Shown piece by piece: positions 1 to 44,585 of a DNA stretch of 44,585 nucleotides. Positions within the stretch are counted from its first letter, which is position 1; each line of letters opens with the position of its first letter. Source of the DNA: Bacteroidales bacterium (GTDB lineage Bacteria; Bacteroidota; Bacteroidia; Bacteroidales; FEN-979); NCBI GenBank assembly GCA_028706295.1, contig JAQWBQ010000024.1, positions 1 to 44,585 of the forward strand. Reading direction: 5' to 3'. The translations under genes and the position numbers were made by a program. The notes beneath the pieces are model-generated. The model was not told the origin of the DNA and did no database searches. It saw only the letters and a list, made by a program, of their open reading frames with translations.

Positions 1-46
1 TTGGGAATCAAATTTGCAAAGGTATAAAGTTTTTTGAAAAAAGTAT

Positions 47-54
47 TATCTTTG
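47..54 (+). promoter_or_regulatory. Possible -7 promoter box for the tRNA
   Basis: TATCTTTG matches the Bacteroidota -7 consensus TAnnTTTG and lies about 75 bases before the tRNA. The nearest upstream TTTG (33-36) is too close to be a standard -33 element, so only the -7 half is supported. Confidence 0.4.
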
Positions 55-129
55 CACCCGCGAAACGAAATCCGAACGACAAAGATTACTTCATTAGTCG
101 ATCCTAAATCGTCAATCGTAAATCAATAA

Positions 130-203
130 GGCTCCGTAGCTCAACTGAATAGAGCATCTGACTACGGATCAGAAGGTTGGGGGTTTGAATCCCTCCGGAG
201 TCA
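130..203 (+). tRNA. tRNA-Arg (anticodon ACG)
   Basis: A complete cloverleaf can be folded by eye. The 7-bp acceptor stem is GGCTCCG with CGGAGTC (one G-T pair), the D arm is GCTC/GAGC, the anticodon stem is TCTGA/TCAGA around the loop CTACGGA (anticodon ACG), and the T arm is GGGGG/CCCTC around TTTGAAT. The discriminator base is A and CCA is not encoded. The phage-like genes begin a few hundred bases after its 3' end, which makes this tRNA a plausible integration target, but no second copy of its 3' end is seen in the window. Confidence 0.93.
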
Positions 204-284
204 CTAAGTAGTTCTGAATAGGCAGTAAATACTGATGTTTCAGAAGGTAGTTGCCAAAAACTGACAAGTTTTCTGTCAACTCAC

Positions 285-328
285 AAAACCCAAACGATGA
301 AATCAGGCGATTTTGTTGTTTGGGTTTT
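285..328 (+). terminator. Hairpin terminator after the tRNA
   Basis: Arms AAAACCCAAAC (285-295) and GTTTGGGTTTT (318-328) are perfect complements and are followed by a T-rich run. A smaller AAATC/GATTT stem can form inside the loop. It would end the tRNA transcript. Confidence 0.7.
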
Positions 329-494
329 CTCTTTGTAAATTCCTGTAAATATACGTCATTATTGACATTCCTGTAACGCCACCATAGCCGCTTTCGGATT
401 TTCCTGCCCGGGTTTGCCTCTACTATTCATAGTAATTTATATTCATTCCAAAGGGCAAAGCCAACTGTTTTATTTGTTGGATATTGCCTCTTTA

Positions 495-588
495 TGAGTT
501 TACATTGGGTTTATTTTCAGGTTACAATCAGTTTACTAACAAGTTAAATTTCAGTTAGTTGTTAATAAGTTGGCCGTGAGTTTACATT
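495..588 (+). repeat. Direct repeats TGAGTTTACATT (possible operator or excisionase arm sites)
   Basis: The 12-mer TGAGTTTACATT occurs at 495-506 and again at 577-588, with a related CAGTTTACTA at 529-538. They lie in the roughly 300-base noncoding stretch between the tRNA terminator and the excisionase-like HTH gene. Binding by that HTH protein is inferred from position only. Nothing else was recognised between 329 and 630 apart from a short TTCCTGTAA direct repeat near 345-380. Confidence 0.35.
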
Positions 589-597
589 TTTGAAGCC

Positions 598-605
598 TAC
601 TTTTG
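598..605 (+). promoter_or_regulatory. Possible -7 promoter box for the HTH gene
   Basis: TACTTTTG fits TAnnTTTG and lies 26 bases before the ATG at 631. The candidate upstream TTG (570-572) is about 25 bases away, wider than usual. Confidence 0.4.
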
Positions 606-630
606 CCGGTGTAAATTTTTGTTAAAAACT

Positions 631-810
631 ATGGGCGAAAAATCAATAATTGAAAAACCGGTTACAGCGAAGTTCATCTGCAAAATTATCGGGGTGAGCC
701 GGCCAGCTCTCCATAAATGGAGTAAGGAAGGGATCATCAGGTCTCACAAACTTGGTGGCAAATTGTTTTATTTTGAAAGTGAAGTCATGGAGGATCTGAA
801 AAAATGTTAG
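631..810 (+). CDS. Small MerR/AlpA-type helix-turn-helix protein (excisionase-like)
   Basis: A 59-residue protein starting at the ATG at 631; an in-frame TTG at 619 would add four residues and is less likely. The segment KFICKIIGVSRPALHKWSKE followed by a G-rich turn and LFYFESEV matches the compact winged HTH_17 fold of excisionases and AlpA-like phage regulators: a helix-turn-helix, then a short wing. Such proteins bind DNA as recombination directionality factors or early-gene regulators. Its place as the first gene after the tRNA, with direct repeats just upstream, suits either role. No integrase is present in the window to decide between them. Confidence 0.7.
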   Translation: MGEKSIIEKPVTAKFICKIIGVSRPALHKWSKEGIIRSHKLGGKLFYFESEVMEDLKKC

Positions 811-926
811 GACCAGATATTCCTGGTATACATATATGATTCTAAACGTAATTTGACCTGTGAAGATAATGATTAATTTGTCAACAAAAAAATGACGGAT
901 TATTAATCAAAAATGAATGTTAATTT

Positions 927-1181
927 ATGAAGATGAGCAATGAGGTACTGACCATACTCAGAGCGGAATTACCAAGAGGGAGCGTTCCGCAAATTAGAAA
1001 GCGATTGTTGGACAAAAATTCTCCTTTTTCATTGCAGTACATTTATCGCTGCCTGGACCCGAATAAACCGGATTATAAGGAAATCATTATCAAAGAAGCT
1101 GTTCTGCTTAGCGAAGAACTTGCAAAAGGAAAGGAGGACCTGGAAGAAAGGGTCTTGCAACTCAGGAGGGCGCTACAATGA
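927..1181 (+). CDS. Hypothetical small phage protein
   Basis: An 84-residue, highly charged, probably all-helical protein that I do not recognise. The middle part (VPQIRKRLLDKN...LQYIYRCLDPNKP) has the shape of a helix-turn-helix like those in short phage regulators, and the last 25 residues are a likely coiled coil. A second ATG at 933 is an alternative start. Its stop overlaps the next ATG in an ATGA, so the two genes are probably translated together. The preceding 115 bases are AT-rich and hold nothing recognised. Confidence 0.65.
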   Translation: MKMSNEVLTILRAELPRGSVPQIRKRLLDKNSPFSLQYIYRCLDPNKPDYKEIIIKEAVLLSEELAKGKEDLEERVLQLRRALQ

Positions 1182-1426
1182 AAACGTTTTCTGCCATGAG
1201 TGAACCTGATCTGTTGCTGACCAGGAGTGCCTACTTCAGTCACATGGAAAAACTGAAGAAGGATTTTGAAGCGAAAAAACTCTCAGGAGTTGAAATTTCC
1301 GATAAAGAAACTGCACAGCACCAAAAAGAATTAATCCGCTTGAGTGAACTGATCCAGGCGATCAGCATGCAATTTCCCAAAATGACATTGGCTGAATATT
1401 TGGAGTGGAGAAAAAGAACATCATAA
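1178..1426 (+). CDS. Hypothetical small phage protein
   Basis: An 82-residue, helix-rich, charged protein with a probable coiled coil (residues 15-60). It overlaps the preceding gene by four bases (ATGA) and precedes the primase by about 70 bases, so it is likely part of the same early operon. No family was recognised. Confidence 0.6.
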   Translation: MKTFSAMSEPDLLLTRSAYFSHMEKLKKDFEAKKLSGVEISDKETAQHQKELIRLSELIQAISMQFPKMTLAEYLEWRKRTS

Positions 1427-1499
1427 TTCAACTCCGGTCTTGAAACAATTAATATCTGAAATCAAATGAAAATGACCCTTTCAAACCGGAGAATAAGTT

Positions 1500-4400
1500 A
1501 TGATATCGAATGCAGATGAGATAAAAAATGCCATTGAAATAAGCGAAATCCTGGGTGATTTTATCACCCTGAAGAAAAAAGGGATAAACTACACGGCCTG
1601 TTGCCCTTTCCACAACGAAAAAACTCCCAGTTTTATCGTAAACCCAGTCCGGGGAACTTTCAAATGTTTTGGCTGCGGCAAGTCAGGAGATACCATCGAG
1701 TTCCTGCGAGAGCATGAGGCAATGAGCTATTCCGAGGCGCTCACCTACATCGCAAATCGCTACGGAATTCCTGTTAAAATAAATGGCGCAGATCAGCTGT
1801 ACACTGATGCTGAGAAACACCGTGACGGAATTTTCGCTGTTTTGAAATGGGCCAAAGACCACTTCAAATCGAATTTACGGCGTATCCCCGGGGAGATGCC
1901 CCAATCTGCCCCGATTGTCAATCAGGCAGTTGAATATTTGAAGAAGCGCGGCCTTGAAAATGGGATTGAATTGTTTGAACTCGGTTATGCCGAAAGCGGA
2001 AATGATTTACTCAGCTCCGCTCACAAAGCCGGGTATAATGATGACATCCTTCAGGCTGCAGGTCTGATCAAGAGAAACGAAAAGGGAAACCTCTATGATG
2101 CCTTCAGCCGCCGGATCATGTTTCCATTCTTTGACCGCTCCGGTAGGGTTATTGGATTTACTGGTCGGCTGATTACTGCTGAAAAGGATAAACCAAAATA
2201 CCTGAACAGCCCTGAAACCGATGTCTTTAAAAAGAGTCGGTTTCTATACGGGCTCTACCAATCCAAAAAAGAGATCATGAAAGCCGGCGAATGCCTGCTG
2301 GTCGAAGGTCAGACCGATCTGATCAGCTGGCACCTGGCCGGTATAAAAAACGTGGTGGCCGGCTCGGGCACCGCCCTGAGCGAAGACCAGGTCAAAATGA
2401 TCCTGTCGCTTACCCGTTGCCTGACCATCGTGTATGATGGGGATCCCGCCGGAATAAAAGCCAGCGTTTCCAATATCAAGGTACCCCTTCAACTCGGTCT
2501 CGATGTTTACCTGGTCGTTCTTCCAAAGGGGGAAGACCCGGATTCATTCGTCATCAAGTACGGTGAAGAACAGCTCAGAACATATATCGAGGATAACCGC
2601 CAGGACATCGTTTCGTTCAGGATCGGGATGGTCAGAGAGCAAGTCGAGAAAGACCCGATCCAGAAAGCCCGTCATGTAAAAGAGCTTGTTTCCCAGATAT
2701 CGCTCATCGGTGATGAGGAGACCAGGGAATACCTGGTCGCCGATATCGCGAAACAACTCGATGTCCAAGCTGAAGACCTTCACCGGAACCTGAAAAAACA
2801 GCTTCCGAAGGTTGATGATTCCGAGAAGGGTTTTTACGGCCTGGATGCATCCCTGGATATGATCGCCGAAAAAGGCTTTGCCATTCTGCTTGCTGATCCG
2901 GCGCTGGTCGTTTCCTATCATGCAGAGGGGAAGGAAAACACGATCAGCCTGCCGGCAGGATCGCTACGGAAGGACGATCTATTCAGGCTATCACAGCTGA
3001 CCAGGAACATCAAAATCGAAGGCCTTTCAAAGGTTGTTGATGACAATGACGCAGAGCTCCCGCTGACGGAAGCCGGGAGATTGCTTACCGAACTGGGTCT
3101 TCGGGTCGAAGTCTGCGAAGATGGAAGCGTAGATGAAACCGAGGAAGATGCAAAGGATCCCGTGTACATTGACTTTTTGGATTTTTATGTCTCGGGGCTG
3201 ACCTACCGGTTGCTGCGGCACCCGGACACCAAACGGTCCAAGAAGTTTGTGGAGATGACCGCCGAGTTCCTATCAAAACTCGACAATACGATCATCCACA
3301 TCAAGACCAACGAGATTGCCAAAAAGTTCGGTCTGACCCAGGGAGCTTTCTCAAAGGTACTTCGCCCCTTTGTGGAGAAGCGAAAGAATCTGGCAGTTCA
3401 GCAGCAGGAAAGGGTTGTCATTGATGACCAGCAGTTCATTTTCGATATCGCTCACTTGCCGGATTATGTGGATCAGGGTTTCTTTCAGCGGTACGGATTC
3501 TTTGCTGCGCAGAACAAATCCGGAAACAAGATTTTCTATGTCTTCCGCACCCTGGATAATACCCTGGTCAAAGTGGGGAACTTTTACCTTGAACCATTGT
3601 TCCAGGTGTATGACCTTGATCCGACAAAGAACAAGCGGATCGTCGAACTGTTCCATTCCGAGCTGAACACGGCCGAGTATGTCGAATTCAAAAGCGGCGA
3701 CATGGTCGAACTGCAACAGTTCAAAAAATTCCTTTGGAACAACGGGGGTTACATCTTTACCAACGGCAAGCCTTTTCATCATGAGAAAATTCTTGAGAGT
3801 ATCGCCCTTCGGTTCCCCAAATGCTGGGAGTTCTCAACCTTTGGCTGGCAACCGGAGGGCTTTTTCGCATTTGCAAACGGCATCATTTCCGACAATTCCT
3901 TCGTTCATGTCGATGATCTCGGTCTGGTGAAGTTCAGGGATGTGACGTACTATTCTCCGTCATTCAGCAAGATTTACAAGGATCAGAGAGCCGACAACGA
4001 CCGTTACGAGTACGACAGGTACCTGGTTTACCGCCCGGAGCAGAAAACCTCATGGGAACAATGGGCTGAGCTGATGTACAAAGTTTACCAGTATAACAAT
4101 AATGGAATGTGGGCGCTACTGTTCACCATACTGTCGGCTAACCGTTCCATCATATTCCCGATCGAGCGTTTCTTCACCTCCCTTTTTTTCATTGGCCCCA
4201 CTGAATCTGGCAAATCCCGGATTGCGGAAAGCATCCGGGCACCCTTCATGCACGGGGCACCACTTTTCAACCTGAACTCTGGTACCGATGCGGCGTTCTT
4301 CACCAGCCTGGAAAGATTCCGGGACATCCCGGTAATCTTCGAAGAGTACAACGATTACCAGATTTCCGATGTGAAGTTCCAGGGTTTGAAAGCGGCCGTT

Positions 4401-5426
4401 TACGACAACGAAGGCAAGCAGAAACGCAAGGATGCATCGAGCCGGGATATCGATGTGTCAAAAATCAACGGGTGCCCGGTCCTGTTGGGGCAGGAAGGTC
4501 CGGAACGGGATGACGGCGCCCTGGGCAACCGGGTTGTCCAAAAACACGTGCCGAAGAAGGAGAACTGGACGGATGAAGAGGTTACCATGTATAAGGATCT
4601 GAAAACGCGGGAAAGCGAAGGGCTGAGCAACATTGCCATGGAGATCATCCGCCGGCGCGTCGTCGTGCAGAAACACTTTGCCGCCTACATGCGAGATGCA
4701 CAGAAACAGGTGAAAAGCGACATTCAACGGGAAGGCGGCTCCTACCAGACCAGGATCATCAATACGGTGAGCCTGTTCATTGCCATGGCCAGGATGTGGG
4801 AAGACCATGTGAAGGATCTTCCCCTGCCTTTCACCTTTGATGAATTTTATGAAGATGCCAAACGGCAGATCATTCGCCAGAGCGAGGATCTGAGTTCCAG
4901 CAACCGGCTGGCGATTTTCTTCAACACCATAGGGATGCTCTATGCCCAGGGGCAGATCATCAGCGGAAGGGAATTCGATATCTCGCAGGAACAGAGCGTG
5001 ACAATCATCAAATCGAAGACCGAAAGAGACCTTATACCTATGGATGGCGGCTCTGCCCCGGTGCTTTACCTGATCGTGAACGATGTAATCCAGATTTACC
5101 AGAAACTTCATCAGGCGGAAAGTTTAAAGATCAATGCGCTTAGGATGTACCTGAAAGATCACCCGGCGTACATCGGGCAGGTAAACAGCCACCGGTTCAT
5201 ATACCAGGTCGAATCATGGGAGACGGACCCGGCATCCGGATACAACCAGCGGGTTATTAAAAAGGCCGAGAGGGTCACCAGTTGCATTGCCTTAAAATAT
5301 AAACTCATTGAAGCTATGGGGATCGACCTGCAGCGGTTCAAACCGCCTGAACAAACCTCCCTGGAATTGGGAGACACTGCTAATTTGTCACATCAGCCAG
5401 GAGAACAAAATGAACTGCCTTTCTGA
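1500..5426 (+). CDS. Primase-helicase fusion (CHC2 zinc finger, Toprim, SF3-like ATPase)
   Basis: A 1308-residue replication protein. The N-terminal third is DnaG-like: a CHC2 zinc finger (C35, H38, C56, C59), a catalytic core with SGRVIGFTGR-type basic segments, and a Toprim fold with LVEGQTD at about 266-272 and VYDGDPAG at 311-318, the acidic metal-binding residues. The C-terminal part has a Walker A motif GPTESGKS near 899-906 and a Walker B-like PVIFEEYND near 943-951, typical of a phage or plasmid replicative ATPase. The protein should make primers and unwind DNA at the element's origin. It ends in NELPF, like the SSB tip. The DNA directly downstream carries the candidate origin repeats. 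It is much longer than DnaG (about 600 residues) because of the fusion. Confidence 0.9.
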   Translation: MISNADEIKNAIEISEILGDFITLKKKGINYTACCPFHNEKTPSFIVNPVRGTFKCFGCGKSGDTIEFLREHEAMSYSEALTYIANRYGIPVKINGADQLYTDAEKHRDGIFAVLKWAKDHFKSNLRRIPGEMPQSAPIVNQAVEYLKKRGLENGIELFELGYAESGNDLLSSAHKAGYNDDILQAAGLIKRNEKGNLYDAFSRRIMFPFFDRSGRVIGFTGRLITAEKDKPKYLNSPETDVFKKSRFLYGLYQSKKEIMKAGECLLVEGQTDLISWHLAGIKNVVAGSGTALSEDQVKMILSLTRCLTIVYDGDPAGIKASVSNIKVPLQLGLDVYLVVLPKGEDPDSFVIKYGEEQLRTYIEDNRQDIVSFRIGMVREQVEKDPIQKARHVKELVSQISLIGDEETREYLVADIAKQLDVQAEDLHRNLKKQLPKVDDSEKGFYGLDASLDMIAEKGFAILLADPALVVSYHAEGKENTISLPAGSLRKDDLFRLSQLTRNIKIEGLSKVVDDNDAELPLTEAGRLLTELGLRVEVCEDGSVDETEEDAKDPVYIDFLDFYVSGLTYRLLRHPDTKRSKKFVEMTAEFLSKLDNTIIHIKTNEIAKKFGLTQGAFSKVLRPFVEKRKNLAVQQQERVVIDDQQFIFDIAHLPDYVDQGFFQRYGFFAAQNKSGNKIFYVFRTLDNTLVKVGNFYLEPLFQVYDLDPTKNKRIVELFHSELNTAEYVEFKSGDMVELQQFKKFLWNNGGYIFTNGKPFHHEKILESIALRFPKCWEFSTFGWQPEGFFAFANGIISDNSFVHVDDLGLVKFRDVTYYSPSFSKIYKDQRADNDRYEYDRYLVYRPEQKTSWEQWAELMYKVYQYNNNGMWALLFTILSANRSIIFPIERFFTSLFFIGPTESGKSRIAESIRAPFMHGAPLFNLNSGTDAAFFTSLERFRDIPVIFEEYNDYQISDVKFQGLKAAVYDNEGKQKRKDASSRDIDVSKINGCPVLLGQEGPERDDGALGNRVVQKHVPKKENWTDEEVTMYKDLKTRESEGLSNIAMEIIRRRVVVQKHFAAYMRDAQKQVKSDIQREGGSYQTRIINTVSLFIAMARMWEDHVKDLPLPFTFDEFYEDAKRQIIRQSEDLSSSNRLAIFFNTIGMLYAQGQIISGREFDISQEQSVTIIKSKTERDLIPMDGGSAPVLYLIVNDVIQIYQKLHQAESLKINALRMYLKDHPAYIGQVNSHRFIYQVESWETDPASGYNQRVIKKAERVTSCIALKYKLIEAMGIDLQRFKPPEQTSLELGDTANLSHQPGEQNELPF

Positions 5427-5461
5427 AAATTTACATGGGAAAGTCTGGCGGCAAAACAACG

Positions 5462-5741
5462 CCCTACGTCCCTACAGCCCTACAAATAAAGTAATAAAAT
5501 AGTAAATTATCATTTATCAGTATGTTATCAGTGGATGTGTTTGTCGGGCGGGTAGGAATTCCGTAGGGAATCGTAGGGCGGTAAAAAACCGGGATGACTC
5601 TGTAGGTAGGGCTGAATTTTCAGCCCTACACGCCTTACGATCTCCCCTCAAAAGTACGAAGCTTAATAATCAGGCAGTTAAAGTCAAATAAAGGCCTTTG
5701 TAGGGCTGTATGGCTGTAGGGACAGAAAATGGCCCCTACCC
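5462..5741 (+). repeat. GTAGGG/CCCTAC hexamer cluster: candidate replication origin
   Basis: This gene-free stretch holds ten exact GTAGGG or CCCTAC hexamers: CCCTAC at 5462, 5470, 5478, 5624 and 5734; GTAGGG at 5563, 5573, 5606, 5700 and 5716. Variants lie at 5552 (GTAGGA) and 5602 (GTAGGT). The first three are spaced exactly 8 bases apart and the pair at 5700/5716 is 16 apart. An AT-rich block (about 5484-5530) separates the first group from the rest and could be an unwinding region. The position directly after the primase-helicase gene fits a phage or plasmid origin. That assignment is inference; the repeats themselves are plain in the sequence. Confidence 0.6.
5606..5629. repeat. Perfect inverted repeat in the candidate origin
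   Basis: The arms GTAGGGCTGA (5606-5615) and TCAGCCCTAC (5620-5629) are perfect complements around the 4-base loop ATTT, and each arm carries one of the hexamers. No T-run follows, so it is not a normal terminator. It could be a primase start site or a dyad for an initiator. Confidence 0.7.
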
Positions 5742-5756
5742 CCAAGCAAGAAAAAA

Positions 5757-5987
5757 ATGTTGAAAACGGACCGCAACGGTTGGGAGTACTATGACAAATT
5801 GCCGGAGGGTTTCCGGCTGGCCACCATGGATGATTTTCACATCCGGGGCAAGAAGAAAGTGGGGATGCAATACCTGATCCAGCGCGCCGACCAAAAACAC
5901 TTCGAGGTTCATTACATCCGGGAGTTCACCCGGAGCATCAACCTGAAGCCATTCCTGGATCACCGGATGGTCTTCGTCAAAGGATGA
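5757..5987 (+). CDS. Hypothetical small protein
   Basis: A 76-residue basic protein with many aromatic residues (NGWEYYDKLPEGFRLATMDD near the N-terminus). No family was recognised. It starts directly after the candidate origin repeats, reads in the same direction as the primase and precedes the next small gene by about 40 bases. Confidence 0.6.
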   Translation: MLKTDRNGWEYYDKLPEGFRLATMDDFHIRGKKKVGMQYLIQRADQKHFEVHYIREFTRSINLKPFLDHRMVFVKG

Positions 5988-6026
5988 TGACCTTTACTAT
6001 TCTGAGCAACGAAAATACATTTGCCC

Positions 6027-6548
6027 ATGACTGAAAAAGAACGCCCCACCATCACCATCAAACTGAAGCCCTACCTTCAGGAATACCTGATCTGCTCGCT
6101 GAGTACTAACACTGCTTCGAAGGGTAACATCATCGGAAAGCTGCTTAAACCGCTACTGGAGATCCGCCCGCCTGAGGTCGTACCGGAATTCCCGACGGGT
6201 CCGGAATATATCACCTTTGTGCTGCCCTATTACAACGACTTCTGGGTAAAGTCAAACCTGTGGGTCAACGAGCGGAACCAGGCCATCTTTGAAGGCTACC
6301 TGGAATGGCACTTCAAAGACCTGTTCTTTCATTACATGAATGACAAGGTCCGGTTTTATAAATCTTTCAAGAAGTGCATCCTTCAGTTTTGCTATGATCA
6401 CAACATCACTTTTTCAAACCTGAACTACGAAATGCTGAAAAAGGACTACTACCGGAAGCGAAACCGCAAAAAGTCAGAAAAAAGTTGCTCACTTTTTGTC
6501 CCTGAGATGTCCCCGGATTGTCACTGCGTTTTTCTGAACAAGAACTGA
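6027..6548 (+). CDS. Hypothetical phage protein
   Basis: A 173-residue protein starting at the ATG at 6027; an in-frame TTG at 6021 is less likely. The first 45 residues (ITIKLKPYLQEYLICSL...GNIIGKLLKPLLE) resemble the beta-strand plus helix of small DNA-binding proteins, and the rest is aromatic and basic with a KRNRKKSEK segment near the end. No catalytic motif was seen. It ends one base before the next gene, so the two are probably co-translated. Confidence 0.6.
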   Translation: MTEKERPTITIKLKPYLQEYLICSLSTNTASKGNIIGKLLKPLLEIRPPEVVPEFPTGPEYITFVLPYYNDFWVKSNLWVNERNQAIFEGYLEWHFKDLFFHYMNDKVRFYKSFKKCILQFCYDHNITFSNLNYEMLKKDYYRKRNRKKSEKSCSLFVPEMSPDCHCVFLNKN

Positions 6549-6549
6549 A

Positions 6550-7056
6550 ATGGGAAATATACCACGGCATACCGGCATCAACATCGGCGGACTGAATTCC
6601 ATCAGCTGGATCTTCAGGGAGGATGTCGGCATTTTCAAATTGTACCCGGCAACACTCAGTTGCCTGATCACCCCCAAATCCGGCAAATCCTGGAATGCTC
6701 TTTATGGCACCCCGGAAACGATCCAACTGGAATCCGAACAACAGGATACCCCGGCCGGGATCAAGTACGTTTACAAACTGAAGATCCTTGTTCCCAAGGA
6801 CCGTGCCCCGGTGGAGAGCGAACTATATGCCATGACTGGCCGGCGGTTGATCCTTAAATCCGGTGACAAGAATGGCATTATCCGGATTTTCGGCAGCCTG
6901 GACAGCCCGATGAAGGTGACCAGTAAGCTGCTCAAACCGGCCGTCATGGAAGGCTTCAACGGGTATGAACTTCTGTTTGCCGGTGAGTTCTCAAATCCTG
7001 CTGCGTACTATCTCGATCCATTCGGCCCGATCCCCGATGATGAAAACCAGGATTGA
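6550..7056 (+). CDS. Putative phage structural protein
   Basis: A 168-residue, mainly beta-strand protein with alternating hydrophobic and polar residues, no signal peptide and no enzyme motif. It lies one base after the preceding gene and about 70 bases before the protease-capsid block. Genes in this position in Bacteroidota prophages often encode virion or neck components, but that is a context argument and I do not recognise the family. The last 15 residues are acidic and proline-rich. Confidence 0.5.
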   Translation: MGNIPRHTGINIGGLNSISWIFREDVGIFKLYPATLSCLITPKSGKSWNALYGTPETIQLESEQQDTPAGIKYVYKLKILVPKDRAPVESELYAMTGRRLILKSGDKNGIIRIFGSLDSPMKVTSKLLKPAVMEGFNGYELLFAGEFSNPAAYYLDPFGPIPDDENQD

Positions 7057-7127
7057 CTACATGATCTTTTCAGTCCTTTATTTGCCGGAGAGACCATAAT
7101 AATATTGTATCCTCGAAACAGGATACA

Positions 7128-8363
7128 ATGAATCCACTCCTTGCAGAAATCCTTTCCAGCCCCTGGCTGATCAATACCGAAAGATCGGCAGCATACGCTT
7201 CCGTACTTCTTTCGTTGATCAAAGGGGAGCAAATCTTTGAAGGGGATTCTTCCCTGGCCCGGGAGAGGAACCGGCCTTATATTCTAGCCGGTTCAGGGAA
7301 TCAAAATGAACGGTTTGGTTTTACCGACACCAACATCCCTGCAGGCTCTGTTGCCGTTATTCCAATCCGCTCGGAAATCCTCAAGTATGACCAACCTTGC
7401 GGACCCCGTGGAACGCAGTCGATCCTGAGTGACGTGAAATCAGCCGATCAGAATCCCGGAATTAAAAGTATAGTACTTGTTATCGACAGCCCGGGCGGAC
7501 AAGTTTCTGGAACCGACCTTCTGGCCGAAGCCATCAGGAACTCAACCACGCCGGTCGTTGCCTTTATCGACGGCCTGACAGCCAGCGCCGCCTACTGGAT
7601 TATCTCCGGTGCCAGCCGGATCATCGCCAGTTCCAACCTTGACCGCATCGGCTCCATCGGAACCATGATGATGGTTGAAGACCTTCAGCCGGCTCTGGAA
7701 CAACTGGGCGTCAAATTCCATGAGGTTTACGCGACCCTCTCTGTCGACAAGAATGCCGATTTCAACCAGGTGCTGGATGGCAAATATGACGACTACCGCA
7801 AGAATGTCCTGGATGTGATCAATGCCAAATTCCTGGAGACGATCCGTTCATTCCGGCCATCCGTGAATGAAACCGCTCTCACCGGCAAGATGTTTTTCGC
7901 TCCCCAGGCGATGGAACTGGGGCTGATCGATAAGATCGGCTCTTTTGAGAAAGCGATTGAAACGGCTTTCTCCCTTGGAAATTCTCCTTTTGAACAGGCT
8001 CAAACGAATGAATCAAAAACAATTCAACGCATGAAATTCAAAGACACATGGAAAGCGATCCAGAACTTCTTCAAGTTGGATCCATCCAGCCTGGAAACCC
8101 AGGAACTGACTTCCGACCAGGTGCAGCAAATCAATGACCAGTTGGCCACCGTCTCGGCACGCAACGAAGAACTGGAAACGCTTCTTGCCGGTGAGAAAGA
8201 GGCCCACGCAATAACCCTGACTGAACTTGAAAAGCTTCGCGGCGAAGATGCAGCAGGGGAAACCATCGCGGCCAAAGAGGCAGACAAGTGTCCCGGAGAA
8301 GGCGAAGAAGCAACCGTATATGCCCACGACAGAATTGCCGATGATTTCTGCTCGAAACAGTAA
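7128..8363 (+). CDS. S49-family prohead protease with C-terminal scaffold domain
   Basis: A 411-residue protein of the SppA/ClpP-like S49 fold used by many phages to process the capsid shell. Motifs: VLVIDSPGG (residues 116-124), the oxyanion segment, and TASAAYW (151-157) with the probable nucleophile Ser153. After about residue 290 the sequence changes to a low-complexity helical tail with a strong coiled coil (roughly 325-385), typical of a scaffold. It is followed within 30 bases by the major capsid gene, the standard protease-scaffold-capsid order. A methionine at residue 302 could start a separate scaffold product. It acts inside the prohead; the substrate is inferred to be capsid and scaffold. 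Confidence 0.85.
   Translation: MNPLLAEILSSPWLINTERSAAYASVLLSLIKGEQIFEGDSSLARERNRPYILAGSGNQNERFGFTDTNIPAGSVAVIPIRSEILKYDQPCGPRGTQSILSDVKSADQNPGIKSIVLVIDSPGGQVSGTDLLAEAIRNSTTPVVAFIDGLTASAAYWIISGASRIIASSNLDRIGSIGTMMMVEDLQPALEQLGVKFHEVYATLSVDKNADFNQVLDGKYDDYRKNVLDVINAKFLETIRSFRPSVNETALTGKMFFAPQAMELGLIDKIGSFEKAIETAFSLGNSPFEQAQTNESKTIQRMKFKDTWKAIQNFFKLDPSSLETQELTSDQVQQINDQLATVSARNEELETLLAGEKEAHAITLTELEKLRGEDAAGETIAAKEADKCPGEGEEATVYAHDRIADDFCSKQ
8031..8363 (+). CDS. Possible nested scaffold protein (internal start in the protease gene)
   Basis: An in-frame ATG at 8031 opens 110 residues identical to the C-terminal tail of the S49 protease. This tail begins after the protease domain and is mostly coiled coil (SDQVQQINDQLATVSARNEE). 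In lambda, the protease C and scaffold Nu3 share such an arrangement. No strong ribosome binding site is visible before the ATG, but such sites are weak throughout this window. Separate expression is inference. Confidence 0.35.
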   Translation: MKFKDTWKAIQNFFKLDPSSLETQELTSDQVQQINDQLATVSARNEELETLLAGEKEAHAITLTELEKLRGEDAAGETIAAKEADKCPGEGEEATVYAHDRIADDFCSKQ

Positions 8364-8391
8364 TGAGTACTCACAATAATTCAAACACGCA

Positions 8392-9342
8392 ATGGCTGAA
8401 TCAATTTCTTTAGAACAACTCAAAGCGGCGTTCGGAACCTATGTTGGGACGAATCAAAAGGATATTTTAAGGCTTTTGACTCAGCCCACCTATTCCGAGA
8501 CATTCATGACCACCAAGCAGTCCCAGGATCTCGTTTACCGGGCCACCAAGGCGGTGATTTCGGATCTTGTCCAGGGCTTCCAGGAAGGGTGGACGCCCAA
8601 AGGCAAAGCTGCATTCACCCCGGTGGAGATCATGCAACGCCGGCACAAGATCGATCTTTCCTTTTACCCGGATGAAATCATGGATTCCTGGCTCGGGTTC
8701 ATGGGGGATGAGTCGATTGACCGCAAGGCATGGCCGATCTCCAAGTACATCATCGAGCAGCTCATCATCCCCAAAGTGGCCGATAACCGGGAACTGGCCC
8801 TGATCGGCAAGGGAACCTATGTCGCCCCGGTGGAAGGAACCGCACAGGCGCTCGGCCTTTCGATGGACGGATTCGTCACCATTCTCAAACACAAGAAGAC
8901 GGCCGGGAATTCCAACATCAACTTCATCAACCTGGCGGCGCTGACTGTCGACAACATTTTTGACCAGTTGGAATCCTTCGGCGATCAGGTCGGCGACCTG
9001 TACAAGGATATGTCGATGAACATCTTCCTTTCCCGCAAATGGTTCTCCGCCTACCACCGCAAGCGCCGGGACCTCCATGGCACCGACACGAACTACGACG
9101 GCATGAAGACCATTCTGGAAGGCACCAACCTGACCCTGACCCCGCTTCCTTCGATGGCCGGTGAGAATGTGATCTTCACCACCCCGAAGGAAAATTTCAT
9201 CCGGCTGATGAACCGCAACAACGGCGCATCGAGCATCTCCGTGGAGAGCGTTGACCGCCAGATCAAGGTCTTTGCCGACTGGTACGAGTCCGTCGGATTC
9301 GGTATTGAAGAAGCAGTATTCGCGTATGTTCCTGCCACCTAA
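8392..9342 (+). CDS. Major capsid protein (HK97-like)
   Basis: A 316-residue protein following the protease-scaffold gene by 28 bases. It has the composition and layout expected of an HK97-fold capsid protein: a helical N-arm, an E-loop-like region around residues 60-90 (EIMQRRHKIDLSFYP), a helix-rich P-domain (AALTVDNIFDQLESFGDQVG) and a final strand-rich A-domain section ending IEEAVFAYVPAT. The length matches the family after loss of a scaffold, which here is carried on the protease gene. The identification rests on these features and on position rather than a diagnostic motif. Confidence 0.75.
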   Translation: MAESISLEQLKAAFGTYVGTNQKDILRLLTQPTYSETFMTTKQSQDLVYRATKAVISDLVQGFQEGWTPKGKAAFTPVEIMQRRHKIDLSFYPDEIMDSWLGFMGDESIDRKAWPISKYIIEQLIIPKVADNRELALIGKGTYVAPVEGTAQALGLSMDGFVTILKHKKTAGNSNINFINLAALTVDNIFDQLESFGDQVGDLYKDMSMNIFLSRKWFSAYHRKRRDLHGTDTNYDGMKTILEGTNLTLTPLPSMAGENVIFTTPKENFIRLMNRNNGASSISVESVDRQIKVFADWYESVGFGIEEAVFAYVPAT

Positions 9343-9354
9343 AACCAAGCAATC

Positions 9355-9912
9355 ATGTCCATACCTCTTTTTGACCTTTTTAAACCCACCGTGCGCAACG
9401 CCGGTGGCGGCGGCGGGATAAAGTCCGAGATCATCCTGATCATGGAAAGCGACATCGACTGGTCGACTTTTCCCGACCGTGATGCCGATGGCGTGACCAT
9501 CAGCTCAGATATCCCGCTGTTGACCGGGAAATTCATGCACAGTTTCTATATGACCCAGGGGACGATCAAGCCATCCCAGAAGAAACTAAAGGGCTCCAAT
9601 CAGGACTGCGGCGGCTTCGAGATCGGGGTGGAAGGCTTTTACCCGGGAATCGAAAAAGCCGTGCAGAAATGGATTGCCAATTTCGGCATTGATTTCAAGG
9701 GGATCGTCATCATCCAGAACTGCGCTTCAGCCAAACGTTACCTGATCGGCGAACCCTGCAACCTAGTGCATCTCGAAACCATCGAGACAACCTGGGGGGA
9801 GGAGATCGACAAGGACAAAGGGCACAAGTTCGGCTTCATGTGCAAACAGGGATCGCCGATGGCCTTTTACGAAGGCGCCCTAGTGATGGATCCCAATCCT
9901 CCGGTCAATTAA
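9355..9912 (+). CDS. Putative tail-tube or neck protein
   Basis: A 185-residue, beta-rich protein directly after the capsid gene (12-base gap). It has a five-glycine run near residues 17-21, a conserved-looking KKLKGSNQDCGGFEIGVEGF segment, and a C-terminal half with strands typical of tube-forming virion proteins. No signal peptide or enzyme motif. It is the last gene before a terminator and the cargo operon. A tail-tube role is inferred from position and size; a head decoration protein is an alternative. Confidence 0.5.
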   Translation: MSIPLFDLFKPTVRNAGGGGGIKSEIILIMESDIDWSTFPDRDADGVTISSDIPLLTGKFMHSFYMTQGTIKPSQKKLKGSNQDCGGFEIGVEGFYPGIEKAVQKWIANFGIDFKGIVIIQNCASAKRYLIGEPCNLVHLETIETTWGEEIDKDKGHKFGFMCKQGSPMAFYEGALVMDPNPPVN

Positions 9913-9951
9913 AATGAACCTTCTGTAGTGTTTTCATAGGTGTTAGTTGAA

Positions 9952-9979
9952 GCCTGTCGGAGAGATCCGGCAGGCTTTT
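9952..9979 (+). terminator. Terminator of the protease-capsid operon
   Basis: GCCTGTCGGA (9952-9961) pairs with TCCGGCAGGC (9966-9975), with one G-T pair, around a GAGA loop, and TTTT follows. It marks the end of the phage block before the AT-rich cargo. Confidence 0.85.
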
Positions 9980-10092
9980 GTTAATTATTAGCCTATGTTT
10001 GATTGGATTTGTTCTACATTTACGGTCAAACAAATGAAGGAATTGAAAGGGAATAATTTGTATGGAAAAGAAGTGTTGTTTATAAAAAGCAA

Positions 10093-10100
10093 TATCTTTG
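10093..10100 (+). promoter_or_regulatory. Probable -7 promoter box of the cargo operon
   Basis: TATCTTTG is an exact TAnnTTTG match 17 bases before the ATG of the XRE gene, so the transcript would have a very short leader. A TTTG at 10057-10060 and a TTG at 10076-10078 are present, but neither has ideal spacing. Confidence 0.55.
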
Positions 10101-10117
10101 CATTAAACGCAAAGTAA

Positions 10118-10336
10118 ATGGCGAATAGAGCAAGTAATAGGATCAAAGTTGTACTCGTTGAAAAAGGCAAGAGCAGTAGATGGTTAGCAGGAATGTTGGG
10201 GAAACATGAGTCTACAATCTCTCGCTGGTGCACAAATCAAGTCCAACCCCCAATAGATACCCTTTCCGATATTGCCAATATGTTAAATATTGATATCAGA
10301 GAATTACTTTCATCCACAAGAAAAAGAGTTAGATGA
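10118..10336 (+). CDS. XRE/Cro-family regulator of the cargo operon
   Basis: A 72-residue protein that is essentially one HTH_3 domain: NRIKVVLVEKGKSSRWLAGM, then GKHESTISRWCTNQVQPPID (recognition helix), then LSDIANMLNIDIRELL. This is the form of small controller proteins that sit at the head of restriction-modification and defence operons and act as dimers on their own promoter. It overlaps the next gene by four bases (ATGA), so it is co-translated with the ATPase-kinase. Autoregulation through the promoter at 10093 is likely but inferred. Confidence 0.85.
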   Translation: MANRASNRIKVVLVEKGKSSRWLAGMLGKHESTISRWCTNQVQPPIDTLSDIANMLNIDIRELLSSTRKRVR

Positions 10337-13074
10337 TGGAAGAAAGAAATTGCCTCATACTTACACAATACCGACATGATAGTGATTACAATGACTTCAT
10401 TGGAAAATATTACCATTTTCCAGCGACAGACAAGAAAAACTACCTTAAACAATTTTCAGCATTACCGATTGAAGTTGTTTATTACGAACCTGATAAAAAA
10501 GGGGAAGGAGTGTTTTATGGGTATGGCAAAATAACAAAACCGCCTTTCGTTGACAAAAAAACTCCTGATCATTACTTTGTTGAGATTTCGGGGTTTAAAC
10601 TGTTTTCAAAACCTGTGTCGTTTAAAAATGTTAACGAAGAGATTCTTGAAAAACTATACAATGCTGAGTTCTATAATTACAACAATGCGGTAAGAAAAAT
10701 TAATCCGAAATTTTTAGACGAGTTGTGTCTTGATGGAGGGATCTTATTAAATTTCAAAGCAGATGCTCACCTTATTCAGGTTTTAGGAGAACAGTTAATT
10801 GCATCTGAAAGAGTTGGTATCTTAGAATTAGTGAAAAATGCAATTGATGCCGGGGCTTCATATTGTAATGTGCGGATTGAAAATGTACCCAGTCTGCCTG
10901 AAATACCTGATACAATCTATTCTTTCACCGAGTACGAGGGGCCTGTAATTGTCGTTGAAGATGATGGAAGTGGAATGAGCAGGGAACAAATTGAACTAGG
11001 TTGGCTTAGACCTGCTTCAACCCTGAAAACAAGTGTAAAGGAAAGATTGAAACGTGAACGGGAAAAAGCAATTCATGAAAATAATTTAGAAACCTTTGAG
11101 AAATATCTGAAAATTCTAAAGGAAGAAAATAAAGGAAGGATTCCGTTAGGAGAGAAAGGTGTTGGACGATTTGCAAGCCATCGTCTTGGAAAAAATTTAA
11201 TTATCAAAACAAAAATTGTTGAGAATGACTATGAGTATCTTCTCAAAATAAATTGGGATGATTTTAATTTCCTTGATGGAACACACAAAGATTTGGATGA
11301 AGTAAAAGTTACGCTTTCAAGACAGGCACCTTCAAGAAATTATGGAGAAAGAAATAGTGGAACCCAATTAATAATCTTTGGTGGAAGAGAAGGCTTTGAA
11401 TTAAGCGTATCTGAAATAAAAGCAATCAACCAGGTAATTTTAAAACTAAACTCACCAAATCCAAATCCAAAAGCTAAGACAAAACCATTCATGGCTTCTT
11501 TCACCTGCCCGCAAGTGAGAGGATTGGATGAAGAAATTAAATACAAAGCGTTCGACCCTGTATTTACAATTTCAGGTTTAGTTGATGAATGGGGTAATTT
11601 TGAGTACGACTACGTATTTGAGCCACCCTATAATGTTCCATTAGCGAGTTTTAAATATAAAAATCAAAAACTTGATTTGAAAACCATAAACAAAGTTCAG
11701 TGGTTCAAAATTGAAAATAACCGAAGATTATGGAGGAAACCGGCTTGCGGCCCTTTTTATATACATATTGATATTTGGTACAGAGATAAACCATGGCTTG
11801 GTAGTTCTGATGACGAAAAGCAGTTTAAAAAATATTTGGAAGATTATGGAGGTATACCGATTTACCGGGATGGAATAAATGTGTTATCAGCAGAAGTTGG
11901 AACAGAAACCGATTGGCTTGGATTAAGGCAGCGACAAATAAAACAGACATATAGAATATCATATTACCATATGATTGGTAATATTGAAATTGACCAGACC
12001 ACCAATATTGATTTGATTGACAAGACCAACAGAGAAGGTATGATTAAAAACCGTGCCTTTGGTGACATGACAGAACTTGTAAAAGCGATAACTTATTTTG
12101 TTGAGTTGGATTATATCGGGAAGAGGGATGAATACAACCAACTCACTGGTGATCTGGTAAGAGAACCTAAAGCACTTAAAGGATTTCCGAAGCAGTCTGC
12201 AAAAATTATATCCAACATTAATGCAAATTACGATATCGCTTTGGATCGTTACAAACTTTTTGAGGACATAAAAGAACTTGGGGATATAAGCGAACGCAAA
12301 GGGAAACTCGTTGAACTTTCTAAATCACTCAATAACCTTGAGGACAACCTGAAGCAAATTCAAGAGGTTCAGGATATGTTAACTGAACAAGCTGGTTTTG
12401 GGCTGGGGATCGCAGTCGCGCTTCATGAAATAAGTAAAACGACTTCAAACTTCTATTATGGGGTTCTAGAAGTACTTCAAAGTGGTATATTTGAAAAATC
12501 AAAGCTTGAAGATTTAATGGACACATCACAAGCATTGGAATCTGAAATATTAAGATTAAGCCCATTGCGTGCATTGCGAAACGAAGACCCAATTCAATTC
12601 AACGTTTCAAAATCCATAAGCTATGTTCATTCAGTTTTTAAACGAAGATTTAAAGCGTTGAATATTGATTTTGACTATAATCATGACCAGGATTTTGAAA
12701 TAACAGCAAGATATGGTGCATTGAATCAAATTCTGACAAACCTTCTTGATAATTCATGCTATTGGATAGACAAACCTGAAATAACCGATAGGAAAATCAG
12801 GTTGAGAATTGATGAAAATGATAAAACAATTGTTGTTGCCGATAACGGCGAAGGAATTCATGATTCAATAATGCCATACTTGTTTCAGCCTGGATATAGT
12901 TTGAAGTTTCCTCCAAGTGGATTAGGGCTATATGTGTGCAAGCATTATATGAACTTGATGAAAAAGAGAGGAGACATATACTTGGCAAAAGACAGAGATA
13001 AAATTAAGGGATTGTCAGGTGCTCAATTCCTACTTGATTTTTCAAAAGTAATTCTCAAAGATGATAACCAATAA
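10333..13074 (+). CDS. Double-GHKL protein: Hsp90/MORC-like ATPase fused to a histidine-kinase-like module
   Basis: A 913-residue protein with two ATP-binding GHKL modules. The first has ELVKNAIDAGAS (165-176, N-box), VVEDDGSGM (207-215) and GEKGVGRFASHRLG (273-286), the Hsp90/MutL/MORC pattern. The second is a histidine-kinase core: ALHEISK with H698 as the possible phospho-acceptor, LTNLLDNS (801-808, N-box), VVADNGEGI (835-843, G1) and SGLGLYVCK (862-870, G2). A helical linker lies between about 600 and 690. The first 130 residues, with IGKYYHFPA and VFYGYGKI, may be a PUA-like (EVE/SRA type) modified-base reader; this is a weak resemblance. There are no membrane segments, so it is cytoplasmic. 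It overlaps the XRE gene by 4 and the receiver gene by 14 bases. Not a standard two-component kinase; a DNA-surveillance ATPase with signalling output is my inference. Confidence 0.85.
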   Translation: MMEERNCLILTQYRHDSDYNDFIGKYYHFPATDKKNYLKQFSALPIEVVYYEPDKKGEGVFYGYGKITKPPFVDKKTPDHYFVEISGFKLFSKPVSFKNVNEEILEKLYNAEFYNYNNAVRKINPKFLDELCLDGGILLNFKADAHLIQVLGEQLIASERVGILELVKNAIDAGASYCNVRIENVPSLPEIPDTIYSFTEYEGPVIVVEDDGSGMSREQIELGWLRPASTLKTSVKERLKREREKAIHENNLETFEKYLKILKEENKGRIPLGEKGVGRFASHRLGKNLIIKTKIVENDYEYLLKINWDDFNFLDGTHKDLDEVKVTLSRQAPSRNYGERNSGTQLIIFGGREGFELSVSEIKAINQVILKLNSPNPNPKAKTKPFMASFTCPQVRGLDEEIKYKAFDPVFTISGLVDEWGNFEYDYVFEPPYNVPLASFKYKNQKLDLKTINKVQWFKIENNRRLWRKPACGPFYIHIDIWYRDKPWLGSSDDEKQFKKYLEDYGGIPIYRDGINVLSAEVGTETDWLGLRQRQIKQTYRISYYHMIGNIEIDQTTNIDLIDKTNREGMIKNRAFGDMTELVKAITYFVELDYIGKRDEYNQLTGDLVREPKALKGFPKQSAKIISNINANYDIALDRYKLFEDIKELGDISERKGKLVELSKSLNNLEDNLKQIQEVQDMLTEQAGFGLGIAVALHEISKTTSNFYYGVLEVLQSGIFEKSKLEDLMDTSQALESEILRLSPLRALRNEDPIQFNVSKSISYVHSVFKRRFKALNIDFDYNHDQDFEITARYGALNQILTNLLDNSCYWIDKPEITDRKIRLRIDENDKTIVVADNGEGIHDSIMPYLFQPGYSLKFPPSGLGLYVCKHYMNLMKKRGDIYLAKDRDKIKGLSGAQFLLDFSKVILKDDNQ

Positions 13075-13945
13075 AACGATCAAAATATTCTTGATTGACG
13101 ACGAATTCCCGAAAATACCTGAATTCACGGCATCATCCATTTATGATTCGGCAATCAATTCAGAAAATCTATATCACCTTGCCATTACTCAAACTTGGAA
13201 AGGCCTTCAACCGTTGCAGCAACTTATCAAGGACATTGTAACAAGTCAAGCGAGTAAGGACAACCATATCAGTCTTAACGGATACACAAAGCCGACCCAG
13301 TGTTTGAATGATATTGATAGCGGATCCAAACCGGATGTTTTAATTTATGATTGGGAATACGGAATGCCTAACCCAACTGAATCACAAGGTTGGCTTCTAG
13401 AGATACTTTCAAATACAGATGCTTTTGTATTTATCTATTCAAAAGTTAGAGACGAACTCCCACCGTTCCTAAACAAAAAAGTATTTGATGAATATGCCCA
13501 CAGGTTTCAATTGTTCCTCAAAGGAAGCTCAACTCATTCAATTTTTTCATCTGAAGAGTTCATGCTGCAGTATATTTTGGGTAAGGTATCCGACAGCGGA
13601 AGAATAAAAATTCAGGGCTTTGATATTGAGTTTACGTCAAACGATTTCTTAAAAAAATCCTCGGATATTCTTTACCTTGAAAGAGTGTTTGGAAGAATGT
13701 ATCTACTTGAAGAATTTAAAAAATATCAATTTACTCTTAATAGCGAAACAATTAATAATTTACTGAACGATTCCAAAGGATATTTGTATTTCAGTGAAGC
13801 AAAGGGGTTGCTGATTAATCCTGACGAAATCACATTAGTTAATAAATTGATTCCGCTTCAGGAATTATCATATTCATCTGTTGTACAGCAGTATTCAATC
13901 TACAAACTTGAAGAAGCCTTGGAAAAAGGAACAGCAATAATTTAA
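13061..13945 (+). CDS. Receiver-like protein paired with the ATPase-kinase
   Basis: A 294-residue protein whose N-terminal part has the marks of a response-regulator receiver domain: IKIFLIDDE with acidic residues D13 and D14, DVLIYDWEYGMP with probable phospho-acceptor D97, VFIYSK with S127, and LFLKGSS with the conserved-type lysine K154. The span between the first and second acidic motifs is longer than usual (about 80 residues), so it is a divergent receiver with an insertion. The C-terminal 135 residues match no DNA-binding output domain that I recognise. The 14-base overlap with the double-GHKL gene supports a kinase-receiver pair. Its output could be direct protein binding or an unknown effector fold. 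Confidence 0.7.
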   Translation: MITNKTIKIFLIDDEFPKIPEFTASSIYDSAINSENLYHLAITQTWKGLQPLQQLIKDIVTSQASKDNHISLNGYTKPTQCLNDIDSGSKPDVLIYDWEYGMPNPTESQGWLLEILSNTDAFVFIYSKVRDELPPFLNKKVFDEYAHRFQLFLKGSSTHSIFSSEEFMLQYILGKVSDSGRIKIQGFDIEFTSNDFLKKSSDILYLERVFGRMYLLEEFKKYQFTLNSETINNLLNDSKGYLYFSEAKGLLINPDEITLVNKLIPLQELSYSSVVQQYSIYKLEEALEKGTAII

Positions 13946-13950
13946 CATTT

Positions 13951-14472
13951 ATGCCAGCATTAAATAGCACACATATTGCCGTTTTACAACCGCTTATCAA
14001 TCCTTTTCAAAGAAGTCCAACAAAAACAATAGAGACCGATTTAAAAGAGGGAGAGGGTCATAATGATGAATTCCTGAATTTCATTCATGATGGAATAAAT
14101 AACAATCCACCTATTCAGTATACTCAAATAACTGTTACAGAGCTCACGGAATATGAAATACTAAGAGGAGGCAGTTGTCGACATAGATGCTTTCTTTGGG
14201 TGATTGATGCCATTAGTATTAAAATTATTTGGGAGGGAACTAGAAATGTTCTTCGTTCATCAATTGGAAAGCCCTTCGTTTGTCATACAAATATTACGGC
14301 CTGTAGCCAAGCATACATCGGAGGTGAAATGTATTTCTGTGAAGACGGAAATATTTATGTGAATTTTAAGTCAGACAGATATGGAAGGCCTGAAACTGAA
14401 GAAAAAAAACATATGGCAATACAGTATATTCGAGATGTCGGATATCAAAATGTAGTACCAATTGAATTGTGA
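13951..14472 (+). CDS. Unknown fourth protein of the cargo operon
   Basis: A 173-residue protein beginning 5 bases after the receiver gene and ending 7 bases before the methyltransferase. No family was recognised. The second half is rich in potentially catalytic or metal-binding residues: GGSCRHRC (about 73-80), CHTNITACSQAYIGGEMYF (about 110-128) and NFKSDRYGRPE, then a final helix and strand ending in VVPIEL. No signal peptide or membrane segment. Because no restriction nuclease is visible in the operon, this protein and the C-terminal part of its upstream neighbour are the main candidates for the effector. That is inference. Confidence 0.65.
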   Translation: MPALNSTHIAVLQPLINPFQRSPTKTIETDLKEGEGHNDEFLNFIHDGINNNPPIQYTQITVTELTEYEILRGGSCRHRCFLWVIDAISIKIIWEGTRNVLRSSIGKPFVCHTNITACSQAYIGGEMYFCEDGNIYVNFKSDRYGRPETEEKKHMAIQYIRDVGYQNVVPIEL

Positions 14473-14479
14473 CACTATT

Positions 14480-15505
14480 ATGCAACTTTATTCAATCGAT
14501 ATATTTAGCGGTGTTGGTGGTTTAACCGAAGGCATGCATCAAGCAGATTTTAAGACACAAATTGCTTTTGAAATTGATGTGTTCGCATCGAAGGCCTATG
14601 AATTGAACCATTGTGACACTGCCGTTATTACAAAAGATATTCGTAAAGTTTCTATTGCCGAAATCAAAAAAAAATTGAATGGCAAAAAAATACATTTGCT
14701 TGCCGGTTGTCCTCCTTGTCAGGGGTTTAGTTCCATTAGACGGCTGAACAGAACACAGCCTGTTGTTGACGACCGAAACGATTTGTTAATGGAATATGTG
14801 CGAATTGTAAAAGCATTAAAGCCCTACACAATAATGTTAGAAAATGTCCCCGGACTCGTAGATTATAATTTGTTCCGTAAGGCACTTGAGATTTTAAAAA
14901 GAGTCGGGTATAAGTGGATTGATTTTAAAGTTGTGAATGTTAAAAACTATGGAGTGCCTCAAAGCAGGCGAAGATTGGTTTTGGTAGGTTCAAGGTTAGG
15001 CGAAATACAAGTTGCTAAACCAGTAGAAGGAAAGCAAACAGTAAGACAGACTATTAGCGATTTACCATTACCTGAAGTTTCAAATGATCCATTACATAAA
15101 ATATTTCCAATTCACACTCCCGAAGTTCAAAAACGGATTGAGTTAACTCCGAAAAATGGAGGAAGTAGAAAAGATTTGCCTGAAAAATATTCGCTTAAAT
15201 GTCATAAGGCAGAAAATATTGGATTTAATGATGTTTACGGCAGATTACGTTGGGATGATTACTCAACCACCATAACTGGTGGATGCCTAAATCCCTCTAA
15301 AGGCCGTTTTTTACATCCGGAACAGAACCGTTGCATATCTGCAAGGGAAGCTGCTCTCTTGCAATCATTTCCAATGGATTATAAATTCCCAATAGATGTA
15401 CCCAGAGCAAATTTAGCACTAATGATTGGGAATGCGCTGCCTCCCATATTCAGTTATATTCAGTCAGAAAATATTAAACAGCATTTGCTTACTCACCTCG
15501 GTTAA
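14480..15505 (+). CDS. DNA (cytosine-5) methyltransferase of the cargo operon
   Basis: A 341-residue C5 methylase with all major motifs in order: SAM-binding FSGVGGLTEGM (motif I, about 9-19), GCPPCQGFSS with catalytic Cys80 (IV), ENVPG (VI), QSRRR (VIII), a target-recognition region around 190-270 with TTITGG (IX side), and IGNALPP (X). The start is the ATG at 14480; an in-frame TTG at 14462 lies inside the preceding gene. The target site cannot be read from sequence. It methylates host DNA, so the operon may tell self from non-self by 5mC. It is clearly different from the Dcm-type enzyme at 22903. Confidence 0.95.
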   Translation: MQLYSIDIFSGVGGLTEGMHQADFKTQIAFEIDVFASKAYELNHCDTAVITKDIRKVSIAEIKKKLNGKKIHLLAGCPPCQGFSSIRRLNRTQPVVDDRNDLLMEYVRIVKALKPYTIMLENVPGLVDYNLFRKALEILKRVGYKWIDFKVVNVKNYGVPQSRRRLVLVGSRLGEIQVAKPVEGKQTVRQTISDLPLPEVSNDPLHKIFPIHTPEVQKRIELTPKNGGSRKDLPEKYSLKCHKAENIGFNDVYGRLRWDDYSTTITGGCLNPSKGRFLHPEQNRCISAREAALLQSFPMDYKFPIDVPRANLALMIGNALPPIFSYIQSENIKQHLLTHLG

Positions 15506-15706
15506 TGTATTATCAGTAAAACGTGGTTCTTATACCGGGAATATCGCTATTTTAAACAAAACAATGCATCATCAATAAGTTCAGTAATGATCTGATTAGA
15601 ACTTCGATCCATTATACCCCAAAGCGTTCATACCATCTTTTGCCTATTTTTATAGTTCCTGTTTCATGTCCTTTTCCTGATGTAATTGCAGCGATACCTT
15701 CGCCGC

Positions 15707-16357
15707 ATGGACCATGAGATCTTCACCTGGCTAAACTCTGACCTGGATTATCCTTCAGGACTTTCACTGTACGACAGGTACTGCCACAATTCCAACTTGG
15801 GCAGAATACTGCGTATTGGGGGATCCACAGGGAAGAATCGGTTGACCCTGGCCTACGAGTTGGGCAAAGTCATTGGCCCCATGATTTCCAACCATTCAGT
15901 CAAATCCGAAGACCCCGGGAACCCGGAGGAACAAAAGCCACCGGCAAGAATCCCGGCCCTTCAGATTGACGATCTCCGCCAGCAGCAGAAAATGATCTAC
16001 AAGATGCTGGATAACCTCCATGCGATTTTGGAATTCCGGCCAACCGAGGAAAGGAAGGAGATCGCCTTCCGGATTCTTGACCTTGATGACCAGCTCAAGG
16101 AAATGGCCTGCCAGATCGCCCACTATGAGAAACATGGGGTAATCCCTGTTAAGCAAACCCAGGAGACAAAGCGGAAACTTTCCGAACTCAATGATGCCGA
16201 GTTGATCCTGTGGCAGCGCAATCTCCGGACGTATGTGACCAGGTACAAAAGACTGGTGGAAAAATCGAAAACGCCGGAAACACTTTCCCGGAACCAGCAG
16301 CTTTTGGATCAATACCAGGATGAACTGGCAGAAATCAACCAACGCCTGAAACGATGA
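15707..16357 (+). CDS. Hypothetical phage protein with coiled coils
   Basis: A 216-residue protein (ATG at 15707; an in-frame TTG at 15686 would add seven residues). A globular N-terminus of about 70 residues is followed by a proline-rich linker and a long charged helical region (about 85-216) with probable coiled coils. It resumes the higher-GC phage DNA after the AT-rich cargo and overlaps the next gene by four bases (ATGA), so it belongs to the packaging operon. The 180 bases before it hold nothing recognised and mark the right edge of the cargo. Confidence 0.6.
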   Translation: MDHEIFTWLNSDLDYPSGLSLYDRYCHNSNLGRILRIGGSTGKNRLTLAYELGKVIGPMISNHSVKSEDPGNPEEQKPPARIPALQIDDLRQQQKMIYKMLDNLHAILEFRPTEERKEIAFRILDLDDQLKEMACQIAHYEKHGVIPVKQTQETKRKLSELNDAELILWQRNLRTYVTRYKRLVEKSKTPETLSRNQQLLDQYQDELAEINQRLKR

Positions 16358-16947
16358 GCCTGTTTTCGACCGAAGATCTCAAAAGGAAAAAGGCTGATAA
16401 AGCCGGTTCCGGAGGAACGGCCTCCGTGGGGACGACCCATTTGACAATAGGCAAGGCGAATGAAAAATTGCACCAGGTGTTTGGTCAGGTTGCACAGAAC
16501 CAGTCTGTCCATTACGTTTCCCTGGGTGATTGGTCAACGCATGACCTGCTATTCTTCCTGCTTGAACGTACTGGTCCTGCAAGGGTCTATTTCACTACTT
16601 GGGCAATATCCGAATATGCTATCCGGCAATTGTACCAGTTCATTGAACAAGGACTGATCCTGGAACTGAAAGGCATATTCGATTATCGCAACGGCATCCG
16701 CAAACCGGCCGAGCTGCAGTTCTTACAGAAGATCACCACCGACATCAAAGCGGCTAAGTGCCATGCCAAGGTCACCGTGATCGAGAACGACCATTGGGGA
16801 ATCAGCGTAGTGGGATCTGCTAACTACACCCGGAATCCCCGCATTGAGGCAGGAGTGTTGTGCTGCGACAAAGTGGTTGCCGCATTTCACCGAGACTGGA
16901 TTTTAAGTGAACTTTCAAACAATAGCGTATTCGATGGAACTGAATGA
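16354..16947 (+). CDS. Phospholipase D-like domain protein
   Basis: A 197-residue protein with one PLD-type active site: CHAKVTVIEND (H137, K139) followed by VVGSANYTRNPRIEAGV, an HxK...GSxN arrangement. The preceding strand-helix pattern (ARVYFTTWAISEYAIRQLYQ) also suits the PLD fold. Single-motif PLD proteins dimerise to form the active site; members include nucleases and lipases. In this packaging cluster, just before the terminase genes, a DNA-processing role is plausible. The usual aspartate of HxKxxxxD is replaced by a less standard spacing, so activity is uncertain. Confidence 0.65.
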   Translation: MSLFSTEDLKRKKADKAGSGGTASVGTTHLTIGKANEKLHQVFGQVAQNQSVHYVSLGDWSTHDLLFFLLERTGPARVYFTTWAISEYAIRQLYQFIEQGLILELKGIFDYRNGIRKPAELQFLQKITTDIKAAKCHAKVTVIENDHWGISVVGSANYTRNPRIEAGVLCCDKVVAAFHRDWILSELSNNSVFDGTE

Positions 16948-17212
16948 AACCATGCTCAGCGACCTGGAAACTTATGCTTCGCTGATGTTTGCCAAAAGCG
17001 AAATCGCCGTGATCATGGAGGTGGATCCCCGTGATCTGTCCGAGCTGATCGATGATCCGCAGTCTCCGGCCGGAAAAGCTTTTCAGCGTGGCCGGCTTAA
17101 GCGTGAAGCCGAGCTTCGAAAGGGGATCTTCGACCTGGCTCAGAACGGATCTTCGCCGGCACAGACACTGGCCCTGAAACTCGTGGAAAACGCCAAAGCC
17201 GACGATCTATGA
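16934..17212 (+). CDS. Small DNA-binding-like protein of the packaging operon
   Basis: A 92-residue helical protein starting at ATG 16934, overlapping the PLD gene by 14 bases and the next gene by 4 (ATGA). Residues 15-50 (YASLMFAKSEIAVIMEVDPR) look like an HTH, and KRGREAELRKGI-like basic helices follow. It resembles the HTH domains found near terminase small subunits and may be an accessory terminase or DNA-binding factor. An in-frame ATG at 16907 lies deeper inside the previous gene and is less likely. Confidence 0.55.
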   Translation: MELNETMLSDLETYASLMFAKSEIAVIMEVDPRDLSELIDDPQSPAGKAFQRGRLKREAELRKGIFDLAQNGSSPAQTLALKLVENAKADDL

Positions 17213-17823
17213 AAAGCCTAATCTCTGAAACCACCATGGAGCGGATCAAGCTCTATTACCTATCGGATAATGTCGAGCTTTCCGATCATGACCAGAATTT
17301 GCGCGAGCGTTGGGAAGCGGCCTATTCCATGCTGATCAACCAGAACGGGACCAAACGGGAGGTGGTCAAGATGCTCATGAAGGTGTACGATATCTCCGAT
17401 GTGCAGGCTTACCGGGATGTGTACAATTGCACCCGTTGTTTCGGCCCGATCCGGGGGATGGACCGGTACGCCCTGCGGGACATGGTGACCCAATGGGCCA
17501 TTGAAGCCTACCGGAAAGCCTCGGTAAAGAATGACTTCAAGGCCATCGGCATGCTGCTGGACAAGATCATCCGGGCCAACAACCTGGACAAAGAGGACCT
17601 TGAGCTGCCTGATCCTTCGAAGATCCAGCCGCCGGTTCAGTTGCTGTCGATCAATTACAATTTTCTCAACACCGAATATTTCAAGCTCATTGACCCCAAG
17701 GCGCAGCAGGCTCTGCTGGAACTGAACGAAAAAGTAATGGCGCTGATCGATGCTTCGCCCATTGCCGATTACAAGAATATCCTGCTTGCTGAAGAACCAA
17801 TCCTGGAAGATGCCCGAGATTAA
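17209..17823 (+). CDS. Putative terminase small subunit
   Basis: A 204-residue protein directly before, and overlapping by 14 bases, the large terminase gene. Residues 28-75 (RERWEAAYSMLINQNGTKRE followed by VVKMLMKVYDISDVQAYRDV) give a helix-turn-helix with the repeated helical pattern of phage packaging-initiation proteins; the C-terminal part is acidic and probably contacts the large subunit. Position, size and HTH support the small-subunit role of recognising phage DNA for packaging, but no diagnostic motif exists. Confidence 0.6.
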   Translation: MKSLISETTMERIKLYYLSDNVELSDHDQNLRERWEAAYSMLINQNGTKREVVKMLMKVYDISDVQAYRDVYNCTRCFGPIRGMDRYALRDMVTQWAIEAYRKASVKNDFKAIGMLLDKIIRANNLDKEDLELPDPSKIQPPVQLLSINYNFLNTEYFKLIDPKAQQALLELNEKVMALIDASPIADYKNILLAEEPILEDARD

Positions 17824-19315
17824 GGTCCGACCGGCTCCCTACCTGAACGATCCCCAGGTGGCCGTTCAGCTTTCCCACAGTCCGCACAAAGTGTTCATTG
17901 GCGGCCGCGGAGTGGGTAAGACAACTATCATTGCCGAAGATATCATCCGCTACTTTGTTGCCATGCCCCGGGGAAAGATATCCCTGAACGGGTTGACCTA
18001 TTTCCATATCAGGACCAAATCGCTGCCGCCGATCATCGACCACTTTGAACGGCGTGGACTTTACAGGGGTATCCATTATTTCGTCGGGCACAGGGCACCA
18101 AAACGAAATGAATGGCCGGAACCCTATGCCCCGCCGTTGGATTACTCAAACTGCATCCATTTTTACAACGGCTTCGTCGTTGAATTCAACTCCTTCGACC
18201 GGCCGGAGATGGCCCGCAGCGGTTCCTACGACGGTATGATCTTCGATGAATGTACGAAGCTGAAAAAGTCTGCCATCGAATCCGATGTGCTGCCAGCCAA
18301 CCGGGGCAACCGGGACCGCTTCGGCCACCTGAGGTTTCACCATGGCACCCTGTTCCTGGGAACCATGCCGCTGACCCCTGACGGGGACTGGGTGTTTGAA
18401 TACCAGGAACTGGCAAAAGAGATGCCTGCCCGGTATTGCTACCTTGAAGCATCCGCTACGCAGAATAGCAAAATTCTCGGTGAGATGTATTTCCGTGATC
18501 TCAAACGTGTTCTGCCAAAGATCGTTTATGACCTGGAAGTGCTCAACATCCGCCGCAAGCAGAACACCAACGGATTTTACCCGCTGCTGAAGTCTGCCGT
18601 ACATGGCTACACCGATTCCTACGAGTACAACTATATTGACCAGGCAGTTCTGCCTGCAGCCGGGAGTGTCTTTGATTGCCGTGCCGATCGTGATTGCATC
18701 GGCAGTGAACCGCTCTATGTCTCCTTTGATTTCGGCACCTCGCAGAACTGTATGATCGTGGCCCAATGGGACCGGTTGCTCAATGAGATCCGGATCATCC
18801 GCAACTTCTATGTCGAGAATGAAATGCTTTCAGTCCTGGTTCAGCAGTTTATCGATCACTACAAAGCCAAACCCGTCCGGTATGTATACCTCTATGGCGG
18901 TTCCGACGGCAACCGCAAAAATGATGCTGCTTCGCGCAACTCTTACTTTGATGATGTCAGAGAACAACTGGCAAAGGCCGGGTGGGAAGTCCAGCTACGC
19001 GCCGAACTGTACGAGGCACACCACATGGATAAATTCCAGTTCTGGTTCAAGTTCCTGTCGGGGGAGCAACCGGGACTTCCCGCCTTCCGCATCAATATGA
19101 ACAACGCCATGGAAACCTTTTTTTCCATGGACAATGCCCCTATTCTTCCGCAAGAGTTCAAGAAAGACAAATCGTCCGAACGCCGCAAAGATCAGCCCAG
19201 GTGGAAAGCCACCGACCTGAGCGATGCCGCGGACAATTTGTTTTACTGGCTGCTTAGCCCATTGGTAGGGGAGCAGTACCCCACCAATGAGATGATCCTG
19301 CTGCCCGGAAGATAG
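17810..19315 (+). CDS. Terminase large subunit
   Basis: A 501-residue packaging motor from ATG 17810 (an upstream in-frame ATG at 17750 lies inside the preceding gene). The N-terminal ATPase has Walker A GGRGVGKTT (31-39) and Walker B GMIFDECTK (142-150). The C-terminal nuclease begins with VSFDFGTSQN, where D307 is the expected first RNase H-fold metal ligand; another acidic cluster follows. The protein cuts concatemeric DNA and pumps it through the portal. Unusually, the portal gene is about 9 kb downstream and the capsid gene about 8.5 kb upstream. Confidence 0.92.
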   Translation: MPEIKVRPAPYLNDPQVAVQLSHSPHKVFIGGRGVGKTTIIAEDIIRYFVAMPRGKISLNGLTYFHIRTKSLPPIIDHFERRGLYRGIHYFVGHRAPKRNEWPEPYAPPLDYSNCIHFYNGFVVEFNSFDRPEMARSGSYDGMIFDECTKLKKSAIESDVLPANRGNRDRFGHLRFHHGTLFLGTMPLTPDGDWVFEYQELAKEMPARYCYLEASATQNSKILGEMYFRDLKRVLPKIVYDLEVLNIRRKQNTNGFYPLLKSAVHGYTDSYEYNYIDQAVLPAAGSVFDCRADRDCIGSEPLYVSFDFGTSQNCMIVAQWDRLLNEIRIIRNFYVENEMLSVLVQQFIDHYKAKPVRYVYLYGGSDGNRKNDAASRNSYFDDVREQLAKAGWEVQLRAELYEAHHMDKFQFWFKFLSGEQPGLPAFRINMNNAMETFFSMDNAPILPQEFKKDKSSERRKDQPRWKATDLSDAADNLFYWLLSPLVGEQYPTNEMILLPGR

Positions 19316-19461
19316 GGGAGCACGGATGACCGTTTATCGTTTCACCCTGTTTTTACATTCAATTTATTATATATTTAGCATCAATTCATATATCCGGTCG
19401 GTTGCGCCCGGTGCAATTGCATTTTTCGATAGGGCGGGGCGTGCACTTCGTGGAGATTTTG

Positions 19462-19497
19462 TAACTACAAAAGGGAAAATTAACCCGTTTGTAGTTA
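19462..19497. repeat. Perfect 10-bp inverted repeat
   Basis: TAACTACAAA (19462-19471) and TTTGTAGTTA (19488-19497) are perfect complements, and an inner GGG/CCC can extend the stem. There is no clear T-run on either strand. It may end the terminase transcript or be an element boundary. Confidence 0.55.
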
Positions 19498-19545
19498 AAA
19501 ATCAATAAAATGTACTTTCTGTTTTGTAGTGCGCCAAAGGGCGGA

Positions 19546-19585
19546 CTGCTTTTCTTTGTCGGCGCAAGAAAAGCAGCAAAAGAAA
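19546..19585. repeat. Dispersed hairpin element, copy A
   Basis: CTGCTTTTCTT (19546-19556) and AAGAAAAGCAG (19566-19576) form a perfect stem, followed by CAAAAGAAA. The same plan recurs at 19628 and 26886. Confidence 0.6.
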
Positions 19586-19627
19586 CGCCGGCAGGTTGAT
19601 ATCAGCGATAACCTGGCCTTCAGCGGA

Positions 19628-19678
19628 GTACTTTTTCTTTGTCGGGGAGGGTCAAAGAAAAAGGTACCAAAAAGAAAG
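19628..19678. repeat. Dispersed hairpin element, copy B
   Basis: GTACTTTTTCTTTG (19628-19641) pairs with CAAAGAAAAAGGTAC (19653-19667) with one bulged G, followed by CAAAAAGAAAG. Arms differ from copy A but the layout is the same. Confidence 0.6.
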
Positions 19679-20189
19679 ACCACGGGAAAGCTTTTGTAGG
19701 TGTACCCTTCCTCCCAAATGCACCGTGACAACCTCCCCTTTTCCCTGACAGAAGGATTCATCTGTTTTTGTATCCAAGCCTGGTACCGGCTGTTTCCGGG
19801 CTTTGCTTCCAGCCTTTCCTGGTCGCACTCCGTATTTCTCTCCTGCCTGGTTCCACTTTTAACTTACTGGTCGTCCCTGCTGACGGGATTCCTGACCACA
19901 CTGAAATGGATGGTTCGCCGCATGAACGTCGGGAGGATCATCCTGTTGGAAATGGATCTGCGCAGCTTCCTGTTCTTTCCCACCTGAACGTACTGCCAAA
20001 CATTCATGGATATTTTTCCGGTCCTATTTGTATGCTAAGCTATGAGCTCATTACAGGGTGAAAGTTCCACTCATTCAAGGATTTTCCCGGCATATCCTCA
20101 TTGCAATCCGGTATTCCAGTTCCTCCTTGAGTGCCCCTCCATGTTCTTCATGACACTTGCATAAAAATTAACCTCAAAAAAAAGTAACC

Positions 20190-20528
20190 ATGAAAACATT
20201 TGTCAAGAAGTACATCGCAAAGGGAAAACAGGTAAAGGATCTGCAGATCGTAAAAATCTCCATCAGGATCGAAGATGTCCTCCAGCACGCTCATGAATAC
20301 AAGGGCGAACAGTTCATCACCTTCGAGGTGGCCAAATTGCAGAACCCCGACAGCTTCGGAAATGACTACACGGTTTATGTCAACAAACTGGTGGAATCCG
20401 AAACGGCCGTCGAGAAATCGCAGGTGAACGAACCGAAAAAAGAGATCAAGGCTGCAAAGCCCGGCAAGAAAACAGCCAAAAGCGGCAAGAAGACTACTGA
20501 AAAACAGTCCGATGAATTGCCCTTCTAA
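20190..20528 (+). CDS. Small protein with an SSB-like C-terminal tip
   Basis: A 112-residue protein with a compact beta/alpha N-terminal domain (about 1-70; KYIAKGKQVKDLQIVKISIR then ITFEVAKLQNP) and a lysine-rich linker with repeated GKKTAKSGKKT, ending in SDELPF. The last residues copy the acidic-LPF tip by which SSB recruits DNA-processing enzymes. Proteins of this general build are common in Bacteroidota mobile elements near radC and ardC-type genes. It may bind single-stranded DNA or dock to SSB partners; the N-terminal fold was not identified. It has its own terminator. Confidence 0.7.
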   Translation: MKTFVKKYIAKGKQVKDLQIVKISIRIEDVLQHAHEYKGEQFITFEVAKLQNPDSFGNDYTVYVNKLVESETAVEKSQVNEPKKEIKAAKPGKKTAKSGKKTTEKQSDELPF

Positions 20529-20541
20529 CCGGGGGAAAAGG

Positions 20542-20570
20542 GAGTCGTGATCGCCACGGCTCTTTTTTTT
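20542..20570 (+). terminator. Terminator of the SSB-tail gene
   Basis: GAGTCGTG (20542-20549) pairs with CACGGCTC (20555-20562), one G-T pair, followed by eight Ts. Confidence 0.85.
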
Positions 20571-20623
20571 AGTCGTCGGTTACTGTTCCGGGCACACCAA
20601 AGGGCATCAAATCGCTATTCTAC

Positions 20624-20788
20624 CTGAAATTTCTGCAAAAGTACCTATGGAAAATAAAACTGTCAAGGGCGACCTCCTGCCAGATCTGTCGCCTTTCAGG
20701 GTTATTCATCCCCCGAGTACTCGGGGGAATGACCCAACCCCTTGACATCATTTATTTCTCCCCGGTATGGCTGGTGGCAAAATTTCAG
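20624..20788 (+). promoter_or_regulatory. Repeated structured leader, copy 1 (before radC)
   Basis: Closing stem CTGAAATTT (20624-20632) with AAATTTCAG (20780-20788); inner stem AAGGGCG (20665-20671) with CGCCTTT (20690-20696); then the 18-base palindrome CCCCCGAGTACTCGGGGG (20710-20727) flanked by TCAT and ATGA. Single-stranded blocks AAAACTGTC, TTTCAGG and CATTTATT-like sequence are shared with copies 2 and 3. It ends 39 bases before the radC ATG. The ORF-free alignment suggests an RNA leader; the DNA could also be a binding region. Confidence 0.65.
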
Positions 20789-20827
20789 TACGAACCGCGG
20801 CCACAGCGCTGCATTAAACCATCAGCT

Positions 20828-21553
20828 ATGGAAACTTCAAACAACAACCAGACATTAACAAACTATGAACGCCGGATTCCCATGAGCGCCTAGGCGGAAG
20901 ACGACATCCCTTCCAGCAAACTGCTGCTCAAGGGATCGGCAAGCCTCTCGAACGCTGAACTGCTCAGCATCATCATCGGTAACGGCATCGAAGGAGAAAA
21001 TTCCCTCGACATTGCCATGAAGACCTTATCCCAGTGCGGAAACAACCTCTGCGAGTTCTGGCGCCTGGGGGTTACCGAGCTTCAGCAGATCAAAGGCATC
21101 GGCCCGAAGCGGGCAGTTCAGATCGTCGCCATGTTTGCCCTGGCACGTCGCCGGAATGAGAGTGAAGTCATCCTCAAGGACAAAATCAAGTCAAGTACAG
21201 ATGCCTTCCGGATCTTTCATTCTATCATCGGAGACCTGCCTTATGAAGAGTTCTGGGTACTGATGCTCAACCGGGCAAACAAAGTGATCCGTAAAGTCCG
21301 GATTTCCGAGGGTGGTATATCGGGCACCGTGGTGGATCCGAAGAAGGTCTTCAAGTTCGCCCTGGAGCTTCACGCCTGTTCGATCATCCTGGGTCATAAC
21401 CACCCTTCGGGACTGATCACCCCCAGCGAAGCCGACATCAAGATCACCAAAAAACTGGTGGATGCCGGCAAATTACTGGAGATCGCGGTACTGGACCATC
21501 TAATCATCGGACTGGATCAGTTTTATTCGTTCGCCGATGAAGGCAGTTTGTAG
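20828..21553 (+). pseudogene. radC: RadC-family JAB/MPN protein with in-frame amber codon
   Basis: From ATG 20828 the frame encodes a full-length RadC (241 codons) except for a TAG at 20891-20893, codon 22. The context is IPMSA-stop-AEDDIPSSKLL, where RadC proteins normally have a tryptophan (TGG), so a single G-to-A change explains it. After the stop come the helix-hairpin-helix region (LQQIKGIGPKRAVQIVA) and the intact JAB metal site HNHPSG...PSEAD. Without readthrough, translation could only restart at about 21017, losing the N-terminal part. RadC-like proteins on mobile elements are of uncertain function, possibly DNA repair or anti-restriction. A sequencing error or amber suppression are alternatives. 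Confidence 0.8.
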
Positions 21554-21560
21554 ATCAAAG

Positions 21561-21591
21561 GCCCCGGGAAACCGGGGCTCATTTTTCTTTT
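21561..21591 (+). terminator. Terminator of radC
   Basis: GCCCCGG (21561-21567), GAAA loop, CCGGGGC (21572-21578), then a T-rich run. The same GAAA-loop design occurs at 26856 and 27352. Confidence 0.88.
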
Positions 21592-21712
21592 GATTGTGTT
21601 TTGCTTCTGTTTTTTGATGAAATTGCATCGGATTACTTTTCCATAGAAATCTTTTAACATGGTATAACTGTAAATAGATATTTGATGTTCCACCAAACCA
21701 AAGGAATAATTT

Positions 21713-22453
21713 ATGGACGAATTCGATAAGATTGTAAAGACTTTAGAAAAAATCCAAACAGTATTCGGGTTAATAGGAGTGATCATTGTGATTACTCTTG
21801 TAATCGTTGGATTTTTGATTTATAAATACCTGGTAAAATCAGTTGAGGCAGTCGCAGAGGAAGCATCAAAGAAGTCCTTGATTAAGTTTCAATCCACTAT
21901 AGATGACAAATTAGAGACAAAGCTCAAATTGTTTTTTCGGAATGAAAATATTAGAAATGATTTAACCATTCACTTTGCAATCAAATCTATTGAAACCAAA
22001 CTAAGTATTTGGACTGAAACCTACCAATTGTATTTTGACTTTCAAAAAACATGGGATTTTGACAAGAAGCAACTTGATGATAAGATTGAAGAATACGATA
22101 GAATTTTTCAAGAGAACAGAGAGCATATTTTCTTGAATTCAGTATTTCTTGGTGGTTTCCTGACATCAAAATTAATTACCTTGAACAACTCAATTAGACA
22201 CGCAATTCGTACTCAATACAGAAAAAACCATTTAGCGTTCCCTTTACAAGATGGGGCACGGACAGAACAGGACAGGAGACGTTACTTAGATAAAATTGAT
22301 GCTATTTTGCCGGAAGTCGAATCATGGATAAATTTAAATCTAACTGTTGACCACAATACAAAAATGTGGGATTTCAATGAATCTGAACTTAAAATAATCG
22401 CCGAACAGAATAAGGAGAAATTTGAAGACTTATCAACGATAAAAGAAAATTAA
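21713..22453 (+). CDS. Membrane-anchored coiled-coil protein beside the EcoRII unit
   Basis: A 246-residue protein with one N-terminal transmembrane helix (about residues 17-41, VFGLIGVIIVITLVIVGFLI) and a long cytoplasmic helical, charged region. No family was recognised. The DNA is AT-rich like the following R-M genes and unlike the cassettes around it, so it probably arrived with them. It could be a defence accessory protein anchored at the inner membrane, or an unrelated passenger. Confidence 0.6.
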   Translation: MDEFDKIVKTLEKIQTVFGLIGVIIVITLVIVGFLIYKYLVKSVEAVAEEASKKSLIKFQSTIDDKLETKLKLFFRNENIRNDLTIHFAIKSIETKLSIWTETYQLYFDFQKTWDFDKKQLDDKIEEYDRIFQENREHIFLNSVFLGGFLTSKLITLNNSIRHAIRTQYRKNHLAFPLQDGARTEQDRRRYLDKIDAILPEVESWINLNLTVDHNTKMWDFNESELKIIAEQNKEKFEDLSTIKEN

Positions 22454-22550
22454 TTTTTTGTAAACAGCGGTTGGATCAGTTGAAGATCAACACGTTTGAG
22501 ATAGCTCGTCGCCAATGAACGTATTATAAAAATTTCAATGTTAATGTGGA

Positions 22551-23012
22551 ATGGATGTGCATAATGAAGTTCAGCGGAGTAAAAACATGTCCGCCATCCG
22601 CAGTAAAGGGACAAAAATTGAGGTAATCCTTGGTAAGTTAATGTGGGCAAAAGGGTTTCGGTACAGAAAAAACGACAAAACTGTTTTCGGGACACCGGAT
22701 TTCACTTTTAAGGGCCTGAAAATGGCAATATTTGTTGATAGTGAATATTTTCATGGAAAGGATTGGGAAACTGAGAAATATCGAATTAAGAGCAATGTTG
22801 AGTTTTGGCACAAGAAGATTGAGCAGAATATCCAAAGGGATCTTCGGGTCAATGAAGAGCTGTTAAAAAATAGATGGAAAGTTTTAAGGTTCTGGGGTCA
22901 GGATGTCAAAAAGAATCCTGAATTTTGCATCGATGAAATCAGCAAAGCCATTGAGTCGCAAAAAAGCGATAAAGTACTCAGAGATAAGGGAAAGATTCAA
23001 AATTCAGGTTGA
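22551..23012 (+). CDS. vsr: Vsr-like DNA mismatch endonuclease
   Basis: A 153-residue protein of the very-short-patch repair family: RSKNMSAIRSKGTKIE at the N-terminus, GTPDFTF with the probable catalytic Asp50, and FWHKKIEQNIQRDLRVNEEL followed by RWKVLRFWGQDV. In Vsr the enzyme nicks next to T:G mismatches produced by deamination of 5mC in Dcm sites. The usual zinc-binding HxCFWH segment is replaced by VDSEYFHG, so this belongs to a variant subgroup. Its gene overlaps the following Dcm-type methylase by 80-110 bases in another frame, which ties the two functionally. In E. coli the order is dcm then vsr. Confidence 0.85.
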   Translation: MDVHNEVQRSKNMSAIRSKGTKIEVILGKLMWAKGFRYRKNDKTVFGTPDFTFKGLKMAIFVDSEYFHGKDWETEKYRIKSNVEFWHKKIEQNIQRDLRVNEELLKNRWKVLRFWGQDVKKNPEFCIDEISKAIESQKSDKVLRDKGKIQNSG

Positions 23013-24165
23013 CAAGGCCACTGATGACCAGTTGGCCAGTTTTACACATTATATTCATAACCAAAGGAACGGATCTGCTCAATGTTATCTCCAGGGTGCA
23101 ATTGACTACTGTAGAGATTTTAATCTTGCAGAGGATGTTGATTTGTTTTCGGAGTATAATCCTATGATATGGGATATTCCCTTTCCTGTTCCGGAGCCAC
23201 CACTTTTTAAGTTCATTGACCTGTTTGCCGGAATCGGAGGGATAAGGCTCGCTTATCAAAATCTTGGGGGAAAAAGTGTCTTTACCTCTGAAATTGATAA
23301 TTATGCCAAGAAAACCTATGAAGCCAATTTTGGAGAGGTTCCTTTCGGTGATATTACCAAAATTGATGAGAACCTGATTCCGGACCATGATATTTTGTTG
23401 GCAGGATTTCCTTGCCAGCCATTTTCAATTGCAGGTGTTTCCAAAAAAGCAAGTTTAGGCAGGGAACATGGGTTTAAAGATAAAACTCAGGGTACTCTGT
23501 TTTTTGATATTGCCAGGATTTTGGAGGCAAAACAGCCTAAAGCTTTTATGCTGGAAAATGTGAAAAACCTGGTATCTCATGACAAGGGTAACACCTTCAA
23601 AATTATTGCCGGCACGTTAACCGATCTGGGTTATAAGATATTTTTCAAGGTCCTTGATGGAAAGTATTATGTTCCGCAACACAGAGAAAGGATAATAATC
23701 GTAGGGTTTAGGGAAGAAATATATGGGAACGATGTGCCTTTCACTTTCCCTTCAAAGTCCGAAGGTGATCAGATTTTCAGGACAATACTGGAGGATGAGC
23801 CAGAAGAAAAATATACATTATCTGATAAATTGTGGAATTACCTGCAGGATTATGCAGTAAAGCACAAGGCAAAGGGAAATGGCTTTGGTTTCGGAATGAC
23901 TGATCTTAATGGAGTAGCGCGTACTTTAAGCGCAAGGTACTATAAGGATGGTTCTGAAGTTTTGGTTCCCCAGCCCGGTAATAATCCACGCCGGATGACT
24001 CCACGGGAATGTGCTAGATTAATGGGTTTTCCGGATAATTTTATCATTCCCGTATCTGATAACAGGGCTTATAAACAATTTGGAAATTCCGTGATAGTTC
24101 CAATGATACAGGCAGTTGCAGAACAAGTAACCAAAGTAATGCTCAATGAACAGAATCGTAAATGA
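22903..24165 (+). CDS. Dcm/EcoRII-type DNA (cytosine-5) methyltransferase
   Basis: A 420-residue C5 methylase very close in sequence pattern to E. coli Dcm and M.EcoRII: FIDLFAGIGGIRLAYQNLGG (motif I), LLAGFPCQPFSIAGVSKK with catalytic Cys171 (IV), ENVKNLVSHDKGNTF (VI), PQHRERI (VIII), KHKAKGNGFGFGM and RTLSARYYKDGSE (target recognition), FGNSV (X). The target is therefore probably CCWGG or a near relative. Starts at 22903 or 22933 are both possible, and even 23161 would keep motif I; the N-terminal extension matches the length of Dcm, so I keep the long form. It protects DNA from the EcoRII-like nuclease encoded next. Confidence 0.93.
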   Translation: MSKRILNFASMKSAKPLSRKKAIKYSEIRERFKIQVDKATDDQLASFTHYIHNQRNGSAQCYLQGAIDYCRDFNLAEDVDLFSEYNPMIWDIPFPVPEPPLFKFIDLFAGIGGIRLAYQNLGGKSVFTSEIDNYAKKTYEANFGEVPFGDITKIDENLIPDHDILLAGFPCQPFSIAGVSKKASLGREHGFKDKTQGTLFFDIARILEAKQPKAFMLENVKNLVSHDKGNTFKIIAGTLTDLGYKIFFKVLDGKYYVPQHRERIIIVGFREEIYGNDVPFTFPSKSEGDQIFRTILEDEPEEKYTLSDKLWNYLQDYAVKHKAKGNGFGFGMTDLNGVARTLSARYYKDGSEVLVPQPGNNPRRMTPRECARLMGFPDNFIIPVSDNRAYKQFGNSVIVPMIQAVAEQVTKVMLNEQNRK

Positions 24166-25318
24166 TGCAATTGAATCTGTAACCAAAAGCAGTAAGTCGT
24201 TTTGTAAGTTCATTTCTGCAAACGATGCAGGTAAAACTGGCGGACATCAGGAAGGGTTTTATATCCCGAAGAATTCCATTTCGTTAATGTTTGATTCACC
24301 AGGAGTAAAAGGAACCAACCTTGAAAGGTTTGTCACAATAAAATGGCAGGGTGATTTCGAGACACAAAGTCGATTTATTTATTATGGACAAGGTACCCGT
24401 AATGAATATCGGTTAACACGTTTCGGTCGTGGTTTTCCCTTTCTAACGGATGACCATGTTGGCGATTTGCTTATCCTATCCCACATCGGAGAAGATTACT
24501 TTGAAGGTTTTGTTCTAGAAACAGATGAAGATGTAGAAGAGTTCTTTTCAGCCTTCAACCTCTCCTCTGGTGACACAAACAAGTTAATTGATAAAAGTAA
24601 TTTTGTTACAGCCCCTGTTAAAATTCTTGAATGCTTCAGAAATTACCTGAAGTCACTTACAAGGGATTTCCCGTTTACAATAGAATTGGCCACAAACGCG
24701 CGGGACTGCTACAATAATTCTTTTGGTATTTCGGATAAGATTATCCAAAGCAAGCCCGATGAAATATTATTACATTGGTTAAATGCTGAATTTGAATTAT
24801 TTAAAACTATTGAAAATGATCGGTATTCCGCACGAATAACATCACCTTTTAAGACAGTTGAAGAATTAATAGGATGTGCAAATACAATTCTGAACCGAAG
24901 AAAAAGCAGAGCCGGGAAATCACTGGAGCACCATTTGGCGGAAATATTTACAAAAAACAGCCTGAGGTTTGATGTTCAGGTTATGACCGAGGAGAATAAA
25001 CGTCCGGATTTTATTTTTCCGGGGGCGGCAAATTACCATGATGAATCATATGATCCAAACAGTTTGGTATTCCTCGCTGCAAAAACAACCTGCAAAGACA
25101 GATGGCGTCAGGTCCTGAACGAAGCTGACCGCATTCCGGAGAAACATTTATTTACACTCCAACAAGGCATATCTTTGAATCAGCTTGCCGAAATGTATAA
25201 ATATAATGTCAGACTGGTTGTTCCTAAACCGTACATTTCCTGTTTTCCCACAAGCTACCAAAATCAAATTTTAACACTGGATCATTTTCTTGGCTATGTA
25301 AAAAGTAAGCAGGCATAG
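24146..25318 (+). CDS. EcoRII-type restriction endonuclease
   Basis: A 390-residue homologue of EcoRII (type IIE). The N-terminal effector domain contains FISANDAGKTGGHQEGFYIP and GTRNEYRLTRFGRG, matching EcoRII blocks that bind the allosteric site. The C-terminal catalytic domain has NRRKSRAGKSLEHHL, KRPDFIFPG (about D288) and AAKTTCKDRWRQVLNEADRI (about K313), the PD-(D/E)XK core. EcoRII needs two or more CCWGG sites and spares DNA with few of them. The gene overlaps the methylase by 20 bases, giving a vsr-M-R operon. The frame is intact, so the system may be active. Confidence 0.93.
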   Translation: MNRIVNDAIESVTKSSKSFCKFISANDAGKTGGHQEGFYIPKNSISLMFDSPGVKGTNLERFVTIKWQGDFETQSRFIYYGQGTRNEYRLTRFGRGFPFLTDDHVGDLLILSHIGEDYFEGFVLETDEDVEEFFSAFNLSSGDTNKLIDKSNFVTAPVKILECFRNYLKSLTRDFPFTIELATNARDCYNNSFGISDKIIQSKPDEILLHWLNAEFELFKTIENDRYSARITSPFKTVEELIGCANTILNRRKSRAGKSLEHHLAEIFTKNSLRFDVQVMTEENKRPDFIFPGAANYHDESYDPNSLVFLAAKTTCKDRWRQVLNEADRIPEKHLFTLQQGISLNQLAEMYKYNVRLVVPKPYISCFPTSYQNQILTLDHFLGYVKSKQA

Positions 25319-25372
25319 CCCATTTGCTTACTCAGTCATAGTTCTCAGGACTTCCAGCGCCTTTTTAACCAC

Positions 25373-25538
25373 GAAATTTCCGCAAAATTACCTGCGAAAA
25401 ATCCGCTTCGCTATAAAACTGTCAAGGGCGCCCTCCTGACGGAACCAGCGCCTTTCAGGTTTATTCAGATTGTGCCAATCTGACCTTCACCCTTGCCATT
25501 ATTTATTTTTCTCGGTATAGCTCCCTGGCTAAAATTTC
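25373..25538 (+). promoter_or_regulatory. Repeated structured leader, copy 2 (before the ArdC-like gene)
   Basis: Closing stem GAAATTT (25373-25379) with AAATTTC (25532-25538); CGCA (25381-25384) with TGCG (25393-25396); inner stem AAGGGCGC (25424-25431) with GCGCCTTT (25448-25455); variable stem TCAGATTG (25465-25472) with CAATCTGA (25476-25483). The variable stem differs completely from copy 1 yet pairs perfectly. Confidence 0.65.
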
Positions 25539-25552
25539 AAGTTTAACCAGGT

Positions 25553-25595
25553 GGGCCAGATACCAAGATAAGACCGCAGGGCAGCGGCAAATTCA
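25553..25595 (+). promoter_or_regulatory. Start-proximal leader motif, copy i
   Basis: GGGCCAGATACCAAGATAAG followed by CCGCAGGGCAGCGGCAA directly before the ATG. The same GCCAGAnnCCA...AGGGCAnnGGCAA pattern precedes the genes at 26636 and 27633. Confidence 0.5.
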
Positions 25596-26510
25596 ATGAT
25601 CAAATCAGAAATCTATGCCGCGATCACCGAAAAGATCATCGCCAACCTCGAATCCTGCGGCAGTTGGCAGCAAATGTGGCGCACGGTCTCCCCGGTGAGC
25701 CTTAATGGACACATCTACCGGGGCATAAACCGGCTGATTTTGGCCAACGACCACTACCAGAGCCGGGTTTACGGCACTTTTCAGCAGATCAGGGCCAATG
25801 GCGGCCAGGTCAGAAAAGGCGAAAAGTCCACTCTCGTCGTATTCTGGAAGCGTCTCAAAAGCACGGATCCTGTCACTTTGGAAGAGAAAACAAAGTATCT
25901 GCTTCGGTACTATCACGTTTTCAACAGTGAACAGGCTCATTTCGATGAGATCGGCAAACAGAAGATTGAAAAGATGAACGGCTCCACACTGCATCAAACA
26001 GTAATGGAAGCTGAGCAAATCATTGCCGGTTACAGAGATGCGCCGAGGATCATCCACACGAATTCCGAAAATGCACCCTGCTACTACCCGTCCATCGATG
26101 AGATCCATCTTCCGCCGATGTCATCGTTTGTCACAGCAGAAGCTTATTTCAGAGTGGCTTACCATGAATATTGCCATAGCACCATGCACGAATCCCGCCT
26201 GAATCGCGCGGAAGGCAGAGGCAACAAATTCGGCGATGAAAACTATACCAAGGAAGAGCTGGTGGCCGAACTTGGCAGCGCCTTCCTGGCAAACATGGCA
26301 GGGTTCTCAGACCTGCAAAATACCACGGCCTACATCCGGAACTGGTCAGGACACCTGCGGGAGAACCATAAGTTGATCGTGTGGGCTGCATCCAGGGCAG
26401 AAAAAGCTGCCGAGTATATCCTGGGCGTCCACAATACGGAATCTTCGGACGATCAGCAGGAACAACAGGAATCTCTGGTGGAAACAGAGACTGCAGCTGT
26501 TCCCTTTTAA
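25596..26510 (+). CDS. ArdC-like antirestriction protein (ssDNA-binding domain plus zinc protease)
   Basis: A 304-residue protein. Residues 1-130 fit the ArdC-type N-terminal ssDNA-binding domain (WRTVSPVSLNGHIYRGINRL, VYGTFQQIRANGGQVRKGEK, STLVVFWKRL). The C-terminal part is a zincin-type metallopeptidase with AYHEYCHSTMHESRLNR (H190, E191, H194) and EELVAELGSAFLANMAG, whose glutamate is the likely third ligand. ArdC proteins protect incoming DNA on conjugative plasmids from restriction. Carrying one beside an EcoRII unit and a second methylase gives this element both attack and shield. The last residues AAVPF weakly recall the SSB tip. Confidence 0.85.
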   Translation: MIKSEIYAAITEKIIANLESCGSWQQMWRTVSPVSLNGHIYRGINRLILANDHYQSRVYGTFQQIRANGGQVRKGEKSTLVVFWKRLKSTDPVTLEEKTKYLLRYYHVFNSEQAHFDEIGKQKIEKMNGSTLHQTVMEAEQIIAGYRDAPRIIHTNSENAPCYYPSIDEIHLPPMSSFVTAEAYFRVAYHEYCHSTMHESRLNRAEGRGNKFGDENYTKEELVAELGSAFLANMAGFSDLQNTTAYIRNWSGHLRENHKLIVWAASRAEKAAEYILGVHNTESSDDQQEQQESLVETETAAVPF

Positions 26511-26532
26511 TCATTCAGAGGTCTTCAATCAG

Positions 26533-26562
26533 GGCCATGGGTCAAAAGCTCATGGCCTTTTT
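26533..26562 (+). terminator. Terminator of the ArdC-like gene
   Basis: GGCCATG (26533-26539) pairs with CATGGCC (26551-26557), followed by a run of Ts. Confidence 0.8.
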
Positions 26563-26586
26563 CATGTTCCAACCATTCATTCATTC

Positions 26587-26635
26587 AACGGCGCGCCAGA
26601 AGCCAAAACAAGTCCTTAGGGCAAAGGCAATAAAT
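26587..26635 (+). promoter_or_regulatory. Start-proximal leader motif, copy ii
   Basis: GGCGCGCCAGAAGCCAAAAC then AGTCCTTAGGGCAAAGGCAA before the ATG, matching the stretch before 27633 almost base for base. The larger folded leader is missing here. Confidence 0.5.
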
Positions 26636-26848
26636 ATGAGTACACGTTACAAGGGCGATCCCCGGCAGATCACAGCCAGATTCTCCAGCACCTGTCACAC
26701 CTGTGGAAAGAAAATCCACAAAGGAGAACAGATCATCTTTTGGCCAAACGGCAAAAAGGCCGGTCATTTGGCTTGCGATGAAGCGGATTACCGGCAATCG
26801 TTGGCTTCTTTTGAAGATGAAGATGCTTACAACCGCATGTACAGATAA
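26636..26848 (+). CDS. Small zinc-finger protein (PARP-type-like)
   Basis: A 70-residue protein starting at ATG 26636. It has one Cys/His cluster, CHTCGKKIHKGEQIIFWPNG followed by GHLACDEADY, that is C-x2-C...H-x2-C, in the spacing of a PARP-type or treble-clef finger. The C-terminal 20 residues are acidic. Such small fingers on mobile elements may bind DNA or RNA; the role here is unknown. It stands alone between two terminators. Confidence 0.7.
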   Translation: MSTRYKGDPRQITARFSSTCHTCGKKIHKGEQIIFWPNGKKAGHLACDEADYRQSLASFEDEDAYNRMYR

Positions 26849-26855
26849 GCAAACG

Positions 26856-26877
26856 GGGGCGGAAACGCCCCTTTTTT
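26856..26877 (+). terminator. Terminator of the zinc-finger gene
   Basis: GGGGCG, GAAA loop, CGCCCC, then six Ts. Confidence 0.88.
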
Positions 26878-26885
26878 GCTCGGAT

Positions 26886-26940
26886 GCACTTTTTTCTTTC
26901 AATCCTGCAAGAGAAAAAAGGTGCCAAAAAAGAAACCCGG
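26886..26940. repeat. Dispersed hairpin element, copy C
   Basis: GCACTTTTTTCTTT (26886-26899) pairs with AGAGAAAAAAGGTGC (26910-26924) with a bulged G, then CAAAAAAGAAACCCGG. Same plan as copies A and B about 7.3 kb upstream. Confidence 0.6.
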
Positions 26941-26991
26941 CGGGGCAGCTTTTGTGAAAAGCAAGCAAAACCCAACGCACCTCTAATACTC

Positions 26992-27174
26992 GAAATTTCG
27001 GCAAAGTTACCTGCGGAAAAACCCGTTCCGTGTACCCCGGACTGTAAAACTGTCAAGGGCTTCCGGTGAAATGACCGTCGCCTTTCAGGTTCTTTCATCC
27101 CGCCTTCGTCGTGAATGACCCTAACCCATTGACATTATTTATTTTCCTCGGTGGCTGCCTTCGGCAAAAATTTC
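26992..27174 (+). promoter_or_regulatory. Repeated structured leader, copy 3
   Basis: Closing stem GAAATTT (26992-26998) with AAATTTC (27168-27174); inner stem AAGGGC (27055-27060) with GCCTTT (27080-27085), extended inside by CCGGT/ACCG (27063-27076). The variable stem is weaker here, but the flanking TCAT (27095-27098) and ATGA (27115-27118) still pair. The block TTGACATTATTTATTTT matches copies 1 and 2. Confidence 0.62.
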
Positions 27175-27211
27175 ATTATTAACCGTGGGCGACCACATAA
27201 ATTCAAACGCT

Positions 27212-27346
27212 ATGGAACGCTACTATCAAATCTTTGTCGATCAAATGGATTCGATCTACTTCGAAGGCTACTGTGAACAAATGCAACAGTCCAATCCCGA
27301 AAGGCTTCAGTTCGAATGGAATGAATTCCTCAGAATGATTAAATAA
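27212..27346 (+). CDS. 44-residue acidic protein behind leader copy 3
   Basis: A short open frame, MERYYQIFVDQMDSIYFEGY to FLRMIK, 44 residues long, rich in aromatic and acidic residues. It is supported by context: a full leader copy ends 37 bases before its ATG, and a strong terminator begins 5 bases after its stop. No family was recognised. Confidence 0.65.
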   Translation: MERYYQIFVDQMDSIYFEGYCEQMQQSNPERLQFEWNEFLRMIK

Positions 27347-27351
27347 CGAGG

Positions 27352-27379
27352 GTCCCGGGAAACCGGGACTCTTTTTTTT
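27352..27379 (+). terminator. Terminator of the 44-residue gene
   Basis: GTCCCGG (27352-27358), GAAA loop, CCGGGAC (27363-27369), then eight Ts. Confidence 0.9.
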
Positions 27380-27436
27380 GTTCTCGCAAGGGCCTCAAAA
27401 CGGACTTCCCATCGGACATCACAGCGCTTGTTACTC

Positions 27437-27548
27437 AAAATTTATGGCAAAGGTAACCTCATGAAAATATCTGTCACTAAAGGCGTTGCCCTTCGGGTTC
27501 TTTCAGCACGCCATGGCGTCCTGACCCTAACCTTTGTTCCAGAATTTT
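27437..27548 (+). promoter_or_regulatory. Repeated structured leader, copy 4 (shortened)
   Basis: A 112-base version. Closing pair AAAATT (27437-27442) with AATTTT (27543-27548), shifted by one register from the other copies. The variable stem is TCAG-c-ACGCC (27503-27512), AT, GGCGT-c-CTGA (27515-27524). The inner AAGG/CCTT stem is reduced and the CATTTATT block is missing. Confidence 0.55.
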
Positions 27549-27582
27549 CATTCCGGTTTTGCAGGTAGCATAAATTTTAATT

Positions 27583-27632
27583 AACCGGCGAGCCAGAAGC
27601 CATAAACAGTCCTCAGGGCAGAGGCAAACATC
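27583..27632 (+). promoter_or_regulatory. Start-proximal leader motif, copy iii
   Basis: AACCGGCGAGCCAGAAGCCA then CAGTCCTCAGGGCAGAGGCA before the ATG at 27633; nearly identical to the segment before 26636. Confidence 0.5.
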
Positions 27633-28049
27633 ATGTCAAAATTAACAGCAGAATTAACCAAATCAGTCAGCGGCAACGGAAACGGCAACGGCAACGGAAG
27701 CCATGTACCCAAACAGATCACGGCAGCTCCGGCTCCGGTGGCCGAAAAGAAGGAACCCGAACCACCGGCACCGGAACTCAAAAAGGAGCTGACATTGATG
27801 GAGCGCATCCTCAAGGTGGAGAACCTCCAGCTGGTCATTGAAAAACGGGGAAAGCTGGTCCAGACACGCAGCGAACTGGAGCGGTTCCAGACGGCCTCCA
27901 ACGATTTCAACTGTTCCATGAGACTGAACGACTCAGACGGAAATGTCTTCACCACCAGTTTCACTCCGGGCATCAAGAAGGTCATCGAGTTTCTCAAGTC
28001 CTCCTTCGACGCCAGCATCGCCGAGACTGAACAAAAGATCACCTTCTGA
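27633..28049 (+). CDS. Hypothetical cassette protein with coiled coil
   Basis: A 138-residue protein. The N-terminal 50 residues are low complexity (a GNGNGNGNG run, then a proline- and lysine-rich segment). Residues 52-85 (LTLMERILKVENLQLVIEKR) are a probable coiled coil, and the C-terminal part has a small beta-rich unit and a final helix. No family was recognised. It lies behind leader copy 4 and before a strong terminator. Confidence 0.65.
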   Translation: MSKLTAELTKSVSGNGNGNGNGSHVPKQITAAPAPVAEKKEPEPPAPELKKELTLMERILKVENLQLVIEKRGKLVQTRSELERFQTASNDFNCSMRLNDSDGNVFTTSFTPGIKKVIEFLKSSFDASIAETEQKITF

Positions 28050-28056
28050 AATTTCG

Positions 28057-28088
28057 GGAGTTCCGCCCGCGGGCGGAACTCCTTTTTT
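28057..28088 (+). terminator. Strong terminator closing the cassette region
   Basis: GGAGTTCCGCCC (28057-28068) and GGGCGGAACTCC (28071-28082) are perfect complements, followed by six Ts. Confidence 0.93.
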
Positions 28089-28154
28089 CATGTTCGTCAA
28101 GCCTAAAAAAATAGTGTCCTTTCCCAAAATATCTCCCCGCCGTAGTATTGCCCC

Positions 28155-28502
28155 ATGAATGCATCATTTATCCGTTTATGGGAGGCGTTGGAGATCATGG
28201 ATTCCATGGATGTCCATGGCAAACCCGCCAGGTTCCAGGTCAAATTCGTAACTGCAAACCGCACCACCAAAGAGGGCGGCGAGATCATCGAGCTGAAGGA
28301 TGCCAGCAAATGCCCGGTAAGGACAAAAAACGGGCAGGAGATATACCCTGAGCGGAAAAATCTGCAGGCCCCGGATCGGATCACCAAAAATCCCAACCAC
28401 TGGGAGAACTCGACCCGGAACGTCAGGTTGCCGAATGGCCAGAAACGCAAGCTCCATATCCGTTTGATCATTGAATTCAACAACATGAAAGTCTGTTACT
28501 GA
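28155..28502 (+). CDS. Hypothetical phage protein before the portal gene
   Basis: A 115-residue, mostly beta, basic protein with no recognised motif. Its stop overlaps the portal start by one base, so it heads the portal-lysis operon. A structural or chaperone role is possible from position only. Confidence 0.6.
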   Translation: MNASFIRLWEALEIMDSMDVHGKPARFQVKFVTANRTTKEGGEIIELKDASKCPVRTKNGQEIYPERKNLQAPDRITKNPNHWENSTRNVRLPNGQKRKLHIRLIIEFNNMKVCY

Positions 28503-29839
28503 TGAAACAAACAGTCATTCACGAAAACGGGATCACCTTTCTGCCGGGAGCCAAGGCGGTCGCAACCTCGTACAAAAAAACAGAGGATGCTGTCACTGAA
28601 CAGGTGGTGATCCCCAAGGATTACAGCGCCTGGCCCTGGTCTCCCTGGGGCGATGACAATTTGTTTCCTCAGAATGTTTTGGCGGACCTTGAAAAGAATT
28701 CCATTGCCATCCGGGCCCTGGAAAAAAGAAAGACGGTCCACTATGGCCGCGGAATCCTGGCCTACCGGGATAATGGCAAGGATAACCAGGGCGCCCCGGT
28801 CCGAGAGCCGGTGACCGACCCTGAGGTGGTCGAGTTCCTGCGGATCAACCGGCTGAACTTTCAATGGATCGACCTGATCGGCAGCCTGGAGATTTTCGCC
28901 AACGGCTGGATCGAGTTCATCCTGAACAAGGGCCGCGACCGGATCAACCGGTTGTATGTCAAAGATCCGGCCTATTGCCGCAATGCGAAGATGGACTCAG
29001 ATCATCCTACAAGGATTCCCTTCCTCTTTTATTCCGCCCAATGGGAATATTCTCCCAATGAAGAGGATGGTTCACTGGTAAGGATCCCGATGTTCGATCC
29101 GGCAAGGTATGACGGAACCCGTTACCAGGATCCGCAGTTTGCCTACCCGGTGTTCTATCGGTCGTTCAACAAATCCTATTACCATCTGTCGGTCTGGAAC
29201 GGCATCCGGGAAAGTGGATGGCTCGGCATTGCCAACAAGGTGCCGCGCCTGAAGCAAGCCATCATGCGCAACCAGATGACCATCAAGTACCACATTGAAA
29301 TTCCCGACGACTATTTCACCAATCGTTACCCTTCGCCGGATTATACCCGGGAGCAACGAGAAGCCGCCCGCACCAGGATACTGGCCGAGATGAACGACTT
29401 CCTATCCGATGTCGAAAACTCAGGCAAGGCCTTCGTGTCGTTCAACTTCTTCAGCAAGTTCAAAAGCGAGTACCTCTCCGGCTGGAAGATCAACGTGATC
29501 GACAATAAGCTCAAGGACGACGCATATTTGCCCGATTCGCAGGCCGCCAATTCTGAAATACTGTTTGCCATCGGGGTCGATCCCTGCCTGGTGGGATCCG
29601 GTTTGCCCGGGGGAAGCCTGGGTGCCGGCAGCGGATCGGATAAGCGGGAGGCTTTCTGGCAACTCAATGCCGAGATGGGCATTTACCGGCAAATCAGCCT
29701 GGAGCCGCTTTATTTCATCCGGGATTTCAACAGATGGTCACCCGACATCGAATTCGATTATGTGACCGTGGACACCTCCCAGACCATGCAGGACCATCCA
29801 ACGAAAATTGACAAACGCATCGACAAGAACATCGCATGA
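28502..29839 (+). CDS. Phage portal protein
   Basis: A 445-residue protein with the layout of tailed-phage portals: an N-terminal region with IPKDYSAWPWSPWGDDNLFP, a central alpha/beta wing (SLEIFANGWIEFILNKGRDR), a helix-rich stem (REQREAARTRILAEMNDFLS), and a C-terminal PGGSLGAGSGSDKREAFWQL segment similar to the glycine-rich crown helix start of Bacteroidota prophage portals. It forms the dodecameric ring at the capsid vertex to which the terminase docks. The following gene overlaps by four bases. Confidence 0.8.
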   Translation: MKQTVIHENGITFLPGAKAVATSYKKTEDAVTEQVVIPKDYSAWPWSPWGDDNLFPQNVLADLEKNSIAIRALEKRKTVHYGRGILAYRDNGKDNQGAPVREPVTDPEVVEFLRINRLNFQWIDLIGSLEIFANGWIEFILNKGRDRINRLYVKDPAYCRNAKMDSDHPTRIPFLFYSAQWEYSPNEEDGSLVRIPMFDPARYDGTRYQDPQFAYPVFYRSFNKSYYHLSVWNGIRESGWLGIANKVPRLKQAIMRNQMTIKYHIEIPDDYFTNRYPSPDYTREQREAARTRILAEMNDFLSDVENSGKAFVSFNFFSKFKSEYLSGWKINVIDNKLKDDAYLPDSQAANSEILFAIGVDPCLVGSGLPGGSLGAGSGSDKREAFWQLNAEMGIYRQISLEPLYFIRDFNRWSPDIEFDYVTVDTSQTMQDHPTKIDKRIDKNIA

Positions 29840-30846
29840 TCCACCTGATTGATAACCTTTCGCATGTGCTGTCGGCTGCTTCTATCAATGTAAGCAACAC
29901 GATTGAGAACTGGCTTCCCTATATCGGCGAAGCGCAGGAAAGCTTTATCAGGCCTGTTCTGGGTGATGTTCTTTATGGCCAGCTTCAGGATGCCATGGCG
30001 CTCGATCCGGTTCATGCGGATGACGGCACCACGGTTGAAAACCTGGCAAAGCTGCTGGAAATGATCCGCAAGCCGCTGGCCTTGTATGCCCTTTGGCTTG
30101 GGGCCGATGAGTTTGGCGTGAGTGTCTCCTCCCAGGGAATCCAGGTCATTGAAACGCCGACCCATAAAACGGCGCCTCAATACCGGGTTCAGAACCTCAA
30201 AGAGAACTGGATCCGCCGGGCCAACACATCGCTGGACCTGGCGCTCAAATTCCTCGATGAACACCGCGCGGATTACCCCGGATACGTTCAGCAGGATGCC
30301 GAACTGTTTATCCGCAGTACCCCGGAGTTCAACAGTGAGTTGGATATACGCGAGAGCAGACGGGTTTTCATAGCCCTCAAACCTGTCATCCGCTCTGTGG
30401 AAAAGAAGTATATACGACCTGCACTTTCTTCGGAATTGTTTGATGAGCTCAAACAGGCCTGGAAAACCGGCGATGTGTTGTCCAAAGAATTGGCTGACCT
30501 GATGGATCTGATCCGGCCGGCGCTGGCCCATCTGACCATGGCCCGGGCGCTGATGGAAATCTCGATCGACATTCTCGACTGGGGAATTTTTGATACGGCC
30601 GGCAATACCTTTTCCAATGTCTCGTCCAAACAGGCTTCCAACAAAGAGCGAATTGCCATCATGGCAGAGGCCAATCAGCGCGATGGTGAAGCCGAGCTGA
30701 AAGCCCTGCAGCAGTTCCTGGATGAGAACGCCGGCGAAGATCTCTATGCCTCTTATTTTCATTCATCCCGATATGCAGGCAAGAAGATGGCCGTGCATCG
30801 TAATGAATTCAACAATAAACCCGATAACTCCTTTTTCCTTGTATGA
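29836..30846 (+). CDS. DUF6712-like head-completion protein with internal duplication
   Basis: A 336-residue, all-helical protein. Two halves are alike: SFIRPVLGDVLYGQLQDAM with LLEMIRKPLALYALW near residues 35-90, and KYIRPALSSELFDELKQAW with LMDLIRPALAHLTMA near residues 190-240. Each half looks like the helical connector fold that joins portal to tail, so this may be a tandem fusion of two connector units. ATGA overlaps link it to both neighbours. Confidence 0.65.
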   Translation: MIHLIDNLSHVLSAASINVSNTIENWLPYIGEAQESFIRPVLGDVLYGQLQDAMALDPVHADDGTTVENLAKLLEMIRKPLALYALWLGADEFGVSVSSQGIQVIETPTHKTAPQYRVQNLKENWIRRANTSLDLALKFLDEHRADYPGYVQQDAELFIRSTPEFNSELDIRESRRVFIALKPVIRSVEKKYIRPALSSELFDELKQAWKTGDVLSKELADLMDLIRPALAHLTMARALMEISIDILDWGIFDTAGNTFSNVSSKQASNKERIAIMAEANQRDGEAELKALQQFLDENAGEDLYASYFHSSRYAGKKMAVHRNEFNNKPDNSFFLV

Positions 30847-31133
30847 AACCGGTTGAATTTCTCCTGCAGGATGTATTTGATGTGATCAAGATCATCACTA
30901 TTCCCGTTATCGGTTTTTTCCTGTACCAATTTTATATAGGTGTGATAGCCCTGAAGAAGTCGGTCGACAAACTGATCATCCAGATGCAGTGCCGCGAGAC
31001 TTATTGCGCTGAAAAGCACAAGGAGATCGGCGAACACCTTTACCGCCACGATGCCGGGATTGAGGAGATGAAAATAACCCTGGGTGATCATGGCGAAAGG
31101 ATCTCCAAAGTGGAAGGACAACTCTCAAAATAG
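30843..31133 (+). CDS. Small membrane protein (possible holin or lysis regulator)
   Basis: A 96-residue protein with one transmembrane helix (about 15-38, VIKIITIPVIGFFLYQFYIG) and a helical, charged C-terminal half (KHKEIGEHLYRHDAGIEEMK) that may form a coiled coil. It overlaps the upstream gene by four bases and precedes a second small membrane protein and the endolysin, so a role in lysis is likely, as a holin or antiholin. Confidence 0.6.
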   Translation: MKPVEFLLQDVFDVIKIITIPVIGFFLYQFYIGVIALKKSVDKLIIQMQCRETYCAEKHKEIGEHLYRHDAGIEEMKITLGDHGERISKVEGQLSK

Positions 31134-31139
31134 AAAAAA

Positions 31140-31310
31140 ATGAAAGAACGGATTTTCAAGAACTGGAAGACCACCCTGGCCGGTATTGTGATGCTCGGAG
31201 CTGGACTGGCACTGGTAGGAATCGGCAAAGCCACGCTGACTGAATACGTAGTATTCGCACCGGTCTGCTTTGCGCTCATCTTTGTCAAGGACCCTTCATT
31301 CAGGCAGTAA
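31140..31310 (+). CDS. Candidate holin (56 residues)
   Basis: A short frame from ATG 31140. It has a basic start (MKERIFKNWKT), then two hydrophobic stretches (TLAGIVMLGAGLALVGIG and YVVFAPVCFALIF) separated by a short polar turn, then a charged tail. This hairpin of two membrane helices with a positive N-terminus is typical of small phage holins. It lies one base before the endolysin start and six bases after the upstream membrane gene. Confidence 0.65.
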   Translation: MKERIFKNWKTTLAGIVMLGAGLALVGIGKATLTEYVVFAPVCFALIFVKDPSFRQ

Positions 31311-31311
31311 C

Positions 31312-31833
31312 ATGGCAAAGATGGAACTGTTTGCCCCGAAAATCCTTGCCTTTGAAGGCGGGTTTGTCAATGATCCCACGGACCGGGGTGGCGCAACAAA
31401 CATGGGTGTGACCCTGGATACCTGGAAGAAAGTAGGCTATGACAAGGATGGCGACGGGGATATCGACGCCGATGACATCCGGAAACTTTCAATACAGGAT
31501 GCAATGGCTGTTTTGAAGCTCAATTACTGGAACCGTTGGGGAGCGGACCAGATCACCAACCAGAGCATTGCCGAGATCCTGGTGGACTGGCTCTGGGGCA
31601 GCGGCAAGTGGGGGATCGTCATTCCCCAGCGAATACTCAAAGTGCCTGATGACGGCATCGTCGGTCCGGCGACCCTTTATGCTGTGAATTCCGCAAACCA
31701 GCGCGGACTTCATGCAGCTATCTTCCAGGCCAGGGGGCGATTCATCCTTGACCTGGTTAAAAACCATCCGGAACAAAAGAAATTCTTAGACGGATGGATG
31801 AACCGTTTGAACCAATTCAAATTTGTCGCATGA
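31312..31833 (+). CDS. GH108 endolysin (peptidoglycan hydrolase)
   Basis: A 173-residue lysozyme-like enzyme of glycoside hydrolase family 108, starting at ATG 31312. The catalytic motif is LAFEGGFVNDPTDRGGATNMG with Glu15 as acid catalyst, and the C-terminal half has the family's DGIVGPATLYAVN peptidoglycan-binding-type segment. Between them sits DKDGDGDIDADD (44-55), an EF-hand or dockerin-like calcium loop. It has no signal peptide, so it needs the holin to reach the periplasm. The next gene overlaps by four bases. Confidence 0.9.
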   Translation: MAKMELFAPKILAFEGGFVNDPTDRGGATNMGVTLDTWKKVGYDKDGDGDIDADDIRKLSIQDAMAVLKLNYWNRWGADQITNQSIAEILVDWLWGSGKWGIVIPQRILKVPDDGIVGPATLYAVNSANQRGLHAAIFQARGRFILDLVKNHPEQKKFLDGWMNRLNQFKFVA

Positions 31834-32342
31834 TAAAACCGGGTTTTCTGATCCTGCTCATAGTCGTTTCGATGACCGGGTGCATTTCTGAGCAAAGATG
31901 CCAGAAACGCTATCCACCTGTTGAAAGAACCGAAACGGTCATTCAGCATGACACCGTAACCAGGGTGAAAGATTCACTGATCCCACTTCCGGCTGACAGC
32001 GGTCTGATCCGGGCGTTGCTTGAATGCCGGGAAGGGAAAGTGGTTATCCGGCAGATCGAAGAGATCAAGCCCGGGAAGAGGATAGTTCCGTTCATTGATC
32101 TGAAGAACAATATCCTGACTACCGGGGCAAAGATTGACAGTAGTTCCATCTATTTTGCCTGGAAGGAGACCCATATCCGGGAAACAAAGGTTCAGGTTAA
32201 AGTCATCGAGAAACCGGTCTATACCGTGACCGGCTTCCGGAACTTCCTGATCTGGTCGGGAGGAATTGGCTGGTCGATCCTGCTGTCACTCATTGGCTTT
32301 GCCCTGGTCAAGGCATTCATCAAAAAGAAGCTCTCTCTATGA
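31830..32342 (+). CDS. Unimolecular spanin (lipoprotein with C-terminal membrane helix)
   Basis: A 170-residue protein starting at ATG 31830, overlapping the endolysin stop. It begins with a lipoprotein signal, MIKPGFLILLIVVSMTGC (lipidated Cys18), has a periplasmic region with beta and coiled segments, and ends with a transmembrane helix (about 138-163, FLIWSGGIGWSILLSLIGFA) and a basic tail. An outer-membrane anchor plus an inner-membrane anchor in one chain is the plan of a u-spanin such as T1 gp11, which fuses the two membranes at the last step of lysis. No separate Rz/Rz1 pair is seen. Its place right after the endolysin supports this. Confidence 0.75.
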   Translation: MIKPGFLILLIVVSMTGCISEQRCQKRYPPVERTETVIQHDTVTRVKDSLIPLPADSGLIRALLECREGKVVIRQIEEIKPGKRIVPFIDLKNNILTTGAKIDSSSIYFAWKETHIRETKVQVKVIEKPVYTVTGFRNFLIWSGGIGWSILLSLIGFALVKAFIKKKLSL

Positions 32343-33145
32343 ACCAGGTTCAGATTGACAATATCTACAAGTTATTACCATCGACCTGGAATGAGTTGAC
32401 CCGGGAGCAGCTTCTATATGTGTCCGGATTGTTCACGTCAAAACTTCCCCTTATTGAATTCAGGATGAAGGCCCTCTTTGAATTCCTTTCTGTGAAAAGA
32501 AAGCTATTAAAGAGAGTTGCCCCGGAGGATGCCTATGTCCTATGTGAAAGCCTTGATTTTCTGAACAAAGAAGTCACCCTGACCAGGAACCTGCTTCCGG
32601 TTCTTAAAACCGGCCTGAAAAAATACTATGGTCCAACCGATGCAATGGTGTATTGCACCTTTGGAGAGTTCACCCTGGCCTGTTCAGCCCTTGATGATTA
32701 TCAGAAGACAGGAGAGGAACAATATCTTGATCAACTCGTTGCAATCCTTTACCGGCCTCAGAAATTCTGCTGGTCCATCGGGAAATACTTCACCGATATC
32801 CAGGATCCCCGGGCGAAGTTCATGAACCGGACTTTGAAGAGGAGAGTCGGAAAGCTCAGAAGTATTGATCACTGTGAGAAGTATTCTGTTTACCTTTTCT
32901 TTAATGGTGTCCTGAATTCATTGCCCGCCCTGTATCCTTATGTTTACAGCCAAAAGGATGAAACCGACAGCCAGGATACCGGCTGGGCATCCCTGATCAT
33001 CTCACTTGCCGACGGCAAAACCGATGATAAAAGTCTTGAAACCGTAATGAATTCTAACCTTTACAACGTCTTCATTGGTCTGAACAAGAAGGCCAGGGAA
33101 TATCATGAATACCTTGACAAAATAGAAAGCCATGGCAGATATTAG
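32339..33145 (+). CDS. Hypothetical late protein, possible tail-assembly chaperone
   Basis: A 268-residue, helix-rich protein with no diagnostic motif (LPSTWNELTREQLLYVSGLF at the start). Proteins opening with a WNELT-like segment and lying before the tape-measure genes in Bacteroidota prophages are often tail-assembly factors, but here that is inference. It overlaps the spanin gene by four bases and the following gene by 14. Confidence 0.5.
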   Translation: MNQVQIDNIYKLLPSTWNELTREQLLYVSGLFTSKLPLIEFRMKALFEFLSVKRKLLKRVAPEDAYVLCESLDFLNKEVTLTRNLLPVLKTGLKKYYGPTDAMVYCTFGEFTLACSALDDYQKTGEEQYLDQLVAILYRPQKFCWSIGKYFTDIQDPRAKFMNRTLKRRVGKLRSIDHCEKYSVYLFFNGVLNSLPALYPYVYSQKDETDSQDTGWASLIISLADGKTDDKSLETVMNSNLYNVFIGLNKKAREYHEYLDKIESHGRY

Positions 33146-33623
33146 CAGTTACATTGAGTATTTCCGAAGGATTGCCGCGCAGCATAAGGAGATCAACGGG
33201 TTTTATATGATGGACATAAACGAGATCCTCGATGGCCTGCGTTCTACAGTCAAATATCCCGCACTGATCCTGGAAAATCTCTCCGGCAGCTACATTGCTT
33301 CGAATCTTGATAACCCTCTTGAGGTCATCAACGGCGGCTTTCTGATCATCGATCATCTGCCTAATCCTGATGATTTTCAGGGAGAAGTGGCCCTGATTGA
33401 TCGCATGAAAAAGATCGGCCACCAGGTTATTGCCCGGATGCTCTATGATCATTTGAAGTGTGAGCAGTTGACAGAAAAAGCGATTCCGGGGTTTGATGTC
33501 AATACCGTAGGTTTTGAGGTCGTTGGACCGGTCTTCGATAATGATTTCGGAATCCTATATTCTTTCAAACTGGAGGATTTGCTCGACCTTGAATATAAAG
33601 AAGAAATGTGGGTTGCCGGATAA
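33132..33623 (+). CDS. Hypothetical late phage protein
   Basis: A 163-residue alpha/beta protein without recognised motifs; size and strand pattern are compatible with a tail-completion or neck protein. It is the last plus-strand gene before the minus-strand adhesin block. Its stop lies only seven bases from the stop of the convergent giant gene, with no room for a terminator between them. Confidence 0.5.
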   Translation: MADISSYIEYFRRIAAQHKEINGFYMMDINEILDGLRSTVKYPALILENLSGSYIASNLDNPLEVINGGFLIIDHLPNPDDFQGEVALIDRMKKIGHQVIARMLYDHLKCEQLTEKAIPGFDVNTVGFEVVGPVFDNDFGILYSFKLEDLLDLEYKEEMWVAG

Positions 33624-33630
33624 TGAGCCA

Positions 33631-36600
33631 TCAGTCATGCAGACACCTGATGGGAAAAGCATTTGATCTTGAAGAAGGATAAAGGGAAACGGAGAAGTTA
33701 ATCGTATTCATCCCATGGGAAAGCGCTTTGTAGCTTCCCCAGGAGGAAGATGTCCAGAACAATACCGCAAAATCCTCAAAACTCCAGCTCGAGTTCAGGT
33801 AGAAGACTCCACCGGTTAAAGCCCTGAATCCGGAAATAAACGTGTCCTGAAGCGGTTTACCGGCAAAGCCGAAACCATTATAGTAATTGCACAAAACAGT
33901 CCAGTCGTTTTCTGTCGGTATATGCCAGCCGGGAGGGCAGATGCCCTGTCCTGCCGGCACGTCGTCATACCGCATCATCTCGTCCCATTGGTATAGTCCG
34001 CCATATTTTGAACATTTGACAGGGTCATTTCCGTAGCAGAATTTTTCATCTATACAGTTGTCGAACTGAACCTGGGAAGAGGGAATCTGCGCTCCCCGGT
34101 TCAGGTTGGCAGCCATCCAACACTGCGTTCCGATCTGAACCGTGGGATAGGTCTTGCCATCGCGGATATCGTTCAGCATATTGCCGCAAATGAATGGGGC
34201 TGTAGCCTGGACAATGATGGTTTTCGACTTGTTGGCGCTGCACTGGAACACGTTCGTATAGGTATAGGTGATGGTCTTTGTACCGATTCCTGCAACAGCA
34301 GGGTCAAAGATGCCTGCCGATACTCCGGCACCGGAGTAGATCCCGTTCAACGGGATGCCGCCCTTGAGCTTGATTGGTTTTGCATTGAGGGTGGTGATCG
34401 TGTCGAAACACGGAGTGAATGTGATAAGCGGGGCAAGGGATCCGCTCAGAATGATCTTATTGGAGGTGGCCGGATTTGATGAAACACAGCTTAAGGTTGA
34501 AGTCATGACGCAACGCACGCTGTCATTGTTCAATGGGTTGTAAGTAAATGTCGAAGAGTTGGTTCCGGCATTCAATCCGTTGACCTTCCATTGGTAGGAC
34601 GGGTTTGTGCCGCCGTTAGCGGGAGTTGCCGTAAAAGTAACCGAAGATCCCGGGCAGAATGGGTTGGGATTGGCTGTGATGGATACCGATGCAGGCAGTC
34701 CCGGTATGCCTGTCATGACAAGTGCATTTGAGGTGGCCGGGTTCCCTGATACGCAGGCCAGGGAAGAGTTCAGAAGGCAGGTGACGACATCGCCGGAAAT
34801 TGGATTGAAGGTGAAGTTAGGGCTGTTTGTACCTGCATTAACCCCGTTTACTTTCCACTGGTAACCGGCTAACGGGCCGCCGTTGACCGGAGCGGCTGTA
34901 AATGTCACTGAAGTCCCGATGCAAAATGGATTGGATGAGGCGGAAATAGAAACGCTGACCGGCAGCAGCGGGTTCACAATCATCGATATGATATTCGATG
35001 AAGCGGGATTGTTCGAGATGCAGACTGTTATGGAAGAAGTCAGGATACATTGTATCTGGTCGCCATTGACAGGGGTATAGGTGAATACAGGGCTGTTGCC
35101 GCCTGCATTCGATCCGTTCACTTTCCATTGATAAGCAGGCGAAGTTCCAGGGTTTGTAGGTACGGCTGTGAATGTAACCGGAGTTCCGGAGCAGATGTTA
35201 TTACCTGAAGCGGTAATGGAAACTTTGACGGAGTCGCCAGGGTTTACTGTTACGGTAAAATCAACCGGAGTCCCAGAACAGTTTCCCACTTTGGGGGTCA
35301 CTGTATATTTGACGGAGCCAGGTGTGGGCAAATTATCGATAAGAATCTGGTTGATCACCAGCCCGGAATCAGCGCTGAAACCCGTAATATTACCCGAAGT
35401 CAGGGAAGAAGTCCAGTGAAACATCGTACCTGTAACATTGGAGGTCAGCGAAATATTGGTGCTTTCACCGGAACAAATGGATTTAGTTAATTGATTATTG
35501 GTGACTTGCGGAACAGAGGTGGTAATAAGTTGGGCGGTGTCGTAACCGGAGCAGGCATTACCGTTGGTGACTTTCACACAATAATTACCTGCAGTACCGG
35601 TAATGAATGTCTGACTATTGCCAACAACCAACCCTGTTCCCACATTCTTCCATTCATAGGTGCATCCCAAGCAGAAACCAGCATCAAAAGTCGCTGTATT
35701 GCCAGTGCAAATCGTTTGGTCTGGACCCGCGGAGGTTGCAGGACTTGGATAAATGGTGATGGTTCGCCATGAAGTATCGGTGCGATTATCATTATGACGG
35801 ACGTAAAGTTCAACAGTATATGTACCGGGGTTTGAAAAGAGATGTGCAGGTGTTGCAAGAAAAGAAACATTTGATCCTCCCGATGCAGGATCACCAAAGT
35901 TCCATCTAATAGTATCTGCCGGAGGCCAGATATCTCCTGAGAAATGAAGAGAGTCACTCTGGCAGCCACTTCCTAAATAATGAAGGTAGGCTTTGTATTT
36001 TTGAAGAAATTGTGGCAAACCATAATAGACATTATTTCCATTCAGGCCTATTGCATTTTTCTGAAAATTGCATCCTGATCCATAGATTTCAGGATTATGG
36101 ATAACCCCAACGGAGTCTTTGGAAAATATGGGGGTGTAAATTTTTAAATCGGGACCTAATTGTAAATCCTCATAAGTTGTTGGAGCAAATGTCGAGTCAA
36201 CAATGGCCTCAGACATCATGAACTGAAGAGAATCTGTTTTTGTTGCATCATACTGATATAATAAAACAAACGGAAAGTTGGATACAGAATTATAGGGCCA
36301 ATAGGCATGAAGGTAAAGAAAATGGTTATCGGATGAAAAACATTCTTTACCAGGGATATATTTTACATTTCTGTATTTTGGATAAAAGTTAAAAATTGGT
36401 GTGACAACTCCTGTTTGATCATTAAAATTGCAAAATTCAGCTATCGTATCTCTCATATAACAAGCTACTAGTCTGTTACCATCCGGTGAAATTTTGAGCC
36501 ATCCACCATATTCTCCAGGGGAATAGGATGGATATACTGTGCTGGGGCTGATAACAGGAGGTAAATTTATTCCGGAATCGGTAATTTTGTATGAAAGGTA

Positions 36601-37185
36601 TACTTGCGGGTTTACACTCCGAACAATAAGCCATGCATCCTTATTATTATGATGTCGTGTTCCAGACATCCATGATGTTGCATTTGCACCGCCAGGAACA
36701 GGTATGTTTTTCATTCCTACCACAACGTCCCCATTGCCAGAGTTCAATTGCATATCAAGCAGGGAATAATATAACCCTTGTGAAAACAAAGGCGCATAAC
36801 CATAAGAAGGAATACAGAAAACAAAATACTGATCGGGATTGGCCAGACATTTTATGGCATAAACGGGCTGACCAAAACTGAGTGAACCAATCAAACCGAA
36901 ACCGTTAGGCATTACCTGGTTATTTTTATCCCATATGTATCCACCATCTGAATAAAAAAGAAGATTTCCCAGTGAATCGGAGATGCTAACGGGAGAGTTC
37001 TCATTGCTCATGGCACAACCTGATACCGGAACCGGAGGGAATATGTTAAAATCAAGCCCGGCATGACTGCCGAATCTCCATTGATTATTTTCACCTTGAG
37101 AAAAACAAAGAAAGGGTATTAACAATGTCAACAAGATGCATAGGTCAATCCTGTCAAGCAATCGTTTATTACCCTTTCTCGACAT
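33631..37185 (-). CDS. Giant secreted surface protein 1 (PKD, Ig-like repeats, FISUMP)
   Basis: A 1184-residue protein with a signal peptide (LCILLTLLIPFLCFSQ). Residues 30-400 resemble the N-terminal beta-propeller-like region of gliding-type proteins (NNQWRFGSHAGLDFN; YSLLDMQLNSG). Then a PKD domain (IRWNFGDPASGG... PGTYTVELYVRH), an SprB-like repeat (GPDQTICTG), at least three tandem Ig-like repeats of about 85 residues (SYQWKVNGLNAGTNS; TSTLSCVSSNPATSN), and a C-terminal FISUMP domain (MAANLNRG, KYGGLYQWDEMM, CPPGWHIPTENDWT, FWTSSSWG). It is predicted to be exported to the cell surface; I see no clear T9SS tail domain. It lies in antisense to the phage late operon. Its C-terminal 700 residues are almost the same as in surface protein 2. 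Confidence 0.85.
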   Translation of the reverse strand: MSRKGNKRLLDRIDLCILLTLLIPFLCFSQGENNQWRFGSHAGLDFNIFPPVPVSGCAMSNENSPVSISDSLGNLLFYSDGGYIWDKNNQVMPNGFGLIGSLSFGQPVYAIKCLANPDQYFVFCIPSYGYAPLFSQGLYYSLLDMQLNSGNGDVVVGMKNIPVPGGANATSWMSGTRHHNNKDAWLIVRSVNPQVYLSYKITDSGINLPPVISPSTVYPSYSPGEYGGWLKISPDGNRLVACYMRDTIAEFCNFNDQTGVVTPIFNFYPKYRNVKYIPGKECFSSDNHFLYLHAYWPYNSVSNFPFVLLYQYDATKTDSLQFMMSEAIVDSTFAPTTYEDLQLGPDLKIYTPIFSKDSVGVIHNPEIYGSGCNFQKNAIGLNGNNVYYGLPQFLQKYKAYLHYLGSGCQSDSLHFSGDIWPPADTIRWNFGDPASGGSNVSFLATPAHLFSNPGTYTVELYVRHNDNRTDTSWRTITIYPSPATSAGPDQTICTGNTATFDAGFCLGCTYEWKNVGTGLVVGNSQTFITGTAGNYCVKVTNGNACSGYDTAQLITTSVPQVTNNQLTKSICSGESTNISLTSNVTGTMFHWTSSLTSGNITGFSADSGLVINQILIDNLPTPGSVKYTVTPKVGNCSGTPVDFTVTVNPGDSVKVSITASGNNICSGTPVTFTAVPTNPGTSPAYQWKVNGSNAGGNSPVFTYTPVNGDQIQCILTSSITVCISNNPASSNIISMIVNPLLPVSVSISASSNPFCIGTSVTFTAAPVNGGPLAGYQWKVNGVNAGTNSPNFTFNPISGDVVTCLLNSSLACVSGNPATSNALVMTGIPGLPASVSITANPNPFCPGSSVTFTATPANGGTNPSYQWKVNGLNAGTNSSTFTYNPLNNDSVRCVMTSTLSCVSSNPATSNKIILSGSLAPLITFTPCFDTITTLNAKPIKLKGGIPLNGIYSGAGVSAGIFDPAVAGIGTKTITYTYTNVFQCSANKSKTIIVQATAPFICGNMLNDIRDGKTYPTVQIGTQCWMAANLNRGAQIPSSQVQFDNCIDEKFCYGNDPVKCSKYGGLYQWDEMMRYDDVPAGQGICPPGWHIPTENDWTVLCNYYNGFGFAGKPLQDTFISGFRALTGGVFYLNSSWSFEDFAVLFWTSSSWGSYKALSHGMNTINFSVSLYPSSRSNAFPIRCLHD

Positions 37186-37207
37186 AAAAATTTACAGAAA
37201 CCCGTCG

Positions 37208-37603
37208 CTAAAAATTTATCTGGGATACCGAAACTCCACCAGCAAGATACTGGTCAGTGGTCAGTAAACCAGAAAAACCGTTTTGGCTTCCACCTCCCCC
37301 TGACTTAGTAACCACAATCACAATTCTCCAACGCTGATAATTTACGTCATAAGGTACTTTAATGGAAGTAGTAAAATAGTTGGTTGAATTAACCGTGGCA
37401 GAAAATGGCCCGTTAGGATCCGGACACCCTGGAACGAATGCACCTAAATCATTATCATATACATATATATTATACGTGTATGTGTAGCCAGTGTAATTAT
37501 CATCACGGAGATAAAAGGACCCTGAAGATTGAGCGTTTGCTATTGTTCCTAAAGTGACAAAACAAAAAGCAATAAATCCTATTTTAAAAAATTGAGTTTT
37601 CAT
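37208..37603 (-). CDS. Small secreted partner protein 1
   Basis: A 131-residue protein with a signal peptide (MKTQFFKIGFIAFCFVTLGTIANAQ, cut after Ala-Gln region) and a beta-rich mature part of about 107 residues with many Tyr and Asn. The segment IVVTKSGGGGSQNGFSGLLT matches VLFVAKNGEPVGSGNNRTGW-SGIL in the second cassette, so the two small proteins are homologues. It lies 22 bases upstream of the giant gene in the direction of transcription, making a two-gene operon. Confidence 0.75.
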   Translation of the reverse strand: MKTQFFKIGFIAFCFVTLGTIANAQSSGSFYLRDDNYTGYTYTYNIYVYDNDLGAFVPGCPDPNGPFSATVNSTNYFTTSIKVPYDVNYQRWRIVIVVTKSGGGGSQNGFSGLLTTDQYLAGGVSVSQINF

Positions 37604-38173
37604 CTTTCATTGTATTTTAGAGTAATGAATTTTACTTGTAGATTATATGTGATTGTCCCACAGAAGGTTTCTTAAAAGAATGATATGACTTCTGTGGGAA
37701 CGATTACTCGAAATTATTTTTTCCGAGTTTCTGGATGGATTGTTCTAGTAGGTTGTAATGCTTCAATTTCATGACATGATTCTTATAGATGAAGGTGAAT
37801 TATTGATAAATAGCAAGAGGCCTACCTATTCTGCTATAAATCAATCATTTTAAAATCATTCGGCCAGATATCAAAAAACATTCATGGAATATACTCAGTT
37901 GAGCCAAATATTATGTAACTTAAATGGATTCAATAAGTTAAGGTACAAAATAATTCATAAAATTTGCAAGCATATTCAAAATTACAGTAAAATAATCAGA
38001 TAGAAAATGATTGAATTGTTTAGATCTGGTTTTAACATAGAAATCTCTAGGTTACAATCATGGTGTAATAATAGAACCGATTAAGATGTAAAGATAGCAC
38101 AAATTAAGCAATCTCAATGATTGTCACGTGATAAATCATCTATTTGTTATCCAGCTTATTTACCTGGAGATTT
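37604..38173. other. AT-rich intergenic region between the two adhesin cassettes
   Basis: About 570 bases. The first 130 carry the regulatory pair at 37657-37728. The rest is AT-rich with no convincing gene and presumably includes the promoter of cassette 1 and the end of the cassette 2 transcript; no strong hairpin terminator was found. Confidence 0.5.
37657..37728 (-). promoter_or_regulatory. Hairpin plus ACTCG/CGAGT dyad upstream of cassette 1
   Basis: CCCACAGAAG (37657-37666) and CTTCTGTGGG (37689-37698) form a perfect stem. Beyond it lies ACTCG...CGAGT at 37706-37728, 23 bases end to end. The same pair of elements occurs before cassette 2. Confidence 0.5.
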
Positions 38174-41100
38174 TCAATCAAGAAGGCATCTCACCGGAAA
38201 TGCATTTGCCCTTGAGGAGGGATACAATGAAACAGAAAAATTAATTGAATTCATCCCATGGGAAAGCGCTTTGAAATTTCCCCAGGAAGTTGATGTCCAG
38301 AAAAGAACCGCAAAATCCTCAAAGCTCCAGCTTGAGTTCAGGTAGAAGACTCCACCGGTTAAAGCCCTGAATCCGGAAATGAACGTGTCCTGAAGCGGTT
38401 TGCCGGCAAAGCCAAAACCATTGTAGTAATTGCACAGAACAGTCCAGTCGTTCTCCGTCGGCACATGCCAACCGGGAGGACAGATGCCCTGTCCTGCCGG
38501 TACGTCGTCATACCGCATCATTTCGTCCCATTGGTATAATCCGCCATATTTTGAACATTTGGCAGGGTCATTTCCGTAGCAGAACTTTTCATCAATACAG
38601 TTGTCGAACTGAACCTGGGATGAACTGGTCTGTACGCCACGGTTCAGGTTGGCCGCCATCCAGCACTGGGTTCCGATTTGAACACTAGGATAGGTCTTGC
38701 CATCCCGGATATCGGTCAGTGTATTACCGCAGGTAAATGGCGCCACTGCCTGGATAGTGATGGTCCTGGTTTTGCTTGCGCTGCAAAGGAATACATTCGT
38801 ATAAGTGTAGGTGATTGACTTTGTCCCGATACCTGCAACAGCGGGGTTGAAGATGCCTGCTGAAACACCGGGGCCGGAATAAACGCCATTCAAAGGAATT
38901 CCGCCTTTCAGTTTGATTGGTTTTGCATTGACTGTTGTAAGGGTATCAAAACACGATGTGAATGTGATAACCGGTGCAAGGGTTCCACTCAATATGATCT
39001 TATTTGAAGTGGCTGGATTTGCAGAAACGCAGCTCAGGGTTGAAGTCATGACGCAACGCACGCTGTCATTATTCAATGGGTTATAGGTAAAGGACGGAGA
39101 ATTTGTTCCGGCATTCACTCCGTTTACCTTCCATTGATAAGAAGGAGTTGCACCTCCATTACCGGGAGTAGCAGTAAATGTTACCGACGATCCGGGGCAG
39201 AAAGGATTGGGATTGGCCGTGATGGATACCGATGCAGGCAATCCCGGGATGCCTGTCAGGGTGATGGCATTCGATGTGGCAGGGTTACCGGATACGCATT
39301 GAAGGGAAGAATTCAGAATGCAGATGACAACATCACCAGAAATGGGATTGTAGGTATAGGTAGGACTGTTGGTACCTGCGTTAATCCCATTTACCTTCCA
39401 CTGGTAAACCACAAGCGGTCCGCCATTGACAGGTGTGGCAGTTAATGTTACCGAAGTCCCGAGACAGAACGGGTTGGATGAAGCGGAAATGAAAACACTG
39501 ACTGGAAGTTGCGGATTTACTGTTATAATTGCTGCGCTACTTGTCACTGGATTTTCAGAAGTGCATTGCTCTGAAGATGTAAGCGTACAGGTGATCACGT
39601 CATTGCTCAGTGGCACATAAGAAAAAACAGGGCTGTTTGTTCCCATGGGGATTCCGTTTACCTTCCATTGATAAACGGGTGATATCCCTTCATTGACCAC
39701 TGATGCCGAAAAAGTCACACTCTCTCCGGTACAAACTTGAGGTGGATCAGCAGTAATAACAACCGATGGTGTTACAGGAATATTGACAGTCATTTCCAAG
39801 GCATCTGTTATTGCTGCCCCATTCCAGTTATTCATGCAGTCTACTCTTGCAAGTCTTCTGTACCAAGTTGTTTGTGTATGTAGTCCTGGTGAATAGTCTG
39901 GTGAATTGGCACCTGCAATATCACTGAATCCATTAGTCGGACTTGTTGTTGATAATTGCCATTGATATTCCAATGTGCCCGTTTGACCTGAAGGAAGTGT
40001 TATATTTATCAATGTTGAAGGTATGAATGAACCACAATTTACCTGATTGCTCCCAATTGTACCAGCATTTGTCGGATCAATGCAAGGCGGTGTATATGAC
40101 CATATTGCTGTAGAAGTTGTCGATGTATGGCCAAAACACTCTGCATAAATATTATCAGTTCCAGGAACCGTTCCAGTCCTTGAATAACAGTATTGAGCAT
40201 CACCGGACGCATTGGTGTACGCATAGCCTGCAATACTGCTGATCCCGCTGATGTTAAAATTTACAAGTACACCCCCAACAGGATTGGAGAAATTATCTTC
40301 TACATGGGCAGTAAAACAAAGAGTTGAAACATTTAGCAATCCGGATAATGTGGGCGGTGAAAGTGTCACAGTTCTGACAGTATTGACAGGAGACAGCGAG
40401 CACCCTCCTGGATAACCATATGAATCGGAGGCATTCCAACCGTAACAAAATATACCGAAAGGTACCGTACCATTTAAAGTATGTGACCCGTCATTTAATT
40501 GGATTTGCGCTCCATAATAATTTGTCGTTCCAACTTGTAAAAACGCAGATGACGGAATCAATATTCCGTCAAGGTAAATAGTGCTAATAGCATTTTCAGG
40601 AGCAACAATGTTGATCCAGTGAGAAATAAATCCTGCAACGGTTGCTATCGTATAATTTGTCAAAAATTGCTCTCTGGGAGGGATCAGCATCATAAAAGGA
40701 TCACCGGTAATGTTTCCTGAACAGCCAATCCCTTTGGCATATTGAGCTAATAAAACTGCGTTTGAGGTAGAAATAGAATTGTATCCACTAAGGCTTAATT
40801 CGTAATAATCACCTGAATTAATCGTCGCCACTCCGACACCATTAACTATGATGTCAGTGCCGTCCTGAGCAGAAACTAATCTGAATATATCTCCACTTGC
40901 ATCCCGACCAGCCAGCGGGACTGTAATAAATTCTTTTCCCCATGAAGTATAAGGGAATAGCTGTTCAACTATATGATCAGCGGAACCACACGTGATATCT
41001 GGGATGTTGACAATTTCAGCAGAACCAAAAACGGCCACCGGATAATTTGATTGTATCCTTGACCCAGTAACATCATCCCCAACATTAGGCTCTTCAAGAT

Positions 41101-41635
41101 GAAACGTCTGTCCCTGATTTAATGATATTACGGTGGTTGAATTTGTCTGGTGATTATAAATTGTTAATGAAGTCCCATTGGTTGTTGCGATGATACTAAA
41201 ACATGTGCCTTGATTAGCAACGGATGTTTTATACGTAATGATTCGATAATCTGTGCCCAAGGCATTAACAGGTAATGCTAAAAAGGCATCCGTAGTAGCA
41301 AAACCCTTGTTTAATCCATAGACGGAAATGGGATTGTCAGAAACTATATGTATGCCTTTCTCTTCAATACCTCCCAAAAGAGATACATCAACCGGAACAG
41401 AAAGTTGAGTTACAATACCAGGGGTGACTGTAAAATTCTGAGTAACACCTGGAAATACTGAGTATAGCGAACCATTTGTAATAAAAGTCGAAGATATAAA
41501 GAGATTCAGGAACCAGGGTGATCCATTGGGAGGAAAAGCAATCCAAAATTCCGTGCCAACATTAGTAGTAGTTTGCGAATTTGAGTTGGCAAAAAAAGTA
41601 AAACAGAAAAAGAAAAGTAGAAATATTTTTTTCAC
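38174..41635 (-). CDS. Giant secreted surface protein 2 (IgGFc-binding-like, Ig-like repeats, FISUMP)
   Basis: A protein of about 1153 residues from GTG 41635 (KKIFLLFFFCFTFFANSNSQ signal); a GTG at 41665 would add ten residues ahead of the signal. Residues 25-430 match the IgGFc-binding N-terminal region (GTEFWIAFPPN, ISVYGLNKGFATTDAFLALP, PVAVFGSAE, FMMLIPPREQF). Then a bacterial Ig-like segment, three Ig-like repeats (YQWKVNGINAGTNSP) and the FISUMP domain ending FWTSTSWGNFKALSHGMNS. The head differs from surface protein 1 while the repeat stalk and FISUMP end are near-identical, a sign of domain exchange. The likely role is adhesion or binding at the cell surface. Confidence 0.85.
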   Translation of the reverse strand: MKKIFLLFFFCFTFFANSNSQTTTNVGTEFWIAFPPNGSPWFLNLFISSTFITNGSLYSVFPGVTQNFTVTPGIVTQLSVPVDVSLLGGIEEKGIHIVSDNPISVYGLNKGFATTDAFLALPVNALGTDYRIITYKTSVANQGTCFSIIATTNGTSLTIYNHQTNSTTVISLNQGQTFHLEEPNVGDDVTGSRIQSNYPVAVFGSAEIVNIPDITCGSADHIVEQLFPYTSWGKEFITVPLAGRDASGDIFRLVSAQDGTDIIVNGVGVATINSGDYYELSLSGYNSISTSNAVLLAQYAKGIGCSGNITGDPFMMLIPPREQFLTNYTIATVAGFISHWINIVAPENAISTIYLDGILIPSSAFLQVGTTNYYGAQIQLNDGSHTLNGTVPFGIFCYGWNASDSYGYPGGCSLSPVNTVRTVTLSPPTLSGLLNVSTLCFTAHVEDNFSNPVGGVLVNFNISGISSIAGYAYTNASGDAQYCYSRTGTVPGTDNIYAECFGHTSTTSTAIWSYTPPCIDPTNAGTIGSNQVNCGSFIPSTLINITLPSGQTGTLEYQWQLSTTSPTNGFSDIAGANSPDYSPGLHTQTTWYRRLARVDCMNNWNGAAITDALEMTVNIPVTPSVVITADPPQVCTGESVTFSASVVNEGISPVYQWKVNGIPMGTNSPVFSYVPLSNDVITCTLTSSEQCTSENPVTSSAAIITVNPQLPVSVFISASSNPFCLGTSVTLTATPVNGGPLVVYQWKVNGINAGTNSPTYTYNPISGDVVICILNSSLQCVSGNPATSNAITLTGIPGLPASVSITANPNPFCPGSSVTFTATPGNGGATPSYQWKVNGVNAGTNSPSFTYNPLNNDSVRCVMTSTLSCVSANPATSNKIILSGTLAPVITFTSCFDTLTTVNAKPIKLKGGIPLNGVYSGPGVSAGIFNPAVAGIGTKSITYTYTNVFLCSASKTRTITIQAVAPFTCGNTLTDIRDGKTYPSVQIGTQCWMAANLNRGVQTSSSQVQFDNCIDEKFCYGNDPAKCSKYGGLYQWDEMMRYDDVPAGQGICPPGWHVPTENDWTVLCNYYNGFGFAGKPLQDTFISGFRALTGGVFYLNSSWSFEDFAVLFWTSTSWGNFKALSHGMNSINFSVSLYPSSRANAFPVRCLLD

Positions 41636-41773
41636 CTGTACAATAAGGCAAAGTATATTAAACACTTAAATAAGTGATACATGATCTACTGAAGTGAGGA
41701 ATACTAGATCAAGATAAAAGTAGAATGGGAAGGCCCATGAAAATTCATCTCAATGAGCCTTCCCATTTAAATT

Positions 41774-42193
41774 CTACCAGGAATTGACGTAAATCGTCGA
41801 GGGATGGACAACATTATTCCCATCTGGTTCTAAAATGCCGGACCAACCTGTTCGATTGTTGCCGGAACCAACTGGTTCTCCATTTTTTGCAACAAATAAC
41901 ACAACTTGGTACCCGTCAGATGCATACATATAAAATGTAATGGTATAGCCATTGTATGTCTTTGTCCCAGGCGCATGGTAAGACCCAATTTGTTGCGTTT
42001 GTGAAGCCCAATAGTTGTTGTACGGATCATATAAAAATATCCATACATCATAATAGTCGCCAGATTCATATTTGGGATCAGTTATTACATAGTTGAAGCC
42101 TGCCGATTGGATTTGAACTGTCTGGGCTGTTATTGTTGAACCTGCCATCGCAATCAACGAGAGGAACACAAGAGAAAAGAAAAGTTTTTTCAT
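41774..42193 (-). CDS. Small secreted partner protein 2
   Basis: A 139-residue protein from the ATG at 42193, which gives a proper signal peptide (MKKLFFSLVFLSLIAMAGST); a longer frame to 42265 lacks one at its start. The mature part is beta-rich and aromatic (YDVWIFLYDPYNNYW) and homologous at its end to partner 1 (TGWSGIL). It precedes giant protein 2 by about 140 bases in the same orientation. Confidence 0.75.
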   Translation of the reverse strand: MKKLFFSLVFLSLIAMAGSTITAQTVQIQSAGFNYVITDPKYESGDYYDVWIFLYDPYNNYWASQTQQIGSYHAPGTKTYNGYTITFYMYASDGYQVVLFVAKNGEPVGSGNNRTGWSGILEPDGNNVVHPSTIYVNSW

Positions 42194-42576
42194 AGTGATA
42201 GAATTATTGACCAATAATAATTTTCTAATGGATTTATTGGCCTTCAATGCTTTATCAAAAATCATTAGTCTAATAGAAAATTAAAGACCACAATAGAGCT
42301 ATCATGGACCAATGTGTTGATGGTACCATGACAGCAAACTACTCGAAATTATTCTTCCCGAGTAAGAAAATCGAATTGGAATTCTTAATTCTATTTATTC
42401 CTTTTTTGCAGGTACAATCAAATCTATCCCCCATTTGAATTGGTTGAATGCTTTTTCATTTTTTCTTTACAAAAATAGTGAAAATGGACCTCGAAATCAA
42501 GGGTTTTATGCTAGTAAAACAATTGTGTGCCCATTCTGTCCTTTTATATTATTGTCATTGAGCCTTTCTTTGCTCA
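42194..42576. other. Intergenic region between cassette 2 and the gp10-like gene
   Basis: About 380 bases, AT-rich. It contains the second hairpin-dyad pair at 42302-42363 and, further right, only the divergent upstream DNA of the phage gene at 42577. No other feature is seen. Confidence 0.5.
42302..42363 (-). promoter_or_regulatory. Hairpin plus ACTCG/CGAGT dyad upstream of cassette 2
   Basis: TCATGG (42302-42307) pairs with CCATGA (42326-42331), extended by CCA/TGG, then ACTCG...CGAGT at 42341-42363, again 23 bases end to end. Stem sequence differs from cassette 1; the dyad and spacing are kept. Confidence 0.5.
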
Positions 42577-43017
42577 ATGCAAACCTCCCAAACCAACCTT
42601 TCCGAACGTGAAGTAGCCGAAGCCTGGGCTAAGATCACAATTATCAAATGGAAGAAGAAACTTGCTTCCAGTAAGATCGGCGATACCGGAACTCTCCTGC
42701 GAAGTTTCAAATACAATGTTCTTGCCTCGGCACAGGGAAATGTACTGAAAATCTCCCTGCTTTTCGAGTATTACGGTCGCTTTGTCGATATGGGAGTCGG
42801 CAAAGGCGTCAAGATCGGCGATGTGAAAGAATCTGCCGCTTCACGCAAGCTTTCCGGGAAAATGCTCGGTAACCGCCGGCGACCGAAGAAGTGGTACTCA
42901 AAGACCTTCCATGCCGAAGTGATGAAGCTGAGCGAAATCTTCGCCAAGGAATACGGGCACCGGGGTGTCGTGGCAATTACTGAGAACCTGTCTGATAAAT
43001 CCATCCAGAATGGCTAA
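42577..43017 (+). CDS. HK97 gp10-like tail or neck protein
   Basis: A 146-residue basic protein resembling the HK97 gp10 / tail-completion group: a helical N-terminus (EREVAEAWAKITIIKWKKKL), the DTGTLLRSFKYNV strand-turn, YYGRFVDMGVGKG, and a basic stretch NRRRPKKWYSKTF. These proteins join head and tail in siphovirus-like virions. It overlaps the tape-measure gene by eight bases, as in many tail modules. It resumes the plus-strand tail genes after the adhesin block. Confidence 0.75.
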   Translation: MQTSQTNLSEREVAEAWAKITIIKWKKKLASSKIGDTGTLLRSFKYNVLASAQGNVLKISLLFEYYGRFVDMGVGKGVKIGDVKESAASRKLSGKMLGNRRRPKKWYSKTFHAEVMKLSEIFAKEYGHRGVVAITENLSDKSIQNG

Positions 43018-44467
43018 GAACGAAACTTCTACCGCTACCGTTATTTTCAATGGTGAAAAGGCCAATGCCACGTTAAAACAGTTGGAAGCCGAAGCCAGGA
43101 AACTGAACGCTGAACTCCGGCAACTGAATGTCAATTCAAAGGAATTTGGGGACAAGGAGAAGGAGTTTCAAAGGATAAACGGCAGGGTCCGGGAAATCCG
43201 GGGTGAGATCAACCAAACAGGAGGCGCTTTTTCAAAGCTTGCCGACCAGGCCAATAAATACCAGCAGATCCTGCAGATGATCACCGTTGGCCTGATCGGG
43301 TTTGGCGCTTCGGTTGTCGGCCTGATCAAAGGAAATGCAAAACTTGAAGATTCGCTGGCCGATATACGCAAAACCACCAAACTGACGGTCGATGAAGTTA
43401 AAAAGCTGAATACAGAACTGGGAAAGATTGACACCCGGACTTCCAGGAGCGACCTTCGGGAAATGGCTGTGGTTGCCGGTCAGCTTGGCATTGCCCAGAA
43501 AGATATCCTCCCGTTTGTAGATTCTATCGACAAACTCAACGTCGCTCTTGGAGCCGAAATCCAGGGCGGGGCAAGCGAGGTTGCAACCCAGATGGGAACC
43601 CTCCGGAACGTCCTGACCGACATGAAGACCTCGGCAGTCTCCGACGACATGCTTCGCCTTGGCAATGCCATCAACGTGCTGGGGGCAGACGGATTCGCCA
43701 CGGCACCGGTTCTGGTCGATCTTTCAAACCGCATAGGCGGGGTCGGTATGTCGCTCGGGTTATCTTCCGCCGAAGTGATGGGCATCTCTGCCACACTCCA
43801 GGAACTTGCTGTTTCCACCGAACGTGGCGGAACGGCCATGACGAAGATCCTGATGAAGATGACTTACAACACCACCGACTTTGCGAAGGTGGCCGGGATC
43901 CCGTTGCAGGAATTCACCAACCTGGTGAACACCGATCTTTACGGCGCATTCGTTAAAGTGGTCGAAGGCTCGAAAAGAGGCGGAGAGGGAGCGACAATAC
44001 TGGGCAAACTGATCCGGGAATTGGAAATCTCCGGCGCCGGCGCTTCTGAAGTCTTTTCAAAATTGGGTGATAATACGGAAATGCTCCAGCAGAAAGTTGC
44101 CCTGGCCGGCAAGTCTTTGCAGGGTACCGATGAAATCACCAGACAATTCAACGACAAGAACACGACCCTGGGAGCTACCCTGGATAAACTCGGGAAAGAA
44201 TTCTACCGGCTGATCACCCTGCCCGGAGTCACCGAGTTCCTGAAATCCATGGTCGGTTCGGTTGTCAATCTGGTGGCATGGTTCAAGGCATTGCCGGAGT
44301 GGATTGACAAATACCGGATTCAGCTCATTGCAGTTGCTGGCGCCATCGGTGTTTACATTGCGGCCCAGACAAGATCAATCCAGGTCGCCATCCTGAACAA
44401 CCTGACCCTAAAGGAAGGCATCCTTCTGAAAATGAAGGATGCCGTGGTACTTGAATACCTAGTATAA
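43010..44467 (+). CDS. Tail tape-measure protein, truncated (TP901 type)
   Basis: From ATG 43010, 485 residues of a TP901-type tape-measure protein: an N-terminal coiled coil (ATLKQLEAEARKLNAELRQL), a hydrophobic segment (MITVGLIGFGASVVGLI), and the TP901 core with LADIRKTTKLTVDEVKKLN, MAVVAGQLGIAQKDILPFVD, and AEVMGISATLQELAVSTERG. It is short for the family, and the frame runs into a stop just where the base composition changes (near 44460). I read this as a gene cut by an insertion, so the real C-terminus lies outside the window or is lost. Without full-length tape measure, no normal tails are made. Confidence 0.85.
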   Translation: MAKNETSTATVIFNGEKANATLKQLEAEARKLNAELRQLNVNSKEFGDKEKEFQRINGRVREIRGEINQTGGAFSKLADQANKYQQILQMITVGLIGFGASVVGLIKGNAKLEDSLADIRKTTKLTVDEVKKLNTELGKIDTRTSRSDLREMAVVAGQLGIAQKDILPFVDSIDKLNVALGAEIQGGASEVATQMGTLRNVLTDMKTSAVSDDMLRLGNAINVLGADGFATAPVLVDLSNRIGGVGMSLGLSSAEVMGISATLQELAVSTERGGTAMTKILMKMTYNTTDFAKVAGIPLQEFTNLVNTDLYGAFVKVVEGSKRGGEGATILGKLIRELEISGAGASEVFSKLGDNTEMLQQKVALAGKSLQGTDEITRQFNDKNTTLGATLDKLGKEFYRLITLPGVTEFLKSMVGSVVNLVAWFKALPEWIDKYRIQLIAVAGAIGVYIAAQTRSIQVAILNNLTLKEGILLKMKDAVVLEYLV

Positions 44468-44485
44468 CGTTCTTTAAATAACATA

Positions 44486-44585
44486 TCAAATAGTTTTCAA
44501 GTCGTCCATTTTGTACTTCCACCTGAAAACCACGGGTTCATTATTCATTTCTTCAATTCCCTGACAAATTCTTTTCATTAGTTCT
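44486..44585 (-). CDS. Partial minus-strand gene at the right edge (possible mobile element)
   Basis: Reading leftwards from the edge, an open frame of 32 residues (MKRICQGIEEMNNEPVVFRW then KYKMDDLKTI) ends at a stop at 44486-44488. It is the C-terminal end of a gene that starts outside the window. The DNA is AT-rich, unlike the tape-measure gene it abuts. It is too short to identify; a transposase or other mobile-element gene is my guess from position. Confidence 0.4.
   Translation of the reverse strand, partial: ELMKRICQGIEEMNNEPVVFRWKYKMDDLKTI

Follow-up and report, generated by a model that had tools for sequence, protein, structure and literature searches.

The four noncoding blocks in this 44,585-nucleotide window (the whole stretch of DNA that was analysed) are real, structured and members of a large family, and they probably act as promoters in single-stranded DNA, in the manner of the F plasmid's Frpo. 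The window comes from a tailed prophage carried by an uncultured Bacteroidales, and its contig ends inside the prophage. The blocks lie where the first-pass annotation had put them, except that copy 4 runs on to about 27578; its closing arm, TAAATTTT, is beyond the previous end of 27548. Each of the four downstream genes was said to end in its own terminator, and we found terminator-like hairpins at 21560, 26531, 27348 and 28056. The blocks, their parts and the neighboring genes are as follows.

20190 to 20528, plus strand: 112-residue protein with the acidic tail DELPF, immediately before block 1
20624 to 20788, minus strand: block 1, before radC; minus-strand hairpin with promoter elements in the outer stem and the junction of arms at the tip
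20636 to 20643, minus strand: block 1 -7 box, in the left arm; TACTTTTG on minus
20664 to 20666, minus strand: block 1 -33 TTG, 20 nt ahead of the -7 box; this copy has no insert
20742 to 20767, plus strand: block 1 right (template) arm, TTGACA to GGTA, spacing 21
20779 to 20786, no strand assigned: block 1 closing arm, AAAATTTC; RNA start predicted about here
20828 to 21553, plus strand: radC-like gene, after block 1, its frame interrupted by a stop at codon 22; the listed ORF begins at 21017
25373 to 25538, minus strand: block 2, before ardC; minus-strand hairpin with a side hairpin at about 25394 to 25411 in the left arm
25383 to 25390, minus strand: block 2 -7 box; TAATTTTG on minus
25493 to 25517, plus strand: block 2 right arm, TTGCC to GGTA, spacing 20
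25596 to 26510, plus strand: ArdC-like protein with ArdcN and MPTase-PolyVal domains
26992 to 27174, minus strand: block 3, preceding the gene for the 44-residue protein, with a long insert in the left arm
27002 to 27009, minus strand: block 3 -7 box; TAACTTTG on minus
27129 to 27153, plus strand: block 3 right arm, TTGACA to GGTG, spacing 20
27437 to 27578, minus strand: block 4, preceding the gene for the 138-residue protein; of a second sequence type, with ATGAAAAT/ATTTTCAT as spacer
27448 to 27455, minus strand: block 4 -7 box; TACCTTTG on minus
27633 to 28049, plus strand: 138-residue protein, after block 4; function unassigned

As single minus DNA strands, copies 1, 2 and 4 folded better than their dinucleotide shuffles (z of -5.3, -3.8 and -3.3), and copy 3 folded no better than its shuffles (z of -0.9). 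The AAGGGC/GCCTTT stem that had been proposed earlier was replaced. Both the folds and the alignment instead pair the conserved GT(C/A)AAGGG strand with CCCTTGAC downstream of it, and this pairing closes the junction of the arms. The tail of the 112-residue protein is presumably SSB-like. Its N-terminal part was predicted confidently, and the predicted fold had no PDB match at E 0.001, so we did not give the protein the SSB name.

A covariance-model search found the homologues that the first-pass annotation had anticipated. The 119 model hits reduced to 103 distinct cores and, after removal of three reverse-strand hits to the palindrome, to 100 different blocks from 97 selected sources; these are not independent, since they come from related phages and 32 are on loci fetched by the portal query. 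Pairing is compensatory, as first proposed. Across 36 pairs in 32 relatives (alignment A6), the covariation score was 0.167 versus 0.074 ± 0.006 in 500 column shuffles, none of which scored as high, and it reached at most 0.105 when partners were slid by 1–3 columns out of true register. The weakest of the five covariation measures was the number of further pair types (28 versus 23.9, with 16 of 500 shuffles as high). RNAalifold returned a poor structure from the untrimmed alignment. No Rfam family reaches its gathering score at the blocks, in line with the suggestion that they may be undescribed.

Within the family, too, the conserved, covarying structure lies ahead of anti-restriction and accessory genes. 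Among the 100 blocks, the next gene was RadC in 23, ArdC in 21, the 138-residue protein (p138) in 19, the 44-residue protein (p44) in 15 and another gene in 17, two of these being SSB (PF00436); the other five blocks are at a contig edge. Four related phages that have no RadC or ArdC match in the terminase-portal interval (L056, L063, L064 and L066) also have no block. The plus-strand ORF after the block exceeds the best minus-strand ORF in 73 of 95 cases and does not in 22. Where a marker on the terminase or portal side was present, the block had the correct placement and the same strand in 68 of 68 cases, 36 of them on loci that the portal query did not fetch. This orientation with the phage genes is what would be expected of promoters, as is the fact that 78 of the 95 blocks for which downstream DNA was available are followed by a member of one of four gene families. 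Both observations speak against a DNA hairpin with another job, either a single-strand initiation site at which RNA polymerase or the primosome makes primers or an attC-like site for cassette recombination, as does the lack of a PF00589 recombinase on the window's contig. Four copies (L022, L030, L037 and L040) do appear by eye to be cut near the tip and joined to different DNA, as such a site might be, and we consider this explanation quite unlikely overall.

The first-pass annotation had interpreted the blocks as cis-regulatory RNA: transcription would start upstream, and the folded leader would control the next gene. Its account of structure, gene association, homologues and absence from Rfam held up. 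RNA as the molecule is probably wrong, because of the strand on which promoter boxes are found and because of their spacing. The left arm of 73 of the 96 blocks with sufficient upstream DNA carries the host -7 box TAnnTTTG in strict form on its minus strand; the strict box is absent from the other 23, in two of which it falls inside the hit. In the flanks, the same motif was found 11 times on the minus and 7 times on the plus strand in 21,580 bases, and a minus-strand box is also present within 140 nt downstream in 19 of the 96 blocks. The published consensus is TANNTTTGY (PMC12632263, PMC9723704), and the base 3′ of the box agrees with it in 68 of 75 cases. On the plus strand, where a promoter for an RNA leader would be needed, TAnnTTTG (the sole promoter consensus tried) was found in none of the 92 blocks with the full span (110 nt of upstream and 140 nt of downstream sequence, with the core included).

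The box occupies positions -12 to -5 (PMC9723704), from which we predict the block 1 RNA start at about 20779 to 20786 and, together with the -33 site, expect a gap of 20 nt. In the right arm, the TTG-to-TA spacing is 20 or 21 nt in all 41 type-A blocks measured; the other 59 of the 100 blocks are outside this pattern's scope. The left-arm spacing varies from 20 to 60 nt in 36 rows because of inserts, and is 28–60 nt in 31 of these. Five of the 41 rows (L028, L010 at 8114, L032, L033 and L044) were dropped from the left-arm count because the anchor was wrong and too close, which does not affect their right-arm spacings. One anchor-based block listing has some blocks entered twice through a second anchor. 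With the right arm constant and the left arm variable, the -33 and -7 elements would be brought into register only by folding of the minus strand. The non-template -33 reads TTT rather than TTG in 16 of the 41 type-A blocks. In the predicted folds, the -7 box is only moderately unpaired (pairing 0.34–0.75), and adjoining spacer positions reach 0.89.

Covariation by itself cannot distinguish RNA from single-stranded DNA, and the strong covariation seen here, with standard pairs, would be expected of an RNA leader just as much. Such a leader would also suit the window blocks, which are directly ahead of genes ending in terminator-like hairpins, and two inner-stem pairs for which the plus strand often has G-T (in 10 and 18 of 24 rows). 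Against it are the lack of a plus-strand -7 box in the 92 blocks and in 13 divergent ones, the conserved left-arm strand that complements a promoter box, the agreement of the 20-nt spacing with host promoters, and the lack of an Rfam match at the gathering score. We therefore regard a structured RNA leader as unlikely. Uncorrected folding favored the minus strand in 47 of 48 blocks as RNA and 41 of 48 as DNA, which according to the shuffles is mostly base composition, and our reading does not take it as principal support. After shuffle correction, the minus strand was favored in 36 of 48 with DNA energies and 31 of 48 with RNA energies, the set being the 48 of 106 candidates that passed trimming. 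For wobble polarity, single mismatches in 45 sequences (three of the 48 blocks were omitted as degenerate) were 7–8 A-C versus 1–3 G-T for DNA and 6–7 versus 5–6 for RNA.

Block 1 contains a linear minus-strand TTG-N20-TAnnTTTG. It is one of three strict TTG-N17-22-TAnnTTTG matches in the window, all on the minus strand, and would fit an ordinary double-stranded promoter giving a leftward antisense RNA. However, the linear distance of 28–60 nt in 31 of the 36 type-A blocks with trusted anchors is too long for a double-stranded promoter, and leftward RNA would enter the end of the upstream gene. We consider this explanation very improbable.

A single-strand promoter is the reading that we favor, and from the boxes and folds it would work as follows. 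When the minus strand of the element becomes single-stranded, it would fold, with the left arm as the non-template strand carrying the host -7 box and the right arm as the template strand. Folding would bring the -33 region to about 20 bp from the -7 box, and side hairpins would absorb the extra left-arm DNA. Host RNA polymerase, whose binding at the blocks we infer, would start close to the AAATTT at the hairpin base, and transcription would proceed out of the hairpin and, still on the single strand, into the gene that follows (RadC, ArdC, SSB or a small uncharacterised protein). In double-stranded DNA the genes would be off, because most copies have no in-register promoter in either direction. 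Such gating by strand state would switch on the anti-restriction genes during a single-stranded phase. Single strands might arise in the phages by strand-displacement replication, or the DNA might enter in some other way. The injection of double-stranded DNA by tailed phages weighs against a single-strand promoter. Two distant phages that have ArdC or RadC and no block (L072 and L081) are also counter-evidence.

Beyond this family, 13 divergent hits in other families had the strict box in 9 and a box with one mismatch in 4, had no plus-strand box, and had a right spacing of 19–22 nt in the 12 measured (the script accepted 14–23); these hits were scored after the promoter idea was formed. The divergent copies thus keep the block layout. 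A fold-based search of 23 related loci without a model hit, with portal identity from about 27 to 74%, found similar hairpins at 11 of 206 sites versus 4 of 131 in the opposite orientation, and the 11 include three duplicates of a single record present in two collections. On five loci where blocks are known, the same filter caught just 8 of 53 sites. Five sites were inspected as possible distant blocks and were unconvincing.

More tentatively, a group of temperate tailed phages may run an establishment programme (ArdC, RadC, SSB and small uncharacterised proteins) whose promoters form only when single-stranded DNA folds. They would then have a functionally important single-stranded phase and share this module with relaxase-bearing mobile elements. 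Single-strand promoters are documented for conjugative plasmids. Among the matches listed in the open-licence literature, no paper described them in Bacteroidota, or in tailed phages beyond N4-type hairpins. If Bacteroidota have a version with a box consensus of their own, the mechanism would reach into a further phylum, and its repeated presence in tailed prophages raises the question of when phage DNA is single-stranded enough to fold and be transcribed. The hairpin could also mark counter-defence candidates among the genes that follow it (p44, p138) or travel along with it (the SSB-tailed protein).

Several known systems invite comparison. Like Rfam leaders and Bacteroides small RNAs, the blocks are covarying structures before genes, and they differ in that no family reaches its gathering score. 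Unlike integron attC sites, they have no integron-type tyrosine recombinase nearby; the five PF00589 matches of the window's genome (G000) are on other contigs, and the window contig ends inside the prophage. The early promoters of phage N4 are short DNA hairpins, and the blocks resemble them as phage promoters in the form of a DNA hairpin. However, the blocks fold over about 150 nt or more and carry host sigma boxes, whereas N4 uses a phage polymerase carried in the virion (excerpt of PMC4496689). A general scan of the window proteins found no virion RNA polymerase.

The elements in which Frpo is known enter as single strands; in contrast, the window is a tailed prophage without a conjugative leading region. 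According to excerpts of PMC9849209 and PMC11541004, Frpo1 and Frpo2 (ssi), two copies of which are on the F plasmid, are non-coding stem-loops of one strand in F and its relatives that rebuild boxes of the -35/-10 type ahead of ssb and further establishment genes. The block single strand is likewise predicted, by computation only and with the non-template TTG lost in 16 of 41, to rebuild host -35/-10-type boxes, and the blocks likewise precede anti-restriction and ssb genes (ArdC 21 of 100, SSB 2 of 100). We likened Frpo to the blocks by layout rather than by comparing its sequence. Block 2 had no DNA match at E 1e-3 among 72,556 plasmid records (PLSDB), and the plasmid and phage collections, queried with block 2 and one type-B block, had no similar block. 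The PF03432 relaxase, the sole relaxase family in the search, was found in none of 14 genomes. One relative, G606, has a relaxase (PF03432) and coupling protein about 11–14 kb from its divergent block (contig 57), along with a recombinase. The blocks further differ from Frpo in carrying Bacteroidota -33/-7 boxes and left-arm side hairpins, and in occurring mainly in tailed prophages.

The first-pass annotation had described four folded noncoding blocks, and inspection of the window sequence confirmed them at 20624-20788, 25373-25538, 26992-27174 and 27437-27578 (blocks 1 to 4, preceding radC, ardC and genes for 44- and 138-residue proteins, p44 and p138). Each block is a long and imperfect inverted repeat, and the minus strands of three of the four folded better as DNA than shuffles did. 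BLASTN with block 2 gave a match in 27 of the 43 genomes of the family, the window's own genome included. In a structure-based alignment of 32 tips, 87.7% of cells were paired vs. 80.9% in shuffles, both-side changes occurred at 15 pairs vs. 9.3, and the covariation score was 0.167 vs. 0.074 ± 0.006, the shuffles leaving relatedness uncorrected; slid structures, which retain relatedness, scored 0.031-0.105. A covariance model built from those 32 rows was run on 97 sources, selected out of the window plus 129 loci. At E 0.05 it gave 119 matches, which reduced to 103 distinct cores and, once three reverse-strand hits to the palindrome were removed, to 100 distinct blocks. Covariation on its own would fit equally well with the blocks forming an RNA leader, the reading favored in the first-pass annotation, and folding energies and wobble pairs did not separate the strands once composition was removed.

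That annotation had missed a host-type -7 box on the minus strand of the left arm of the hairpin. The Bacteroidota sigma-A -7 box is given as TAnnTTTG (PMC9723704) or as TANNTTTGY plus a -33 site (PMC12632263), and changing TTTG to AAAC is reported to abolish promoter activity (PMC4747536). The left arm of block 1 reads TTGACAG ... TACTTTTGC on the minus strand, and its right arm TTGACA ... GGTA ... AAATTTC on the plus strand. Among the 96 real blocks that had 110 nt or more of upstream sequence, 73 carried a strict minus-strand TAnnTTTG in the left arm; of the remaining 23, two had the box inside the model hit and 21 had imperfect versions. None of the 92 spans covering -110 to +140, core included, contained TAnnTTTG on the plus strand. 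Upstream flanks totalling 21,580 bases held the box 11 times on the minus and 7 times on the plus strand. An additional minus-strand box lay within 140 nt downstream of 19 of the 96 blocks. The Y of TANNTTTGY was conserved in 68 of 75 cases; of the two free positions one is variable, and minus-strand C predominates at the second (70 of 75). The predicted ensemble leaves the -7 box unpaired to a moderate degree only, and the non-template -33 site is TTT in 16 of 41 blocks of sequence type A.

With TTG at -33 and the box at -12 to -5 (PMC12632263, PMC9723704), a gap of 20 nt is expected. In the right arm, the distance from TTG to the TA-equivalent was 20 nt in 35 and 21 nt in 6 of the 41 measurable type-A blocks, while the left-arm distance from TTG to TA ranged from 20 to 60 nt in 36 type-A rows (five mis-anchored rows of the 41 were dropped). 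In the copies examined by eye, the left-arm excess is an insert able to fold back on itself, such as GCGAA/TTCGC in block 2, GTACC/GGTAC at locus L032 and ATACCG/CGGTAT at L026. Because the left arm carries these inserts and the right spacing is constant, most copies lack an in-register promoter in linear DNA, and the folded minus strand can bring one into register. Three sequence types differ in the spacer duplex (GGAAAATAAAA/TTTATTTCTCC; ATGAAAAT/ATTTTCAT; ATCGA with TTGGA/TCCAATCGAT), and all retain the -7 box; single examples inspected by eye also keep a right spacing of 20 nt.

We propose that the folded minus strand acts as a promoter. Its left arm, bearing the -7 box, would serve as the non-template strand and its right arm as the template, and polymerase would exit the hairpin via the AAATTT base to transcribe the next plus-strand gene. 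Since a plus-strand hairpin would lack the -7 box and would point away from the gene, the box asymmetry fits one polarity, which agrees with gene direction. Computation shows that the hairpin can fold, that its pairing covaries and that its boxes lie in register; its use by polymerase is our inference. Strand displacement during replication could supply the single strand in a phage. Extrusion of a cruciform from supercoiled DNA is a possible but less likely source of the hairpin, because the arms are so unequal. By eye, the match at L022, L030, L037 and L040 ends near the block tip and other DNA follows, at L037 next to an EcoRII-type cassette; recombination at the hairpin is possible.

Blocks outside the family gave a further set of 13 hits (loci L130-L136, four genomes). 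The model matched 6 of 198 genomes in an order-wide sample, namely the window's own, one further member of its family and four genomes spread over three other families; under stricter filters, a class-wide sample gave 1 of 395, again the window's own. The 13 hits had a strict box in nine, a one-mismatch box in four and a plus-strand box in none. Right spacing was 20 in eight, 19 in two and 22 in two of the 12 measured (accepted range 14-23). Most spacers share little sequence with the window's, L130 (14220) being close to type A. At L130, L132 and L136, blocks adjoin probable defense genes: an SNF2/PLD helicase plus an Eco57I-type methylase, a TOTE primase-helicase, and AAA with RloB.

The window is one entire contig of a 4.0-Mb genome and encodes a tailed-phage gene set on its plus strand.

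Tailed-phage and associated features of the window
130-204: tRNA-Arg, ahead of the phage genes
7128-8363, plus: S49-type protease
17750-19315, plus: terminase large subunit (phrog_2, E 1.9e-11)
28502-29839, plus: portal protein (weak Pfam and PHROG matches; 33% identity to the protein annotated as portal in Polaribacter phage Leef_1)
Within the window, plus: DUF6712 protein
Within the window, plus: endolysin
Within the window, plus: tape-measure-like protein

The corresponding prophage on contig 24 of a related genome (G007) carries tRNA-Arg at one end; close to the opposite end lies a tyrosine recombinase gene. Just past that end, ~45.8 kb from tRNA-Arg, 15 bp of the tRNA 3' end are repeated. 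Named portal relatives are mostly MAGs labelled Bacteroidales or Bacteroidetes. A record titled Alphaproteobacteria (SACF01000030.1) has this prophage, its portal 97% identical to the window's; the title is probably a binning or naming error. The window also encodes a 1308-residue DnaG-type primase (1500-5426), whose last 875 residues had no match to Pfam (E 0.1) or to solved structures (E 1). A cassette of Vsr, cytosine methylase and EcoRII-like restriction endonuclease (22551-25318) lies within the prophage between radC and block 2. Two minus-strand ORFs, each of more than 1100 codons and opposite to the phage genes (33631-37185 and 38174-41665), have repeats in common, spaced ~267 nt.

All 68 blocks with a marker on their stretch lay downstream of the terminase-side or upstream of the portal-side marker on the same strand (both 16, terminase-side only 27, portal-side only 25), although 32 of these came from loci retrieved with the portal query and hence are biased, the other 36 being on other loci; the remaining 32 of the 100 blocks had no marker. 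The next gene was RadC in 23, ArdC in 21, p138 in 19, p44 in 15 and some other ORF in 17 of the 100, with the remaining 5 at a contig end. In 73 of 95 the plus ORF after the block exceeded the best minus ORF in length. Most ArdC copies and a 112-residue protein encoded just before block 1 have acidic C-terminal tails, which we take to be SSB-like. Binding of single-stranded DNA has been proposed for ArdC-N domains (PMC5512222). Four related loci that have terminase and portal but lack a RadC or ArdC match in the interval (L056, L063, L064, L066) had no block. Two more distant phages with RadC or ArdC in that interval (L072, L081) gave no model hit and no convincing analogue. The window's radC (20828-21553) has an in-frame stop at codon 22; the frame is open in a second copy in the same genome. 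A 51-nt leader is repeated at 25540-25590, 26580-26630 and 27577-27627, before ArdC, a zinc-finger-like gene and p138; the outer copies are 61% and 82% identical to the middle one, and one copy has no block.

Relaxase and coupling-protein genes are part of elements that transfer as single-stranded DNA. No conjugation genes were found among the window proteins scanned, and relaxase PF03432 was found in 0 of 14 genomes searched. On contig 57 of G606, a genome of another family, a block precedes radC, with a tyrosine recombinase close by. The 15-kb stretch that holds them (~63-78 kb) also encodes relaxase PF03432, coupling protein PF02534, an ArdC protein and, below the cut-off, a NikA-like protein; the relaxase, coupling-protein and ArdC genes are oriented opposite to the block.

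We propose that the window blocks work in the manner of Frpo, the single-strand hairpin promoter of the F plasmid. We do not assign them as Frpo members, because plasmid records gave no DNA match to the block and the window does not represent a leading region. One study looked for Frpo in 21,907 potential conjugative elements, scanning their leading regions (PMC11541004); a word search of its main text does not find 'Bacteroid'. Literature searches yielded nothing relevant on such promoters in Bacteroidota or phages beyond N4-type hairpins. The phage setting is the surprising part. Two of the 17 other next genes encode canonical SSB (PF00436, E 2e-25 and 6e-23); Frpo2 of F is also located before ssb (PMC9849209).
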